Shown in pieces: positions 1 through 64,000 of a stretch of DNA of 64,000 nt. The stretch's first letter is position 1. Every line of letters begins with the position of its first letter. The notes under the pieces are model-generated. The model was not told the DNA's origin and made no database searches. It saw nothing but the letters and a program-made list of their open reading frames with translations. The stretch is from Zobellia alginiliquefaciens (GTDB lineage: Bacteria; Bacteroidota; Bacteroidia; Flavobacteriales; Flavobacteriaceae). The stretch lies in contig NZ_CP119758.1 in assembly GCF_029323795.1 (NCBI RefSeq), positions 2,790,001 to 2,854,000 on the forward strand. The letters are read 5' to 3'. The translations under genes and the position numbers were made by a program.

Positions 1-75
1 AGTGAGGCTATTGCTAAAATTGAGGAGGTTGTATTGCCGGAGTTTGTAGGTAATCATATGGCTCATGAACTTTAA
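1..75 (+). CDS. C-terminal end of an unidentified protein (partial)
   Basis: An open frame runs from the left edge to a TAA at 73-75 and ends in the residues FVGNHMAHEL. Only the last 24 codons are present, too few to name a family. It is co-directional with the starch locus that follows, so it may be another gene of that locus, but this is inference. Confidence 0.5.
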   Translation, partial: SEAIAKIEEVVLPEFVGNHMAHEL

Positions 76-557
76 GTTCGTGAAAAGAACATACCGTCTT
101 GTATGTTTAAGTTCACTATAAATGGAAGGTTTGTCGTTAATCCCCGAGTTTAGGTTTTGGTATTTTGTTCAGTCTTTTTTTTACGTATTTCCATATGGCA
201 ATTCAGATATTCATTTTCTACGCCACGTAATATTATCAATTAGAAATTTTTTTCATAATTGATTGGGTAAATCCGTAATTCGCTTCTTTCTTCTTATGCT
301 GTTGTCAATTTTAACAATAAACGCTCAGTATCCCCATATGGACATTCAGCTAGTTCTTGTTTAAGTGTTAGTATTTTGATTTTCAGCTGTTTAGTTGTGG
401 TTGTTTTGCCTAGAGTATCTTTTTAAAAACAATGTTTCACGTCTCAATTTAGGTCATTTTATAAAATGAAGCGAATGAAAGACTATCGTAAAGTAGTTTT
501 AAAAGGAAATTAAAAGAGTGCTCAACGCTTAACAACTAACTTAAACTTAACTCACTT
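76..557 (+). other. Intergenic region upstream of the starch susC
   Basis: No gene is visible in these 482 bases. A short inverted repeat (AACATAC at 88-94 with GTATGTT at 101-107) lies just after the preceding stop but has no T-run, so it is a weak terminator at best. Two similar blocks, CCATATGG followed by CAATTCAG or ACATTCAG, lie near 192 and 333 and could be operator copies. No TAnnTTTG box was found close to the susC start. The length and position suggest it holds the regulated promoter of the starch operon. Confidence 0.35.
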
Positions 558-3539
558 ATGCGAAAGAAAATTACAATGTTTTTCTTGATGCTTTTCTGTG
601 CGCCATTTTTTGCATTGGCGCAGCTAAACGTGACCGGTACGGTCATAGATGATCTGGGTTTACCCTTACCCGGCGCTACAATTATTATAAAGGGAACTAC
701 AAATGGTGTTACCACGGATTTTGACGGAAATTATTCCATACAAGCCAATGAAGGCGATGTACTGGTGTTTACGTTTATTGGTCTAAAGAGTAAGGAGGTA
801 ACAGTTTCGTCCGAGGTGGTAAATGTGGCCATGGAAAGTGATATATCACAACTTGATGAGGTGGTTATTATCGGTTATGGAACGACAACAAAGAAAGATG
901 CTACCGGTGCCGTTGATTTGTTGACTGCCGAAGATTTAAACAAAGGAGCCATAACAACGGCAGACCAAATGATAACTGGTAAATCTGCCGGGGTACGCGT
1001 TGTAAACAATGGTGGTGACCCTGATGCAGGAATTAATATTAGAATTCGCGGTGGTTCTTCCTTGAATGCCAATAATAGTCCGCTAATTGTAATTGATGGG
1101 GTGCCGTTATCTAATCAGAACCCTGCGGGTCAGGCGAATCCTTTAACCTTGATTAACCCTAATGATATTGAGTCCTTTTCAGTATTAAAAGATGCATCTT
1201 CTACTGCTATTTATGGCTCGCGAGCTTCTAATGGGGTAATCATTATTACTACAAAGTCCGGTACGAAGGGCGCGCCTCAATTTAACTTCTCTTCTAACGT
1301 GCAGGTGGGTACCTTGAGCAATCAAATAGATATTTTTGATTCATCTGATTATGTAGATTTTATCCAGAGTACATATCCTGAAAGTACGGGTCTGTTAGGG
1401 CTGAACGGAACTATTTATGATACGGATTGGCAAGAAGAGATTTATAGAACTTCCTACACTATCAACAACAACTTAACGGCTAGAGGTAATCTTTTTAATG
1501 TAATACCGATCAGAGCTTCTTTTGGGCACTCGGAAATTGCGGGTATTTTAAAAGAATCACAATTAGATAGGTATACGGTTTCTTTAAATATTGCTCCTGA
1601 GTTTTTTGACCAACATTTAAAGGTAACCATCAATGCTAAGGGTATCGCTACTGAAAAAGATCAGCCAGATACGGGTGCCATAGGGAGCGCGTTGGCCTCA
1701 AACCCTACTTTGCCCATTTACGACCCTCAAGGTGGAATTTTTGGTGGATATTACCAAATAACCGATGATCAAGGTGTTGTTGGTTCCTCAAATCCATTGG
1801 CTTTATTAAAACAAAGAGAGCGTAATGAAGATGCGGATAGGTTTATTGGTAGTGCAGAATTCAGATATAAAATTCATGGTTTTGAAGAATTAACTGTGGT
1901 GGTAAACACAGGTATTGACTATTCAGAGTCTACGATCAATGAATACTTTTTGCCAAATGCCATTGGAGCCTATACGGTATTTGATGGTCTGCCAATTTTC
2001 AACAACTTCAGCGAGAGTTTTAGTGAGAATCAAATTAAAAGAGACCATCTATTAGATGCATATTTAAATTATGCAAAAGATTTTGATGGGGCTATCAATA
2101 GGTTCGATGTGCAAGCAGGTTACGCGTACCAGAACTTTACCACACAGGGAACTACTTTTCCAACTACCACGGAGAATGGCTTTAGAGAACCACAACAGCC
2201 TTTTCAGTATTATACTGTTTTGAATCTTCAGTCGTATTTTGCTAGGACCAACCTAACCATTTTCGATAGTTTTTTATTGACCGCTTCAGTAAGGGCAGAC
2301 GCTTCCTCTCTATTTTCTGAGGAGGATAGATGGGGTTATTTTCCAGCGGCAGCTTTAGCCTGGAAATTAGATGAAGAAAATTTCCTAGAAGCATCAGATT
2401 GGATAGACCAATTAAAATTGAGGCTAGGTTGGGGTTTAACCGGGCAACAAGATATTACGGGGCCAGTAGGCTATTTCCCTTATACTGCTTTGTATGATGA
2501 TGGTGATCCAACAGTAAGTTATGTGTTTGGTAACCAGGTGGTAACTACGTATCGAGCGAATGCTTTTAACCCTGATTTGACTTGGGAAAAGACTTCAACT
2601 TTCAATTTGGGTGTTGATTTCAATCTATTCTCCAATATGTTGAGTGGTAGTGTAGATGGTTACATTAGGACTACCACGGATTTATTGGCAGAGGTGCCGC
2701 AGTCTGAAGGAGCTTTACGTAACAGGTTTGTAAGTAATGTAGGAGAAACCGAAAGCAAAGGTTTTGAAGGCGCTCTTCAATTTAGACCTATTCAAAAGGA
2801 AGATTTTACATTGGAATTCAATGCAAATGCAGCGTTCAATGAAACTTACATTACAGATTTAGATAATATTACCCAGTTTTCTAGCGGGGGAGGTATTGGG
2901 CGTGGTACCGGTGTAAATATTGGGCAAACTGCGGTAGGTGAACGTAACCGTACCTTCTGGTTGTACGAGCAGGTATATGATGCTGATGGTAAGGTAATTG
3001 AAGATGCTTTTGTAGATCAGAATGGTGATGGAATTATTTCTGATGCCGATAGAAGGTTTATTCCGTTTGAACCCAAATGGACCTATGGTTTTGGAACGTT
3101 TATGCAATATAAGAATCTTGATTTTACCGCTAACTTAAGAGGTCAGTTAGGAGGCAATGTTTACAATGCTAATTTGTTGAATAGAGGGTATGCCCAAGCT
3201 GCTATTCCGCAAACAGATTCAGGATTTATAGACAATACGTTGGACCTTTTCGATGGAGTGAAGTACAACGGATTCCCGGAAATACCTTCGGATACTCAAG
3301 CCTTGTCAGATTTTTATTTGTCAGATGCTTCATTCTTAAGATTGGATAACATCACTATAGGGTATAATCTTACGCCCTTTAAGGATAAAAAGTTGAGCCT
3401 TAGATTCTACGGTTCTGCCAACAATGTATTCGTGATTACTGATTATGATGGTCTGGACCCTGAGAATTTCGATGGTATAGAATCTTCGCCTTATGCGCGT
3501 CCACGTACCTATACATTAGGTGTAAATGTTGATTTCTAA
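558..3539 (+). CDS. SusC-family TonB-dependent transporter, alpha-glucan locus
   Basis: Outer-membrane, TonB-dependent importer that takes up oligosaccharides together with the SusD lipoprotein encoded next. The 993 residues show a signal peptide (about 1-21, ending ALAQ), a carboxypeptidase-regulatory-like beta-sandwich (about 24-105, with the family pattern DFDGNYSI), a plug domain beginning near DEVVIIGYG, and a long beta-barrel ending in aromatic VNVDF. It opens a co-directional cluster SusC-SusD-SusE-amylase with gaps of about 10 bases, so the four are probably one transcript. Maltodextrin is inferred as substrate from the SusE and amylase neighbours, not from the transporter itself. Length is normal for the family. 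Confidence 0.95.
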   Translation: MRKKITMFFLMLFCAPFFALAQLNVTGTVIDDLGLPLPGATIIIKGTTNGVTTDFDGNYSIQANEGDVLVFTFIGLKSKEVTVSSEVVNVAMESDISQLDEVVIIGYGTTTKKDATGAVDLLTAEDLNKGAITTADQMITGKSAGVRVVNNGGDPDAGINIRIRGGSSLNANNSPLIVIDGVPLSNQNPAGQANPLTLINPNDIESFSVLKDASSTAIYGSRASNGVIIITTKSGTKGAPQFNFSSNVQVGTLSNQIDIFDSSDYVDFIQSTYPESTGLLGLNGTIYDTDWQEEIYRTSYTINNNLTARGNLFNVIPIRASFGHSEIAGILKESQLDRYTVSLNIAPEFFDQHLKVTINAKGIATEKDQPDTGAIGSALASNPTLPIYDPQGGIFGGYYQITDDQGVVGSSNPLALLKQRERNEDADRFIGSAEFRYKIHGFEELTVVVNTGIDYSESTINEYFLPNAIGAYTVFDGLPIFNNFSESFSENQIKRDHLLDAYLNYAKDFDGAINRFDVQAGYAYQNFTTQGTTFPTTTENGFREPQQPFQYYTVLNLQSYFARTNLTIFDSFLLTASVRADASSLFSEEDRWGYFPAAALAWKLDEENFLEASDWIDQLKLRLGWGLTGQQDITGPVGYFPYTALYDDGDPTVSYVFGNQVVTTYRANAFNPDLTWEKTSTFNLGVDFNLFSNMLSGSVDGYIRTTTDLLAEVPQSEGALRNRFVSNVGETESKGFEGALQFRPIQKEDFTLEFNANAAFNETYITDLDNITQFSSGGGIGRGTGVNIGQTAVGERNRTFWLYEQVYDADGKVIEDAFVDQNGDGIISDADRRFIPFEPKWTYGFGTFMQYKNLDFTANLRGQLGGNVYNANLLNRGYAQAAIPQTDSGFIDNTLDLFDGVKYNGFPEIPSDTQALSDFYLSDASFLRLDNITIGYNLTPFKDKKLSLRFYGSANNVFVITDYDGLDPENFDGIESSPYARPRTYTLGVNVDF

Positions 3540-3552
3540 AAACTAACTACAG

Positions 3553-5112
3553 ATGATTAAAAAAATAATATTCGGACTAATTGCAGTTTCGGTTTTCGTA
3601 GGCTGTACAGACGATTTAAATACAGAACCAAGAGTCGAACAGAGTTTAGACAACTTATTGGATTCAGACCCTGACGCCACCTTAGGAATCCTAGGGAAAT
3701 TATATGGCGGATTAGCTTTACATGGTATTGGTATTCCCGGTAGCGATAATCAACAAGCGGATATTGCCGGAGATGACCCTGGCGAGACCGTGTTTTTTAG
3801 AGCTATTTGGAACATGCAGGAACTAACCACTGATATTGCTAAAAACCGTTGGGGAGATGGAGGATTGGACCCACTGACCACGGCAACCAATTGGGTGCCT
3901 ACCAACAAGTTTTTTGGTTACTTATACAACAGAAGTTATTTCAATATTGCACAGATAAATAACTTCATAATAGACGTGCAGAAAACAGATGAGCCAAATG
4001 CCGATGTATATGTGGCGGAAGCCCGTTTTTTACGTGCCTTATTTTACTACTATTTGATGGATACCTTTGGAGGTGTGGTGATCGTAACAGAAGCAGACGG
4101 GGTAACAGGGGTTAGCAGAGTCAAGAGTACCCGTACGGAAGTATTTGAGTTTGTAGAAAGTGAATTGTTGGCTGTAGAAGAAATTATGCCAGCGAACAAT
4201 GAATACGGTAGGGCAAACAAAGCGGCAGTACACATGTTATTGGCTAAAATTTATTTAAATGCCGAAGTGTATACAGGTACGGATAGGTATTCAGATGCGT
4301 TAACCTACAGTGAAAAAGTGCTTTTAGAGTCACCATTTACCTTAGATGACGATTACCAGTCAATCTTTCAGGGAGATAACTTTACTTCACCTGAAATTAT
4401 TTTTCCAATTATTGGAGACAAAACTAATGTACAGTCTTATGGTACGGCTACCTATCTTACCAACGGTAGTTTAGGAGATACTACGATGCCAATAGCTGAA
4501 TTTGGTAATTCCGATAGTTGGTTCGGTCACCGCTGTACACCTGCTATTTATGGCTTGTTTGGAGATTTGGAAACAACAGGAGATAGCAGGGCTATTTTCT
4601 GGACAGATGGCCATACGTATGAAATGGACGACTACCGTACTTGGGAAAGTGGTTACCCGACCACAAAATTCCAAAACCAATATTCTGATGGTAGCTCTGG
4701 GCAAAGTAGTTTTTCAGATACCGATATTCCCCTATTCCGTTTAGCAGATGCTTACCTAATGTATGCAGAGGCCTACTTTAGAGGTGGCGGTGGTTCTGTT
4801 GCTCAAGCGGTAGCTTATATTAATACCTTAAGAGAAAGAGCATACGGTGATACCAGCGGTAATATTACAGAAGCAGACCTTACTGAACAATTCTTAATAG
4901 ACGAGCGTGCCCGGGAGTTGTATTACGAAGGGCACAGGAGACAAGATTTAATACGTTTTAACCGCTTTACGGGAGGAACTTACAATTGGCCTTGGAAAGG
5001 TAATGTGGTAGACGGAACATCAATTCCAGACCATTACAACCTATTTCCATTTCCTTTAGAGGCTTTACAGGCCAATCCATTATTGGAACAAAACCCGGGC
5101 TATACTAACTAA
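3553..5112 (+). CDS. SusD-like starch-binding outer-membrane lipoprotein
   Basis: Surface lipoprotein that caps the SusC barrel and binds glycan. It has 519 residues with a lipobox ending at Cys18 (VFVGC), an N-terminal helical TPR-like part, and the usual SusD C-terminal signature (DERARELYYEGHRRQDLIRF near residue 450, then an ending close to NPGY). It starts 13 bases after susC stops. The match to the starch-type SusD branch is inferred from context; a general SusD assignment is secure. Confidence 0.95.
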   Translation: MIKKIIFGLIAVSVFVGCTDDLNTEPRVEQSLDNLLDSDPDATLGILGKLYGGLALHGIGIPGSDNQQADIAGDDPGETVFFRAIWNMQELTTDIAKNRWGDGGLDPLTTATNWVPTNKFFGYLYNRSYFNIAQINNFIIDVQKTDEPNADVYVAEARFLRALFYYYLMDTFGGVVIVTEADGVTGVSRVKSTRTEVFEFVESELLAVEEIMPANNEYGRANKAAVHMLLAKIYLNAEVYTGTDRYSDALTYSEKVLLESPFTLDDDYQSIFQGDNFTSPEIIFPIIGDKTNVQSYGTATYLTNGSLGDTTMPIAEFGNSDSWFGHRCTPAIYGLFGDLETTGDSRAIFWTDGHTYEMDDYRTWESGYPTTKFQNQYSDGSSGQSSFSDTDIPLFRLADAYLMYAEAYFRGGGGSVAQAVAYINTLRERAYGDTSGNITEADLTEQFLIDERARELYYEGHRRQDLIRFNRFTGGTYNWPWKGNVVDGTSIPDHYNLFPFPLEALQANPLLEQNPGYTN

Positions 5113-5123
5113 ATATTAAGAAG

Positions 5124-6431
5124 ATGAAGAAAAATTTAGCATTTCTATATACATCTATTGTGGCACTAGCAGTTTTGGTAACGGGTTGTAGCGATGATGA
5201 TGAAAATATAAGGGTAAGCGAAACTTCCAGTACCCAACTAACCTTGTCTTCTACGGATGCGTTAGAATTAACAAGGGATATGACAGGTGAAACCGTAATA
5301 AGTCTTAATTGGACAGCACCAGATTTTGGTTTCTCTGGCGCAGTACCTACTTACAACGTAGTAGTTGGAGTAGATGCAGCTACAGAAGCAACGCCTATTC
5401 GCGTAAATGTGGGTAATGTATTAAGTAAGGATTTCTTGGCAGAAGAACTGAATGAAGCTGTTGTGGAAGCGGGAGCTTTGGCCGGTTTAGAAAATGAAGT
5501 GCAAGTGTGGGTAGAGGCCATGTTAGGTAAAGATGTTGTAGCTTCTTCAACTGCACAGACATTAACTATTACAGGGTACGCTACCAGTTTTGATTTAAGC
5601 TCACCTTGGGGCTTGGTTGGTTCTGCTGCGCCAAACGGATGGGATGGCCCAGATGTGCCTGTATACAGTACTGCTATTGCCAATGAGTTTGTAGCTTATG
5701 CAACCTTAGTAGATGGAGAGCTTAAAATACGTGAAAACAATGATTGGACTGTTAACTACGGTGGTGCAGATGGAACCCTGGTTTTAGATGGAGACAATAT
5801 TCAAGTTACGGCAGGCACCTACAAAATCATGTTTAGCTTAAATGATTTTAGCTATGGTATTGAGCCGTTTACATGGGGCTTGGTTGGCGACGCTACACCA
5901 AACGGATGGGATGGTCCAGATACACCACTGACTTACGATTCTTCAACGGACCAGTGGAGAACTGTGGTTACCTTAACCGATGGTGAAATGAAGTTTAGAC
6001 AAAACAATGATTGGACTGTTAATTATGGTGATACCGGCTTAGATGGTACTTTGGAAGAAAATGGTGATAACATTGTTGTAGAAGCTGGTAACTACCTAGT
6101 TTCTGTAGATTTTACCAATAACCTGTACACCTTAGAGCCAATAGATATTTGGGGCTTGGTGGGTGATGCTGCACCAAACGGCTGGGACGGACCTAACATG
6201 CGTTTCACGCCGGATTATGCCAATGAAGGGGTTTGGATTTTAGAGAATGTTACGCTGTTGGATGGTGAGATGAAGTTCAGGGCCAACGATGCGTGGGACC
6301 TAAATTATGGTGATGATGACGCAGATGGTACCTTGGAACTAGATGGTGCTAATATCCTTGTAAGTGCTGGTACCTATACCATTACTTTATTCTTGGCAGA
6401 TGCCGATAATCCAACCTACACCATCCAATAA
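5124..6431 (+). CDS. SusE-like starch-binding lipoprotein with three repeated modules
   Basis: Surface lipoprotein of 435 residues expected to bind starch or maltodextrin beside SusC/SusD. The lipobox ends at Cys22 (LVTGC). Residues about 30-150 match the Ig-like N-terminal domain typical of SusE. Three copies of a module of about 90 residues follow, each beginning WGLVG and carrying the pattern PNGWDGP, then DGEMKFR, NDWTVNYG and DGDNI. They start at bases 5607, 5874 and 6150. The aromatic and asparagine-rich motifs fit the SusE/SusF C-terminal starch-binding domains. The same module recurs in the neighbouring amylase. Confidence 0.9.
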   Translation: MKKNLAFLYTSIVALAVLVTGCSDDDENIRVSETSSTQLTLSSTDALELTRDMTGETVISLNWTAPDFGFSGAVPTYNVVVGVDAATEATPIRVNVGNVLSKDFLAEELNEAVVEAGALAGLENEVQVWVEAMLGKDVVASSTAQTLTITGYATSFDLSSPWGLVGSAAPNGWDGPDVPVYSTAIANEFVAYATLVDGELKIRENNDWTVNYGGADGTLVLDGDNIQVTAGTYKIMFSLNDFSYGIEPFTWGLVGDATPNGWDGPDTPLTYDSSTDQWRTVVTLTDGEMKFRQNNDWTVNYGDTGLDGTLEENGDNIVVEAGNYLVSVDFTNNLYTLEPIDIWGLVGDAAPNGWDGPNMRFTPDYANEGVWILENVTLLDGEMKFRANDAWDLNYGDDDADGTLELDGANILVSAGTYTITLFLADADNPTYTIQ

Positions 6432-8731
6432 ACAAAGATATTATGAAAATTAAAAAATATATAAATCTAAGTCTCGTTGCATTATCAGTATTGATTGCAG
6501 CTTGTACTAATGATGATTTTTCACCTTTAAACGTTAAAGAGGCTAATGATGCCGAGGATATGGCTTCAGGTTCAGCGGCTGCTAGAACAGAAGTACAGAT
6601 ACCAGGTGATGGTGTTATGATGCAAGCCTTTTATTGGGATGTTACCGATGGAGGGATATGGTGGAACAACGTGGAATCTAAATTAGATAGCTGGTCAGCC
6701 AATGGTATTGATGCTATTTGGATACCGCCAGTTTCTAAAGGTCAAAGTGGTGGTTTTTCTATGGGTTATGACCCTGCGGATTATTTCGATTTTGGCGATT
6801 TTCAGCAGCATGGTACCGTAGAAACTCGTTTTGGTAATCGTGCCGAATTAGAAAATATGATTGGTACAGCGCATGAAAATAACATAGCTGTTATTGCAGA
6901 TATCGTTCTAAATCACAATTCTGGTGGTCAGTTAGAGTACAATGAATTTAGACAAATTGATACTTACACTTTATTTGAGCCAGAATCTGGTTTGTTCAAT
7001 AGAACGTGGTTAAACTATTTACCCAATGCAGAAAATTTAGAAGACGAAGGTCGGTTTGGTGGTTTTCCCGATTTGGATTTGAATAATGATTATGTACGCG
7101 ATTGGTTATGGCGTTCAGAAGAATCTGTAGCTAATTATTACATGAACACCTTAGGGATAGATGGCTGGCGATTTGATTATGTAAAAGGATTTTCTCCTGA
7201 AGTCATTAAAGATTGGATAACAACGGTAGGTGGTTATAGTGTAGGTGAGAATTTTGATGGTAATGTGGAAGGTGTGGTTGGTCCATGGGTAGAAGCTTCT
7301 GGAACTAATGCATTCGATTTCCCTAACTTCTTTAACATGCGTAACGCTTTCCTAAATGGAAATTTAAATGAGTTGGTAAAACCAAGCTTAATATCTACTA
7401 TGCCAGATAAGGCGGTAACTTTTGTAGGCAATCATGATACGGAAGCTAGAGATGGTAGCAACGAATTTCCAGATGATTTCGAAACTCATGCGTATGCCTA
7501 CATTATGAGTGCTCCTGGGTATCCTTGTGTTTTTTATTCACATTATGAAGATAGTGGTGAAGAACAGAAAGCTAAAATCAATCAACTGATTCAGATTCGT
7601 TCAAAACTGGCTGCTGGGGATTGGACCGTGAACCACGTTTCTAACCAGGAGTTCGCAGCCATCAGAGGCGGTGATGCAGAGAAGCCAGGATTAGTATTAT
7701 ACATCAACTTAACTGATGCTGAGGTAACAAGAGAGGTAGAAACGCATTGGCTAAGTGCGAACATTAAAGATTACACAGAAGAATATTTAATTTTTGAGCA
7801 ATCAGATGCTAACGGAACGGTAACCTTAAAAGCACCTGCCAACGGCTATGCAATTTGGGCAGCTACAGAAGACGAACAATTGGCCTTCCCGGAAGCATTG
7901 TATGTACCTGGTGGTTACCAAGGATGGGACCCATCTTCGGCACCAATGCTTAACGCTTTGGAATTACCAAACTTAGCAGGGACCTTTAGAGGTCACGTTA
8001 GTTTTACTGAAGCTAACAACGAGTTTAAATTTACCGATGCACCTAATTGGGATAATGGAATTTTTGCTGATGAAGAAGATGGTGCTTCGGGCGTATTAGC
8101 ATCTCCAGGGAATAATATTGTTTTATCGGGGCCTCAAGATTATGAAATTAATGTGGACTTGGCCAATAACACATGGTCGGCAAATACGTGGGCTATTATC
8201 GGTTCTGCTGCACCAAACGGTTGGGATGACCCAGATACGGATATGTCTTATGATTTTAATAGAAATGTTTGGACCGTAAGTGCTACATTGTCAGACGGGG
8301 AGTTGAAATTCCGAGCCAATAATGGTTGGGATGTAAACCTTGGTGGCACAGGCACAGAAGGTACTTTAGTTGATGGAGGCGATAATATCGCTATAACCGC
8401 AGGTAGCTATCAAATAGATTTAGACGTGACCAACAGAACATTTAATCTTGGTAGTTGGGCAATTATTGGTTCGGCAACGCCAAACGGTTGGGACGATTCG
8501 GATACTGATATGGTTTACGATATGACCAATAAGGTATGGACTATAATTACTGATCTGATGCCCGGTGAAATGAAATTTAGGTTTAACGATACATGGGATG
8601 TCAACTTGGGTAATAGTGGAGCAGGTAATTCGTTGGGACAAGATGGAGATAATATAATGATTTCAACAGCGGGCAATTATACGATTAAATTGGATGTTTT
8701 GAGCCATACGTATGATATCAGTTTGAATTAG
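5607..8731 (+). repeat. Family of five starch-binding modules spread over two genes
   Basis: Five coding repeats of about 267 bases start at 5607, 5874 and 6150 (in the SusE-like gene) and at 8189 and 8456 (in the amylase gene). Spacing is 267 bases for the first pair and for the amylase pair, and 276 between the second and third. All share PNGWD, a DGE(L/M)KFR-like strand and a GDNI turn. The set looks like one module duplicated within each gene and exchanged between them. Confidence 0.8.
6443..8731 (+). CDS. Surface GH13 alpha-amylase with C-terminal starch-binding modules
   Basis: Lipoprotein endo-alpha-amylase of 762 residues that should cut starch at the cell surface (a SusG-like role). 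The lipobox ends at Cys21 (LIAAC). The GH13 barrel spans about 55-470 with all conserved regions: DIVLNH (Asp153, His158), GWRFD with nucleophile Asp245, GEN with acid/base Glu269, and GNHD (His331, Asp332). After the barrel come a divergent beta-sandwich module (about 495-580, with GGYQGWDP) and two SusE-type modules to the C-terminus. It is the last gene of the SusC-SusD-SusE-amylase run and is followed by a strong terminator. SusG has a different binding-domain layout, so this is an analogue, not an orthologue by architecture. Confidence 0.93.
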   Translation: MKIKKYINLSLVALSVLIAACTNDDFSPLNVKEANDAEDMASGSAAARTEVQIPGDGVMMQAFYWDVTDGGIWWNNVESKLDSWSANGIDAIWIPPVSKGQSGGFSMGYDPADYFDFGDFQQHGTVETRFGNRAELENMIGTAHENNIAVIADIVLNHNSGGQLEYNEFRQIDTYTLFEPESGLFNRTWLNYLPNAENLEDEGRFGGFPDLDLNNDYVRDWLWRSEESVANYYMNTLGIDGWRFDYVKGFSPEVIKDWITTVGGYSVGENFDGNVEGVVGPWVEASGTNAFDFPNFFNMRNAFLNGNLNELVKPSLISTMPDKAVTFVGNHDTEARDGSNEFPDDFETHAYAYIMSAPGYPCVFYSHYEDSGEEQKAKINQLIQIRSKLAAGDWTVNHVSNQEFAAIRGGDAEKPGLVLYINLTDAEVTREVETHWLSANIKDYTEEYLIFEQSDANGTVTLKAPANGYAIWAATEDEQLAFPEALYVPGGYQGWDPSSAPMLNALELPNLAGTFRGHVSFTEANNEFKFTDAPNWDNGIFADEEDGASGVLASPGNNIVLSGPQDYEINVDLANNTWSANTWAIIGSAAPNGWDDPDTDMSYDFNRNVWTVSATLSDGELKFRANNGWDVNLGGTGTEGTLVDGGDNIAITAGSYQIDLDVTNRTFNLGSWAIIGSATPNGWDDSDTDMVYDMTNKVWTIITDLMPGEMKFRFNDTWDVNLGNSGAGNSLGQDGDNIMISTAGNYTIKLDVLSHTYDISLN

Positions 8732-8760
8732 GATGTTAGTTTAGTTAGTTTAATAGTAGT

Positions 8761-8791
8761 AAAGGTTGCCACTTGGCAGCCTTTATTTTTT
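8761..8791 (+). terminator. Rho-independent terminator after the amylase gene
   Basis: A ten-pair stem (AAAGGTTGCC with GGCAGCCTTT, one G-T pair) around an ACTT loop is followed by a T-rich tract. It closes the starch operon before the regulator gene. Confidence 0.85.
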
Positions 8792-8971
8792 CTATCCCAT
8801 TTAGTCATAAGATTGAATGCGCGTTGTTTGTATAGTGAAACTCCTTATTTTTATATTTTTTAGAGTCAAATACTTCATTTGAAGAGTCGGTTCTTAAAAG
8901 CTTTGTCTTGCTTGATATAAGCGGATGGTAATTTTCGGTTCGTTTACCAATTATTAAAAGTTATGGATTAA

Positions 8972-10879
8972 ATGATTTTCAGTAAGATACTTAGACAAAT
9001 TTTTGCAAGCGATTATTATTTTAAGTCCTTTTGGATAGCCATACTTTATCTGAACATAAGCAGTTTGGTCGCTCAAACAAGTTTTGTAATAGATTATGTG
9101 CCAAAAGAAACCAAACAATCAGACGTACTATATTTAACGGGCACATTTAATAACTGGAATCCTGCGGATATCAACTACAGGTTTACGAGAAAAGTTGACG
9201 GAACATACGAGTTAAGAAATAAGTTTTTTAATGGTTCTTGGATATCGTATAAAATCACCAGAGGTAGTTGGCCTACGGTAGAGGTTAAGAAAGATGGAAC
9301 ACCGCTCACGGTAAGAAAGCACTCTTTTAACAACGCTATAGAAGAAACATTGACCTTACAGGTAGCGGGTTGGTCAGACCTTTTAAAGGAACAGGCCGAA
9401 CCAAAAAAAGTAGCGATTATATTGACGGAGATACCCCAAAACACTCCTCCTAATTCTTCATTGTATATATGTGGTAATTTTAATGGTTGGGTACCCGGGG
9501 ATCAACGCTACAAAATGAAGCCGATCGCCAATGGAAACTATCGCGTGGAGGTTCCTGTGTATACAGAACCGTTGGAATATAAGTTTACGCGTGGTAATTG
9601 GCTCACGGTAGAGGGCAATAGTTACGGTAGACCAATACCAAATCGCATATTGGGTAGTAAAGAAATTCGTTTGGGTCAGCCCATAAAAAACTCAATAACG
9701 TACTGGGAGGACCAGTCTTACGGTATATTTAACCCTTACACCTTACTTTTAATTCTGACTGCTCTTCAAGGCTTTTTTCTGATATTTATAATTAATTCCA
9801 ATAGAAATAATAACAAATGGGCCAATCAGGCACTGAGTGTTCTCATTTTTATCATATCCTTTACATTAATTTCCAGAGTAGTAATCTATGATCGGGTAAT
9901 TTATACAGATTACCCAAGGTTATCACTATTAACTGATTTGGTCTTTTTCTTATACGGTCCCATATTTTTAATTTACATCGAACGGTTATTACAACATAGC
10001 AAAAAGTCGTTTCGGGCCTATTGGCCCCATTTCATACCTTTTTTAATACAAGTTATTATATATATCAGTTTTTCTTTTAATCCCACCCATACATTTATTG
10101 AGCAAAATTTATTTCAATCTTTGGAATCTCCGCCCTATGCTTTTTATGAAGTGATTGTGCTTTTAGCATTAATGTTCAATATTTGGTATTGGTTTAGAAT
10201 TAAGGGGAAAATTAAAATGTATTTTAAAAATATTGAAGTCAATTATTCTACTGATCAGAATATAAAATATTTGAATGTCATAATGATGGTGCTCGGCATT
10301 TGTTTGGTGTTGTGGACGGTTATCGTTCTAGTTGACATTTATAGTACATATAGTGATAATCCCATAAACTATACCGCAAATTTATTGATCGATGTTCTTT
10401 GGGCCGTTTTTTCAGTAGTGGTTTATTTATTGGGATATTTCGCTATAAAGCAACCGGAAATTTTTAGAATGGCCGTTGTAGAAGTAGAAGAGTCAAAACC
10501 TGAAGTAAATCGTTCGCAAATCAATACAGATGATCTAAAGGAACTGAAGCAGGCATTGCACCAAAAAATGATTGAAGAGCAAGTATATTTAAATCCAGAA
10601 TTAAGTTTACCGGAGTTGGCCGAAAAAATGGATACCAATGTGCATGCCCTTTCCAAAACCATCAATGCGGGATACTCCAAAAATTTCAGGGATTTTGTAA
10701 ACTATTATAGAATTCAAGATTTTATAGAGCGTGCACAGGAGGAGAAATATAAGAATCAGACCTACTTGGCCATAGCCTTGGCTGTAGGTTTCAATTCAAA
10801 ATCATCATTCAATCGTTCGTTTAAAAAAGTAACCGATAAATCTCCTAGAGAATATTTTAATGATTTAAGAAAGAGCTAG
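8972..10879 (+). CDS. Membrane AraC-family regulator with two starch-binding-like sensor domains
   Basis: One-component regulator, 635 residues. After an N-terminal hydrophobic anchor (about 18-34) come two tandem beta-sandwich domains (about 37-133 and 146-235) of the CBM20/CBM48 type, each with a GxFNxW motif (GTFNNWNP, GNFNGWVP) and a later (I/F)TRG(S/N)W strand. Seven hydrophobic segments follow between about 253 and 480, then an AraC/HTH_18 DNA-binding domain (about 530-635, ending KSPREYFNDL). The sensor domains should face the periplasm and read maltodextrins. It lies between the starch operon and the GH13 gene, so controlling both is a natural inference. It does not have the SusR layout. 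Confidence 0.85.
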   Translation: MIFSKILRQIFASDYYFKSFWIAILYLNISSLVAQTSFVIDYVPKETKQSDVLYLTGTFNNWNPADINYRFTRKVDGTYELRNKFFNGSWISYKITRGSWPTVEVKKDGTPLTVRKHSFNNAIEETLTLQVAGWSDLLKEQAEPKKVAIILTEIPQNTPPNSSLYICGNFNGWVPGDQRYKMKPIANGNYRVEVPVYTEPLEYKFTRGNWLTVEGNSYGRPIPNRILGSKEIRLGQPIKNSITYWEDQSYGIFNPYTLLLILTALQGFFLIFIINSNRNNNKWANQALSVLIFIISFTLISRVVIYDRVIYTDYPRLSLLTDLVFFLYGPIFLIYIERLLQHSKKSFRAYWPHFIPFLIQVIIYISFSFNPTHTFIEQNLFQSLESPPYAFYEVIVLLALMFNIWYWFRIKGKIKMYFKNIEVNYSTDQNIKYLNVIMMVLGICLVLWTVIVLVDIYSTYSDNPINYTANLLIDVLWAVFSVVVYLLGYFAIKQPEIFRMAVVEVEESKPEVNRSQINTDDLKELKQALHQKMIEEQVYLNPELSLPELAEKMDTNVHALSKTINAGYSKNFRDFVNYYRIQDFIERAQEEKYKNQTYLAIALAVGFNSKSSFNRSFKKVTDKSPREYFNDLRKS

Positions 10880-10996
10880 TCTATAGGCTCAAAGAAAGTG
10901 TCATTTTATAAAATATATACCAAGTTATAATATAAGTCGATACATTACCCATTTCCCATTAGTTTAGTTTTCTCAACTTAAATTAAAACTAATAAG

Positions 10997-12835
10997 ATGA
11001 AAATTGTAACAACTTTGATATTGGCTATGGTGCTTTCTTTTACCCAATTAGCGGCCCAAAATGCAATAGAGAGATTAGAGCCACCTAATTGGTGGGTGGG
11101 TATGGAATACAATACCATAGAATTGCTGGTATATGGTGACGAAATCGCTGCTTTTGAGGTAGTTTTAGAACCCTATGAAAATGTGCAATTGCAAAGTATT
11201 AAAAAGGTAGCCAACCCAAACTATTTGTTCTTGACCTTGCATATTGGTGATACTGCCAAGCCAGGAAACTTACAGTTAGATTTTAAAAAAAATGGTGCAT
11301 CCGCCTTTGTACAATCGTATGAAATAAAAGAGCGAGAAAACAATCGTAAAAATATAGAAGGTTTCAATACCACGGATGCCATCTACTTAATTACTCCGGA
11401 CCGTTTTGTAAATGGCGACCCAAGCAATGATACGGTAAACGGAATGGTAGAGAAGCCAAACCGAAAAGATAAAGGAGGAAGACATGGTGGCGATGTTGCT
11501 GGTATTGTAAATCACTTAGAAGATATAAAGGATATGGGATTTACGGCCATTTGGACCAATCCAATTCTGGAAAACAATATGCCAAGCTATAGTTACCATG
11601 GCTATGCAATTACCGATTTTTACAAAGTAGACCCCCGATACGGAAGTAATGAATCTTTTAAGGCAATGTGCGATCAAGCTTCTGAAATGGGGATGAAGGT
11701 AATTATGGATATGATTGCCAATCATTGTGGGTTGGAGCACTGGTGGATGAAAGACTTGCCCTCTAATGATTGGATTAACCAGTGGGATACGTATACACAA
11801 ACCAATCATAGAAAAACGGTAGTCTTAGACCCGTATGCCACTAAAAAAGATACCAAGGAGTTTTTTGATGGCTGGTTCGTTCCTACCATGCCCGATTTAA
11901 ACCAGCGTAACGGGTCCATGGCCAAGTATTTAATACAGAATACACTGTGGTGGGTAGAATATTCTGGTATTTCTGGCATCCGTATGGATACGTATCCATA
12001 TCCGGATATGTATTTTATGCGCGACTGGACTGCGGCAGTGATGGCAGAGTATCCCGATTTTAATATTGTAGGGGAAGAATGGGTATTGCGTCCTACAATT
12101 GTTTCGTACTGGCAAAAGGGGAAAGAGAATGCCAATGGCTATACTTCAGAATTAAAAAGTGTTATGGACTTTCCTGTTCAGCATGCGTTGATCACTTCAT
12201 TGAACGACCCTAGTTCATGGAACGCTGTTTATGAGGAAATAGGTCAAGATTATTTGTATCCAGACCCCAATAATTTAGTGGTATTTCCGGATAATCATGA
12301 TATGAGTCGTATTTATACACAACTACATGAAGATGCAGATTTGGTTAAGCTAGCGCTCACCTATATAACTACTATTCGGGGAATACCACAGATTTATTAT
12401 GGTACGGAAGTATTGATGGGCAATAAGGGTACAGAAGACCATGGTATTATTCGCACCGATTTTCCCGGGGGATGGGCAAAAGATAAGATAAATGCCTTTA
12501 CGGGGGAAGGTCTTTCCCAGTCACAGTTGGAAACTAAGAATTACCTAACTCAACTTTTTAATTGGAGAAAAGATAACAATGCTGTTCATAATGGTAAGCT
12601 TTTACATTTTGCCCCAGTTAACAACACCTATGTTTTCTTTAGATATACAAATAATGAAATGGTTATGGTTATATTGAATAAGGATAAAAACCCCGCCAAC
12701 ATAGATATAAAGGAGTATAGAGAAGTGCTTAAAGGTAAACTTTCCGGAAAGGATATTTTAACTGGAAAGCTTTATAAGGCTGCAGACAACTTAAAAATTT
12801 CAGGAAAAACAGCGATGATTATTGAGGTAGAGTAA
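10997..12835 (+). CDS. GH13 cyclomaltodextrinase/neopullulanase-like enzyme
   Basis: Exported GH13 enzyme, 612 residues, probably cutting imported maltodextrins in the periplasm (a SusA-like role). It has a signal peptide (1-20, ending LAAQ), an N-terminal beta-sandwich of the cyclomaltodextrinase type (about 22-115), and a barrel with MDMIANHC, GIRMD (nucleophile Asp331), VGEEW (acid/base at 360) and FPDNHD. No lipobox is seen, in line with a soluble periplasmic protein. It follows the regulator after 117 bases and has its own strong downstream terminator, so it may have its own promoter. Exact specificity (pullulan, cyclodextrin or linear) cannot be read from sequence. Confidence 0.9.
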   Translation: MKIVTTLILAMVLSFTQLAAQNAIERLEPPNWWVGMEYNTIELLVYGDEIAAFEVVLEPYENVQLQSIKKVANPNYLFLTLHIGDTAKPGNLQLDFKKNGASAFVQSYEIKERENNRKNIEGFNTTDAIYLITPDRFVNGDPSNDTVNGMVEKPNRKDKGGRHGGDVAGIVNHLEDIKDMGFTAIWTNPILENNMPSYSYHGYAITDFYKVDPRYGSNESFKAMCDQASEMGMKVIMDMIANHCGLEHWWMKDLPSNDWINQWDTYTQTNHRKTVVLDPYATKKDTKEFFDGWFVPTMPDLNQRNGSMAKYLIQNTLWWVEYSGISGIRMDTYPYPDMYFMRDWTAAVMAEYPDFNIVGEEWVLRPTIVSYWQKGKENANGYTSELKSVMDFPVQHALITSLNDPSSWNAVYEEIGQDYLYPDPNNLVVFPDNHDMSRIYTQLHEDADLVKLALTYITTIRGIPQIYYGTEVLMGNKGTEDHGIIRTDFPGGWAKDKINAFTGEGLSQSQLETKNYLTQLFNWRKDNNAVHNGKLLHFAPVNNTYVFFRYTNNEMVMVILNKDKNPANIDIKEYREVLKGKLSGKDILTGKLYKAADNLKISGKTAMIIEVE

Positions 12836-12952
12836 ATAATTTATCCAAGTCTGATAGTTGTGTAGTGGTAGGTGTTTACGAAGAATTTCAATATAAAGTA
12901 AATTGTTGAGACTGGATGAGTAGTAGTTTGGATAATTGAGTTAAGTAAGTTT

Positions 12953-12984
12953 AAAAAGCAACAGTTCCCTGTTGCTTTTTTTAT
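12953..12984 (+). terminator. Rho-independent terminator after the GH13 gene
   Basis: A perfect 12-pair stem (AAAAAGCAACAG with CTGTTGCTTTTT) around a TTCC loop is followed by further Ts. Confidence 0.88.
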
Positions 12985-13019
12985 ACAAGAAACGAGGAGG
13001 TCACGTACTTTTCTAAATT

Positions 13020-13290
13020 GTCCAGGCCTTTAATAAATTGTACTATAAAAAGGTGAATTAGCTTTTTAGTCTATTGGTCCCACTCTTTATAAATGGCAAC
13101 CCTTTTTGTTTACAGGTCTCAGGGTCTCGAAATCAAAAATAAACGAACCAATGTTTTTTTAGGGCCGCCTCCCGTTCAGTTTTGTTAGGCTTGACCACTT
13201 TGAAACATTGATACTCCTCCTGTATGGATTTTAGGTTCGACATAGTTTATCTTTATGGGGAAGTAAGTGTTTACGCTTTTGTTCGCGGAG
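13020..13290 (-). pseudogene. Decayed N-terminal piece of a tyrosine recombinase
   Basis: Read on the minus strand, this stretch resembles the start of the intact recombinase at 52680-54086. VEPKIHTGGV matches TEPKIYTGGV, and a frame-shifted continuation TEREAALKKHWFVYF-stop-FRDPETCK matches TEQKKALKKPWYVYFSFRDPKTGK. A frameshift and an in-frame TGA break it. Further left, a weak match (LIHLFIVQF to LLRLFVQF) hints that an internal deletion has joined it to the catalytic part, but that is tentative. It sits directly beside a tRNA-fMet fragment, in the same geometry as the intact enzyme beside the intact tRNA, so it is probably the integrase of an earlier island. Confidence 0.8.
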
Positions 13291-13313
13291 CGTAAAAAAA
13301 AGAAGTACAAGGC

Positions 13314-13342
13314 ATAAAAAATGACTTCTGATTTCTCAGAAG
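13314..13342 (-). terminator. Terminator left of the tRNA-fMet fragment
   Basis: On the minus strand a seven-pair stem (CTTCTGA, GAAA loop, TCAGAAG) is followed shortly by six Ts. It lies between the tRNA fragment and the recombinase remnant, matching the position of the unrelated terminator at 54144-54174 beside the intact tRNA. It is probably a leftover of the older island end. Confidence 0.7.
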
Positions 13343-13349
13343 CCTTTTT

Positions 13350-13397
13350 GCTTAGTAGCGGGGACTGGACTCGAACCAGCGACCTTCGGGTTATGAG
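13350..13397 (-). repeat. Left attachment repeat (3' fragment of tRNA-fMet)
   Basis: These 48 bases are identical to 54193-54240 inside and just after the intact tRNA. They cover tRNA positions from the anticodon loop to the discriminator base plus flanking bases. The 5' half of the tRNA is absent here, so this is not a functional gene. Identity stops directly after TTATGAG, where the intact tRNA continues CCCGACGAG and this copy continues TTTGACGAT. This marks the left boundary of the island. Confidence 0.92.
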
Positions 13398-13817
13398 TTT
13401 GACGATAACCACAATTTTAGGTCTATTTCCCGTTCTTTTTCTTAAAACCGTATTCGATAACGTATACGCTGATTTATAGTAATTTTAGGCAAATATTATT
13501 AATTAATTTTGAATTAGCAAAGCTTATGATGACCGGTATTAATAAAGCTTAATATTAGTTTATTAAATCTTATTTCATTTGTGTCATTCCAAGTGTCTGT
13601 CAGATAATTCTTCTATCAATTACGACTCTCTTATAATAAATTAAATATCGGGAGATTTTAAATCCCGATATTTCAAATTTACCAACGCCTTAAGTTCTTA
13701 CGAATTTTGAACTATAAGCTGCTCTTGTAATATTGGGTATAATAATGACTAAATGGTTCACAACCGGAGTGGTTGCCAAATTGCTAATGCACAACTTAGA
13801 TTAGTTTTAAGTGGCCA
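13398..13817. other. Gene-free left end of the island
   Basis: AT-rich sequence with no credible open frame. Its only clear structure is a perfect 11-bp inverted repeat (AAATATCGGGA at 13643-13653 with its complement at 13663-13673). This may end transcripts of the GH16 gene, which reads toward it, but it lacks a long T-run. Confidence 0.5.
13643..13673 (-). terminator. Inverted repeat downstream of the GH16 gene, possible terminator
   Basis: Perfect 11-bp arms around a nine-base loop, 145 bases past the GH16 stop codon on the minus strand. The sequence after the stem is T/A-rich but has no run of Ts, so termination is likely rather than certain. Confidence 0.45.
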
Positions 13818-14711
13818 CTAATTCTTGATTTCAACCAATTCCCATGATCTTACCCAATTGTAACTAGTTGTTCTGTCTTCTTTTGAGCCAGTCATGCCCC
13901 CATCTTCAGGTACCGGATTCCAGTCATATGTCTCAACAACCATTCTTAAGTACATTTCAATATCAAAATCAGAGGGAGGCTTAACTTTAGATTGCATTTT
14001 GCCGTCTAAAAAGAATATAATCTCATCTTTAGACTTCCACCATACGCCGTATACGTGAAAATCATCGTAGACTTTACCGCCTAATTCTGCTTTTGCTTTA
14101 TTAGACCCTTTTTCATAATTACAATCATCAGGTATGTTTCTGCTATGTGTGTTAGAGTTCATTGCCTGATCAAAATTTTTCATCCATTCGGCATCATTTG
14201 TTATTTCTCCCACAGATTCTTGAATATCCAATTCCGTTGTTCTTTTATCACAGTTCACTACATTCCTTCCTTCATTTATTAGCCAAAACGTAGAGGACAT
14301 AAAAGTTTTGTTCGCCTTCATTTCACATTCATAATAACCATAGGTCATGCCTTTTCTTGAACCTAAATAGCCACCACCGTGTGTGAATGTTTTTTTATGT
14401 TTGACCACTGGCTTTTGAAGCTTGGTTGTAGTTATATTTAAAGTTCCATTGTTTACAGTTATATTTTCGGCAAGAAACAATCCAGGAGCACGACCTATCC
14501 ACCCTTGACCCGAAATCTGCCATTTTTGTTGATCTACTTTGGTGCCGTTAAATTCATCGGACATATCTTCTATCAATCTCCACGACTTATTTTCAGGAAT
14601 GGGGTCCTCTCCTTTCTTGAAGTATGGCCCATCTTGTGCAAATATGGAGCTGGTAACGTAAAGAAAGACCATCATCAATAGTAATTTTGAAATTTTTGTT
14701 TGTGTCTTCAT
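13818..14711 (-). CDS. GH16 family glycoside hydrolase, agarase/porphyranase type
   Basis: Secreted retaining endo-beta-glycanase, 297 residues, with a signal peptide (about 1-25, ending IFAQ). The GH16 catalytic motif is ELDIQE, with nucleophile Glu160, Asp162 and acid/base Glu165. Other family features are DEFNG near 52, GRAPGLF near 73, GYYECEMKA near 125 and FHVYGVWW further on. The extra residue between Asp162 and Glu165 (a beta-bulge pattern) and the general layout favour marine galactan-active members over licheninases. The sulfatase in the same island fits a sulfated galactan. It is the last gene of the minus-strand run that starts with susC at 27145. Agar versus porphyran versus carrageenan is not decided by sequence alone. 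Confidence 0.88.
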   Translation of the reverse strand: MKTQTKISKLLLMMVFLYVTSSIFAQDGPYFKKGEDPIPENKSWRLIEDMSDEFNGTKVDQQKWQISGQGWIGRAPGLFLAENITVNNGTLNITTTKLQKPVVKHKKTFTHGGGYLGSRKGMTYGYYECEMKANKTFMSSTFWLINEGRNVVNCDKRTTELDIQESVGEITNDAEWMKNFDQAMNSNTHSRNIPDDCNYEKGSNKAKAELGGKVYDDFHVYGVWWKSKDEIIFFLDGKMQSKVKPPSDFDIEMYLRMVVETYDWNPVPEDGGMTGSKEDRTTSYNWVRSWELVEIKN

Positions 14712-14898
14712 AAGATAATTGCAATTGCTTAAATGTTTATTAGTCGAACCTAATATCTAAAATATTGGAAGTTTTTTCTGTTTTTGAAGCTGTTTTTATA
14801 TATCAGGTAGTGTGTTAAGAAACTAATACACTGATGATAATTTCCGACAACATTCTTTGCTGTCGGAAATTTTAGTTTATTCGTAATCGCACCTATTG

Positions 14899-16425
14899 CT
14901 ACGGGCGTGGATTAGGCTTATAAATTCTTAAGTTATCGATCCATATGGCAGCCGTATCAGAGTTGCCACCGTAACGGAAGAATGTCAGGAATAATTCTCC
15001 GGTAACGCCTTTGGTGTCTGCACTCACGTTGAGTGTTTTTGTTACAGTAATCCATTCATTTAATCCTCCATTGCTGTTGGCGCTTGACCAGTTTCCATTA
15101 GCATCATTACTACCACTGGCAATTGTAGTTGACATTCTACGCTCTATAGCGCCGGCAACATCTTCAATTCGTTTGCCTTCATAGGCTAGAACAACCACAT
15201 CTCCTTCAGCTACCGTATAACCTTGCATAACACTTAGGCCAAGTTTATCATCTCCTCTAACAAAGCCAATACAACTACGACCTTGATAAGGTTCCATGGG
15301 GAGTTCAGCTGAGTTTTCATTCACAAATCTAAAGAATCCGTTTCCACTGCTATTTGTTGAAAGAGCAAATTTAGATTCATCTTCCGTATCCGTACCACTC
15401 CATAAATTGTGACCGTATACGCATGGTTCATCAGTAATCATTTCTGGGTTGTAATTTCCAGTGGCGTCTTTTAGGATACCTGTGGGATTAAACGATAGAA
15501 GAACTTCGTCATCACTGTACATTTTGTCACCAAAGCTCAATTCAACAGTTTTCTCGCCTGTGGCTTCAATTGATAATATATCCGGGGTCAAAACGGCTCC
15601 ATTATTGGTGTTGACCGTAAGCATAAATTCGCTAATTGCATTGGCAGGAATATCTTGAGAAATAGGCTGAGTAAATTGCAATTCAATTTTATTGTCGGTT
15701 GCCACGGCCCTGATTAATTCTACAACAAGTTGTTCTACTTGTATATATCCTATTCTTTCAATGGTATCTGCAGAAATACCCTCGTCTCCATCATCACGCT
15801 TAGCGGAAAAGGATACATTGTAAATTCCGGGTGTCATAAAGGTCATTACTGGGTTTTCCTCCGTTGAGCTTAGGGTCTCCTCGGGACCTTCAAAAACCCA
15901 GTTGAATTCAGTAGGGGATCCTTGGGAGGTATTTGTGAACGTTATACTATTGCTGGAATAAATATTGATATCAGCCCCATCATCTACAGGTTGGGTGATA
16001 AAGCTGGTTTTGACAGGTACACTTTTAATTGTTATGGTAGTTTCTGAAGTTGTTGTTTTTCCATCCGAAGAACGTGTAGAGGTTAGTTTTATCAAGGCCT
16101 CTCCAGGATTTGAAAAATTCAGTCTAACCATTTGTTCTTTGGATGTAATGGTTTCTTCTCCTTTGGTAATTTCCCATTCACTAATGTCTGAGTTTCCCTC
16201 TGTATTGTCAATAACAAAAAAGACTTTTCCCATATCTATTTCATTGACTATGGTGCCTTCTAAATCTTTTGCAATAATATTTGAAGTTAGATCACCCACA
16301 AATTCTTTTGTGGCCTTTTCTTTCATATCGTGTGTAATATTTACATCTCTATAATCCTCTTGTTCACAAGAAGGAGTGGAAAAGACAAAAAACACGGATA
16401 TTAAAAAGTATGCTATTTTCTTCAT
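14899..16425 (-). CDS. Lipoprotein with PKD and Ig-like domains, putative glycan-binding protein
   Basis: A 508-residue surface lipoprotein (lipobox ending FSTPSC, Cys20). It contains a PKD-type domain (about 150-230, with TSQGSPTEFNWVFEG and GIYNVSFSAK), a bacterial Ig-like domain (about 238-330), and a C-terminal beta-sandwich (about 340-505) that looks like a carbohydrate-binding module. No catalytic motif is seen. It lies between the DUF1735 lipoprotein and GH16 in the same operon, a position usually held by surface glycan-binding proteins of Bacteroidota loci. Binding is inferred from context. Confidence 0.75.
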   Translation of the reverse strand: MKKIAYFLISVFFVFSTPSCEQEDYRDVNITHDMKEKATKEFVGDLTSNIIAKDLEGTIVNEIDMGKVFFVIDNTEGNSDISEWEITKGEETITSKEQMVRLNFSNPGEALIKLTSTRSSDGKTTTSETTITIKSVPVKTSFITQPVDDGADINIYSSNSITFTNTSQGSPTEFNWVFEGPEETLSSTEENPVMTFMTPGIYNVSFSAKRDDGDEGISADTIERIGYIQVEQLVVELIRAVATDNKIELQFTQPISQDIPANAISEFMLTVNTNNGAVLTPDILSIEATGEKTVELSFGDKMYSDDEVLLSFNPTGILKDATGNYNPEMITDEPCVYGHNLWSGTDTEDESKFALSTNSSGNGFFRFVNENSAELPMEPYQGRSCIGFVRGDDKLGLSVMQGYTVAEGDVVVLAYEGKRIEDVAGAIERRMSTTIASGSNDANGNWSSANSNGGLNEWITVTKTLNVSADTKGVTGELFLTFFRYGGNSDTAAIWIDNLRIYKPNPRP

Positions 16426-16449
16426 CTCGTTATTTTTTTTATATTATGA

Positions 16450-17361
16450 TTATTTCCAACTTTCCATGTTAATTTCCGTATTCGCGTAAATTAACGTATC
16501 GATTACGCTATGCTCCGCATCATTATGCTTGTAATTGTATTTGCAAATAAACGATTGAGTGTCATAATCATATTGGGCGGAACCAACCAACTCGGTAATT
16601 ACCGAGGTTGTGTCTGCCGATAGCAAAGCAGAACCATCCGAAGGACGGAACTTCAGGTTATATATAAAATCACTACCACTCTCATTATCACCGATGCGAG
16701 GTACTGAAAGAACGTCTCGCTCTTTCGTATTTAGAAAAACGAATTTATTCAAAACCAATGCTGGGTTATTGTACTCTATGCTAGAAGCAACGGTGCCGTC
16801 TTGGTTAAGTTCATCATCTTTGCCCTTAACATAGTAACGACCATCAAATTCATTCTTAAATTTAACGGCAACAATGGAAAATTTCTTGCTATCAAGAATA
16901 GAATCGGTTGTACCTCCGGTCAGTAGGAACGGAATAGCGTAAGTGTTCTGCGCTCCCTCTGGGTACTTTACCAAAGAGTCTCTTTTGATGGTCACGTTAA
17001 CAAAACCAACGTTTGAATCCGTAATGTTTATAGTAGACGGGTCGGACAGCGTATACCAGGAAGACGGCATCACCTTGATACCCATATCCGTATATTCCGA
17101 ATTATTGGTTATTAAAGTATCCGAAATGGTATAATTTAAAGTCGCTAATGCACCATCATAGGAATATTTGCCACCATAAGTGGCTCCCACATTAATTTCA
17201 AAAGTATCTGACCCTGGGTCCAATATGACGGTACGAACGGGATATTGATTAGCAAAATATGCAGCTGTACTTTCAAAATCTGTTTGATAATCGTCATAAC
17301 AAGCAGTCATCAAAAAAGCAAGAAACAGCGGAAGTATGGTAATCTTTTTCATTTTTTTCAT
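16450..17361 (-). CDS. DUF1735-type surface lipoprotein
   Basis: About 303 residues, with a lipobox ending LMTAC. The N-terminal half resembles DUF1735 (AAYFANQYPVRTVIL, later IPFLLTGG), and the rest fits the DUF4361-like C-terminal part found in the same proteins. Such proteins usually sit beside SusD and are thought to bind glycans at the surface. I chose the ATG at 17361 because it gives a normal lipoprotein signal and avoids overlapping the SusD gene. An upstream in-frame ATG at 17385 would overlap that gene by 17 bases. Confidence 0.8.
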   Translation of the reverse strand: MKKMKKITILPLFLAFLMTACYDDYQTDFESTAAYFANQYPVRTVILDPGSDTFEINVGATYGGKYSYDGALATLNYTISDTLITNNSEYTDMGIKVMPSSWYTLSDPSTINITDSNVGFVNVTIKRDSLVKYPEGAQNTYAIPFLLTGGTTDSILDSKKFSIVAVKFKNEFDGRYYVKGKDDELNQDGTVASSIEYNNPALVLNKFVFLNTKERDVLSVPRIGDNESGSDFIYNLKFRPSDGSALLSADTTSVITELVGSAQYDYDTQSFICKYNYKHNDAEHSVIDTLIYANTEINMESWK

Positions 17362-17368
17362 TTTTGAG

Positions 17369-19183
17369 TTATTTCCAACCATCATTTTGTTTCAAATTAG
17401 AGCTTGTTAATATTTCACTCCTTGGTATTGCTCCGTATCTCATATAATCAGGGAAAGAAACTTGGTTTGGGTATACGTTCTCGTTAAAGTTATAGTTGAA
17501 TGTAGTTCCATTATCATCAGTAGAAACTTCCGATTTCTTAACAGTGGTATTTAAATCATCGCCCCATCGTCTAATATCATAAAAGCGATGACCTTCAAAG
17601 CACAGTTCGATACGTCTCTCGTTTTTAATGAGATCGGTTAAATCTGTCAAGCTTGCTAAATAGGGGTCGCTAGCTATGGAGGAGTCCCCATCAGCTGGGA
17701 TTCCGGCGCGATTACGAACTAGTCTTAATGCTTGTCTTGCCGAAAGACCATCAATCATTACATCTGGTCCTACCGCGTTATTAGCCGCTTCCGCAAAATT
17801 CAGATAGGCTTCCACTGCACGGAACATGGCTGTAAAGTGCCAAGGGGTTTCAGAACTTACACCAGCAACGAAACTTGGTTTTTCAGTTATCCATTTTCTT
17901 AAATAATAGTTGGTACGGGAAACACGTGAATCGTCTGAAATATTTGCAGCGCCTACGGAAGTATTGCCTCCGTTCCACATTTGAATGTTGAGGTTATGAA
18001 ATTCCGCATTGTTATAGATAATAGTCATGTAAAAGCGCGGGTCTCTGTTTTCATAGGGCATATCCTCGCTATACTCCGAGTTTGCCGAGTCTGTTATTGG
18101 GTAACCATTGCTCATAGGAAAAGCATCTACAAGGTTTTGCGATGGGTTTGTGGAACCTTGAACGGACAACCCTAATGAGGGCGGGTAGTTGTCTTCTTCC
18201 CAAGCCTTTGTTTGGTTTGCCCTTCTTAAAATTAACTCAGGGTTAGCATCTACCTTGGTAAAAAAGTCGTCATCTATGGTATTTGGGTGATAAATATCGG
18301 GTAGATTACCAAGAGCATCTATAACCTTTTTGGCCGCTTCTGCAGACCGTGTATAGTAACCAGCTGCCTGAGCAGAGTTACCTGCGGAAAAAGCCGGACT
18401 TGCAGCATAGAGAAGTAATCTAGATTTTAATGCGTTACAGGCAACCGTTGTAGGTAAACCTGCAAGTCCGTCTCCATATATGGTAGACTGTAGGTTGTCA
18501 TCTGGGTGTGAGTTCACGTATTCATCCGAATATTCAGGTAATAACCCTGAGGTTAGTGCAGTATCTATATGTGCAACAATAAACTCCACACTTTCTGCAT
18601 AAGGAGCTCTTTTTAATTCTAAAGCCTCTTCTTCTGTTATGACCTTGTCAACAATAGGAATACCCATGATTTCACCGTCTACTGGTCCGGCATAATCTCT
18701 TAAAAGCTGAAAGTAATTTAAGGCTAGTAAAAAATGCGCTTCTCCCTCCATTCTCTTTTTTATCTGGATATTTCTATCCTCATTGGAGTTTCGGTACACA
18801 ATATCATCATTAAGGCCTACGGAAAGGAATTTGTAGATGTTTTTAATATACCTGTAGTTATTGTTCCAAGTGTAAATGGGGTAATTGCCAGAGGTGAAAA
18901 AATTGGAGACCGTGTGCATTTTCCAAGCGGTAGAGTTGTAATCGTTAGAAACGGCATTGTCCGTAGCACAATCTAGAAAGTCACCAGAAAATGTTGTGTA
19001 ACTTCCTGGAATGGCTCCATAGGCAGGCACATAAAGGCCTTCTACATATTCAGGATTTAGCTCATAATCCAGTACTGTTTCTTCACTTAGATTATTGTTA
19101 AAGTTAGGTTCGAAATAGTCACTACAGCCTACTGATACTATAAACAGTAGTAGGAGTAATATATAGTTACTTATATTTTTCAT
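17369..19183 (-). CDS. SusD-like lipoprotein (second pair of the galactan locus)
   Basis: Glycan-binding outer-membrane lipoprotein, 604 residues, lipobox ending VSVGC (Cys20). It has SusD features: a helical N-terminal part, FEGHRFYDIRRWG near 545, and a C-terminal end near NDGWK. It pairs with the 941-residue SusC directly upstream (24 bases away). It is distantly related to the other SusD proteins in the window rather than a recent copy. Confidence 0.93.
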   Translation of the reverse strand: MKNISNYILLLLLFIVSVGCSDYFEPNFNNNLSEETVLDYELNPEYVEGLYVPAYGAIPGSYTTFSGDFLDCATDNAVSNDYNSTAWKMHTVSNFFTSGNYPIYTWNNNYRYIKNIYKFLSVGLNDDIVYRNSNEDRNIQIKKRMEGEAHFLLALNYFQLLRDYAGPVDGEIMGIPIVDKVITEEEALELKRAPYAESVEFIVAHIDTALTSGLLPEYSDEYVNSHPDDNLQSTIYGDGLAGLPTTVACNALKSRLLLYAASPAFSAGNSAQAAGYYTRSAEAAKKVIDALGNLPDIYHPNTIDDDFFTKVDANPELILRRANQTKAWEEDNYPPSLGLSVQGSTNPSQNLVDAFPMSNGYPITDSANSEYSEDMPYENRDPRFYMTIIYNNAEFHNLNIQMWNGGNTSVGAANISDDSRVSRTNYYLRKWITEKPSFVAGVSSETPWHFTAMFRAVEAYLNFAEAANNAVGPDVMIDGLSARQALRLVRNRAGIPADGDSSIASDPYLASLTDLTDLIKNERRIELCFEGHRFYDIRRWGDDLNTTVKKSEVSTDDNGTTFNYNFNENVYPNQVSFPDYMRYGAIPRSEILTSSNLKQNDGWK

Positions 19184-19206
19184 CTTTTAATATTTTTTTG
19201 TTTTCA

Positions 19207-22032
19207 TTAGAAGCCTATTTTCACACCTAAAGAGACGGTGGTATATCTTGGAGCTGAGGTTAAACCGGAATTTGGTGATTGAGCATCTAAAGACCAATCG
19301 CTACGGAAAGTCATGAGGTCATCCGCTTTAATAAATATGTTGAGGTCTTGAGCTGCGATCGATGCAGGAACAACATCTGGAAATTTATAGTTTAACTCTA
19401 TATTATTTAGTTTAAAATAGTAGGCATTCTCTAAAAAGAACGTAGAACTATTATAACTATGGGCAGAATTCTCGCTCGTTAACCTCGGTAGGGAGTAGTT
19501 TGCATTAGCTAGGCCAATAGCATTGCCGGAGCTATCAAATGTTGGAACGGCCGCATCATAAACAAATTTAGAGTACTTGGCATTTCCTTTATTGGTATAA
19601 TAAGAATTCCATGCATTCATTCTATCGAACCCGCCTACGCCTTGTCCTCGTGCATAAAAACTGAATTTTTTATATTGAAGATTAAGTATTGCGGAATAGA
19701 TATACCTAGGCGTACTATTTCCTATTACGGTCCGATCAAAGTTATTTATTACATTATCATCATAGGTGTATTCGGAGCTAGAATTAGATAGGTTTTTAAA
19801 TTTTAGATCCCCTGGGATTATAGGTCCTAAACTAGAGGTTAATGGGGCGCCGTTTTGGGCACCATAACTTGCAATATCTTCCGCACTAGTGTAAAAACCG
19901 TCGGCAACATAGCCCCAAATGGCATCTGTATCCTGACCGACAGTGTTTTGAAACGAAAAATCATTTAGCTCATCGTACTGTGCCCACTGTGAAATGTAAT
20001 GTGTGAAATTACCACCAATAGAGTATCCGAAGTCACCCAATTGGTCTCCCCACTTGGCAGATACCTCAAAACCTTTGTTGTCTATTGCATTGTAGTTGGC
20101 AACGATGTTTGGCGTACCGGCTAACTTAGGAAATGCATACTGTATAGTGGTAGGCATGCCTTCTCTTTTTTCGGTAAAGAATTCCGCATCCAACCTGAAC
20201 CTATTCCTAAACATCCTGGTGGTTATGCCTATGTTCAATTCAGTAGATGTTTCATAGGTTAAATTGGGGTTCCCGGCTTGTACATATTGAGTGCCTATTA
20301 ATGATTCTGAGTTTTTGACCCCCGTAGCATAACTTCCTGACCAATATTGGTAGTAGTCGTTGTATAATAAATATTGGAAGGATTGGTCATAGCCAATTTT
20401 ACCGTAAGACGCTTTGAGCTTTAAGTAGTTTATCGCTCCCAGATTGTCCATAAATTTTTCTTCGGATACAATGTAAGACACTCCAAAAGCATTGAACAAT
20501 TTCCATCTATTGTCTTTGTTGAACCTAGTTGATCCCATATAGGATGAAGTCACTTCAGCTACATATTTATCCTGAAATGCGTAGTTCAATCTCAATCCAA
20601 AGTTCATACTCTTGTCATCTTGTACTGTCTCCATATTAGCGGCGACGGTTTTTACGGTCTTATTGTCTACTAGATAGTTGAGAGTAGCATTTAGAGCATG
20701 TTTACCAAAAATCCGGTCATAATCTAAATAAGCTCCACCACCTAAGTTTCGATAATAAGAATCCCCCAAACGTTGCTCATTACCTTTTGGGTTGTAAACG
20801 CCGTTTACTATAAGAGTATCTTGCTGCGCCGCGGTCAATGCAGGTTTTAGTGTACGGTAGGTAAGTGATTTTCCTTCGGATATATAGTTGTTCATATCAA
20901 AAGTGGCATAAGCCCTAGCTTTTAATCCTTTAATATATCTGCTGAGATCAAAGTTCATTCCTATATTGGTTTGTGCAATAGACGTTGTGCGTCTCTGATA
21001 ACCGGAATAGGCAAGTTCTCCGTATAGGTTCTTTCCGTTTACGATGTCTGAAGTTCCCAATGAATCCACATTTGCTTGCGCACTAATGAAAATTGGGTAA
21101 TCCGTAGGCTTGGTACTGGATAACTGGTTAAAAAGTTCGTTATCACTAACATGGCTCCCGTTTTCCGTAAAGAAACGTCCTGAAATATCTAGATTTACGG
21201 AAATGACATCGTTTATTTTGTAATCTAAATTACTCCTTACATTTACAGCATTGTTCTTGTTTTTTTCTCCAACCTTTACAATACCATCTTCGCCTACATA
21301 ACCCAGATTGAAAAAATATCGGGTTTTCTCGTCACCTCCTACCAGCTGGGCATTTACATTTTTGTAATTCTTTGTGTCATTGACGAACATATCATAATAA
21401 TCCACATCCGGATATCTATAGTCCGTTCCTGCCAAAGCAACATCTTCGTTGGAAAATAAAATATCTTTTCCGTCGTTTCTGAGGGCTTGATTACGATATT
21501 TCATGTAATCGCGGGCGTCAACAAACTCCGGATAATTTCCCGCGCTCCGGATACCGGATTCTACAAGAAGGGAGATTCTTTTTTTAGAATTTGTGCCTCT
21601 TTTTGTCTTTATAACTACTACACCGTTCGCCCCTCTACTTCCGTACAACATTTTGGCCGTTGCATCTTTAAGGATGTAAACTATGTCTACTTCCTCTAAT
21701 TGTAAAGAACTTAAAAAACGGTTAGAAAGTCCGTCTATAACCACTAGCGGACCATCATTTTGTCCACCTCTGGATCTTCCTCTTACACGCCCTAGCGTAA
21801 AGCCGGGAACCTGACCTTCTATGGCCGCTGATAGGCTTGGATATCCAGAGTGTAACAACTCATCACTTGTAATTACGTCTATGGCTCCTACAAGCCTATT
21901 CTCGGACACTTTGGTGAACGGTAGCAACAGGGTGTCTTGTTTTGTGTTACGAATTCCATCTTGTGCCATGACATCATCTATGCAAAATAGACAAAGCAAA
22001 GCGCATGATAGTGTCAATATATATTGTTTCAT
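19207..22032 (-). CDS. SusC-family transporter lacking the usual N-terminal domain
   Basis: TonB-dependent outer-membrane importer of 941 residues. The signal peptide (about 1-23, ending VMAQ) is followed almost at once by the plug domain (VGAIDVITSDEL, then PLVVIDGLSNRF and GANGVVVIKTKRG). The carboxypeptidase-regulatory-like domain present in the other three SusC proteins here is missing, and so is a plain DEVVVxGYG segment. The barrel continues to VSLGVKIGF. It pairs with the SusD at 17369-19183. The shorter layout is seen in some SusC proteins, so the gene is probably intact rather than damaged. Confidence 0.9.
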   Translation of the reverse strand: MKQYILTLSCALLCLFCIDDVMAQDGIRNTKQDTLLLPFTKVSENRLVGAIDVITSDELLHSGYPSLSAAIEGQVPGFTLGRVRGRSRGGQNDGPLVVIDGLSNRFLSSLQLEEVDIVYILKDATAKMLYGSRGANGVVVIKTKRGTNSKKRISLLVESGIRSAGNYPEFVDARDYMKYRNQALRNDGKDILFSNEDVALAGTDYRYPDVDYYDMFVNDTKNYKNVNAQLVGGDEKTRYFFNLGYVGEDGIVKVGEKNKNNAVNVRSNLDYKINDVISVNLDISGRFFTENGSHVSDNELFNQLSSTKPTDYPIFISAQANVDSLGTSDIVNGKNLYGELAYSGYQRRTTSIAQTNIGMNFDLSRYIKGLKARAYATFDMNNYISEGKSLTYRTLKPALTAAQQDTLIVNGVYNPKGNEQRLGDSYYRNLGGGAYLDYDRIFGKHALNATLNYLVDNKTVKTVAANMETVQDDKSMNFGLRLNYAFQDKYVAEVTSSYMGSTRFNKDNRWKLFNAFGVSYIVSEEKFMDNLGAINYLKLKASYGKIGYDQSFQYLLYNDYYQYWSGSYATGVKNSESLIGTQYVQAGNPNLTYETSTELNIGITTRMFRNRFRLDAEFFTEKREGMPTTIQYAFPKLAGTPNIVANYNAIDNKGFEVSAKWGDQLGDFGYSIGGNFTHYISQWAQYDELNDFSFQNTVGQDTDAIWGYVADGFYTSAEDIASYGAQNGAPLTSSLGPIIPGDLKFKNLSNSSSEYTYDDNVINNFDRTVIGNSTPRYIYSAILNLQYKKFSFYARGQGVGGFDRMNAWNSYYTNKGNAKYSKFVYDAAVPTFDSSGNAIGLANANYSLPRLTSENSAHSYNSSTFFLENAYYFKLNNIELNYKFPDVVPASIAAQDLNIFIKADDLMTFRSDWSLDAQSPNSGLTSAPRYTTVSLGVKIGF

Positions 22033-22051
22033 AATTTATACTTGTTTATTG

Positions 22052-23968
22052 TTACCAACCAGGGTTTTGTTTAAATGATTCAAACATATTTACATACTTA
22101 ATATCCAAGGGATACCAATAATGCTTGTCTTCAAAGACCCTTGGGACATCCAATTTTTTGTTGACATAGTTAAATGAGCCATCTGCATTTTTAGTTACAC
22201 TGGCTTCGAAGATTCCTTCCGCCAACAAATCTTTGGCTGTGCGCCATCTGCGGATATCTCTCCATCGACGGAACTCTCCATAGAATTCTACCGCCCATTC
22301 ATTTCTTACCCTTTCTCTAAAGATTGACTTATCTGTTAAGAATTCAGAACGAACATCTGGCATTCCTATCCTGTTGCGTATCTTGTTCATTGCTTGGCTA
22401 GCTGTTGTTACATCAATACCGGCGGAAACGGCTTCTGGTATATTCGTGGAAGGACCATATACTTCATTGCCCAACTCCGCCAAACCTAGATACATATCTG
22501 CTAAACGGATAAGCGGAAAAATTCGGTAATAGTTCTGGGCCCACTTATTATCATATTTGTTATATCCCAATTTTCTCCATTTTCCTGCGTCAAAATAACC
22601 TGTGTAAACAAGACTTTTGCCTCTATAATACTTATAGTGCCAACCTTCGTCTCCAGGATTTGACCAAGCTTGATTTTCATAAGTAGAGTTATTTCCTCCA
22701 CCTGGGTCTGCTAGGTACATTTCATCACCCGGGCAGTAAATGAACGAACGTAAACGGGGGTCTCTGTTATCATAAGGGTTGTTAGGATCGAACGATGGAT
22801 CGGCCGAAGAGAAATTTTCTACGGGATATCCGTTTATGGTCTCGAATTTATCTACTGCGTTTTGCGTAGGAACGTTGAATACGGCCCACCCACCATCATG
22901 TTGAGGAAGGAACCATCCTACTCCGGAGTTGCTCCGGTTCATAGGTAAATTCCAGTTGTCCGAGTTTGTTGGGACAGGTTGAAATAGGGCTTCATCACTA
23001 ATAGCTCTATCTTGCGACATCCAATTCTCCATATAGCTATCCTTGTCGTAAAGTTTATATCGGGTAGCTCCACTATTGACCAGCTTAAGCGCGTTTACCA
23101 TTGCTGTAATTCCCTTTTTTGCATATGTTTCGTCGTATGAGTCTTGTCCAAAGGGTAAAGCATCTCCATTGGTGTTCATTAAAGGACTTGCTGCATACAT
23201 GTAGGCCATAGCTTCAATGGCATAGGCAGAAGCCTTGGTTAAGCGACCAATATCTAAAGGGTCTTTCCATTTATTCGGTAAATATTTAACTGCATCTTGA
23301 CAATCAGCGGCAATAAGATCTGCACATTGCTGAAATGTTGGTTTTATGTGATCAAAATTGAATTCTGTAGAGAATGTCTTACGCTCTCCACCCGTAGTGT
23401 CTATTAATGTTATACCTCCATAACGCCTAACTACTTCGAACATATGCCATGCCCTAAGTGCATGTGCTTGGCCAAGTAATTGATTTTTTAATTCTGTTGG
23501 AGAGGCACCTACTTCAGCGGGAAAATCGGTAAGCTTCTCAATGTTTTCAATTGCTAGTCCCATAGCTCTAATTGCCTTTAGGGATTTGCCGGCAGGAGAG
23601 TTGTAATATGGGTCAGACCCGTAGCTGGTTTCTGAGTTGAAATTCATACCAAAATCTCTCCAGTTAGCGTCTTGCCATAGGCCTTGGTTAATGGATTTAT
23701 AAACGGGCATATCTGTTTTTACGGCTTGTTGCTCATCTCCCATAGCGCCAACATAGGCTCCCCAATTAGATGAAGTAGCCACATAATTCATAACTAGCCA
23801 GTTGGCCCTATCTACAGCCCCTTTGTAGTTGTAGTATTCTGAATAGACAACCTCTGCGTCAATGCCCATTTCTGGATCTGCATCCAAATAATCCTCACAG
23901 GAAACTAGCCCCAGAGAGAATGTTAATAATACAATTAGTATTGTAGTATATTTTTTCATGTTTATCAT
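22052..23968 (-). CDS. SusD-like lipoprotein (first pair of the galactan locus)
   Basis: A 638-residue glycan-binding lipoprotein (lipobox ending GLVSC). SusD signatures include NEWAVEFYGEFRRWRDIRRW near 570 and a C-terminal FKQNPGW. It pairs with SusC at 23972-27145, only three bases upstream. The in-frame ATG at 23959 (giving MKKYTT) is a good alternative start. Confidence 0.93.
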   Translation of the reverse strand: MINMKKYTTILIVLLTFSLGLVSCEDYLDADPEMGIDAEVVYSEYYNYKGAVDRANWLVMNYVATSSNWGAYVGAMGDEQQAVKTDMPVYKSINQGLWQDANWRDFGMNFNSETSYGSDPYYNSPAGKSLKAIRAMGLAIENIEKLTDFPAEVGASPTELKNQLLGQAHALRAWHMFEVVRRYGGITLIDTTGGERKTFSTEFNFDHIKPTFQQCADLIAADCQDAVKYLPNKWKDPLDIGRLTKASAYAIEAMAYMYAASPLMNTNGDALPFGQDSYDETYAKKGITAMVNALKLVNSGATRYKLYDKDSYMENWMSQDRAISDEALFQPVPTNSDNWNLPMNRSNSGVGWFLPQHDGGWAVFNVPTQNAVDKFETINGYPVENFSSADPSFDPNNPYDNRDPRLRSFIYCPGDEMYLADPGGGNNSTYENQAWSNPGDEGWHYKYYRGKSLVYTGYFDAGKWRKLGYNKYDNKWAQNYYRIFPLIRLADMYLGLAELGNEVYGPSTNIPEAVSAGIDVTTASQAMNKIRNRIGMPDVRSEFLTDKSIFRERVRNEWAVEFYGEFRRWRDIRRWRTAKDLLAEGIFEASVTKNADGSFNYVNKKLDVPRVFEDKHYWYPLDIKYVNMFESFKQNPGW

Positions 23969-23971
23969 ATT

Positions 23972-26900
23972 TTAAAATGAAACCCTTAAGCCTACATTAT
24001 ATCTTTTTGTAATGGGGTAGACCTCTAATCTATTGGCTTCGGGGTCGAACGACCTCGGAAGATATTGCCAAGTGTATAGGTTATTTCCATTTATATAGAA
24101 TTCAAAATTGTCAAAGGCGCCGACCTTCTCTAGCAGTTTTTTAGGTAAACTATATTTGAGTTCAACATTCCTAAGCCTTACAAATGTGCTATTCCTATAA
24201 GAATAGTTACTACTTTCTTTATAATGATCAGTTTCTGAAGTGTGTAGTACCGGTACATCCGTATCTGTGTTATTTGGTGTCCACGCATCTTTTTGTTCAT
24301 TGTTCTTAAGCATGAACCCAAGACTGGAATTGGTGTTGTATGCGTATAAGAAGTTAGCGGATAATTGCTTGGATATACCATACATTCCATTGAACATAGT
24401 GGTTAGGCTCCAGTTTTTGTAACCAAGACCAAATGAAAAAGCAAAGGATTTAGTGGCATAAGAAGGGTCTCCAATAGAAACTTGGTCGTTCTGGTCAATA
24501 ATACCATCTGCGTTATAATCGTTGTATGTGAGGTCCCCGGGTATATATCCTCCAGGAAGTAGTGCCGAAGGAGTATAGGCGTAAGCGTCGTCCCAGTTTT
24601 GTGCCAATCCGGTACCCAACATTCCTTTGGTCCAACCTATAGGTTTGCCAGCTTCTTTTTGGTAGTCAGGGGTAGGAGTAGGGTCGTCTCTTTCTACAAT
24701 TCTGTTCTCCGTAATGGAAAGATTTCCCTTAAGCCAGTAAGAGAAACTATTATCAAAACTATCGTCCCACTGCAATTCAATATCTACCCCATGGTTTTTG
24801 GTTCTTCCTATATTTCCATAAGGGTTTGCGTTTCCGTACCAATTAGGAATAGTTCTTCTTTGCATTAAGATACCCTCACGATCTTCTTTAAAAAGATCTA
24901 CAGTTGTTCTTAGTCTACTGCGCAATACGTTAAATTCAAAACCTAAATTTTGTTTAATTGCCGTTTCCCAAGAGACATCCTGTACCGGTGGGTCATCCTC
25001 CGAATAAATATAAAGTCCATCTGCATTTTGGTTTCCAGTAATGTTTGGGATATAACCATATGCCATTCTAATTTGATTGCTGGAGTAGGAGCTGAGGTAG
25101 GCAAACCTGTTGTTTCCCAAACCTTTGTCTGAACCTATTTTTCCGTAAGAATATCTGATTTTGAAGAAATTTATGAACGACAGCTTATCTTGAACGAAAT
25201 TCTCTTCTGTCAAAACCCAGCCAAGAGCCAAAGAGGGGAAAAAACCAAAACGTTTACCAGGGGCAAAGTTTTCGTTACCATTATAAGCTCCGTTGGATTC
25301 AAAAAGGTACTTGTTTTTATAACCATATGTAACACGGCCTACCCATCCCTCTTCGAAATGAGGAAAGCTAGCACCGTATTTGTCTTTTCGGCGTTGAAAT
25401 AGACCTAAAGCACTAACTTTATGGTCTCCAAAAGTTTGGTTGTAATTAACGTTCAGTTCATAATATATACTGCTATTGTAACCATCTATATTTTCATTGC
25501 CCAATCTTGCGGGGTTCTCAAAATCATCTAGGGTAATTGGTTCTTGAACAACATTTCCGTTGTTATCTAAATTTGGATTATAACCATCCGATGAAGGAAC
25601 GTAGTAGTAAATTGGAGCATCGTTCCATCTTTTACTAACTTCGGATAGATAGTTCCTATAATAATTATAGGATAGTTTTCCCGATACATAGACGTTATCG
25701 TTCAAATCTTGTTTTAAGATAAAATCGGTATAGAGACGATTGCTCTTTTTGCCATATGAGCCTTCCCGTTCCATCATTCCCAAGTAGTTCACATTAATAG
25801 AGTTGTTATAATCATAGCCTAACCTACCGTTCTCGTATACCGCCGGGGCATTAATAAGCGCTGTAGAATACATGCGCTGCATAATTGTGCCGCCACTGCC
25901 TGCAATACCTCCGTTTGTGTTTTTTGTATTAAAGTTTCCGTTCCAGTTGGTCATGTCACCGGAAAGCTTGACACTGAACAATGTAGATTTTGAGAAGTTA
26001 AAATCTAAGTTGGTTCTATAATTAAAACGATGTTGATATGTACGAGGGTCGAATTCCGGTTGTTTTTGTAAATCAAAAATATCCCCGTCATAATTATAGC
26101 CGAATGATGTAAAATATTTTACACGTTCGTTACCTCCACTAATATTAAGATTGTATTGGTGGGTATAACCTGTTTTCATCAACGAGTTGATAAAGGAGGT
26201 ATATTGGTAGTATGGGTTATCTGCATACGCTGGGTCCCTCCATCTATCGATATAAAATTGAGGTACAAGCTTATCGTAATTACCATCATTCTGTTGGGCA
26301 AGATTAAAGTATTCCAGATTGGTAGCATAATCGGCCGCATAATCTGTATCTATCGTTGGTGATTTCATGCCGAAGTTTGCCGTAAACTGTATTTGTGGTT
26401 TTCCAATACGACCTTGTTTGGTGGTAATAAGTATAACCCCATTTGCTGCCTTAACCCCATAAACAGCGGTGGCCGAAGCATCCTTTAATACTGAAATCGA
26501 CTCGATTTCGTTTGGATCAAGGTTATTAAAATCACGCTCTACACCATCCACCATATAAAGAGGAGAACTATCGGTCCAAGAGGAGCGACCCCTAATTAGA
26601 ATGTTGGCTGCTGTAGAACCTGGTTGGCCTGCGGCCTGCATGGTTGTGACACCCGGAAGAAGTCCTGTTAACGCTTCGGAAATGGTGGTTACACTTCCTG
26701 CTTTTAAAAGCTCTTCTCCTTTTGCTTGGGTAATGGAACCAACTACTGTTTCCTTTTTTTGGCTTCCATAGCCAACCACCACCACGTCTGACAGTTGTTC
26801 TGCGTTGCTTTCCATGTTTACATTAATGGTAGTCTGCGCTGCTACCGGTATTTCTACCGTTTTAAAGCCTATGTAGCTGAATAATAATATAGCGGATTGG

Positions 26901-27145
26901 TCATTCTCTAATTGTATTGAAAAATTGCCGTCTATATCGGAAACGACTCCGTTGAAGGTTCCTTTTTCAATAATATTAACACCCGGAAGTTCTATGCCAT
27001 CCGAGTCTTTGGTGGTTCCGGTAACTGTTTTAGTTTGTGCGTTGACAGATAGGCTTGCTATGCACAACAAAAACAGGAGTAAGCGAGGACAATTATTGCT
27101 GAACTTAATTTTCCATTTTTTATTCATCATAATTATGTTTAGCAT
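23972..27145 (-). CDS. SusC-family TonB-dependent transporter, head of the galactan operon
   Basis: Full-length SusC, up to 1057 residues: signal peptide ending SVNAQ, carboxypeptidase-regulatory-like domain (about 38-115, with SDIDGNFSI), plug starting DVVVVGYG, and a barrel ending YNVGLRVSF. It heads a minus-strand run of seven genes down to GH16 (SusC-SusD-SusC-SusD-DUF1735-PKD-GH16) with short gaps, so all are likely co-transcribed. Starts at 27130 or 27127 (MNKKWK) give a more typical signal peptide than 27145. Two SusC/SusD pairs in one operon suggest two oligosaccharide types or sizes. Confidence 0.94.
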   Translation of the reverse strand: MLNIIMMNKKWKIKFSNNCPRLLLFLLCIASLSVNAQTKTVTGTTKDSDGIELPGVNIIEKGTFNGVVSDIDGNFSIQLENDQSAILLFSYIGFKTVEIPVAAQTTINVNMESNAEQLSDVVVVGYGSQKKETVVGSITQAKGEELLKAGSVTTISEALTGLLPGVTTMQAAGQPGSTAANILIRGRSSWTDSSPLYMVDGVERDFNNLDPNEIESISVLKDASATAVYGVKAANGVILITTKQGRIGKPQIQFTANFGMKSPTIDTDYAADYATNLEYFNLAQQNDGNYDKLVPQFYIDRWRDPAYADNPYYQYTSFINSLMKTGYTHQYNLNISGGNERVKYFTSFGYNYDGDIFDLQKQPEFDPRTYQHRFNYRTNLDFNFSKSTLFSVKLSGDMTNWNGNFNTKNTNGGIAGSGGTIMQRMYSTALINAPAVYENGRLGYDYNNSINVNYLGMMEREGSYGKKSNRLYTDFILKQDLNDNVYVSGKLSYNYYRNYLSEVSKRWNDAPIYYYVPSSDGYNPNLDNNGNVVQEPITLDDFENPARLGNENIDGYNSSIYYELNVNYNQTFGDHKVSALGLFQRRKDKYGASFPHFEEGWVGRVTYGYKNKYLFESNGAYNGNENFAPGKRFGFFPSLALGWVLTEENFVQDKLSFINFFKIRYSYGKIGSDKGLGNNRFAYLSSYSSNQIRMAYGYIPNITGNQNADGLYIYSEDDPPVQDVSWETAIKQNLGFEFNVLRSRLRTTVDLFKEDREGILMQRRTIPNWYGNANPYGNIGRTKNHGVDIELQWDDSFDNSFSYWLKGNLSITENRIVERDDPTPTPDYQKEAGKPIGWTKGMLGTGLAQNWDDAYAYTPSALLPGGYIPGDLTYNDYNADGIIDQNDQVSIGDPSYATKSFAFSFGLGYKNWSLTTMFNGMYGISKQLSANFLYAYNTNSSLGFMLKNNEQKDAWTPNNTDTDVPVLHTSETDHYKESSNYSYRNSTFVRLRNVELKYSLPKKLLEKVGAFDNFEFYINGNNLYTWQYLPRSFDPEANRLEVYPITKRYNVGLRVSF

Positions 27146-27674
27146 AAATTTTAGGTTAGCGTATTTACCATATATGTCCTGGGAAGTATCGCATTGATGC
27201 TAATGGTCATAAGCATGCCTTTCTTTGTCCACATATTTCGGACGATTGGTTTCAGAAATAGAATAATCACATGGCTCGTAACAGTTTTCGGAAAAAGAAA
27301 AAAAGGTTGGATTTTCTTGATAAAAAGTAAATTGAATCTCATATATATGTGGTTAAAATTGGTATTGCAAAAGATGTAATTTTATGTTAATTAAATTGCT
27401 TCATATGGGTTTATGGACGTAACATATGGTCATAAATATTAAAATGTGTTAATATTTTGCGCATATGATATTTTTGAAATCTATATTTTTTTAAATAGAT
27501 AATTTAAGGGGTGTTTTCTGGTAATTTCATATTGTTTAAGATGTTTCTGATCATCTTAAATCATTGCAGGAATGAACAGGGATATACATAGTAATCCCTG
27601 TAGGAAATTTTATTGTATTGAGAAAAAGTGCTTAATAAATGATACGGTAAAGTCCTCTTTTAAGTGAGCTTATT
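27146..27674. promoter_or_regulatory. Long upstream region of the galactan operon
   Basis: There are 529 bases without a gene between the susC start and the stop of the 635-residue gene, both on the minus strand. The sequence is very AT-rich. CATATG occurs three times in 66 bases (27402, 27423, 27462), the first two as CATATGG, which may be regulator sites. No clear TAnnTTTG box was found on the minus strand. The region probably holds the regulated promoter. Confidence 0.4.
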
Positions 27675-29582
27675 TTACTCTGCGGGTAAAGACTTCTGTA
27701 TACCGCAATTTAATGTCTCAGATATGGAGTCGATATGGTTTTGAGCTTCATCAATAGTCATATTTTTGAAAAAAACGAACCTGTCAATTTGTAGGCCATG
27801 AGAGCGACCACCAATGTTTAAAGTATACTCACCAGCCTCAGGAAAATTCCCTGTTAACCAGCCATGACCCGCGCTATGTATTTCTGCTACGCCATTAAGT
27901 GTGAAACTGTCATCGCTTCGACCATAATATTTTTCAAAATGGTTGAGTTGTAGGTCTTTGGCATATCCAATATTTTCTGATAAGTAAATCCATATATCAT
28001 TTCCCTTGTCAGTACCACGGTGTCCTTTTGGTTGTCGCATTGTCCACTTTATGGTGTAAGCCCCTGGATTAGTTATTTTGAAAGTAAATGAAATAACGTT
28101 GTTCATATTTACCTTGGGGTATGAATTATCCCCGTCAAAATAAATATATGCCCCACCTGAAGCTCGTTCGGTATCTTTTCCAAGTTTCCAAGCTCCCTTT
28201 AAGTCAAAGCGTTCGGCCTCAAAAACAAGAAGGCCATCTTTTTCTTCAACATTGCAATTAGAAGCACATTTAAAGGAAATAGACCTCCACCTTCCACGAG
28301 CAAAAGCGTAAGCATCACCTTCGGGGATTTTACCGTTGGAATGGGTATTGGACTCAATTTGAATAACATCGCCTGTTTTTACGGACACATTCTCAAAAGT
28401 TTTAGAGTAGGGAGCCATATCCGGACTGTTTGCTGGATTTTGGAATTCACCAATTAATACATCGTTAACCTTAAGTCGGTAGGTACTTTCGCCGTCTTCT
28501 TCCGTCAAAGTGGTAAGAGTAATGTCGTAAGTTCCGCTGTTTCCTTCAAATATCTTCTGCGTTGCTCCAAATTTATTTTTGTGGGTAACCGCGTCAATTG
28601 CTACTGCGTTTCTAGAGTGATATTTGTAGGGTTTTACAAAAGAGTCTACTTGTGATATTTCAAAATCCTTAATACCTACAAACTTAGCATCGTCACACTT
28701 GGGAAGTGGGGAAATACCATTTCCAATAAACTTTTCCAGTTTTTTAGGATTTCCATCTTCATCACCCAAAAGCAAGTACCAAACCATACCGGCGTCAGAT
28801 ATATCTGCTCCTTTATTTTGGGGATGAAATTGAGTTCTACTAAACAGCCATTTGATGTCTGGGTCCGAATGGTCCCTCATCCAGTGATATGGAGAGAAAT
28901 CTGTATTGGAGCACCATAGTTTGCTAGGGTCTTCACACGCATTTTGATCCTTTATTTTTTTATACTTGATAAGATTTCCGCTTAATGCTATAGTTTCTTT
29001 CATGGTATGATGCGCATTTCTGCGCAAGTGATTGTCATTGTAGCCACTATGGGAAATAACGTATACATTTCCTAAAGCTTCTTTATTGCCGTCATCTACA
29101 ATCTTCTCTACTGCCCTGTAGAAAAATTCAGATGGTCCCATATGAACAAAATACAAAGGATCTTTGGCTGTGGATTTCTTAATCTCATTTGCCAAATGGT
29201 CAATTGCTGCGTTATTGTTTTCCGGAACGTCAAAAAACCGTGTGGAATCAAAATTCCAACGTTCTATGGCACCGTTTACCCCGTCGGCCATATAGTTCGT
29301 TTCTGTGGTATGTGCAGTTGCGGCAATAAAATTGTTGTATGAGAAGTGAACCAATTTGTCTTGTAATCCTAGCTTTGCAATTATGGCCAAAGCCGCAGGA
29401 GTGCCAGCCCAGTCATCAGGGTCGGCACGTGGCCATTTTGCTTCGGGGTGGTTATCTGGCTGATTGTTTCCGTCTGCACTAATAGCAATACGGTTGTTGT
29501 TATAACCTAGACTTTGGGCGGTCATTAGATTTGTTGATATAAAAACTAAGACAAGGAGAGTTAAAAGGAGTTTGGAGTACAT
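27675..29582 (-). CDS. Secreted nucleoside-hydrolase-like protein with C-terminal binding domain
   Basis: A 635-residue exported protein (signal ending LMTAQ, no lipobox). The N-terminal part (about 28-290) begins NNRIAISADGN and contains RADPDDWAGTPAAL, a pattern reminiscent of the metal-binding N-terminus of nucleoside-hydrolase-like/DUF1593 proteins. It also has several conserved-looking histidines. A middle beta-rich region (about 310-440) precedes a C-terminal carbohydrate-binding-like beta-sandwich (about 445-610, opening LLVFEAERF). Its place beside a galactan operon and a sulfatase suggests action on a glycan or a linked group, but no reaction can be assigned. The family call is moderate; the binding domain is inferred from its look. 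Confidence 0.6.
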   Translation of the reverse strand: MYSKLLLTLLVLVFISTNLMTAQSLGYNNNRIAISADGNNQPDNHPEAKWPRADPDDWAGTPAALAIIAKLGLQDKLVHFSYNNFIAATAHTTETNYMADGVNGAIERWNFDSTRFFDVPENNNAAIDHLANEIKKSTAKDPLYFVHMGPSEFFYRAVEKIVDDGNKEALGNVYVISHSGYNDNHLRRNAHHTMKETIALSGNLIKYKKIKDQNACEDPSKLWCSNTDFSPYHWMRDHSDPDIKWLFSRTQFHPQNKGADISDAGMVWYLLLGDEDGNPKKLEKFIGNGISPLPKCDDAKFVGIKDFEISQVDSFVKPYKYHSRNAVAIDAVTHKNKFGATQKIFEGNSGTYDITLTTLTEEDGESTYRLKVNDVLIGEFQNPANSPDMAPYSKTFENVSVKTGDVIQIESNTHSNGKIPEGDAYAFARGRWRSISFKCASNCNVEEKDGLLVFEAERFDLKGAWKLGKDTERASGGAYIYFDGDNSYPKVNMNNVISFTFKITNPGAYTIKWTMRQPKGHRGTDKGNDIWIYLSENIGYAKDLQLNHFEKYYGRSDDSFTLNGVAEIHSAGHGWLTGNFPEAGEYTLNIGGRSHGLQIDRFVFFKNMTIDEAQNHIDSISETLNCGIQKSLPAE

Positions 29583-29889
29583 TATTTTTTTTTATGGTTA
29601 ATTATTTTTCCTCTCTATATAATCTTGAAGGATTCATAGAAATATTCTTCGTTTTAATTGCTGGATCTTTAAGCAAATGGGATTATAGTAGCACAGATGA
29701 GTGTTATGCAATGTAAGCCGAAGTGAGATATTTAATGATAAAAAATACAGTAAGGAAACTGTAGAGGATACTGTGTCTTTAACTGTTAACGAGTATTTTT
29801 AGAATGTTGATAATTAGACATTTAAGTATTTTTTTAACACTCTTGTATAAAAGTAAAGACATTAGGTTAATTCAAAACAAAGAGTATAT
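29583..29889. promoter_or_regulatory. Divergent promoter region
   Basis: These 307 bases separate the divergently read nucleoside-hydrolase-like gene and the regulator gene. No gene is visible. A TATATTTG box lies at its right end (29885-29892), overlapping the start of the regulator. The minus-strand promoter could not be placed. Confidence 0.4.
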
Positions 29890-29892
29890 TTG
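29885..29892 (+). promoter_or_regulatory. Bacteroidota -7 box overlapping the regulator start
   Basis: TATATTTG matches the TAnnTTTG consensus exactly. Transcription from it would begin near the ATG at 29899, giving a leaderless or nearly leaderless message. No convincing -33 element is visible, so the call is tentative. Confidence 0.4.
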
Positions 29893-31071
29893 AGTGATAT
29901 GATAACCGAAGCAGACCAAAAAATTATAAAAAAAGCCCTCGATGATTTATGTGCTCATCCAATTTTCACTAATTCTTTAGTATATAAACAATTACTGAAT
30001 TACCTAATTGAAAAGGCGATAGAGAAAAAGGATATTAAGGAATTTACCATTGGAACCGAACTTTTTGGTAAAAACTATTTAGATGACAAAAATGACGGAA
30101 CGGTACGCACACACATGTATAAACTTCGTAAAAAATTAGCAGCGTATTATTCTAATGAGAATTTGCAGCATGAAATAATATTTGAAGTTAAAAAGGGACA
30201 ATACAATTTGGATTTTGTTTCTCCAAAAGAATATTTTAAGCATACCAGATACGCTGAGTTCCGTATTTCCTTGCAATCGCTAAAAATTATAGGGTTGATT
30301 CTGTTTTTAGCTTTGGTTAGTACATTGGGCTTGTGTGTTTACTCTAATCGGCCACCCGATATTTGGAAAGCTTTTTTTGATAATAAGGACGAAAATTTGG
30401 TAATCATTTCGGATCAATACATGATGATGCATACAAATATCCAGGGAGAAAAACACCCGACGATGTATTCCGAAGTTAATAGTAATGAAGATTTTTTCGC
30501 TTTTAAAAAGAAGCATCCAGATAGAAAGCTGGAAGTGACAGATTTTACACTAGTTTCAAAAATGGCTCCCTATGGGATTAAGAGTTTGGATAACTGGTTT
30601 TTCGAATGGAACAGTGACTTTAAGCTTGAGTTGGAAAGTAATGTCACGCTGAACAATATTAAAGAAAATAACATCATTTTTATAGGTCAATTTAAGACTA
30701 TGAATCTTTCTAAGTCGTTTTTTTTAAAAGATAGTAAAGTTTTTGCTACATATGGAGATGGATTTAAGGTTTTGAACAATGGAAAAGAGAAAATTTACAA
30801 TACAAAACTTGAAAACGGTAAAAAAGTAGAGTATGCACTTGTTTCCTTTTCAACATTAAGCCCCAACAAGGATGCCCTATTTTTTGTATCCAATAACGAT
30901 ATTGGGGTCATGGCTACATTACACTTGTTTACCGACCAAAAATGGCTTAAAGAACTAACAGCAAAACTTCCCGAAAAACGAAGTAAGTTTAATGCTCTAT
31001 TTGAAGTTAGTGGCATGCAAAGAACCCAAATGAGTTGTGAATTATTAGAGCTGGAAATAGTAAAAGAATAA
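29890..31071 (+). CDS. Membrane-anchored winged-helix regulator of the galactan locus
   Basis: A 393-residue protein (390 from the ATG at 29899; the frame opens with TTG at 29890). Residues about 10-110 resemble a winged-helix DNA-binding domain widespread in Acidobacteria and Planctomycetes, where it precedes other domains; the recognisable parts are EFTIGTELFGK, TVRTHMYKLRKKLAAYY and KKGQYNLDF. A single membrane helix follows (about 131-151), then a domain of about 240 residues that I do not recognise and which should lie outside the membrane. The layout fits a one-component sensor with a periplasmic input domain. Its place between the divergent glycan genes and the sulfatase suggests local control. 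Confidence 0.65.
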   Translation: MSDMITEADQKIIKKALDDLCAHPIFTNSLVYKQLLNYLIEKAIEKKDIKEFTIGTELFGKNYLDDKNDGTVRTHMYKLRKKLAAYYSNENLQHEIIFEVKKGQYNLDFVSPKEYFKHTRYAEFRISLQSLKIIGLILFLALVSTLGLCVYSNRPPDIWKAFFDNKDENLVIISDQYMMMHTNIQGEKHPTMYSEVNSNEDFFAFKKKHPDRKLEVTDFTLVSKMAPYGIKSLDNWFFEWNSDFKLELESNVTLNNIKENNIIFIGQFKTMNLSKSFFLKDSKVFATYGDGFKVLNNGKEKIYNTKLENGKKVEYALVSFSTLSPNKDALFFVSNNDIGVMATLHLFTDQKWLKELTAKLPEKRSKFNALFEVSGMQRTQMSCELLELEIVKE

Positions 31072-31185
31072 GTAAAAGCTGATAATTCTAAGTGTCATAA
31101 GCGTGGTCTGGAGATTCATATTTCTAAGGAAACATGACTGGCTAGTATGTTTTCCATAGTTTATAAACTTAATTTTCATGATAAT

Positions 31186-31193
31186 TAAGTTTG
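31186..31193 (+). promoter_or_regulatory. Probable sulfatase promoter (-7 box)
   Basis: TAAGTTTG matches TAnnTTTG, 37 bases upstream of the sulfatase ATG. The -33 element is not clear. Confidence 0.35.
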
Positions 31194-31230
31194 CTTAAGT
31201 TTCAAATTCATTAAAATATAAAAGTAAGTA

Positions 31231-32745
31231 ATGAAAAAGATAACCTTGTTGGTACTTGTAATAATTGCTTTTTGCTTCGGAGTGAAGGCACAGGATAGAC
31301 CAAATATAGTAGTGGTTTTAGCTGATGATATTGGTGTAGGAGATATCTCTTATTATAGAAAAATACATTCTGAGACTATTATAGTAGAAACACCAATGTT
31401 GGATCAACTGGCAAAAGAAGGTATGATATTTACTGACGCACATTCGCCGGCAGCCTTATGTGCTCCAACCCGTTATGCTATTATGACGGGTTACAACTGT
31501 TACCGAAGTTATGCTCCTTGGGGGGTGTGGGGTTCCTTTCAGCCCTCGCCAATAGAAATGAATCAAATGACATTGGGTAAAGTGATGAAAAATGCCGGCT
31601 ATAATACCGCATTTTTCGGAAAATGGGGTTTCGGTATGGATTTCTACAGCAAACATGATGGGACAAAAATATACAGGGCTCCACGTTCAAAAATGGAACT
31701 AGATGTAGATATTCGACAAATAGCAGGAAGAGGCCCGTTTGAAAATGGCTTTGATTACAGCGTTACATTTCCTGCGGGAATTCAAGATGTGCCTTATGCT
31801 ATATATGAGAACGAACAATGGATGCCCTTAAGAGAAGGTTCTAAAATAGATATAATCACTCAAGAAAAAATGAATAAGCTTGGTGTAAAACTTGATAAAG
31901 AAGAAGGTTTGGGTGATTCAGGTTGGAATCCCCACCATATGGGGCCTTTACTGGTAAACAAAGCAGTGGATTATATTGATAATAGCGACGGAAAATCTCC
32001 GTTCTTCATTTACTATTGCTCACTTGCTGTACATCTGCCCCATACTCCAGCAGATGAATTGAACAACAGAAAGGTAGCAAACACAACACCTTCTTATCAT
32101 CTGGATATGGTTAAAGAGCTGGATGTTCAGATGGAGATGATAGTTCAAGCTTTAAAAAGGAAGGGCATTTATGATAATACAGTTATAATATTTACTTCGG
32201 ATAATGGAGGATTGCAGAGAAAAGAAACCATTCAATCCGGACATAAATCCAATGATATTTACAGAGGTGGAAAAAACTCCGCCTATGAAGGAGGCCATAG
32301 AGTACCTTTTATTGCTTCATGGCCGGGAAAAATAAAGCCTAAATCTGTTTCTACCGTTCCAATTCTAGGTTTGGATATTTTAGCCACAATAGCAGACATA
32401 TCAAACCAAAACCTGGAGGAAGCCCAAGTAAAGGACTCAGCTAGTTTATTGCCTATTTTGCTAGGGGATAGTGGGGAAAATGTGCATCCTTTTATAGTAA
32501 CTCAATCTGGAACAGGTAAGGAAGGGATTATTATCAAGAACGGTTGGAAATTGATTGTTGATTTTGATAAAAAAGATAAAACGGACGAAATTAGAAGCCC
32601 TTCTGCACTTTTTAATTTGACCACTAACATAGAAGAGAAAAAAGATTTAAACCTAATTGCTGATCCAAAATATAAAACTAAGGTTGAAGAGTTATTTAAA
32701 ATCTATAATCAAGCACGAGACAACGGTTTGAAAACTAAAATTTAA
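31231..32745 (+). CDS. Family S1 sulfatase (formylglycine-dependent)
   Basis: Exported sulfatase, 504 residues, signal peptide ending VKAQ. The maturation signature is CAPTR (Cys77, Pro79, Arg81) followed by AIMTG; Cys77 would be oxidised to formylglycine. The metal-site pattern LADDIG (about 30-35) and the later FTSDNGG also fit. It should remove sulfate esters from a polysaccharide or oligosaccharide in the periplasm. Linked to the GH16 locus, it points to a sulfated galactan such as porphyran or carrageenan. The maturation enzyme is not in this window. The S1 subfamily and the position of the sulfate removed cannot be told from sequence. Confidence 0.9.
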   Translation: MKKITLLVLVIIAFCFGVKAQDRPNIVVVLADDIGVGDISYYRKIHSETIIVETPMLDQLAKEGMIFTDAHSPAALCAPTRYAIMTGYNCYRSYAPWGVWGSFQPSPIEMNQMTLGKVMKNAGYNTAFFGKWGFGMDFYSKHDGTKIYRAPRSKMELDVDIRQIAGRGPFENGFDYSVTFPAGIQDVPYAIYENEQWMPLREGSKIDIITQEKMNKLGVKLDKEEGLGDSGWNPHHMGPLLVNKAVDYIDNSDGKSPFFIYYCSLAVHLPHTPADELNNRKVANTTPSYHLDMVKELDVQMEMIVQALKRKGIYDNTVIIFTSDNGGLQRKETIQSGHKSNDIYRGGKNSAYEGGHRVPFIASWPGKIKPKSVSTVPILGLDILATIADISNQNLEEAQVKDSASLLPILLGDSGENVHPFIVTQSGTGKEGIIIKNGWKLIVDFDKKDKTDEIRSPSALFNLTTNIEEKKDLNLIADPKYKTKVEELFKIYNQARDNGLKTKI

Positions 32746-32785
32746 ATCTGCATTTAACTTAGGTTCGTAAGGAATAAATGGAATA

Positions 32786-32834
32786 AGTAGAAAACAAGCG
32801 GGATTTATAACCCACTTGTTTATTCTACTTTTAA
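32786..32834 (+). terminator. Terminator after the sulfatase gene
   Basis: A long imperfect stem (AGTAGAA, AACAAG, GGG against CCC, CTTGTT, TTCTACT) is followed by TTTT. It separates the glycan locus from the kinase/methyltransferase operon. Confidence 0.7.
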
Positions 32835-32964
32835 ACAGTTCGGTTTTAAGGGAAGCTTACAATTTGTTCCAGGTCTGACTTGGTATACATTCTGCTCATA
32901 CGAATTGCTTTATTACAATAATTAATTTGAACAAAAACACAATTTATTATTGTTTCGTGTAACT

Positions 32965-32972
32965 TATATTTG
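32965..32972 (+). promoter_or_regulatory. -7 box, distal promoter of the kinase/methyltransferase operon
   Basis: TATATTTG matches TAnnTTTG. A TTG lies about 15 bases upstream, but no strong -33 TTTG is seen. It is one of two identical boxes before the XRE gene. Confidence 0.4.
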
Positions 32973-33036
32973 TTTTAATCAAAAGAAATTTGCATGAAAC
33001 TATAATTTCAAATAAAATCAAATGTTTTAGAGCATG

Positions 33037-33044
33037 TATATTTG
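33037..33044 (+). promoter_or_regulatory. -7 box, proximal promoter that decides the XRE start
   Basis: TATATTTG lies inside the longest possible reading frame of the XRE gene. If it is used, transcription starts near 33051, so translation cannot begin at the ATG at 33034. This favours the ATG pair at 33067-33072. Confidence 0.45.
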
Positions 33045-33066
33045 CATCAAACAGCAATTTAGTTGC

Positions 33067-33282
33067 ATGATGGATAAAATAAATTACAATCGGATTAAGG
33101 CTGTATTAGCCGAAAAGAACGTGTCAAGTAAAGATTTAGCTAAACACCTTAGTAAAACAGAATCTACTGTTTCTCGCTGGTGCACAAATGATGTTCAACC
33201 TTCTGTTGAAGCATTTTATCAAATTGCAAATTATTTGAATATTGACATCAGGGATCTTTTTGTTTCAACACTTGATAAATAG
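33067..33282 (+). CDS. XRE-type helix-turn-helix regulator
   Basis: A small DNA-binding protein of 71 residues that is essentially one HTH_3 domain (NRIKAVLAEKNVSSKDLAKHL, then STVSRW, then YLNIDIRDLF). The start at 33067 (ATGATG) is preferred because the upstream extension has no domain function and contains a promoter-like box. It ends three bases before the kinase gene and probably represses the operon. Small XRE proteins of this kind commonly open restriction-modification and defence operons. Confidence 0.82.
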   Translation: MMDKINYNRIKAVLAEKNVSSKDLAKHLSKTESTVSRWCTNDVQPSVEAFYQIANYLNIDIRDLFVSTLDK

Positions 33283-33285
33283 CTT

Positions 33286-35616
33286 ATGGGAACTGTTGAA
33301 AAAAAGATACAAAACTTAAAAGACAAGCTAAATAAAGAGCTGAGTAAAGAAAATTCAGACAACAATTTAATCCTTTCTCTATCTCATGAAATTGCAGGTC
33401 TTGATAATGAAAATGTTAGATTTTCTATTGATGCTGGTGTAATAGATCGTTTAGGAAAAGAGTTAGTAGCACGACAAGAAACAGCAGTTTCAGAATTAGT
33501 AAAGAATTCTTATGATGCTGATGCAACAGAAGTAAATCTTACTTTCTTTGATTCAGATATTAAAGGAGGTACTCTTCAGATTGATGATAATGGAGAAGGA
33601 ATGAACCGTGAAGAATTGATTGACGGTTTTATGAGGATTTCCTCTACTAGCAAAATACATAATCCAGTCTCAAAAAAGTATAACAGAACTAGAGCAGGGA
33701 AAAAGGGAATTGGGAGATTTGCAGTTCAACGATTAGGTAAAAAATTATCAATAATTACACAAAAAAAGGATTTAGATTTCGGCTTAAAACTGTCTATAGA
33801 TTGGGACGATTATAAACAGGATCTAAATCTTCTTTCTATTTCTAATACACTTGAGGTTATTCCTAAAGAAAAAGAAAATGGTACCACTTTAATAATTGAA
33901 GATTTAAGAGATAAATGGTCGACAGCATCTATAAAAAGAATTTATAGATATGTCACGGATATTATACAACCTTATACACTTACCGAGAGAAAACAAGATG
34001 AAGATGATAATAGGATAAAAGAGACAGAAGATCCTGGGTTTATTTCTACTTTTCATAAATCAACAAATAATGTAACTACAAAAATTGCTGACGAAAAAAC
34101 TGAAATTTTCAAATACTCAGTTGCAAAAATAGAAGGCTGGATAGACTCTAAGGGGCAAGGTGTTTACACAATAGAAAGTGATCGATTGGGTATTAATGAA
34201 ATAGGTAATATTGGAATTAATCCAGATGACGAAAAAGCACCGTTTGAGAAACTAAATGAGATTAAATTCAGTGCTTATTACTTTTTGCTTGATTCCGAAT
34301 TTATACCAAAAATGCATAGTGGTAATGTGAGGAAGTTTTTAAGAAACCAAGGAAGTGTTAGGTTGTATAGAAATGGATTTAGGGTTCTACCTTATGGAGA
34401 ACCTGGTGATGATTGGTTAAAACTGGATGCTTCTCTTAGAACGAGAAGTATTTTACCTTCACATGGTAATAACAATTTTTATGGTTTAGTAGAAATGTTG
34501 GACAAGGATGATCATTTCGTTGAGACTTCTAGTAGAGAGGGATTAGCTGATTCAGAAGAATTAAGGCAACTACAGAATTTTATTTATAGAGTTTTATTAA
34601 CAGGTGTTATTAAGGTTGCTGAAGTAAGAAATATCAAGATAACTACCAGTCAACAAAAAGATGATGAGGGCAATTGGGAATCTACAGATTTAAGAATAAA
34701 GAATATTTTTAAAACGATAGAAGAGTTAGACCAAGAATTAGAGGATGACACCTTAGAAAATAAGAGTAAAAGAAAAAAACGTGTTAGACGCATAAAAGAA
34801 GATTTACAGGAACTACAAGAAATTCAAACATCAGAAAAAACTAAAATGATTAAAGAGCGAGCTATGCTGAGAGTTCTTAGTAGTGTTGGTCTTTCTATTG
34901 CACAGTTTATTCACGAAATTAAGTACTATATGGTAAGCATTAGAAGTGACATTGATTTTCTTACGGAAAATTTAAAATCTGATAGTGTTGCTTTAGAAAG
35001 AACTCTTATACTAAAAGGTAATTTTTCTACATTTCATACTTATACTTCTTATTTTGATGACGTAATTTCTAAAAACATATCTGTAGAGTTGGAACCTCTA
35101 AATATGGAAGAAGTTGTAAATGACTTTTTAAACTCTATTAATCTAGAAGCTCAAAGGTCTGGAATTCAATTTATGGAGCCGGAAGTGCCTATCTATCGCG
35201 TTTATTCAAAACCAATGCATCGCTCAGAATGGGCTTCAATTCTATTCAATTTTTATACAAATTCGAAAAAAGCGATAAAGAGGGCTAATTCTGAAGGGAA
35301 AATATTAATAGAAATTGGGGAAGAAGAAAATATGATTTTTCTTGAATTCTCAGACAATGGTGACGGTATATCCAAAGAAATCGAAGACAAAATATTTGAC
35401 GAATTTTTCACAACTACTTCAGCTCAAAGTTATGAATCACTGGAAACAGCTAATGAGATTTTAGGGACAGGACTGGGCTTAAAGATTGTGAAAGATATTA
35501 TTAAAAGTTATCGGGGTAATATATCCGTAGTTTCTCCAAAAGACGATTTTTCAACTACAATTAGAGTGGAAATTCCAATAGCAACAGAAAAAGATAAGAA
35601 AGAATATGGCTTATAA
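33286..35616 (+). CDS. Sensor-kinase-like protein with two GHKL ATPase domains
   Basis: A 776-residue soluble protein with no membrane helix. The N-terminal Hsp90/MORC-like ATPase shows ELVKNSYDAD (Asn74), DDNGEG (100-105) and GIG (141-143). A transducer-like region follows, containing RLYRNGFRVLPYGEPGDDW. After a charged coiled-coil stretch (about 480-525) comes a kinase part: a candidate phospho-acceptor His543 in AQFIHEI, then a second GHKL domain with Asn659, DNGDG (690-694) and GTGLGL (727-732). It overlaps the receiver gene by 11 bases, so phosphate transfer to that protein is the obvious inference. Proteins of this double-ATPase type occur in defence islands; the function here is not known. 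Strongly AT-rich, unlike the flanking glycan loci. Confidence 0.8.
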   Translation: MGTVEKKIQNLKDKLNKELSKENSDNNLILSLSHEIAGLDNENVRFSIDAGVIDRLGKELVARQETAVSELVKNSYDADATEVNLTFFDSDIKGGTLQIDDNGEGMNREELIDGFMRISSTSKIHNPVSKKYNRTRAGKKGIGRFAVQRLGKKLSIITQKKDLDFGLKLSIDWDDYKQDLNLLSISNTLEVIPKEKENGTTLIIEDLRDKWSTASIKRIYRYVTDIIQPYTLTERKQDEDDNRIKETEDPGFISTFHKSTNNVTTKIADEKTEIFKYSVAKIEGWIDSKGQGVYTIESDRLGINEIGNIGINPDDEKAPFEKLNEIKFSAYYFLLDSEFIPKMHSGNVRKFLRNQGSVRLYRNGFRVLPYGEPGDDWLKLDASLRTRSILPSHGNNNFYGLVEMLDKDDHFVETSSREGLADSEELRQLQNFIYRVLLTGVIKVAEVRNIKITTSQQKDDEGNWESTDLRIKNIFKTIEELDQELEDDTLENKSKRKKRVRRIKEDLQELQEIQTSEKTKMIKERAMLRVLSSVGLSIAQFIHEIKYYMVSIRSDIDFLTENLKSDSVALERTLILKGNFSTFHTYTSYFDDVISKNISVELEPLNMEEVVNDFLNSINLEAQRSGIQFMEPEVPIYRVYSKPMHRSEWASILFNFYTNSKKAIKRANSEGKILIEIGEEENMIFLEFSDNGDGISKEIEDKIFDEFFTTTSAQSYESLETANEILGTGLGLKIVKDIIKSYRGNISVVSPKDDFSTTIRVEIPIATEKDKKEYGL

Positions 35617-36694
35617 GTTATTATACATAGAGGATGAAGACTCAAGTTCTATAGTAGCAAATCTAGAAAAAAATGGAAATTTCATAGTTGAGACATGGAG
35701 TCCAGACAGTTTAGAGGAACTAGGGGGGAAGATTAAAGGAATGGATTTGTTAATTATGGATTTTAGACTAACCCATAGTAAGACTATTGTTGATGGTCCA
35801 GCATTTGCGCAAGCTTTAAGGACAAAGAATTCTACTATTCATATGAATATACCTATGTTTCTTTTTTCTGTTGAAAATAACATAACTGATTATTACAAAG
35901 ATTACACAAGTCAAGATTTATTTGATTTTTCAGTACCTAAGGGAGAATACTTACTTCACTCTGATAAGTATAATGATAGAATAATCTCTGTGATTGAAGG
36001 CTATAAATGTATAATTGAATCAAAAAATGACTTGAAATTGATTTTAGATATTAGTGAGGATTTTAAGAACGATAATTTGGACTATCGTATTGAATTCAGC
36101 TTATCTAAAAAACTTTTTTCCGAAGACGTTTATGCATTCTCAAGTTTCATTCACCATAATATTATTAGGTCAGTCGGTGTTCTTATAGGTCCTGATATGC
36201 TTTCAGCTAGGTTAGGAGTTTCGCAAGAATCTGATGATTGGCCAGAATTGTTAAGTAAGCTTGAAAATATAAAGTATACTGGAATTTTCTCTAAAGTTTA
36301 TGATAGATGGTGGGCGGATAGCATTTCTGAATGGTTTAAAAGTTTAGATGAACAAAAAAGATCACTAAGAAGACTAACCGCAGAAGATCGCGTTACTTCT
36401 ATTAAGAAAATTACAGGTTTACAGAAGTTAATACCCCTTGAAAAAATTCAAAAATCAAACTATTCTGCTATTAGTTCAAAATTTTGGACTATTTGTAAAG
36501 AGACGAAAATGCCTATTGATTATATAGATGGTTACGAGCTTTACGATAGAGACCTGTTTGTTTGGCAAGAACCTGAATATATCAGTTTTTTAGGTAAATC
36601 TTCGAAGCGATATAGTAAGTATATTAAACCAAATGATCAGCAAAAAATCGCGGCATTAGAAACTAAATTGAAAGAGGATGTGGGGAATAAGTAA
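35606..36694 (+). CDS. Receiver-domain protein with an unidentified C-terminal effector domain
   Basis: A 362-residue protein. Residues 3-135 form a CheY-like receiver with acidic residues at 9-11 (IEDE), phospho-acceptor Asp52 (LLIMDFRL) and a lysine near 112 (SVPKG). The remaining 220 or so residues, which include SSFIHHNIIRSVGVLIG and LRRLTAEDRV, match no DNA-binding or nuclease domain that I can recognise. It is translationally coupled to the kinase (11-base overlap) and to the next gene (17-base overlap). It is likely the phosphorylated partner of the kinase, with the C-terminal part acting on the unknown protein or the methyltransferase. Confidence 0.72.
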   Translation: MAYKLLYIEDEDSSSIVANLEKNGNFIVETWSPDSLEELGGKIKGMDLLIMDFRLTHSKTIVDGPAFAQALRTKNSTIHMNIPMFLFSVENNITDYYKDYTSQDLFDFSVPKGEYLLHSDKYNDRIISVIEGYKCIIESKNDLKLILDISEDFKNDNLDYRIEFSLSKKLFSEDVYAFSSFIHHNIIRSVGVLIGPDMLSARLGVSQESDDWPELLSKLENIKYTGIFSKVYDRWWADSISEWFKSLDEQKRSLRRLTAEDRVTSIKKITGLQKLIPLEKIQKSNYSAISSKFWTICKETKMPIDYIDGYELYDRDLFVWQEPEYISFLGKSSKRYSKYIKPNDQQKIAALETKLKEDVGNK

Positions 36695-37427
36695 CTTCTT
36701 AGCGGATTTAAAAATTCTTAACCGAAAAGTTAGGCTGTATGATATTCCCATCCAGTCTAAAGAATTAATAGAACTTGAGTCCGAATTCGAATGCAGAAAT
36801 AATGAGGATATATCTCATGTCATAAAAGAAGTTGAATTCACGTTAGACGAATGTGTGTCTGGAACAATCCCGGCAGAAATTGCGTATTTCACATTCTACA
36901 TGAGTTTAAATTTTATTCCCAATTATAATTTGGACTTTGATAATCAAGATCCTTTTCATAACGATAAAATTAATTATAGAAATAATGACATAGATTCTTA
37001 TACTTTTCAATTAGAAATTGTCGCTATGAATCGGGATAGTGATGAATTTTATAATTGTTGGCATTTAGATAGGCATATTACTGGAGGAGATTTAAGTAAA
37101 GTAATACATCCCTTCTACCATTTTCAAAACGGTGGAAACAGAATGGAAAAGTATAATAATGATATTAAACTTGCAGTATTTACTAGTGCACCTAGGCTAC
37201 CACACCCACCCATGGATTTGTTTCTTGCATTTCATTTCGTAATTACAAATTTCTACAATAAAAATTCTTTTTCAAATATTGCAAATTTATTGAATGATGA
37301 TGAATATATAGAAATTATTGAGAATGCTCAAAAAAGAATGTGGAAGCCTTATTATGCGGCATTTAATGGTGGCGCTCACACCGACTATTCGATCCCTAAC
37401 ATTACTCCTTTATATACTGTTCATTAA
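36678..37427 (+). CDS. Unknown protein of the kinase/methyltransferase operon
   Basis: A 249-residue, probably cytoplasmic protein of no recognised family. Conserved-looking features are a histidine/aspartate cluster WHLDRH (128-133), HPFYHF followed by GG (144-153) and PRLPHPPMD (172-180), then a helical C-terminus. Such a spread of His, Asp and Gly could be a metal-binding or catalytic site, but no PD-(D/E)xK, HNH or Toprim pattern is seen. The start ATG lies inside the receiver gene and the stop shares one base with the methyltransferase start (TAATG), so it is part of the same coupled unit. It is the best candidate for the effector if the operon is a defence system. Confidence 0.6.
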   Translation: MWGISNFLADLKILNRKVRLYDIPIQSKELIELESEFECRNNEDISHVIKEVEFTLDECVSGTIPAEIAYFTFYMSLNFIPNYNLDFDNQDPFHNDKINYRNNDIDSYTFQLEIVAMNRDSDEFYNCWHLDRHITGGDLSKVIHPFYHFQNGGNRMEKYNNDIKLAVFTSAPRLPHPPMDLFLAFHFVITNFYNKNSFSNIANLLNDDEYIEIIENAQKRMWKPYYAAFNGGAHTDYSIPNITPLYTVH

Positions 37428-39265
37428 TGAAGAAGGAAATACATAAATATCTAAAAACATATTCTTATGATGTTTTCAAAATAGACAAACTAATAGTTTC
37501 GTCCTTTTTGTATTCCAATGATATTATTGCTGTTAATAATAAACTTATTTCTAGTTATTTAATCTCGAAAGAAGATGAAGATTATGAAAGTGTAGAGGCT
37601 ATTTTACAAATCAATCCTACCATTAGCTTTGAAAGTTTAGTCGAATTATTTGAATTTGTTATTTCGCCGAAAGAAAAGATTGTAACTGGGGCTATTTATA
37701 CACCTAATTATATTAGAGAATACATTCTTGAGAACACACTTTCTAATTTTGAAAATGTTGATGAAATAACCATTTGCGATCCCGCTTGTGGTTGTGCAGG
37801 TTTTTTATCTAATGCCGCAAAGAAAATCAAGCGTATTACAAATAAAACATATTTTAATATATTCAAAACCAATATTTTTGGCTTAGATATTCAAGAATAC
37901 TCTGTTAGAAGATCAGAACTTTTACTTTCCTTATTATCAATTATAGAAGGAGAGGATAATGAAATATTTGAATTCAATTTATTCAATGGTAATGCCCTAA
38001 ACTTCCAATGGAATGAGAGTATTCTTGACTTTAAAGGATTTGATATTATTGTTGGGAATCCCCCATATGTTTGCTCTCGAAATATAGATGAAGAAACGAA
38101 AGAATATTTAAAGTTATGGGATGTTTGCTCCTCAGGACATCCAGATTTATACATTCCATTTTTTGAAATAGGGTTATCTATTCTTAAACCTAAAGGTTAT
38201 TTAGGATATATCACTATGAATACTTTTTTTAAAAGCATAAATGGTAGAGCATTAAGAGAGTATTTCCAAAATAACAAAAACGAATTTAAATTAATTGATT
38301 TTGGAGGTCAACAAGTCTTTTATTCAAAATCGACCTATACTTGTTTATGTTTGATAAAAAAAACAAAATCAGAATTCTTGGAATATTCAAAATTGGATAT
38401 ACCTACTAACCTTGGCTCCTCAAAAATAAAATTTAACAAAATCCCTTATAGTTCATTAGGTAGTTTGAATGGGTGGAATCTTCAAGAAATGGAGATCCTT
38501 AATAAAATTGAATCAATTGGCACTCCTTTAGGCGAAAAATTCAAAACTAGAAATGGAATTGCAACTTTAAAAAATGACATCTTTATTTTTGATCCTATTG
38601 AAGAAGATGATAAATATTTCTACTTGCAAAACGGTAGCGTGTATCCAATTGAAAAAGATATTTGTAACGAAATTATCAACCCTAATAAGCTAACTAAAAT
38701 TAATTCTATTGAACATTTAAAGAAGAAGATAATCTTCCCATATTATCATGAAAGCGATAATGTTAAACTGATTAAAGAGGATACTTTCAAAAAAGATTTT
38801 CCAAAAGCTTATAAATACTTAAGCACAAAAAAAAACATCCTAGCCAAGAGAGATAAAGGAAATGGAAAATATGAAAACTGGTTCGCTTATGGAAGAAATC
38901 AATCATTGGAAAAATTAAAACACAAGTTATTTTTTCCTCATATAACGCCAAAAACGCCAAATTTTGTAGAAAGTCTTGATGAAAACCTATTGTTTTACAA
39001 TGGTCTTGCACTTATCGGTGAGAATGAAAGGGACTTATTGTTTATGAAAAAAATATTAGGTTCAAGACTCTTTTGGTTTTACATAATCAATTCAAGTAAG
39101 CCTTATGGTTCTGGATACTTTTCATTGAGCAGAAACTACATTAAAAGATTTGGTATTTATGATTTTTCTGAAGAAGAAATAGATCAACTGATTAATGAAG
39201 AAAATCAAGAGAAATTAGATCATTTTATTGAATCTAGTTATGGAATTAAGAACCTATTTGAATAG
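37427..39265 (+). CDS. N6-adenine DNA methyltransferase (Eco57I/TaqI-like, no visible nuclease)
   Basis: A 612-residue DNA methyltransferase of the gamma type. The S-adenosylmethionine motif is DPACGCAGF (118-126) and the catalytic motif NPPY (211-214). A C-terminal target-recognition-like region follows (about 345-605), beginning around LNGWNLQEMEIL and containing GTPLGEKFKTRNG. Type IIG enzymes of this shape carry an N-terminal nuclease, but the first 100 residues here show none. It is therefore a stand-alone methylase, or one partner of a split system. It starts on the last base of the preceding gene. It resembles BREX PglX in type but is half the length, and no other BREX gene is near. 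Confidence 0.85.
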   Translation: MKKEIHKYLKTYSYDVFKIDKLIVSSFLYSNDIIAVNNKLISSYLISKEDEDYESVEAILQINPTISFESLVELFEFVISPKEKIVTGAIYTPNYIREYILENTLSNFENVDEITICDPACGCAGFLSNAAKKIKRITNKTYFNIFKTNIFGLDIQEYSVRRSELLLSLLSIIEGEDNEIFEFNLFNGNALNFQWNESILDFKGFDIIVGNPPYVCSRNIDEETKEYLKLWDVCSSGHPDLYIPFFEIGLSILKPKGYLGYITMNTFFKSINGRALREYFQNNKNEFKLIDFGGQQVFYSKSTYTCLCLIKKTKSEFLEYSKLDIPTNLGSSKIKFNKIPYSSLGSLNGWNLQEMEILNKIESIGTPLGEKFKTRNGIATLKNDIFIFDPIEEDDKYFYLQNGSVYPIEKDICNEIINPNKLTKINSIEHLKKKIIFPYYHESDNVKLIKEDTFKKDFPKAYKYLSTKKNILAKRDKGNGKYENWFAYGRNQSLEKLKHKLFFPHITPKTPNFVESLDENLLFYNGLALIGENERDLLFMKKILGSRLFWFYIINSSKPYGSGYFSLSRNYIKRFGIYDFSEEEIDQLINEENQEKLDHFIESSYGIKNLFE

Positions 39266-39267
39266 AT

Positions 39268-39375
39268 ATGAAACTAAACAATCAAGATTATAATCTGATA
39301 CTTGAATCACTTGAGTACACAAGATTCAATTATGAGAACTCAGACAAACATCCAACATATGAGTTCAAACTGTAG
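39268..39375 (+). CDS. Short last gene of the operon, probably truncated
   Basis: A 35-codon frame starts two bases after the methyltransferase stop and reads MKLNNQDYNLILESLEYTRF, then ends HPTYEFKL. Its TAG stop falls inside the first arm of the inverted-repeat element that begins at 39371. The sequence looks like the start of a small helical protein cut off by that element. I know no function for it. Confidence 0.4.
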   Translation: MKLNNQDYNLILESLEYTRFNYENSDKHPTYEFKL

Positions 39376-39468
39376 CCTTCCCTAAATGTAGCCTTACCCT
39401 TTTTAGGACATCGCTAAATTCATAAAAATATCATTTTTAGGGAAGGCTACAAAAAGGGTAAGGCTACA
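39371..39468. repeat. Two interleaved perfect inverted repeats
   Basis: Arm A (39371-39386) is complementary to 39436-39451 over 16 bases, and arm B (39387-39404) is complementary to 39451-39468 over 18 bases. The order is A, B, a 31-base spacer, A', B', so the pairs cross instead of nesting. A and B are themselves alike (TGTAGCCTT, then CCCT or ACCCT), so a nested hairpin with bulges is also possible. It may be a small mobile repeat, a terminator with alternative folds, or a four-site operator. It marks the right end of the kinase/methyltransferase operon. Confidence 0.85.
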
Positions 39469-39721
39469 TTATGATATCATATTTTCAACAAACGTTTTGG
39501 TGTGTTGAATAATTTTATGTTTAAGTCCGGTAAAATTGAGGTTTGCAATATGGTGAGTAGTGCATTTTACAATCCAGAAAGGTAACATAATAAACTCCAT
39601 AAGTGTGGTGAATAGGTGTGGTTCTATTTAAACATACGGCATTATTTATAAAAAAGATGTGGTTTTCTACTGTATCATGACATAAGTTACCGTCTGTTTA
39701 ATCCATCAATTTAATAGTTTA
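39469..39721. other. Spacer between the methyltransferase operon and the fructan locus
   Basis: It begins with the 10-base palindrome ATGATATCAT at 39471. No supported gene is present. A weak minus-strand open frame of about 45 codons ends near 39480 but has no recognisable content. Confidence 0.4.
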
Positions 39722-40609
39722 TTAAGGGTTCATGAATTCTGTAATTTGTTTCATGGTAAGTATAGGGTTTGCACCTTCACTTTTTGCCACCATTGCGCCA
39801 ACAGCACAACCAAAGTTGATTGCCTGTTGCGGTCCGTTCCCATTAAATAATTTGAATAATACAGATGCCAAAAAGGAATCTCCTGACCCAACCGTATCAA
39901 GTACTTTTATCCTATATCCGCTATTATAATAAAAAACCTTTTGGTGATATAGGACAGCCCCATAAGCACCCTTGGTTACACAAATAGTTTCCGTATTCGT
40001 AGTTACAGAAATGTATGTTATGGTCTGCTCCATAGAATTGTACCTGGATCCAAGATTAGCAGCAATCTCAAACAATTCTTCATCATTAAATTTTATAAAG
40101 TTAGCTTGTAACATTAATTCTGCAACGAGTTCATTTGTATAATGAGGGGCTCTTAGATTAACATCAAACACTTTATACGAAACTATTTTAAGCAATTCCC
40201 TCAATGTTGAAAGCGAGGTTTTATCTCTGCTCGCTAAGCAACCATATATGAAGAAGTCCGTTTTTTTGATATAATTTATATCTTCTGATTTAAGAGAAAT
40301 TTTGTCCCATGCAACAGGATAAGCTATATCGTAAGAAGCAACTCCCTTATCATTTAAAACTACATTGACACGTCCTGTTTCGTACTTCGGGTTGATTTCA
40401 ATTCCATTAGTATTTACGTCATACTTTTTTAGATAACTAATTATTTTTTTTCCAAATTCGTCTTTACCTATAGCACTTATTAAATAGGAGTCGATGCCAT
40501 ATGATTGCAGACGTAACGATACGTTTAAAGGTGCACCTCCAATTTTTGAATGAGTTGGGAATATATCGAACAGAACTTCACCGAAACAAATTGCTTTAAT
40601 TTTTTTCAT
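39722..40609 (-). CDS. PfkB-family fructokinase
   Basis: Cytoplasmic sugar kinase of 295 residues that should phosphorylate fructose released from fructans to fructose 6-phosphate. PfkB features are FGEVLFD and GGAPLNV near the N-terminus (sugar site), and DTVGSGDSF with catalytic Asp244 near the C-terminus. It is the last gene of the minus-strand fructan run. A strong terminator lies only a few bases before its ATG, so it depends on read-through or on a promoter hidden in that short gap. The fructokinase call rests on family motifs plus the GH32 context; other PfkB sugar kinases look similar. Confidence 0.87.
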   Translation of the reverse strand: MKKIKAICFGEVLFDIFPTHSKIGGAPLNVSLRLQSYGIDSYLISAIGKDEFGKKIISYLKKYDVNTNGIEINPKYETGRVNVVLNDKGVASYDIAYPVAWDKISLKSEDINYIKKTDFFIYGCLASRDKTSLSTLRELLKIVSYKVFDVNLRAPHYTNELVAELMLQANFIKFNDEELFEIAANLGSRYNSMEQTITYISVTTNTETICVTKGAYGAVLYHQKVFYYNSGYRIKVLDTVGSGDSFLASVLFKLFNGNGPQQAINFGCAVGAMVAKSEGANPILTMKQITEFMNP

Positions 40610-40614
40610 TTTTT

Positions 40615-40652
40615 TACTTAAAAAAGCACGAAGTATTAATTCTCCGTGCTTT
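40615..40652 (-). terminator. Terminator or attenuator between susD and fructokinase
   Basis: On the minus strand the stem AAAGCACG / CGTGCTTT (with inner AG/CT pairs) is followed by a run of six Ts. It ends about six bases before the fructokinase start codon, an unusual place that suggests partial read-through. Confidence 0.75.
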
Positions 40653-40683
40653 GATCAAACTAACTCAACGAACTCAACTTTTA

Positions 40684-42435
40684 TTAATAACCAGGATTTT
40701 GCTCATAGAGCCCTCCAGTAAAATCTATTTCTCTTTGTGGAATTGGATAGTATTCATCACGACCGGCTGTAAATTCAGCACTGGACAAGAAATCTCTTTT
40801 AGTTTTTTCTTCGGATAAATATGCGTTTAACACATCTGCGGCTTCTCCCCATCTTACCAAATCAAAAAAGCGAGGGCCCTCCATGCCAAATTCCAATCTT
40901 CTTTCAAATTTTAAAGCTTTCCAAGCGTAATCCTTATTAGGAAAAGAGGTGTATGGTTGAATATTATAAATATCGGTAGCTCCAGCATCTATTTGTCGTT
41001 GAGTACTTGCTGCAGCACGTGTCCTTACCTCATTGATTAAGGGTAGGGCTTCATCCCATCTGTCCAATTGTATTAAAGCTTCGGCCTTAAATAATAGAAT
41101 GTCTGCATATCTAATGAAATCAACGTTTTTAGAAGTGCCAACAAATGGTCCTTCTTTAACATAACAAGAGCAATCTGGCGACTGTTGTTCTTTCATGTTG
41201 CCAAAATAGCCATAGACACCTGGGTCTCTAGCCCAGCTAAAGTTGTAAACCATATCACCTGCTTCATTCACGGTATTTCTATACTTAAAAGGGCGCCCTG
41301 GTACACCAACCGTATGATCTAATCTGGGGTCAACAGTTAATCCTGAAGCAGGGTTGACTATCCCATTTTCATTTACTGAATTCAAGATGTCTTCATCATT
41401 AAAAGTATCCAAAAGAGGAAGCCCATCTGCATCGGTTTTAAAAGCGTTTACCATGTTTTGACTCGCCAAATGAAAGCCACAACAGCCGTAAAGTGCGGAA
41501 CCGTGGGGAGAGTTCAACCCCGTAACAAAACTTACCCTGCTAACTTTAGTACCGTCATTGATTGAAAACTGAGCAGCCCAAATAGATTCAGAACCATTGT
41601 CAAAACCATCTAAAAAGTTGTTTCCATAATCTGATTCTAAGCTGGCGGTAACCTCATTAGAATAATCTATAACTTCTTGTAATCTAGCAGCATTAATAGC
41701 AGTGACTTCGTGCTGGTCATTTTGTTCGTAGGCCTGATAAAGTCTTAATTTTGCTAAATAAGCTGCTGCGGCATTTCTATCAGCCCTTCCTACCTCATCT
41801 TGTGACTGAGGCAAGTTCTCATACGCAAAAATAAAATCTTCAGCTATTAGATTCCATAAGTCTTCATTAGGCAAATCGTTAGCTATCTGGGAAATTTCTT
41901 CCTGCGTAAGTCCTTCTTTAATAAAGGGTATTTTTTTAAAGAGCTGTTTTAGCATAAAATGTGAATGAGCTCTTAAAAAGCGGAGTTCTGCTTGCCTTAA
42001 GGTTTTGTCACCATATTCTGCATCTGGAATTTCATTGATAACTGATAGCGCAAAGTTGGCACGGGAAATAGCTTTGTAATAATTGGTCCATGTTCTAGGA
42101 GCCATCCAATCTCCATAATCAGGGATTGTTAAATTGTATTGTTCATAACGGTCAACCACATCGACGTCCCCACGTCCCCCTCCGCCCTTATAGGCATCAT
42201 CGGAACGTACACTGCCATATACCCACTGGTGGGTTAGAGGGCCTACCATTTCATCATTTGCAATACCTGCGTAAGCAGCTACCACAAGAGATTCGGCATT
42301 TTCTGCCGTTGCAACGTTTTCATTAGATAGAACACCCTCTGGTTCATATTCTAAAAAGTCCTTTTCACAAGAGGTCGACATTAATAGGATCAGTATGCCG
42401 GCTATATATATACTATTTTTTTTCATGATTTTCAT
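40684..42435 (-). CDS. SusD-like lipoprotein of the fructan locus
   Basis: Surface glycan-binding lipoprotein, 583 residues (580 if the ATG at 42426 is used), lipobox ending LMSTSC. The C-terminal SusD signature (KFERRLEFGMEGPRFFDLVRWG) and the final EQNPGY are present. It follows its SusC by three bases. Fructan (levan or inulin) as ligand is inferred from the GH32 enzyme. Confidence 0.94.
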   Translation of the reverse strand: MKIMKKNSIYIAGILILLMSTSCEKDFLEYEPEGVLSNENVATAENAESLVVAAYAGIANDEMVGPLTHQWVYGSVRSDDAYKGGGGRGDVDVVDRYEQYNLTIPDYGDWMAPRTWTNYYKAISRANFALSVINEIPDAEYGDKTLRQAELRFLRAHSHFMLKQLFKKIPFIKEGLTQEEISQIANDLPNEDLWNLIAEDFIFAYENLPQSQDEVGRADRNAAAAYLAKLRLYQAYEQNDQHEVTAINAARLQEVIDYSNEVTASLESDYGNNFLDGFDNGSESIWAAQFSINDGTKVSRVSFVTGLNSPHGSALYGCCGFHLASQNMVNAFKTDADGLPLLDTFNDEDILNSVNENGIVNPASGLTVDPRLDHTVGVPGRPFKYRNTVNEAGDMVYNFSWARDPGVYGYFGNMKEQQSPDCSCYVKEGPFVGTSKNVDFIRYADILLFKAEALIQLDRWDEALPLINEVRTRAAASTQRQIDAGATDIYNIQPYTSFPNKDYAWKALKFERRLEFGMEGPRFFDLVRWGEAADVLNAYLSEEKTKRDFLSSAEFTAGRDEYYPIPQREIDFTGGLYEQNPGY

Positions 42436-42438
42436 TTG

Positions 42439-45400
42439 TTAGAAGTTCAAATTAAGACCTAAGGATAGGACAGTTGGTACTGGAATAGTATTAACTGTTG
42501 TACGTTCCGGATCTGAGCCTATATAATCATTTGGAGTAAACCAAAAGAGGTTTTCTCCTTGGAAGTACACACGTAAAGATGTCATACCCCAAAGCTTACT
42601 TATAATGTCTTCTGGTAAAGAATAGCCTATTTGTAGGTTTCTTATTTTGAAGTATGAATTATCCCTATATAAATAATCAGATGTTCTTAAATCATTGAAA
42701 GCCAATGATAAAGAAGGGATGTCTGAACCGGTATTCGTAGGCGTCCAAGCATTAAGTACCCCTAGTCCGGCATTTTCTCTTCCTTGAGTATAGTTATTCC
42801 ATTGAATGTAAGGGTCTTGGCCTATTCTTCCTGAAACGCCAGAGCCAAATACAGAAAAATCAAAGTTCTTGTATCCTAAATCTATTCGTACGCCGTATTC
42901 TAAATCAGGCAAAGTATTTCCGATAAAATCCCGGTCATCTGAATCTATTATATTGTCACCGTTTAAATCTTGAAACTTTAAGCCGCCAGGTCTTGCTCCG
43001 ACTTGGGATGGACTAGAGTCAATGTCATCTTGACTTTGAAACAAGCCATCCGATTTATAACCAAAAATTGAAAATTGTGAATGACCCAAGATTGAGTTTT
43101 CAGCTGTTCCTGGAAACCCTGCTCTAACTTCTTCGGGAAGAAAAGTAATTTCATCTTTAAAAGCTCCAAAGTTTGTGGAAATTCCAAAAGAAAAACTGTT
43201 GTCGTACATTTTGGAATATGCTACAGAGAGTTCCCACCCTTTAGTCTCGGTTGTAGCTCCGTTTAAAACACGTTGTTGACCTTCTCCAATTACAGAGGCA
43301 ATGGGTGGTGTAATCAAAATATCACTTGTTTCTCTAGTGAAATAATCAAAAGTACCTACTACGGCATTGTTGAACAGTCCAAAATCTATTCCGTAGTTAA
43401 ATTCTTTGGTAGTTTCCCATTTTAATGAAGGGTTGGCGGCTTGAATGGAAACAAAGCCGGAGGGTAGAGTACCCGTATTATTTCCGCTTAGATCGTATGC
43501 GGTGCCCACATTATAGTATTGATTAAAAAAATCTGGGACGTATTGATCCTGGTTTGGGCCGTATCTAGATTCATAAAGTCCAAATCTAGCTAAGTCTCCT
43601 ATAGATTGGTTACCTACTTGACCATACCCGGCTCTAAGCTTTAGATCAGATACGAAGCTTTCATCATTGAAAAAATCTTCTCTGCTTATTCTCCAGCCTA
43701 AAGTCGCTGCAGGAAAAACACCATACCGGTTTTCTTCGCCAAACCTTGAAGATCCATCTCTACGAACAGTTACTGAGGCTAAATATTTGTCACCAAAGGC
43801 ATAGTTTAGTTTTCCAAATTGAGATAACAAACTGCTTCCACTTGTACTGCCTGTATTAGTTTTAGCTCCTGTTGCTGCGTCTAAGACAAAATAAGATTCT
43901 GTTTCAACCGCAAATCCATCGGCAACTGCATTTACCGATTTAAAGTTATTCTTTATAGATTCTGCACCAAGTAATAAACCGATGCGGTGATTGCCTATTT
44001 CCAAGTTGTAATTAAGGGTATTGGTAAAAACAACGCTTGTAAATTTATTGGTGTTAAGTATTAATCTATTATTGGCTCTATTTACGAATCCGTTTGACAC
44101 CTTGGGTTCAATATCCTTATTTTCAAAATCATTATAATCGAGACCAATGCTGGTTCTAAATGTTAGATTATCAATTAATTTAAGTTCAGCAAAGACATTA
44201 CCAAATATGTTAGTACGCTCAGTATTGTCCCATCTGTTTAAATATTGCATCAATACTGGGTTGTTACGATCGGAATAACCAGCACCCAGTGGTCCACCAT
44301 AATTTCCGTTACTATCAAATAAAGGTATAGTAGGGGCTAGGCTAATAGCCAGTCCCGGTACTGGAGAACTACCTATATCTGTGGAAGCTAAGGTTTCATC
44401 TGATGTTGTGAAGGATGTATTGATACCAACTTTTAATTTATCGTTGAACAACTTAAAATTAGAATTTAACTTTCCAGAAAACCTTTCATACCCCGTATGT
44501 TTTAGAATACCGGTATTTTTTAGATGGCCCAGATTAAGTAAATGAAATGACTTATCGGTACCTCCAGATATTGAAATCTCATTGTTGTAAACATAGCCTG
44601 TTTCGTATGAGGCATCTTGCCAATCTGTATCACCTGCTGGTACATTGGTATCACCACCAACATAAGGTTGAAGAGTTACACTATTAAGCACTGGATTGTT
44701 GAAATCCCCATTCCAATCAAAATTATATATTTCACCATAACCACCAGTTGGATCGGCCCCATCATTTACCGAAGCTCTCCATAATGCCTCTCCCCTTTGT
44801 ACGGAATTTAGCATATCGTAGCGCTGCTTTTTTTCTGATTGAACTGAAATATTCGAATTAATACTTACTCTATACTTTTCATCGCCACCAGCTTTGGTAC
44901 TGTTTTTTGTTGTGACGATAATAACTCCGTTACCCGCTCTAGAACCATAAATTGACGATGCCGAGGCATCTTTTAATACTTGTACAGATTCTATTGCGCT
45001 AGGGTTGATTCCGGAAAACACCTCTTGTCTTACAGTTGGTACTCCGTCAATAACATACAGTGGGTCGTTGTTACCCAAAGTTGTTACTCCTCGAATCAAA
45101 ATACGGCTACTGGTGCCGTTTGGGTTTCCTGATTTTTCTACAAAAAGCCCTGGAACCCTACCCTGTAGTGCTTGCATGGCATTACCGGAGCTCATACTTT
45201 GCCCTTCTACGGGAGCAAGTTCAACTACGGTAACTGCACCAGTTAAATCAGCTTTACGCTCAGTAGTATAGCCTGTCAGCACAACTTCATCTAACATCTG
45301 GGTGTCGGATTCCATGGCGATGTTAAAGGTAGACTGTGAATCGACAGGAACTTCTATACGTACAAAACCAATATAGCTTATGATAAGTTTGGAATCTGAC

Positions 45401-45591
45401 GGTACATCGTTTAATGTGAAGTTGCCATCAAAATCTGTAGTTGTACCATTATTGGTGCCGGAAACAATAACTGAGGCTCCAGGCAGCGGCATTCCGTCAT
45501 CTTGAGCGGTGACGTTACCTGTAATTTGTCCTTGAGCCCAAAGGCCTAAAGGAGCAAAAAGAATGAATAATAAAAAAAGTTTAAGTTTCAT
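42439..45591 (-). CDS. SusC-family TonB-dependent transporter of the fructan locus
   Basis: Full SusC of 1050 residues: signal peptide ending LWAQG, carboxypeptidase-regulatory-like domain (about 19-100, with TDFDGNFTL), plug beginning DEVVLTGY, and a barrel ending LSLGLNLNF. The ATG at 45591 (MKLKLFLL) is chosen because it gives a clean signal peptide and avoids overlap with the GH32 stop. An in-frame ATG at 45630 would overlap it. It imports fructo-oligosaccharides together with the next SusD. Confidence 0.94.
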   Translation of the reverse strand: MKLKLFLLFILFAPLGLWAQGQITGNVTAQDDGMPLPGASVIVSGTNNGTTTDFDGNFTLNDVPSDSKLIISYIGFVRIEVPVDSQSTFNIAMESDTQMLDEVVLTGYTTERKADLTGAVTVVELAPVEGQSMSSGNAMQALQGRVPGLFVEKSGNPNGTSSRILIRGVTTLGNNDPLYVIDGVPTVRQEVFSGINPSAIESVQVLKDASASSIYGSRAGNGVIIVTTKNSTKAGGDEKYRVSINSNISVQSEKKQRYDMLNSVQRGEALWRASVNDGADPTGGYGEIYNFDWNGDFNNPVLNSVTLQPYVGGDTNVPAGDTDWQDASYETGYVYNNEISISGGTDKSFHLLNLGHLKNTGILKHTGYERFSGKLNSNFKLFNDKLKVGINTSFTTSDETLASTDIGSSPVPGLAISLAPTIPLFDSNGNYGGPLGAGYSDRNNPVLMQYLNRWDNTERTNIFGNVFAELKLIDNLTFRTSIGLDYNDFENKDIEPKVSNGFVNRANNRLILNTNKFTSVVFTNTLNYNLEIGNHRIGLLLGAESIKNNFKSVNAVADGFAVETESYFVLDAATGAKTNTGSTSGSSLLSQFGKLNYAFGDKYLASVTVRRDGSSRFGEENRYGVFPAATLGWRISREDFFNDESFVSDLKLRAGYGQVGNQSIGDLARFGLYESRYGPNQDQYVPDFFNQYYNVGTAYDLSGNNTGTLPSGFVSIQAANPSLKWETTKEFNYGIDFGLFNNAVVGTFDYFTRETSDILITPPIASVIGEGQQRVLNGATTETKGWELSVAYSKMYDNSFSFGISTNFGAFKDEITFLPEEVRAGFPGTAENSILGHSQFSIFGYKSDGLFQSQDDIDSSPSQVGARPGGLKFQDLNGDNIIDSDDRDFIGNTLPDLEYGVRIDLGYKNFDFSVFGSGVSGRIGQDPYIQWNNYTQGRENAGLGVLNAWTPTNTGSDIPSLSLAFNDLRTSDYLYRDNSYFKIRNLQIGYSLPEDIISKLWGMTSLRVYFQGENLFWFTPNDYIGSDPERTTVNTIPVPTVLSLGLNLNF

Positions 45592-45604
45592 GATTGAGTA
45601 ATAT

Positions 45605-47224
45605 TTAGTTAATATTAAGTTCGTTGGCAATTAAAGTTTCTAGAGTTAAGCCCTTATTGGACTCCAAAGACAGTTTTTCAAAAGGAGTTTCTGGAAAGAA
45701 AATTTCGGTCATGACGGTAGATCCACCATCAAAAAATATTTCAATGGATGTCTTGTCTAAAATGATTTTACCCGTTAATTTTTTATTGTTAGATATTCGT
45801 TTGGCAACGCTAATTTTCTTAGAAAACTTTTCAGAGAAATCAGTCTTGCCAGATTTGGAACGGTCAATAAAAAAAACTTTGCTATTTTCATTATAACCAA
45901 AGAGTAAATTATTTTCTTTATCATTTGACAACTTGAAAGTAAAGCCTTGATTTTCAAAATTTGATATTTCAAAGTCGATAATTGAATGGGATAGGCTTGC
46001 ATTGGCCGATTGTAGTAAAATTATAGGTTCTTTTATTTTAATATCCTCTTTCTTGAATTTCTTGCCTTTATATGAGTTGATTTCTTCTACGGGTTTGAAA
46101 GATAATCTATAGGAGTTGTTGTCTTTTATCATTTTAATTTCTCTTGCCAATGTCATAGCACTCCTCCAAGTTTCTGTAGGAACATCATTGGCATACTCCC
46201 AATTAGACATCCAGCCCATATAAAATTTGCCATTTGTTTTAGAGGAAATATTTGAAAAAGTTACCCCGGCATAATTGTCTTTACCGAAATCGATCCAAAA
46301 ATTATGGTTATTATTGAGGTTTTCTTCAAACTCTTTGTCCATTGTAAATGTTGTGCCATCAAAATCGCCAATGAAGTATTGTGTAGCACTACCTCCGTTA
46401 GGACCTCCGGGGTTCACACTAACATATAGTACCCATTTTGTTTCGTTTGAGCCCTCTATAGGTAGAGGGAATAGATCTGGACACTCCCAAACACCGCCAT
46501 GAGTACCTACCTTTTTAGATAAGTCGTCACCAAAATCTGATAGTAGTTCCCAACTCTTCAAATCTTTTGAGCTGTAAAACATAACTTTATCATGTGCCGC
46601 AAGTACCATAACCCATTTTTTGTACTCTGCGTTCCACGATACCTTTGGGTCTCTAAAATCTTTGATTCCAGGGTTTTTAATGACTGGGTTATTTGAATAT
46701 TTTGTCCATGTAAGTCCTTCATCAAGGGAGTAAGCAATGGCTTGTGACTCAACATCTAGCCTCTTTGCTTTTTCTCTTTCTTTATTGTGGTAAGTGAAAA
46801 TTGCGATGATAGGTACTTTTCCATCTGTGCCAAAACCAGAAGTATTTTCTATGTCTACCACTGCACTACCTGAGAAGATATAACCTTTTTCATCAGGAAA
46901 TAGAGCAATAGGTTGTTCTTTCCACTTAATCATATCGTTGCTTGTCGCATGTCCCCAGTGCATCGGACCCCATTTGTTTCCGTCAGGGTAGTGCTGGTAG
47001 TATAAATGATAGTACCCGTTATAATAAAACATTCCATTTGGATCATTCATCCAACCTACATCTGGTGTGAAATGATAATTTGGACGATACAATACTTCTT
47101 CAGTTTCCTGATTTTGTGTGTTTGAAATTTTTGGTTCTTTATCCTGTTTATTTGCTTGTTCCTTACAGGCGAAAACAGTACAAAGAATAATAATCACTAA
47201 TATTTTTGAGTTACTTTTTTTCAT
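45605..47224 (-). CDS. GH32 fructan hydrolase (levanase/inulinase/exo-fructosidase type)
   Basis: Lipoprotein of 539 residues, lipobox ending TVFAC (Cys20). The GH32 five-bladed propeller carries WMNDPNG with nucleophile Asp61, RDP (Arg191-Asp192) and ECPD with acid/base Glu247. A C-terminal beta-sandwich (about 380-539) completes the family fold. It should release fructose or fructo-oligosaccharides from fructans or sucrose at the cell surface or in the periplasm. It is the second gene of the run porter-GH32-SusC-SusD-kinase. Endo versus exo action cannot be decided by motif. Confidence 0.92.
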   Translation of the reverse strand: MKKSNSKILVIIILCTVFACKEQANKQDKEPKISNTQNQETEEVLYRPNYHFTPDVGWMNDPNGMFYYNGYYHLYYQHYPDGNKWGPMHWGHATSNDMIKWKEQPIALFPDEKGYIFSGSAVVDIENTSGFGTDGKVPIIAIFTYHNKEREKAKRLDVESQAIAYSLDEGLTWTKYSNNPVIKNPGIKDFRDPKVSWNAEYKKWVMVLAAHDKVMFYSSKDLKSWELLSDFGDDLSKKVGTHGGVWECPDLFPLPIEGSNETKWVLYVSVNPGGPNGGSATQYFIGDFDGTTFTMDKEFEENLNNNHNFWIDFGKDNYAGVTFSNISSKTNGKFYMGWMSNWEYANDVPTETWRSAMTLAREIKMIKDNNSYRLSFKPVEEINSYKGKKFKKEDIKIKEPIILLQSANASLSHSIIDFEISNFENQGFTFKLSNDKENNLLFGYNENSKVFFIDRSKSGKTDFSEKFSKKISVAKRISNNKKLTGKIILDKTSIEIFFDGGSTVMTEIFFPETPFEKLSLESNKGLTLETLIANELNIN

Positions 47225-47267
47225 GGTTTCTACAGTTGTTTGAGTTCTAATTTTTATGATTTTTATA

Positions 47268-48617
47268 TTATTTAGAGTCTTTATTCGTACCAGTCATAGA
47301 CCGGGACCGGGTTAATGATTTACTCAGTATCTCTAATGATATACCTTTCGTTTCTGGCATTATAAAAGCAACAAATAATAATTGAACGAACATCATAAAA
47401 GCAAAACATGCGAACACGGTCCCTGCTCCTATGGAAGTGAATAATATGGGAATTAGCGAAGGGATAACGGCTGCAAGAACCCAATGAACAGAGCTGCCAA
47501 AGGATTGACCGGAACCTCGTAGGTGGTTTGGAAAAATTTCCGAAATGAATACCCAAATAACAGTACCTTGTCCTAAAGCGTGAGCAGCTATAAATAAGAA
47601 AAGGAAAATAGCAACTGATATGCCCTCCCAATTTAAGAAGAATGCACATGATACTAAGGATAGGGATATGATATAGCCAATAGATCCTATATACATAAGC
47701 TGTTTTCTACCCACCTTATCTATTAAAAATATTCCAGTAAGAGTAAAAAGTAAATTAGTTATTCCGATACCTATACTGCTGAGCAAAGCGGTGCTTTCGC
47801 CCAAACCAGCTTCTTCTAAAATTCGTGGAGCATAATACAAAAAGGCATTAATTCCTGATGCTTGATTAAAGAAAGCCATGCAAAAGGCTAGGACTAGTGG
47901 TAATCGATATTTTTTCATGAAAATGTTCTCCCCATTAACACGGGTGTCATTTTCTTGTTTTATTTCTAGAATAGCTTTTTCAATATCTGTAGTTGGATTG
48001 ATTATTTTAAGAACGTCGTGGGCTTCATCCGTTCGAAGTTTTGTGATTAACCACCTAGGACTTTTTGGAACGGTCAATACGAACAAAGTGTAGATAATAG
48101 CAGGAATTGCTTCAACACCTAACATCCAGCGCCAAGCATTTTCTCCAACACCATTTAGCAAATAATTCGAGAGAAATGCAATTAGAATACCAAAAACAAT
48201 ATTAAATTGATACAGGCCTACTAATTTCCCCCTGTCTTTTGCTGGGGCAATTTCAGAAATATAAGCAGGTGCGGCAATAGTAGATGCTCCAACACCTAAA
48301 CCACCTAGAAATCTAAAGGCAGCAAATGTAAGTGGGTCGTTTGCTAAGGCAGAGCCCAATGCGGAAACTGTATAAAGAACTCCTATCCATACTAAAGTCT
48401 TTTTTCTACCCAATCTATTCGTAGGTATACCACCAAATAGGGCACCAATTACTGTCCCCCACAGTGCCATGGCCATAACAATTGTTCCATGAAACACATC
48501 TGAGGAACCCCACAAAGTTTGTAATTTTTTGTCTGCGCCTGATATAACAACAGTGTCAAAACCAAAAAGGAAACCTGCTAAAGCAGCCGTGATAGACCAC
48601 ACCAATATTTTCTTCAT
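47268..48617 (-). CDS. Sugar porter of the MFS superfamily (probable fructose importer)
   Basis: Inner-membrane transporter of 449 residues with about 12 hydrophobic segments. Sugar-porter signatures are NRLGRKKTLVW after helix 2, PKSPRWLI in the central loop, DKVGRKQ in the second half and PETKG at the C-terminus. It should import fructose released by GH32 for the fructokinase. It is 43 bases upstream of GH32 on the same strand, so it heads the fructan operon. Substrate is inferred from context. Confidence 0.9.
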   Translation of the reverse strand: MKKILVWSITAALAGFLFGFDTVVISGADKKLQTLWGSSDVFHGTIVMAMALWGTVIGALFGGIPTNRLGRKKTLVWIGVLYTVSALGSALANDPLTFAAFRFLGGLGVGASTIAAPAYISEIAPAKDRGKLVGLYQFNIVFGILIAFLSNYLLNGVGENAWRWMLGVEAIPAIIYTLFVLTVPKSPRWLITKLRTDEAHDVLKIINPTTDIEKAILEIKQENDTRVNGENIFMKKYRLPLVLAFCMAFFNQASGINAFLYYAPRILEEAGLGESTALLSSIGIGITNLLFTLTGIFLIDKVGRKQLMYIGSIGYIISLSLVSCAFFLNWEGISVAIFLFLFIAAHALGQGTVIWVFISEIFPNHLRGSGQSFGSSVHWVLAAVIPSLIPILFTSIGAGTVFACFAFMMFVQLLFVAFIMPETKGISLEILSKSLTRSRSMTGTNKDSK

Positions 48618-48846
48618 ATCTCAATTATTAAATACGAAGACTATATTATTCTAAATTTTATAATTGTTTATTTGCTAATGTTACAATTTGTTGTGATTCT
48701 GTTAACATAAACTGGCTTAGCTCTAAATATCTGATTACTAGGTTTTTGTGCTATTTATTTTAACAGATTAAAATTAATGCACTTATACTTATGTAACTGA
48801 ACCTTCACTAATGATACATTCATTCACAAGTTTACGAGCAACAAGA

Positions 48847-51597
48847 TTAAAGCGATTTTTTATAACTGCCAGGTGTAACACCATATTTGCTCTTAAATGA
48901 GGTGGAAAAATAATTTGGAGAAGAAAAACCAGTGCAATAAGCAATCTCTGATATGGAGCGATTTGAGGTTTGGAGCATCGACTTAGCTTTTTCGAGACGG
49001 TAGTCTGATATGTAATCACTAATGCTCATTCCTAGCATAGCTTTTACTTTTCGATAGAGTTGTACCCTAGATACATTTAAAAGTTCTGCTAAATTCTCAA
49101 CAGAAAACTCTGCGTTTTCAAGGTTGGTTTTGATATGATGATTTAACTCCCGGACAAATGACTGTTCAGCATCTCCAAATGAGTGTCCTTGATCTATATT
49201 ATGGATGTTATTGGTGTAGTAATATCTTAACTTTTCTCTGTTATATAATAGAGATTTAATAGATTGAGTAAGGATTGAGTAATTAAAGGGTTTGGTTAAA
49301 TATAAATCAGAGCCACATTGTAATCCCTTAATAAAGGATTCTTTATTGCCCAATGCAGTCAATAATATTACCGGTATATGAGAGGTGCGTAAGTCAGTTT
49401 TTAGAATTTCACATAATTCATAACCATTTTGATCAGGTAGATTTACATCACATAGAATTACATCTGGAATGTGTTCGAATGCTAGCTCTAGGGCATTAGT
49501 TCCATCCGAAGTTAAGATGATATACTCTTGACTCAATTTATTTTTTAGGAATAATGTTAAATCGCGATTATCTTCTATTAAAAGAATGGAATATCCTTCA
49601 TTGTTAGAGCTTTCTTTCGACTCAGTGAGTCCGTCGTCATAGACGGTTTCCTCCGTGTATTCAACAAGGTTTGTGTCAATTAACTCAGGATCAACAACAA
49701 TTTGATCTTCATTAAAATGAGTGTTTCCTTTGAACAGGGTAATTATAAATTCAGTTCCATGGTATGACTGAACTTCAATTTTACCTAGGTGTAGCTCAAT
49801 AAATTGCTTGCTCAAATGTAGTCCTACGCCAGAACTATTCTTTCTGTTATTGGAACCTTTAAAAAATGGAGTAAAAACGTTATTCAATTCCTCATCTGGA
49901 ATCCCAATTCCATTATCCTTAAAGTGAATATATACATTGCTTTTGTTTAAATTATCTTTAATTTCAATATCAATTTTACCGTTATCGGGAGTGAATTTAA
50001 ATGCGTTTGAAAGTAGGTTGAAGTAAACCTTATCCATTAAATTCCTATCTATAAAAAGGTTGAGGTCTTCATTGTTGGTCTTGATTTCAAGTTTAATACT
50101 TCTTTTGTCGGCTTCACCTTTAAACTCTTGAAATATATTATTGGTGAATTTGAAAATATTAGTGTTTGAAGCTCTAATGTTAAATTTTTGACCTTCAACT
50201 TTCCTAAAATCCAGTAAATTGTTGATAAGCCTTAGAAGACGATTTGAATTATTTTGTATGAGTTCTATTTCAAAACTATTTTTGTATCCTTCTTTTTTGT
50301 TTTTCTCCCTTAACGACTCTATTGAGCTCATTATTAGTGTGATTGGTGTTTTGAATTCGTGAGAAAGCCCTGTAAAGAAGTTCATTTTGGCTTCATTACT
50401 TTCCTTTACCTCATTTGCTATCTCTTCGATTTGATTTCTTTGGACCGTTATTTTTTCATTAGTGATTTCCAATTGTCTATTCTTTTTAGAAATACTCATT
50501 TTAGAATAGATGCTATAGACAGCAAGACCTAAGATGATTAAGAAAAAAACAAGAATAATTTTGAGTGTATTATTTTGAGAATAGTACTGTTTTTCTTGCT
50601 GTTTTATGGCAGACACCTGAGATTCAATAAGTCTTTGTTGTTCACTTATTTTGCTAAATTGATTTTGCATAATGTCAGCATTGAACCTGTCGATTACGGT
50701 ACTGGAAAGAATATTGTGTAAAGGAACTTTATCGCCATTTAAGATTTTCATAGCGGTGGTCAATGCTTCTGCTCCTCCTGTAGGATATAAAATAGTAGCT
50801 GTCAATACACCATTCTTGACTAGCTCTATGCCTCCATTTGAACCGCTTAATCCATCAACACCAATAATCTTTATCTTATCTTCTATTCCTAGGTTATGTG
50901 CTATTTCCCATGCCCCTTGAGCTAGCCTATCGTTATGGGCAAAGACAAAATCTATTGGGCCATGGTCCTGTAAAAACTGTCGAAAATTATCAGCAATAGA
51001 TTCTTTTTCCCAATTACTTTTTATGGTGCCAACAAATTGTACTTCAGAAAAATCATCTATGACTTGGTGGAAGCCAATACTTCTTTCTTCTGCAGGCGAT
51101 GATCCGGCGAGCCCTTTTATTTCAAGAACACTTAAAGAATCTTGTATATTGGAAGCTATATATTTGGCAGCGTTTCTGCCTATTTCAATATTATCGGCAC
51201 CAACATAGGTTGTATACTTTTGATCATCAGTTTTTCTATCGACAACTAAAACAGGAATTCCTGCGTTAAGTGCTTTTTCTACTGTAGAAGTTATAGGTTT
51301 GGATTGAATTGGTGAAACTATGATAATATCAACACTGTCCACAATAAACATGTTTAGGTCGGCTATTTGTTTTTGAACATCATAGTTAGCATCATAAATA
51401 GTTAAGTTGACATGAGGGTATAGCGAAGCTTGTAGCTCCATAGAGCTGTTCATAGATTGTCTCCATTCATCGTTTGTCATAGCTTGAGAGAAACCAATAT
51501 TTATTTTATTGGGAACATTGGCTTTTGAACATGAGCTAATTGTAGCGCTAAAGACAAGTACTAGCGATAAAAGGAAATAAACACGTGATAATCTCAT
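48847..51597 (-). CDS. Hybrid two-component sensor-regulator with sugar-binding periplasmic domain
   Basis: A 916-residue HTCS. After a lipoprotein-like signal (Cys23) comes a periplasmic-binding domain of the ribose/galactose type (about 32-310), then a membrane helix (346-366), a HisKA domain with His413 (LSHEFKTP), an ATPase domain (DNGIGIP 561-567, SGVGLHLS near 590), a receiver with Asp717, and an AraC-type DNA-binding domain (about 805-916). Bacteroides thetaiotaomicron BT1754, a known fructose-sensing HTCS, has the same layout. With GH32, a porter and a fructokinase downstream on the same strand, fructose sensing is the natural inference. The 229-base gap before the porter gene probably holds its target site. 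Confidence 0.92.
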   Translation of the reverse strand: MRLSRVYFLLSLVLVFSATISSCSKANVPNKINIGFSQAMTNDEWRQSMNSSMELQASLYPHVNLTIYDANYDVQKQIADLNMFIVDSVDIIIVSPIQSKPITSTVEKALNAGIPVLVVDRKTDDQKYTTYVGADNIEIGRNAAKYIASNIQDSLSVLEIKGLAGSSPAEERSIGFHQVIDDFSEVQFVGTIKSNWEKESIADNFRQFLQDHGPIDFVFAHNDRLAQGAWEIAHNLGIEDKIKIIGVDGLSGSNGGIELVKNGVLTATILYPTGGAEALTTAMKILNGDKVPLHNILSSTVIDRFNADIMQNQFSKISEQQRLIESQVSAIKQQEKQYYSQNNTLKIILVFFLIILGLAVYSIYSKMSISKKNRQLEITNEKITVQRNQIEEIANEVKESNEAKMNFFTGLSHEFKTPITLIMSSIESLREKNKKEGYKNSFEIELIQNNSNRLLRLINNLLDFRKVEGQKFNIRASNTNIFKFTNNIFQEFKGEADKRSIKLEIKTNNEDLNLFIDRNLMDKVYFNLLSNAFKFTPDNGKIDIEIKDNLNKSNVYIHFKDNGIGIPDEELNNVFTPFFKGSNNRKNSSGVGLHLSKQFIELHLGKIEVQSYHGTEFIITLFKGNTHFNEDQIVVDPELIDTNLVEYTEETVYDDGLTESKESSNNEGYSILLIEDNRDLTLFLKNKLSQEYIILTSDGTNALELAFEHIPDVILCDVNLPDQNGYELCEILKTDLRTSHIPVILLTALGNKESFIKGLQCGSDLYLTKPFNYSILTQSIKSLLYNREKLRYYYTNNIHNIDQGHSFGDAEQSFVRELNHHIKTNLENAEFSVENLAELLNVSRVQLYRKVKAMLGMSISDYISDYRLEKAKSMLQTSNRSISEIAYCTGFSSPNYFSTSFKSKYGVTPGSYKKSL

Positions 51598-51903
51598 GAG
51601 TTTTTTGTTGAGTTGTAAACTTAGTGAAATTGTAAATATGGAGGCAATTACTTAATCTATACAATATATACACAGGTATTCCTAGACAGAGTCAGCTTGG
51701 TATGTTTATAATCGTTAATAGCTGAAAATTTTATGAGTACTACGGATATTGTATGGTTATGTGTAGTTGAAATGTATTCATTAAGAAGGTTACTATGGTC
51801 GTAATTAGTCTTAGTATGGTTGTCGATAGGGTTACATGGTGTGGTTAAACCACTCAAAATAACCATAAAGAAAGGACCACACCTATGGTGAACATGTGTG
51901 GTG
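51598..51903. other. Intergenic region between the HTCS and the recombinase-linked gene
   Basis: 306 bases without a supported gene. It holds the HTCS promoter region, a GTGGTT/AACCAC inverted repeat at 51841-51853, and a terminator-like stem next to the stop of the 259-residue gene. A minus-strand open frame at 51657-51866 has no family-like content and is not called. Confidence 0.45.
51868..51902 (-). terminator. Terminator after the recombinase-linked gene
   Basis: Stem ACCACAC / GTGTGGT, followed on the minus strand by a T/C-rich tract (CCTTTCTTT). It lies directly past the stop codon at 51904. Confidence 0.55.
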
Positions 51904-52683
51904 CTACTTTGATGGTTTTGAAAAGACCGTATCTATCAAGAACGCAATGGCCTCATCGTCCGATATCAGGGGAGTCTTTTTTTTCTTTGTCTTCTTGGGT
52001 CCTGTTTTATCGTCAAAGTTCCGTGTCTTCTCATGGGTAGTTAGGTATTCATCCCCCTCAAATTGGAACTCCTCGTTCAGTATCAAGAGAATTTTAAGGG
52101 AAGCCTCGAACCGAAGTACTTCCTCAAGAATAGGAATTTTATAGACAAGGGAATCGTCAAAATAGGTAGCATCCCCTATAAGAAAATAGGAGAGGGGGAT
52201 TTGGTTTTCGGTGGTCAGTCGCTCCTGTAAGACCTCCTGTCTTATTCCGAACAGTTCCAGTTTCTTTGCCCTACTAATCTTTGTATGACCATCGGGGGAT
52301 TTGCCATTTCGGAGTATGTCGAACCTATCCTCAATGGCCGACTTTACGATCTCTTTGTAATAGCGCAAGGCGACTTTTCTTTTTTCTTCCGCATCGAGAC
52401 CGAGTATGTCCTCCTCATACGAATAGAAGAACCCGATCAGCGAGTTTTCGATTACATCTTCGTATACATCCAATATATAACCGTAAAATTCTTTTGTCAA
52501 TGCCGCATTAGGTACGTATACCGGTTCACTGTTTTCAGAAGTTACGGGGTTAGGACTGCCATTCAAAGAAAGGGGTATACGCCTGACCTGATGGAAAAGT
52601 CCCTTCGTAAGGTGTATGCGCCTAAGCTCTTTGATGGTCATAGAGTTCAGGTCCAAATCTTTTAAGAGTCCGAAATAGGTCAT
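51904..52683 (-). CDS. Unknown protein coupled to the recombinase
   Basis: A 259-residue, probably cytoplasmic protein, rich in charged residues, with a lysine-rich patch (KKTKKKKT) near 236. I do not recognise the family. Its ATG overlaps the recombinase stop by four bases, so the two are translated together, and a terminator follows. This pairing suggests a role in integration, excision or their control. It is much longer than usual excisionases and shows no clear helix-turn-helix. Confidence 0.6.
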   Translation of the reverse strand: MTYFGLLKDLDLNSMTIKELRRIHLTKGLFHQVRRIPLSLNGSPNPVTSENSEPVYVPNAALTKEFYGYILDVYEDVIENSLIGFFYSYEEDILGLDAEEKRKVALRYYKEIVKSAIEDRFDILRNGKSPDGHTKISRAKKLELFGIRQEVLQERLTTENQIPLSYFLIGDATYFDDSLVYKIPILEEVLRFEASLKILLILNEEFQFEGDEYLTTHEKTRNFDDKTGPKKTKKKKTPLISDDEAIAFLIDTVFSKPSK

Positions 52684-54086
52684 GGCGTATCGTTGTTGTC
52701 CTTTGGTTTAATGAGATTGGAATAGTCCTCCGGCAATGCAGCATCTATATCCCTGAGGTATTTCTCTAATGCTTGGGGACTGGTATGGCCCGTAATGAGC
52801 ATCAACCTGCTCTTTACCTCTTCGGATGTGGCCGTTTTTGCCATTTCCCTGTAGAGCCCTGTAATGAAGCTGTGCCTAAAACTATAAAGACCATAGTCCT
52901 TTCCAAGCTTAAAATGGTCCTTCACTTTCTTGAAACGTTTTGAGAAATAATCACGTTTGTTAGATTCGTCTGTTTCCCATTCACCACCGATCCGTTCTGG
53001 GGTGAACAGGTAATGTTCCTTGTTCATGTCCGATATATCCGGAATGTTGTTTATCATGATATCGGGAATAATCTTGATCTTCACCACTTTGTTCTTCGCC
53101 CTGACATATATTTTCTTGTCCTGTATGTCCACGTCCCCGATTTTCAACCTGCAGATTTCAATGGGCCGCAGGAAATTATAGGAAACGAACTGAACGAACA
53201 GACGCAACAACGGGTCGTTGGTCTTTAGATAACTGTCAATCTCCTTGAGTTGATGTGGCGTGTAGGTCTTGTTGCGTTCGGGAACGGACCGAAGTACATT
53301 TATCTTAAGAATGAAGTTCTCTCCAATCAGTTCGTTCTCTTCGAGCGTGCTGAACAGTGAGCTAAGTGCCGCTCTGGTATTGTTTCTGTTCCTTGGGCTA
53401 GTTTGTTGCAATACGTCGTTCAAATACGAGATGACCGTTTTTCGGTCTATCTTTCGGATATCGGAAACATCATAATCGTTTTCATCCAGCCACTTTTGGA
53501 ACCTGTTGATACGGCTTCGGTACTTCGGGTACGAGTTCTGGTTGAGGATGCTCTTTTTTATTTTGAGTGCCAGTTCAAAGGCTTCGGCCACGGATATTAA
53601 GGGCTCCTCAATACTTTCTTTCTCTTTGTTAGGCTTTTGGGGAGTCTTGTCAGTTTCTGTATGGTCTTTTTTAATTAACTCTGTCGGGGTTTCTGGTACT
53701 GTCGTTTGGGATAGGGTTTGGGTTGCCCTAAATTCTTGTGGGGCTTCAGGTTTATTGTCGGCTGTAGAAACCTTCCTTTTTTTAAACTTGTTTTCCAGCT
53801 CGGTATTCTTTTGGTACGGATCAAACCCTTCCTTTAAGAGAAAAAGCAGTTTGGCCTGAAGAACCTTAAGAAAGGAAAGTCGGTCTCTTTTTGTAGTATA
53901 TCTGTTGGCTCCACCTTTGATGCCCGCTTGACGTTTTAACTTTCCCGTTTTGGGATCGCGGAAGGAAAAATAGACATACCAAGGTTTTTTAAGGGCTTTT
54001 TTTTGCTCTGTTTTTGAGAGCTTGGACCATTGACGGACATCTACCCCGCCAGTGTAAATTTTAGGCTCGGTAAAGTTCGGTTTCAT
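52680..54086 (-). CDS. Tyrosine recombinase (island integrase)
   Basis: About 468 residues from the ATG at 54086 (MKPNFTEPKI). An upstream in-frame ATG at 54167 would start inside the tRNA terminator stem and is rejected. It has an N-terminal arm-binding-like part (to about 130), a core-binding SAM-like domain (about 165-260), and a catalytic domain with the first Arg in FLRPIEICRLKIGDVD, a YSFRHSF box, TGHTSPQALEKYL, and the catalytic Tyr in that last motif. It lies 113 bases from the 3' end of tRNA-fMet, the target site, and carries the 259-residue gene behind it. A decayed relative lies at 13020-13290. Confidence 0.93.
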   Translation of the reverse strand: MKPNFTEPKIYTGGVDVRQWSKLSKTEQKKALKKPWYVYFSFRDPKTGKLKRQAGIKGGANRYTTKRDRLSFLKVLQAKLLFLLKEGFDPYQKNTELENKFKKRKVSTADNKPEAPQEFRATQTLSQTTVPETPTELIKKDHTETDKTPQKPNKEKESIEEPLISVAEAFELALKIKKSILNQNSYPKYRSRINRFQKWLDENDYDVSDIRKIDRKTVISYLNDVLQQTSPRNRNNTRAALSSLFSTLEENELIGENFILKINVLRSVPERNKTYTPHQLKEIDSYLKTNDPLLRLFVQFVSYNFLRPIEICRLKIGDVDIQDKKIYVRAKNKVVKIKIIPDIMINNIPDISDMNKEHYLFTPERIGGEWETDESNKRDYFSKRFKKVKDHFKLGKDYGLYSFRHSFITGLYREMAKTATSEEVKSRLMLITGHTSPQALEKYLRDIDAALPEDYSNLIKPKDNNDTP

Positions 54087-54143
54087 GGGGAAAGTGTATA
54101 CTGTTTCGTTTACTGTTTGTAAAACTACGGAAATAGTGGGCAT

Positions 54144-54174
54144 AAAAAAAACGGTCTGTGCGTACACGGACCGT
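54144..54174 (-). terminator. Terminator of tRNA-fMet
   Basis: A ten-pair stem (ACGGTCTGTG / CACGGACCGT, one G-T pair) with a CGTA loop is followed on the minus strand by seven Ts. It ends the tRNA transcript and lies on the island side of the attachment site, so it was brought in by the island. Confidence 0.8.
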
Positions 54175-54192
54175 TGGTTTTATTGCCTTTCG

Positions 54193-54271
<79 letters not shown>

Positions 54272-54355
54272 ATATGGGTTTTTATCTCACTTGTCTTGCA
54301 ACTTCAGGTCATTACGCTGACGAGATAAAGGTGCGCTACTATTCGTAACGGGCGA

Positions 54356-54388
54356 CAAATATACAACTGTTTTTTACTTAAAACCAAA
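54356..54388 (-). promoter_or_regulatory. Promoter of tRNA-fMet
   Basis: On the minus strand the -33 TTTG (54388-54385) and -7 TATATTTG (54363-54356) boxes are 21 bases apart, matching the Bacteroidota consensus. The leader before the tRNA contains a pair of inverted arms (TTTATCTC/GAGATAAA). Confidence 0.7.
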
Positions 54389-54463
54389 CTTAGAGCAGAA
54401 TCTTTTTATGCATACCCTAAAAAATCTCCAAATTCCATACCTTCGGGACTAGCAAGCCTATTT

Positions 54464-55828
54464 ATGGATACAATTAATGATTTTATTTCTGCAGCACTGC
54501 CCTTTACGGAGTGGCCCATGTTTCTTTTGCTTATTGGTGGCGGACTTTTTTTGGTCTTCTATTCTAAGTTTTTACCCTATCGGTACTTTGGCCATGCCAT
54601 TGCCATAACGGCAGGTAAGTATGATAATGATAAGTCTGAAGGAGATGTCAGTTCTTTTCAGGCCCTGTCGGCTGCGGTTGCGGCAACGGTGGGTCTAGGT
54701 AATATCTCTGGCGTAGCCATTGCCATACATGACGGAGGACCTGGTGTTGTTTTTTGGATATGGGTTACGGCACTTATTGGTATGTGTATCAAATTTTATT
54801 CCTGTAGTCTGGCCATTATGTTCCGTAGTACGGACTCTGATGGTAAATTGCAAGGAGGGCCTATGTACTATATTACCCAAGGTTTGGGTCCTAAAGCAAA
54901 ACCATTGGCGCTGTTTTTTGCAGTCTGTGGTTTATTCGGATTTTTGGGTGTTTTTACGGCAAACCAGTTTACGGAAACATTTATGAGTGTGGTGGAGCCC
55001 AACGAAACTATTGCCAATTTTGGTGATTTCAACTGGCAGTTGGGAATAGGCGTTGTTCTGGCCGTCGTTACTTCTTTTGTGATTTTTGGTGGACTTACCA
55101 AAATTGCCAAAGTTGCATCTGCAATCGTTCCATTTATGGTATTGGTTTATCTAGTAGCGGTGGTTGTTGTTATGGTCTTGAACGCTTCGCAGATCATCCC
55201 TTCATTAAAACTGATTATAACGGAAGCTTGGAATTTTAAGACCGTTGTTACCGGAGGGTTCTGGGGTCTGGTTATTATTGGGGTTCGTAGGGCTATGTTC
55301 TCCAATGAAGCAGGTTTGGGTAGTGCACCTATGTATCATGGGCAGTCAAAAACGGATAATCCTATTAAAGAAGGGCTTGTAGCCATGCTCGGACCTTTTA
55401 TAGATACTATTTTGGTGTGTACTTTCACAGCCGTAGTTATTATATTAAGTGGTGCATATCTAGAAGATGGAAGCGGAATAGTTATGACACTATCGGCATT
55501 TGAGACCACGCTGTTCGGTTATGGTGATATTTTACTCATGGTAATAGTTACTGCATTCGCTTTTTCAACTTTGTTCACATATTCTTACTACGGTGTAAAA
55601 TGTCTTTCTTTCTTGACCAATGCAAAAATCGGGAAGTTTTATAATTGGTATTTTGTACTTATGATCGTATTTGCAGCCGTAGCTTCTTTGGATTTAGTAA
55701 AAAACCTTATAGATCTTTCCTATGCTTTAATGGTCATACCCAATATGATTGCCGTACTTTTGCTGGCACCAAAGGTGAACAGCGAAGCAAAAAAATATTT
55801 TCAGAGGTTAAAAGGTGAGCACGGATAA
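54464..55828 (+). CDS. Sodium:alanine symporter (AGCS family)
   Basis: Inner-membrane amino-acid/sodium symporter, 454 residues, about 11 helices. Family features are TVGLGNISGVAIAI near 75-90, GGPMYYITQGLG near 130, and the conserved RRAMFSNEAGLGSAPM around 280. It lies just outside the island next to the tRNA, and its end overlaps the RNA methyltransferase gene by 14 bases. Confidence 0.93.
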   Translation: MDTINDFISAALPFTEWPMFLLLIGGGLFLVFYSKFLPYRYFGHAIAITAGKYDNDKSEGDVSSFQALSAAVAATVGLGNISGVAIAIHDGGPGVVFWIWVTALIGMCIKFYSCSLAIMFRSTDSDGKLQGGPMYYITQGLGPKAKPLALFFAVCGLFGFLGVFTANQFTETFMSVVEPNETIANFGDFNWQLGIGVVLAVVTSFVIFGGLTKIAKVASAIVPFMVLVYLVAVVVVMVLNASQIIPSLKLIITEAWNFKTVVTGGFWGLVIIGVRRAMFSNEAGLGSAPMYHGQSKTDNPIKEGLVAMLGPFIDTILVCTFTAVVIILSGAYLEDGSGIVMTLSAFETTLFGYGDILLMVIVTAFAFSTLFTYSYYGVKCLSFLTNAKIGKFYNWYFVLMIVFAAVASLDLVKNLIDLSYALMVIPNMIAVLLLAPKVNSEAKKYFQRLKGEHG

Positions 55829-56279
55829 TTTTGAACATGAGTTTTTTGGTATTGGTATCCAAAATGGAAAAACGCCTGAAAATTTAGGGGTATTATGGCG
55901 AACGGCACAAAATCTGGGCGCTAGTTTTATCTTCACGATTGGTAATAGATATGCCAAACAGGCAAGCGATACGCACCATGCCGTGAAGGCCATGCCTTAT
56001 TTTCATTATGATACGTTTGAGGCATTCTATAACAATTTGCCCAAAGGTGCTATGCTGGTCGGGGTAGAAATGAAAGCGAATGCGGTTGACCTGGAAACTT
56101 TTGAACACCCAAGACGATGCGTATATTTGCTGGGAGCGGAAGACCACGGACTTTCTAACCTAGCTTGTGAAAAGTCGCACCATTTGATTCGTTTTAAATC
56201 GGAGAAAAGCCTTAATGTGGCTGTAGCCGGAAGTATTGTTATGTATGATAGGAATCTATCAAAACCGCGAATGCGTTAA
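55815..56279 (+). CDS. TrmH/SpoU-family RNA 2'-O-methyltransferase
   Basis: A 154-residue SPOUT enzyme with the three family motifs: motif 1 NLGVLWRTAQNLGA (about 19-32), motif 2 LLGAEDHGLS (about 110-119) and motif 3 SLNVAVAGSIVMYD (about 133-146). It consists of the catalytic domain only. It starts with GTG inside the end of the symporter gene, which suggests coupling. The RNA target is not known. Confidence 0.9.
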   Translation: MSTDNFEHEFFGIGIQNGKTPENLGVLWRTAQNLGASFIFTIGNRYAKQASDTHHAVKAMPYFHYDTFEAFYNNLPKGAMLVGVEMKANAVDLETFEHPRRCVYLLGAEDHGLSNLACEKSHHLIRFKSEKSLNVAVAGSIVMYDRNLSKPRMR

Positions 56280-56289
56280 AAGATAAAGT

Positions 56290-57174
56290 ATGGGAAATCA
56301 TAAATCTGGATTTGTAAATATTATAGGGAATCCCAATGTGGGAAAATCCACTTTAATGAATGCCTTTGTAGGCGAGAAACTTTCTATTATTACTTCCAAG
56401 GCACAGACTACAAGGCACCGTATTCTTGGCATTGTTAATGGTGATGATTTTCAGGTAATCCTTTCGGATACGCCGGGTATCATTAAGCCTGCCTATGAAT
56501 TGCAATCTTCTATGATGAATTTTGTAAAATCGGCTTTTGAAGATGCAGATGTACTTTTGTACATGGTTGAGATTGGTGAAAAGGCATTGAAGGATGAAGC
56601 TTTCTTTGAAAAAATAAAAAATAGCAAAATTCCTGTTCTGTTATTGCTGAATAAAGTGGATACCGCAACCCAAGAATTGCTGGAGGAGCAAGTGCAATAC
56701 TGGCAAGAAATGCTTCCCACTGTAGAACTACATCCTATTTCCGCTTTATCAAACTTCAATATTAAAAATATTTTTGAACGAATAATAGAATTGCTTCCGG
56801 AAGCACCTGCCTATTACCCTAAAGACCAACTTACGGATAAGCCTGAGCGGTTCTTTGTAAATGAGAATATTAGGGAAAAAATCTTAATGTATTACAAAAA
56901 GGAAATTCCTTATTCCGTTGAAATAGAGACCGAAGAATTTTTTGAAGATGAGGATATCATTAGAATGCGTGCCGTAATTATGGTGGAACGTGATTCTCAA
57001 AAAGGGATTATCATTGGTCATAAAGGCGCTGCGTTAAAAAGGGTGGGGGTAGAGTCCCGTAAGGACTTAGAAAAGTTTTTTGGTAAACAAGTGCATTTAG
57101 AATTATACGTAAAAGTCAATAAAAATTGGCGTAATGATGCCCGTCAGTTAAAACGCTTTGGTTACAATAACTAA
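56290..57174 (+). CDS. era: GTPase Era
   Basis: Ribosome-assembly GTPase that binds 16S rRNA, 294 residues of normal length. The G domain has GNPNVGKST (12-20), DTPG (60s) and NKVD (120s), followed by the C-terminal KH domain with GIIIGHKGAALKRVG. It lies ten bases after the RNA methyltransferase gene. Confidence 0.96.
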   Translation: MGNHKSGFVNIIGNPNVGKSTLMNAFVGEKLSIITSKAQTTRHRILGIVNGDDFQVILSDTPGIIKPAYELQSSMMNFVKSAFEDADVLLYMVEIGEKALKDEAFFEKIKNSKIPVLLLLNKVDTATQELLEEQVQYWQEMLPTVELHPISALSNFNIKNIFERIIELLPEAPAYYPKDQLTDKPERFFVNENIREKILMYYKKEIPYSVEIETEEFFEDEDIIRMRAVIMVERDSQKGIIIGHKGAALKRVGVESRKDLEKFFGKQVHLELYVKVNKNWRNDARQLKRFGYNN

Positions 57175-57280
57175 ATGTAGTTAACCATTTCGTTGCATTC
57201 TAGTAAACATTGGTTATTCTTTAGCTAACCTTTAAGTGACCCTGAAATTTAATCTTTGGTGATTAATAACCAACCTGAAG

Positions 57281-58813
57281 ATGAAAAAATTTAAAAGTAT
57301 TCCGCTTATTCTTATTGCATTAGCTACTTTTTCTTGTGAAAAACTAGAAGACCTTGTCGGCCACCCTATAGATGAAGAGGTCGTAGATCCGTCCAACCTT
57401 TCTTTTACTAGAATCGGTGGTTTTACAAACGGTACCGGAGATGAAGGTTTTGCCGAAATTAGTGCTTACGATGCCAAGACTGGTAAACTGTTCGTTGTAA
57501 ACCCTGTGGAAAGTGAAGTTTCCGTTTGGGATATTTCTGAACCAACAATCCCTGCAAAACAAGCATCTATTGCTTTAAGCGGTACTCCAAATAGTGTTGC
57601 GGTTCATGATGGACTTTTGGCGATTGCCGTAGAGAACGACAACAAGCAAGCAGACGGAACAATTGAGGTGTACGAGACTGCTACTATGACCTTGGAAACC
57701 TCTTATCCTGCCGGAGCATTACCGGATATGGTTACCTTCAGTCCTAATGGAAAATATATTGTTGCAGCCAATGAAGGTGAGCCAAACGACGATTATACGG
57801 TAGACCCTGAAGGTTCTATTTCGGTAATCGACCTTGAGAAAAATGAGGTGAATACTTTGTTCTTTACCAATTACAACGGTCAAACCATAGGAAACGATTT
57901 TCGGGTTTTTGGTCCTGGGGCTTCGGTGGCGCAGGATATTGAGCCAGAATACGTGGCGGTTTCTGATGATAGTAAGTATGCCTACATCAGTTTACAGGAA
58001 AATAACGGTATGGCTGTAGTGGATTTAACTTCAATGACCCTAACGGATGTTTTTGGGTTGGGGGTAAAAGATCACTCGCTTGCTGAAAATGCTATGGACG
58101 CTAGTAATAAGGATGATATTGTGGGTAATTTTAAGACTTGGCCTGTGTTAGGTTTTTACCACCCAGATGCTATTACGTTTGCTAAAATAGGAGGTGCAGG
58201 ATACATCATTTCTGCAAATGAAGGTGATTCTCGTGATTATGACGGGTATTCTGAAGAGGTAAGAGTAGAGGATTTAGAGTTGGATGCTACGGCTTTTCCA
58301 AATGCTGAAGAATTACAGGCTGAAGGAAATTTAGGTCGTTTAAAGACTACAACGGCTAATGGAGATACGGACGGTGATGGTGATTTTGATAAAATCTATT
58401 CCTACGGGGCACGTTCGTTTACAATCTGGTCTCCTCAAGGGCAAATGGTTTATGATAGTGGTGATGAAATAGGAAGAAAAACATTGGAAATTGCTCCTGC
58501 TTTGTTTAATAATGATGAGGGTGAAGCTGATGGTAGAAGTGATGATAAAGGTGCAGAGCCAGAATCGGTTACAACTCTTAAAGTAGGAGAGTCTACTTTG
58601 TTGTTCGTAGGTTTGGAAAGAACGGGTGGAGCGTTTGTATATGATATTTCAAGTCCGTCCGCACCTGTATTCTTAAAGTGGATTTTCAATACGCAAGATG
58701 TTGCTCCTGAGGGACTTTTAACTATCCCTGCTGAAGAGTCGCCTAATGGAGAAAACCTTTTGGTTATCACCAATGAAGTATCTAATACCGTATCTATTTT
58801 TGAGATAAAATAG
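57281..58813 (+). CDS. Choice-of-anchor I type beta-propeller lipoprotein
   Basis: A 510-residue lipoprotein (lipobox ending LATFSC). A single beta-propeller fills the rest, with blades recognisable as GDEGFAEISAYD, GTPNSVAVHDGLLAIA, MVTFSPNGKYIVAANEGEPN and the matching ANEGDSRDYDG. This fits the choice-of-anchor I group, often loosely annotated as alkaline phosphatase. No phosphatase active site is seen. It has a single-gene setting with its own terminator. Confidence 0.8.
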   Translation: MKKFKSIPLILIALATFSCEKLEDLVGHPIDEEVVDPSNLSFTRIGGFTNGTGDEGFAEISAYDAKTGKLFVVNPVESEVSVWDISEPTIPAKQASIALSGTPNSVAVHDGLLAIAVENDNKQADGTIEVYETATMTLETSYPAGALPDMVTFSPNGKYIVAANEGEPNDDYTVDPEGSISVIDLEKNEVNTLFFTNYNGQTIGNDFRVFGPGASVAQDIEPEYVAVSDDSKYAYISLQENNGMAVVDLTSMTLTDVFGLGVKDHSLAENAMDASNKDDIVGNFKTWPVLGFYHPDAITFAKIGGAGYIISANEGDSRDYDGYSEEVRVEDLELDATAFPNAEELQAEGNLGRLKTTTANGDTDGDGDFDKIYSYGARSFTIWSPQGQMVYDSGDEIGRKTLEIAPALFNNDEGEADGRSDDKGAEPESVTTLKVGESTLLFVGLERTGGAFVYDISSPSAPVFLKWIFNTQDVAPEGLLTIPAEESPNGENLLVITNEVSNTVSIFEIK

Positions 58814-58840
58814 TCGGTTTTAACGAACTGAAAATTATAG

Positions 58841-58882
58841 AATCCCCATGTTTCTTTTTGAAATTTGGGGATTGTCTTTTTA
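58841..58882 (+). terminator. Terminator before der
   Basis: Arms AATCCCCA and TGGGGATT close a T-rich loop and are followed by GTCTTTTT. Confidence 0.75.
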
Positions 58883-58932
58883 ATTTACTTACGATTAGTT
58901 GTTTAGAATTACGATTCCATCGGGATTAATAC

Positions 58933-58940
58933 TATTTTTG
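58933..58940 (+). promoter_or_regulatory. -7 box of der
   Basis: TATTTTTG matches TAnnTTTG and lies 19 bases before the der ATG, giving a very short leader. Confidence 0.5.
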
Positions 58941-58958
58941 CAGCAAATTTAAGGAAGT

Positions 58959-60263
58959 ATGAGTGCGATTGTAGCCGTTGTAGGGAGACCAAATGTAGGG
59001 AAATCAACATTTTTTAACCGTTTGATTCAAAGAAGGGAAGCTATTACCGATGCCGTAAGTGGGGTAACCCGTGACCGTCATTACGGAAAAAGTGATTGGA
59101 ACGGAAAAGAGTTTTCCTTAATAGATACGGGTGGTTATGTTCAAGGTAGCGACGATATTTTTGAGCAGGAAATTGATAAGCAAGTAGAACTCGCTATTGA
59201 TGAAGCGGATGCCATTATCTTTATGGTAGATGTAGAAAGCGGCATTACCGGAATGGACGAGGATGTGGCCAACCTGCTACGTAGGGTTAAAAAGCCGGTT
59301 TTTTTGGTAGTGAATAAAGTGGATAATGCCAAGCGTGCCGAAGATGCAGTAGAGTTTTATGCCTTGGGTTTAGGTGATTACTATACTTTATCAAGTATTA
59401 ACGGTAGTGGTACAGGAGATTTGCTTGATGATTTGGTAGAAGTTCTTCCTGAAAAAGAGAAAGAAGAGAGTGAGCTGCCCAGGTTTGCCGTAGTGGGTAG
59501 ACCAAATGCCGGTAAATCGTCATTTATAAACGCACTCATTGGTGAAGACCGTTACATCGTAACCGATATTGCGGGAACCACAAGAGATAGTATTGACACT
59601 AAATACAATCGTTTTGGTTTTGATTTCAATATTGTAGATACGGCGGGTATTAGAAGGAAGGCCAAAGTAAAAGAAGATTTGGAGTTTTACTCAGTTATGC
59701 GTTCCGTGCGTGCTATTGAGCATTGTGATGTTTGTTTGTTGATGTTTGATGCTACACGTGGTTTTGACGGTCAGGTTGAGAATATTTTCTGGCTGGCACA
59801 ACGCAACAACAAGGGTATCGTTATTCTAGTTAATAAATGGGATTTGGTAGAGGACAAAGAAACCAACACCATGAAAGAGTACACTATACGTATTAAACAG
59901 GCGTTAGAACCTTTTGTAGATGTACCCATTTTATTTATCTCGGCATTAACTAAACAACGTATTTATAAAGCGATTGAAACTGCTGTTGAGGTGTATCAAA
60001 GTCGGTCTAGAAAAATTAAGACCCGTAAGCTGAATGACACAATGTTACCAATTATTGAGCGTACACCGCCACCAGCTTATAAAGATAAATATGTAAAAAT
60101 TAAATATATCACACAACTGCCTACCAACTATCCGCAGTTTGCGTTCTTTTGTAATTTACCACAATACGTTCGTGAACCTTACAAGCGGTTTTTAGAGAAT
60201 AAGTTGCGAGAAAATTACGATTTTAGCGGTGTGCCGATTACAATTTATATGAGGAAGAAATAA
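58959..60263 (+). CDS. der: Ribosome-assembly GTPase Der (EngA)
   Basis: A double GTPase needed for 50S assembly, 434 residues. Two G domains are visible: GRPNVGKST (8-16) with DTGG and NKVD, then GRPNAGKSS near 180 with DTAG and NKWD. The C-terminal KH-like domain ends with [22 protein letters not shown]-type residues. It is near era, a common arrangement. Confidence 0.97.
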
Positions 60264-60312
60264 ACGAAGTTTTAAAAGTTTCATTTTCTTCGGAAGAATT
60301 ATTAGCATTATT

Positions 60313-60357
60313 ATCCCTATAAGTGATTTAGACTAGTCTATATTGTTTATAGGGATT
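60313..60357. terminator. Bidirectional terminator between der and a convergent gene
   Basis: Perfect ten-base arms (ATCCCTATAA and TTATAGGGAT) with a 24-base loop, followed by TTTTAT on the plus strand. The end of the minus-strand lipoprotein gene lies in the loop. Confidence 0.6.
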
Positions 60358-60800
60358 TTATATGTTAAAAATGTATCTTCTTCTTGAACTTCTCCGTCAA
60401 TCTCAAAAGAATCTAGTAAAAGGGTGTTTGAGCAGCAACCTTTACCGCCTGACCGTTCTAATTTTAAAGTTAGGTCGAGACTATTTTTATCCCCAACGGA
60501 TAAAACGTAATCATAAGTTCCAGTATCCCATTCGGAATCGGACAGGGTTAAAACTGATTTTTCGGATACAACTTGAATTGAAAATTCTACAGTTTCATTT
60601 CCAGAGATAGTTATGTCAGAAGCAGAATAGGTCTCATTAGTCAGTAGATTCACATTACTTTCACTGTCCACAAGTTCCAAGTCCAGATTAGAGAAGCCAG
60701 ATTCACACAATACTGCTGAACAGTCATAATCTGTTACATCATCGGACTTGCACATCGAAAGAATAAAAAATAGGGGTATAGCAAAAAGTAACTTCTTCAC
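60333..60800 (-). CDS. Small lipoprotein of unknown function
   Basis: A 155-residue lipoprotein (lipobox ending ILSMC, Cys17) with a beta-rich body, four further cysteines (in DYDCSAVLC and GKGCCSN) and no family that I recognise. It is a single gene convergent with der. Confidence 0.7.
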   Translation of the reverse strand: MKKLLFAIPLFFILSMCKSDDVTDYDCSAVLCESGFSNLDLELVDSESNVNLLTNETYSASDITISGNETVEFSIQVVSEKSVLTLSDSEWDTGTYDYVLSVGDKNSLDLTLKLERSGGKGCCSNTLLLDSFEIDGEVQEEDTFLTYKIPINNID

Positions 60801-60871
60801 GGCGATTTTCCTACAAGATGTGCTGCTGGAAAAAAGGTTGCGTCAATCCGTGTAATGATAAAATTCAAAAT

Positions 60872-61669
60872 TTACCAACCACCGGAAGCACCTCCGCCGC
60901 CGAAGCCACCACCACCGAAGCCACCGCCAAAACCGCCGCCGGAACCTCCTCCAAAACCACCACCTCCAAAACTTCCGGAGCCACCACTACGCCCCATGTT
61001 GCTTAGGATAATAATGTCCCAAAGGTCAAGGCCGCTGCCACGTTTTCCACCATTGCGTCCACCGCCGCCACGTTTGTTTCGGTTTGATAAGATGATCAGA
61101 ATAATGAAGAAAATAATAAACGGCAAAAATTTACCCAAAGGAAAACCGCTACCATCGTTAAATGAGCGGTCTTCGGTAAATTCACCGTTCAGGGCTTGGA
61201 AAATAGCATCAGAGCCAGCATTTAAGCCTCCGTAATAGTCGTTTTGTTTAAATGCAGGTAATATGGCTTGGTCAATTATCCGTCGCGATAGGGCATCGGT
61301 TAGTCGCGATTCTACGCCGTACCCTGTGTTAATAGCTATCCGTCGGTCGTCTCTAGCTAAAAGAACCAGTATTCCATTATCTTTATCGTTCTGGCCTATT
61401 CCCCAATTTTCGCCCCATTGAGCGCCCAGAAAGTTAATATTTTCTCCTTCCGTAGAACTAATAATGGCAATTACGATTTGCGTAGAGGTACTATCTGAAT
61501 AACGAATCAGTTTTTGCTCTAATTTCTGTTTTTGACCAGAGCTCAAAAGATTAATATAATCATAGACACTAGTCTCTAGTTTCGGCTTATCGGGAATTTG
61601 ATACTGAGCCGTAACTAGAGTAAAGCAAAAGAGTACGATTGTAAGTAGACTACCCTTTAGATACTTCAT
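60872..61669 (-). CDS. TPM-domain membrane protein with glycine-rich tail
   Basis: A 265-residue YgcG-like protein: signal peptide ending VTAQ, TPM domain (about 30-160, with STSTQIVIAII, WGIGQNDKDNGIL and GYGVE), a membrane helix (about 182-195), and a tail made mostly of glycine, serine and phenylalanine repeats that ends GASGGW. The gene overlaps the second TPM gene by 20 bases and is the third of a LemA-TPM-TPM set. The role of such sets in membrane stress or protease partnership is inferred from the literature on related proteins. Confidence 0.88.
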   Translation of the reverse strand: MKYLKGSLLTIVLFCFTLVTAQYQIPDKPKLETSVYDYINLLSSGQKQKLEQKLIRYSDSTSTQIVIAIISSTEGENINFLGAQWGENWGIGQNDKDNGILVLLARDDRRIAINTGYGVESRLTDALSRRIIDQAILPAFKQNDYYGGLNAGSDAIFQALNGEFTEDRSFNDGSGFPLGKFLPFIIFFIILIILSNRNKRGGGGRNGGKRGSGLDLWDIIILSNMGRSGGSGSFGGGGFGGGSGGGFGGGFGGGGFGGGGASGGW

Positions 61670-62087
61670 TGCTGAGTTCGTTTTTATCGCCCTGTTGCCA
61701 TGGAAAATGGGCTTGCAGTTCTTCTCCGGCTTTTAAAATTCCGTCAATGATTCCTTGCTTAAACTTTCCTTTTTTAAATTGATCTTGAATAGCATCTTTG
61801 GTAGAGTCCCAAAAATTATTGGGTACCACTTTGTTGATGCCGCTATCTCCGAATATGGAAAATTTTCTATCGTTTACCGCCACGTAAATCAAGACGCCAT
61901 TGGCTTCTTTGGTATTATCCATTTTTAAAAGTAGAAACACTTCCTTGGCCCGTTCAATAGCTTCCAATCGGGTATGCGGTTCAATATGCACTCTGATTTC
62001 GCCAGAAGTATTTTTCTCGGCTATATGTATAGCCTCAACAATTTCTTGTTCTTCTTCCGCAGTTAAAAATGCTTCTACTCTAGACAT
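61650..62087 (-). CDS. Cytoplasmic TPM-domain protein
   Basis: A 145-residue protein that is a TPM domain alone (EIVEAIHIAEKNTSGEIRVHIE, then NGVLIYVAVNDRKF and IFGDSGI). It has no signal or membrane helix. It lies three bases after lemA. Confidence 0.85.
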   Translation of the reverse strand: MSRVEAFLTAEEEQEIVEAIHIAEKNTSGEIRVHIEPHTRLEAIERAKEVFLLLKMDNTKEANGVLIYVAVNDRKFSIFGDSGINKVVPNNFWDSTKDAIQDQFKKGKFKQGIIDGILKAGEELQAHFPWQQGDKNELSNEVSKG

Positions 62088-62090
62088 ATC

Positions 62091-62690
62091 TTAGTTGAAG
62101 TCAAATTCTACATCTGGTGCGTTTTCGGAGCCAGCATCTGCTTTATAGCGCGCCATATCTTCAAATCCGAAAATACCTGCCAAGAACGACCCAGGGAATT
62201 TAGAGATGTGAATATCGTAAAGGTTTACGGTTTCATTAAACTTGTTTCGTTCAACGTTAATGCGGTTTTCGGTGCCTTCCAGTTGTGCTTGCAGTTCAAG
62301 GAAGTTTTGGTTTGCTTTCAGTTCCGGATACCGTTCTACCACTACCATTAATTTGCTCAAAGCACCTGTAAGTCCACTCTGTGCCTGCTGGAACTGGGCC
62401 ATTTTTTCGGGTGTCAAATTGTTGGCATCAATAGATGTTGAGGTTGCTTTTGCTCTAGCTTCAATAACATCGGTTAAGGTGCCGCGCTCAAAATCTGCAG
62501 CGCCCTGTACGGTTTTAACCAAGTTGCCAATAAGATCGTTTCTACGTTGGTAAGCACTTTCTACATTAGACCATGCGGTTTTTGCATTTGCTTCCAATTC
62601 TACTGCGGTGTTGTTAAAACCAACGGCCCAATTATAAATACCAAAGGCAATGACTACCAATACAATAAGTGCAATTAATCCTTTTTTCAT
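62091..62690 (-). CDS. lemA: LemA family membrane protein
   Basis: A 199-residue protein with an N-terminal membrane helix (about 4-22) and the LemA helical body (AKTAWSNVESAYQRRNDLI near 40-58, YPELKANQNFLELQAQLEGTE-type helix near 115-135, then FNETVNLYN-like FNETVNLYD). First gene of the LemA-TPM-TPM operon. Confidence 0.92.
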   Translation of the reverse strand: MKKGLIALIVLVVIAFGIYNWAVGFNNTAVELEANAKTAWSNVESAYQRRNDLIGNLVKTVQGAADFERGTLTDVIEARAKATSTSIDANNLTPEKMAQFQQAQSGLTGALSKLMVVVERYPELKANQNFLELQAQLEGTENRINVERNKFNETVNLYDIHISKFPGSFLAGIFGFEDMARYKADAGSENAPDVEFDFN

Positions 62691-62773
62691 TTCAAAAATA
62701 TTTGGTTATAGTTAATGTGTTTTCTAAGAGAAATAGTTCATTTAAGGTATAAGACCTCAAATGAGCCAAAAAG

Positions 62774-63103
62774 TTACAATTGATCCTTAATTTTGGTCAA
62801 TTCTACTTTAATTCGCTCTAATTTATCAATGATATCGAAGTTGTTAAGCGTTTTTTGTCGATTCTCCTTTAAGTGCGTTTTTGCGCCATCTAAAGTGAAG
62901 CCACGCTCTTTTACCAAGTGATAAATGAGTTTTAGGTTGTCTATGTCTTGAGGGGTGAATTTACGATTCCCCTTCGCGTTCTTCTTAGGCTTGAGCGCAT
63001 CAAATTCTTTTTCCCAAAAACGAATCAGGGAAGTGTTCACGTCAAAAGCCTTGGCGACTTCGCCAATGCCATAGTACCTTTTTTCTGGGAGATCTATTTG
63101 CAT
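62774..63103 (-). CDS. MerR-family transcriptional regulator
   Basis: A 109-residue regulator with an N-terminal MerR winged helix (YYGIGEVAKAFDVN, SLIRFWEKEFDAL, RKFTPQDIDNL) and a short C-terminal helix for dimer formation. No effector-binding domain is present. Its ATG overlaps the stop of the M23 peptidase gene by one base, so the two form an operon in Flavobacteriaceae style. The regulated genes are not known. Confidence 0.9.
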   Translation of the reverse strand: MQIDLPEKRYYGIGEVAKAFDVNTSLIRFWEKEFDALKPKKNAKGNRKFTPQDIDNLKLIYHLVKERGFTLDGAKTHLKENRQKTLNNFDIIDKLERIKVELTKIKDQL

Positions 63104-64000
63104 TAATCCAAAGATTGATTTTCTTGAGCTGCGTATTTTAGCATATTTTTGAATTCTTCAGCCGATAAACTTCCGTAATAGAAGTTGATAGGGTTGATGC
63201 GTTCCTCATCTTTCCACACCTCATAGTGTAAATGTGGTGCTTCTGAACGTCCGGTATTGCCTACAAAACCAATGAGGTCTCCACGTTTTACTTGTTGACC
63301 TTTTTTTACATTGTACTCGCTAAGATGCCCATAGAGGGTTTTGAATCCGTAACCGTGATCTATACGAATGTGCTTGCCGTAACCTGACGAGCCATTATCG
63401 GCACGAATAACTTTTCCATCTCCAGGAGCATATATTGGTGTCCCTTTAGGTGCGGAAAAATCCATGCCTCGGTGCATTTTACGTGCTTTTGTAAATGGAT
63501 CCGAACGCCAACCAAAACCGGAAGCCATTCTTCTAAGGCTTTCATTGGTAACCGGTTGAATGGCAGGTATGGCCATTAAGAATTTTTCTTTTTCTTCGGC
63601 AAGTTTGGTGATTTCATCCAATGATTTTGACTGAATTGCCATCTGCTTTTTAATGATGTCCAAACGCTTAGAAGTTGCAATAACCATTTCAGAATTATTA
63701 AAACCCTCTAATGACTTATAGCGGTTTACGCCACCAAAACCAGCTCTGCGCTGCTCTTCGGGTATGGGGTTGGCCTCAAAATATAATCGGTATATATTAT
63801 TATCTCTATCTTCTATGTTTGCCAGCACTTCTTCAATTTGCCCCATTTTTCTGTTCAGGAGTTCAAACTGTAACTCGTAATTTTTTACTTCACGAGATAG
63901 AGAAAGTTCTCTTGGCGTATTTATGAGGTTGGTATTCATTAAAAATACCAGGCACATGAGGCCAAAAAGGAAAGATCCAATAAAAAACAGGGCAATATTA
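63103..64000 (-). CDS. M23 family metallopeptidase (partial at right edge)
   Basis: Cell-wall endopeptidase with an N-terminal membrane helix, a coiled-coil region and a C-terminal LytM domain (HRGMDFSAPKGTPIYAPGDG, then YGKHIRIDHG, and HLHYEVW with the HxH metal motif). The frame stays open through the right edge: codons upstream of the in-frame ATG at 63957 encode ALFFIGSFLFGL, which completes the membrane helix. The true start is therefore beyond base 64000. It probably cuts peptidoglycan during growth, anchored in the inner membrane. Confidence 0.9.
   Translation of the reverse strand, partial: NIALFFIGSFLFGLMCLVFLMNTNLINTPRELSLSREVKNYELQFELLNRKMGQIEEVLANIEDRDNNIYRLYFEANPIPEEQRRAGFGGVNRYKSLEGFNNSEMVIATSKRLDIIKKQMAIQSKSLDEITKLAEEKEKFLMAIPAIQPVTNESLRRMASGFGWRSDPFTKARKMHRGMDFSAPKGTPIYAPGDGKVIRADNGSSGYGKHIRIDHGYGFKTLYGHLSEYNVKKGQQVKRGDLIGFVGNTGRSEAPHLHYEVWKDEERINPINFYYGSLSAEEFKNMLKYAAQENQSLD

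Follow-up and report, generated by a model that had tools for sequence, protein, structure and literature searches.

The window, meaning the whole stretch of 64,000 nucleotides that was analysed, covers C1:2790001-2854000 of a closed 5.07-Mb Zobellia chromosome (genome G000). Its left part holds a full Sus-like starch locus and its right part an intact initiator tRNA-Met gene with an adjoining tyrosine integrase; between them lies an island that begins at a fragment of this same tRNA gene, with the remnant of another integrase on the far side of the fragment (Table 1). The direct repeat at the two ends of the island is identical at 47/47 positions; beyond 13397 it continues at 92% identity up to 13405, and the imperfect extension as a whole spans 13342-13405. 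The fragment matches the tRNA gene with E 1.6e-19 in a whole-genome search. We compared nine Zobellia genomes, including the window genome, its closest relative G002 (blocks ~91-93% identical), Z. russellii KMM 3677 (G007) and Z. amurskyensis KMM 3526 (G004).

Table 1. Features of the window, numbered from its first base, and island ends of two other species that share one deletion junction.
Feature	Position	Strand	Remarks
Starch/maltodextrin locus	558-12835	+	SusC, SusD, SusE-like, GH13 amylases, regulator; lineage-specific layer left of the remnant
Integrase remnant	13058-13256	-	Start codon lost; ~65 of ~460 codons left, with frameshifts and stops; 3′ part of the gene deleted
Leader of the remnant	13257-13350	-	5′ region of the lost integrase; terminator-like hairpin
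attL	13351-13397	.	Exact copy, over 47 bases, of the 3′ half of tRNA-fMet, from the anticodon loop to the 3′ end
Younger island	13398-54193	.	GH16, three SusC/SusD pairs, sulfatase, restriction-modification-like cluster, sugar transporter, regulator
Restriction-modification-like cluster	33286-39265	+	Four genes with a PUL of the younger island on either side: HATPase/REase_II-like protein, Eco57I-type N6 methyltransferase, two unknowns
orf259	51904-52683	-	Conserved partner downstream of the integrase; at least 20 Flavobacteriaceae loci
Intact tyrosine integrase of the younger island	52680-54086	-	ORF open to 54167, probable ATG at 54086
attR	54194-54240	.	Same 47 bases as attL, within the intact tRNA gene
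Intact tRNA-Met, initiator type	54198-54271	-	GGG/CCC anticodon stem
Na/Ala symporter	54464-55828	+	Conserved right flank; adjoins tRNA-fMet in 8/8 related genera checked
Shared-junction end, G007	C11:1171483-1171747		
Shared-junction end, G007	C11:1205747-1206012		
Shared-junction end, G004	C9:35356-35621	-	
Shared-junction end, G004	C29:44011-44239		

The resident integrase, which adjoins the tRNA gene, matches PF00589 (E 3e-10, 40.5 bits against a cutoff of 27.1) and has no match among PDB sequences. Its listed GTG start (52680-54167, minus strand) is probably too early, the ATG at 54086 being the conserved one. The partner orf259 has no match in Pfam, PHROG, NCBIfam or PADLOC, and its predicted structure (mean pLDDT 81) has no PDB fold match; it is a candidate excision or accessory factor. 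Relaxase and conjugation genes, the hallmark of an ICE, are absent from the larger ORFs of the island, which were those scanned; by these ORFs the island would not class as an ICE.

A decayed integrase beside the left repeat was the core of the original prediction, and it is confirmed by the protein match, by shuffled controls and by the exact repeat. Aligned at the protein level, as had been proposed, the remnant matches the resident integrase with a tblastn E of 1e-12 and the Z. russellii integrase with E 9e-23 (two pieces in different frames, at 66-73% identity). The match scores 61.2 bits against 25.8 bits for the best of 500 dinucleotide shuffles, and the remainder of the window returned no match below E 2. 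Homology stops near codon 65 of 462, and what is left of the coding part has a 2-base insertion, a 1-base deletion and stops in all frames. In a codon-level alignment to the Z. russellii gene, the start region has passed from ATGAAAATG to ATAAAGATA, and both possible start codons now read ATA. The leader is 90-92% like island ends of Z. russellii and Z. amurskyensis. The remnant had also been said to lie against its tRNA fragment exactly as the intact gene lies against the intact tRNA; the layout holds, but the adverb is slightly too strong, with ~99 bp from the start codon to the tRNA end of the fragment for the remnant and ~112 bp for the intact gene.

At the DNA level the remnant is 88% identical over 252 bases to the intact Z. 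russellii integrase and 72% identical to the resident one, which rules out a decayed copy of the latter. Its nearest relative is the intact integrase that adjoins a tRNA-fMet fragment in Z. russellii. Relationship and decay together indicate that the remnant is the end of another, earlier element rather than a duplicate of the one now present. The mirrored layout would also suit a single island whose left fragment and remnant came from a partial duplication of the tRNA-integrase end; we find this scarcely credible, given that the remnant belongs to a different integrase branch, that the two pairs lie 41 kb apart and that serial fragments occur in other species.

Fragments of tRNA-fMet were found by whole-genome searches in 7/9 Zobellia genomes, and all end near one common anticodon-loop base. 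Where the window genome has two island layers at this gene, Z. russellii has three serial fragments (1171692, 1205966 and 1244015) to the left of its intact tRNA (1281302), and an undamaged integrase gene adjoins the third of these. Kriegella aquimaris repeats the two-layer layout on one contig, again with an intact integrase beside the fragment. The integrases beside fragments and tRNAs range from intact genes through single stops to stubs or complete deletion. How such stubs form is shown by G002, where a stub of the window genome's integrase (99.3% DNA identity over 289 bp) lies at the tRNA and abuts cargo resembling another Z. russellii island; it is a recent case of the process behind the old remnant in the window. 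Separately, four island ends without an integrase share one deletion junction, at which the integrase and its partner gene are gone and the leader and att site are kept (Table 1, last rows); they are candidate integrase-less islands, which may have moved in trans or recombined.

The ancestral state can be read from a related genus (g51, genome G062), which is collinear with Zobellia for the genes left of tRNA-Arg up to the tRNA-Arg/tRNA-fMet point. There the two tRNA genes are 62 bp apart and the same symporter follows, against 136-214 kb between them in five complete Zobellia hotspots; judged by gene order, this adjacency is the empty ancestral site. Within the hotspot of the window genome, 2654.1-2689.9 kb is mostly common to all congeners whose data reach there, 2689.9-2742.6 kb is common mainly with G002, and 2742.8-2844.2 kb is confined to the window genome, with no counterpart in place. 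Sharing drops toward the tRNA, as it should where new DNA arrives beside it. Changes of other kinds occur too, as seen from a lineage-specific gap at 2635.7-2654 kb, and G003 and G006 carry at least 37 kb of variable DNA left of the tRNA with no fragment, so that part of the variable region may owe nothing to integrases.

The window genome has a second stack, at the elongator tRNA-Met gene, where integrases of the same family adjoin the intact tRNA (4299747) and two fragments (4211711 and 4261994); over 4 kb, the integrase end at 4211711 shares 99% identity with that at 4299747. In 31/31 informative loci, drawn from 36 in named genomes as those that retain the relevant upstream DNA, with distant outliers left out, the integrase is directly preceded by a tRNA-Met 3′ half. 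By these loci, the family is dedicated to tRNA-Met throughout Flavobacteriaceae. A FastTree phylogeny of the integrases intermingles those that use the initiator gene with those that use the elongator gene, which would imply at least two switches between the two genes in Zobellia and others elsewhere. The tRNA-Met hotspots also contain integron-like arrays (G006 C2:61768-97914 and G000 C1:4273699-4296596). In these, an XerA/integron-type recombinase comes first (NF040815, 237 bits, cutoff 220), and after it come imperfect palindromes of ~210 bp that look like attC sites, all in one orientation and separated by small ORFs, at least 15 in the former and ~13 in the latter; one palindrome copy folds with z -3.6.

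These data bear on the view that the variable region is simply a rearrangement- or deletion-prone zone in which tRNA fragments are incidental. The fragment-less variable DNA of G003 and G006 would fit it; however, the common end point of the fragments and the tie of the integrase family to tRNA-Met argue against it, and we regard it as very improbable. Repeated integration at the same tRNA, as originally proposed, is instead strongly supported by the serial fragments, the intact integrases beside fragments in Z. russellii and Kriegella, the elongator stack and the ancestral site. With the repeats, the stub, the relatives, the stack order and the ancestral site all shown, we conclude that the window site is very probably one boundary inside a stack of islands that entered serially at the initiator tRNA-Met gene.

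For the chemistry of such a stack, we infer that the tyrosine integrase of each element would recombine the attP site with the tRNA gene in its 3′ half, with a crossover near the anticodon loop, as the repeat ends suggest. Insertion would rebuild an intact tRNA at the right end of the element, beside the element's own integrase, and leave the old 3′ half as a fragment at the left end. The next insertion would therefore fall between the tRNA and the previous integrase, so that age would rise leftwards. At the window site, an element with an integrase of the Z. russellii island-3 type would have come first and the present island of 41 kb after it; the older integrase would later have been cut by a deletion to a tRNA-proximal stub, which then decayed.

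Whether the starch locus belongs to that older element, as the original prediction suggested, is a separate matter. Conservation in place, which would have spoken against cargo, is rejected: G004 and G007 alone share its SusE-like gene, at 85-86%, and the other six congeners have no match or a weak partial one. The Z. russellii locus sits within the elongator stack at a distance of 2.9 kb from a tRNA-Met fragment, and that of Z. amurskyensis is 2.8 kb away from an integrase stub. Its absence from six congeners, together with its place in the Z. russellii elongator stack, makes it variable hotspot cargo. The prediction thus holds only in part: variability and the tie to tRNA-Met stacks in two other species speak for it, while the bounding fragment is missing. 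A third tRNA-fMet fragment was looked for upstream, as had been suggested, across 2685000-2803300 of the window genome and none was found (the best local score, 11, did not exceed that of core controls), although such a fragment is not strictly defining for a tandem accretion array, old repeats being prone to decay or deletion.

With the stacking real, the starch locus may still not be cargo of the remnant's element, if the deletion that cut the integrase fused the stub to an underlying, unrelated layer. Only ~220 bp separate the end of the starch locus from the stub, the fresh stub in G002 abuts cargo that resembles another Z. russellii island, no left att for a starch island was found, and in other species the homologue of the segment to its left (2783476-2790000) occupies a different place, so that the layer is a mosaic. 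Against such a fusion stand the 2.9- and 2.8-kb distances in Z. russellii and Z. amurskyensis, which are as expected for cargo near the right end of an island. We consider fusion a serious possibility, if short of an even one, and lean towards an arrival of the starch locus with the remnant's own element. This assignment is no more than plausible, since the third fragment is missing and the G002 stub shows that fusion to unrelated cargo can happen. The block at C1:2783476-2790000 is itself of note: its 6.5 kb (regulator, cupin, MFS, aldo/keto reductase) are 92-94% identical to blocks elsewhere in four congeners, which for three of the four exceeds the 84-86% of blocks around the tRNA, and it is likely to be a recent transfer.

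A role of the tRNA as a hotspot for polysaccharide loci is supported, but the enrichment is modest. Over the nine genomes, the hotspots hold 18 SusD genes against ~7 expected (~2.5-fold, with islands shared between genomes and no formal test behind the ratio); counts come from a four-sequence profile and may be too low. The window genome has 48 SusD genes in total, and all four of its variable region lie in the last 51 kb (~1% of the genome), where ~0.5 would be expected. We put forward, speculatively and as a rather doubtful whole, that the integrase-orf259 module is Flavobacteriaceae-wide, uses two tRNA-Met genes with several initiator/elongator switches, and builds time-ordered stacks of PULs and integron-like cassettes that move between both stacks, with integrase-deleted islands re-mobilised in trans.

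PUL gain in marine Bacteroidota is usually inferred from trees. Here, the chromosome of a seaweed-degrading marine host that gained foreign DNA repeatedly at one tRNA gene holds a layered record at one base-exact site, with an integrase leftover marking one of the layers. The record is rough; even so, the order of its layers makes the order of PUL gain readable and testable across species. The integrase family dedicated to tRNA-Met also offers a means of locating mobile PULs in other Flavobacteriaceae and of testing their transfer directly. A literature search of open-licence papers found no earlier description, for Flavobacteriia or for Zobellia, of islands with PULs at tRNA genes.

The mechanism itself, tandem accretion at RNA genes, is already known (PMC3146451). 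The asparagine tDNA hotspots of Klebsiella pneumoniae (PMC4891358) likewise show tRNA genes as recurrent sites for different islands, but they involve another tRNA and other cargo, with no catabolic PULs. Accretion and cis-mobilizable elements of the ICESt1 type, as far as PMC3146451 conveys them from Pavlovic et al. 2004, combine deletion with tandem accretion and keep integrase-less ends, to which the four island ends from two species with one integrase-deletion junction may form a parallel; a difference is that conjugation genes were not recognised among the larger ORFs of the window island, and mobilisation in trans would here be conjecture. A close likeness is with the tandem ssrA genomic islands of Dehalococcoides (PMC3146451): serial islands are bounded by repeats of the 3′ end of an RNA gene, the integration module adjoins that gene, fixed older islands lie farther off and some islands have no integrase of their own. 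The Dehalococcoides islands differ in using ssrA, in carrying reductive dehalogenases and in belonging to another phylum, whereas the stacks described here are built on two tRNA-Met genes and one integrase family.
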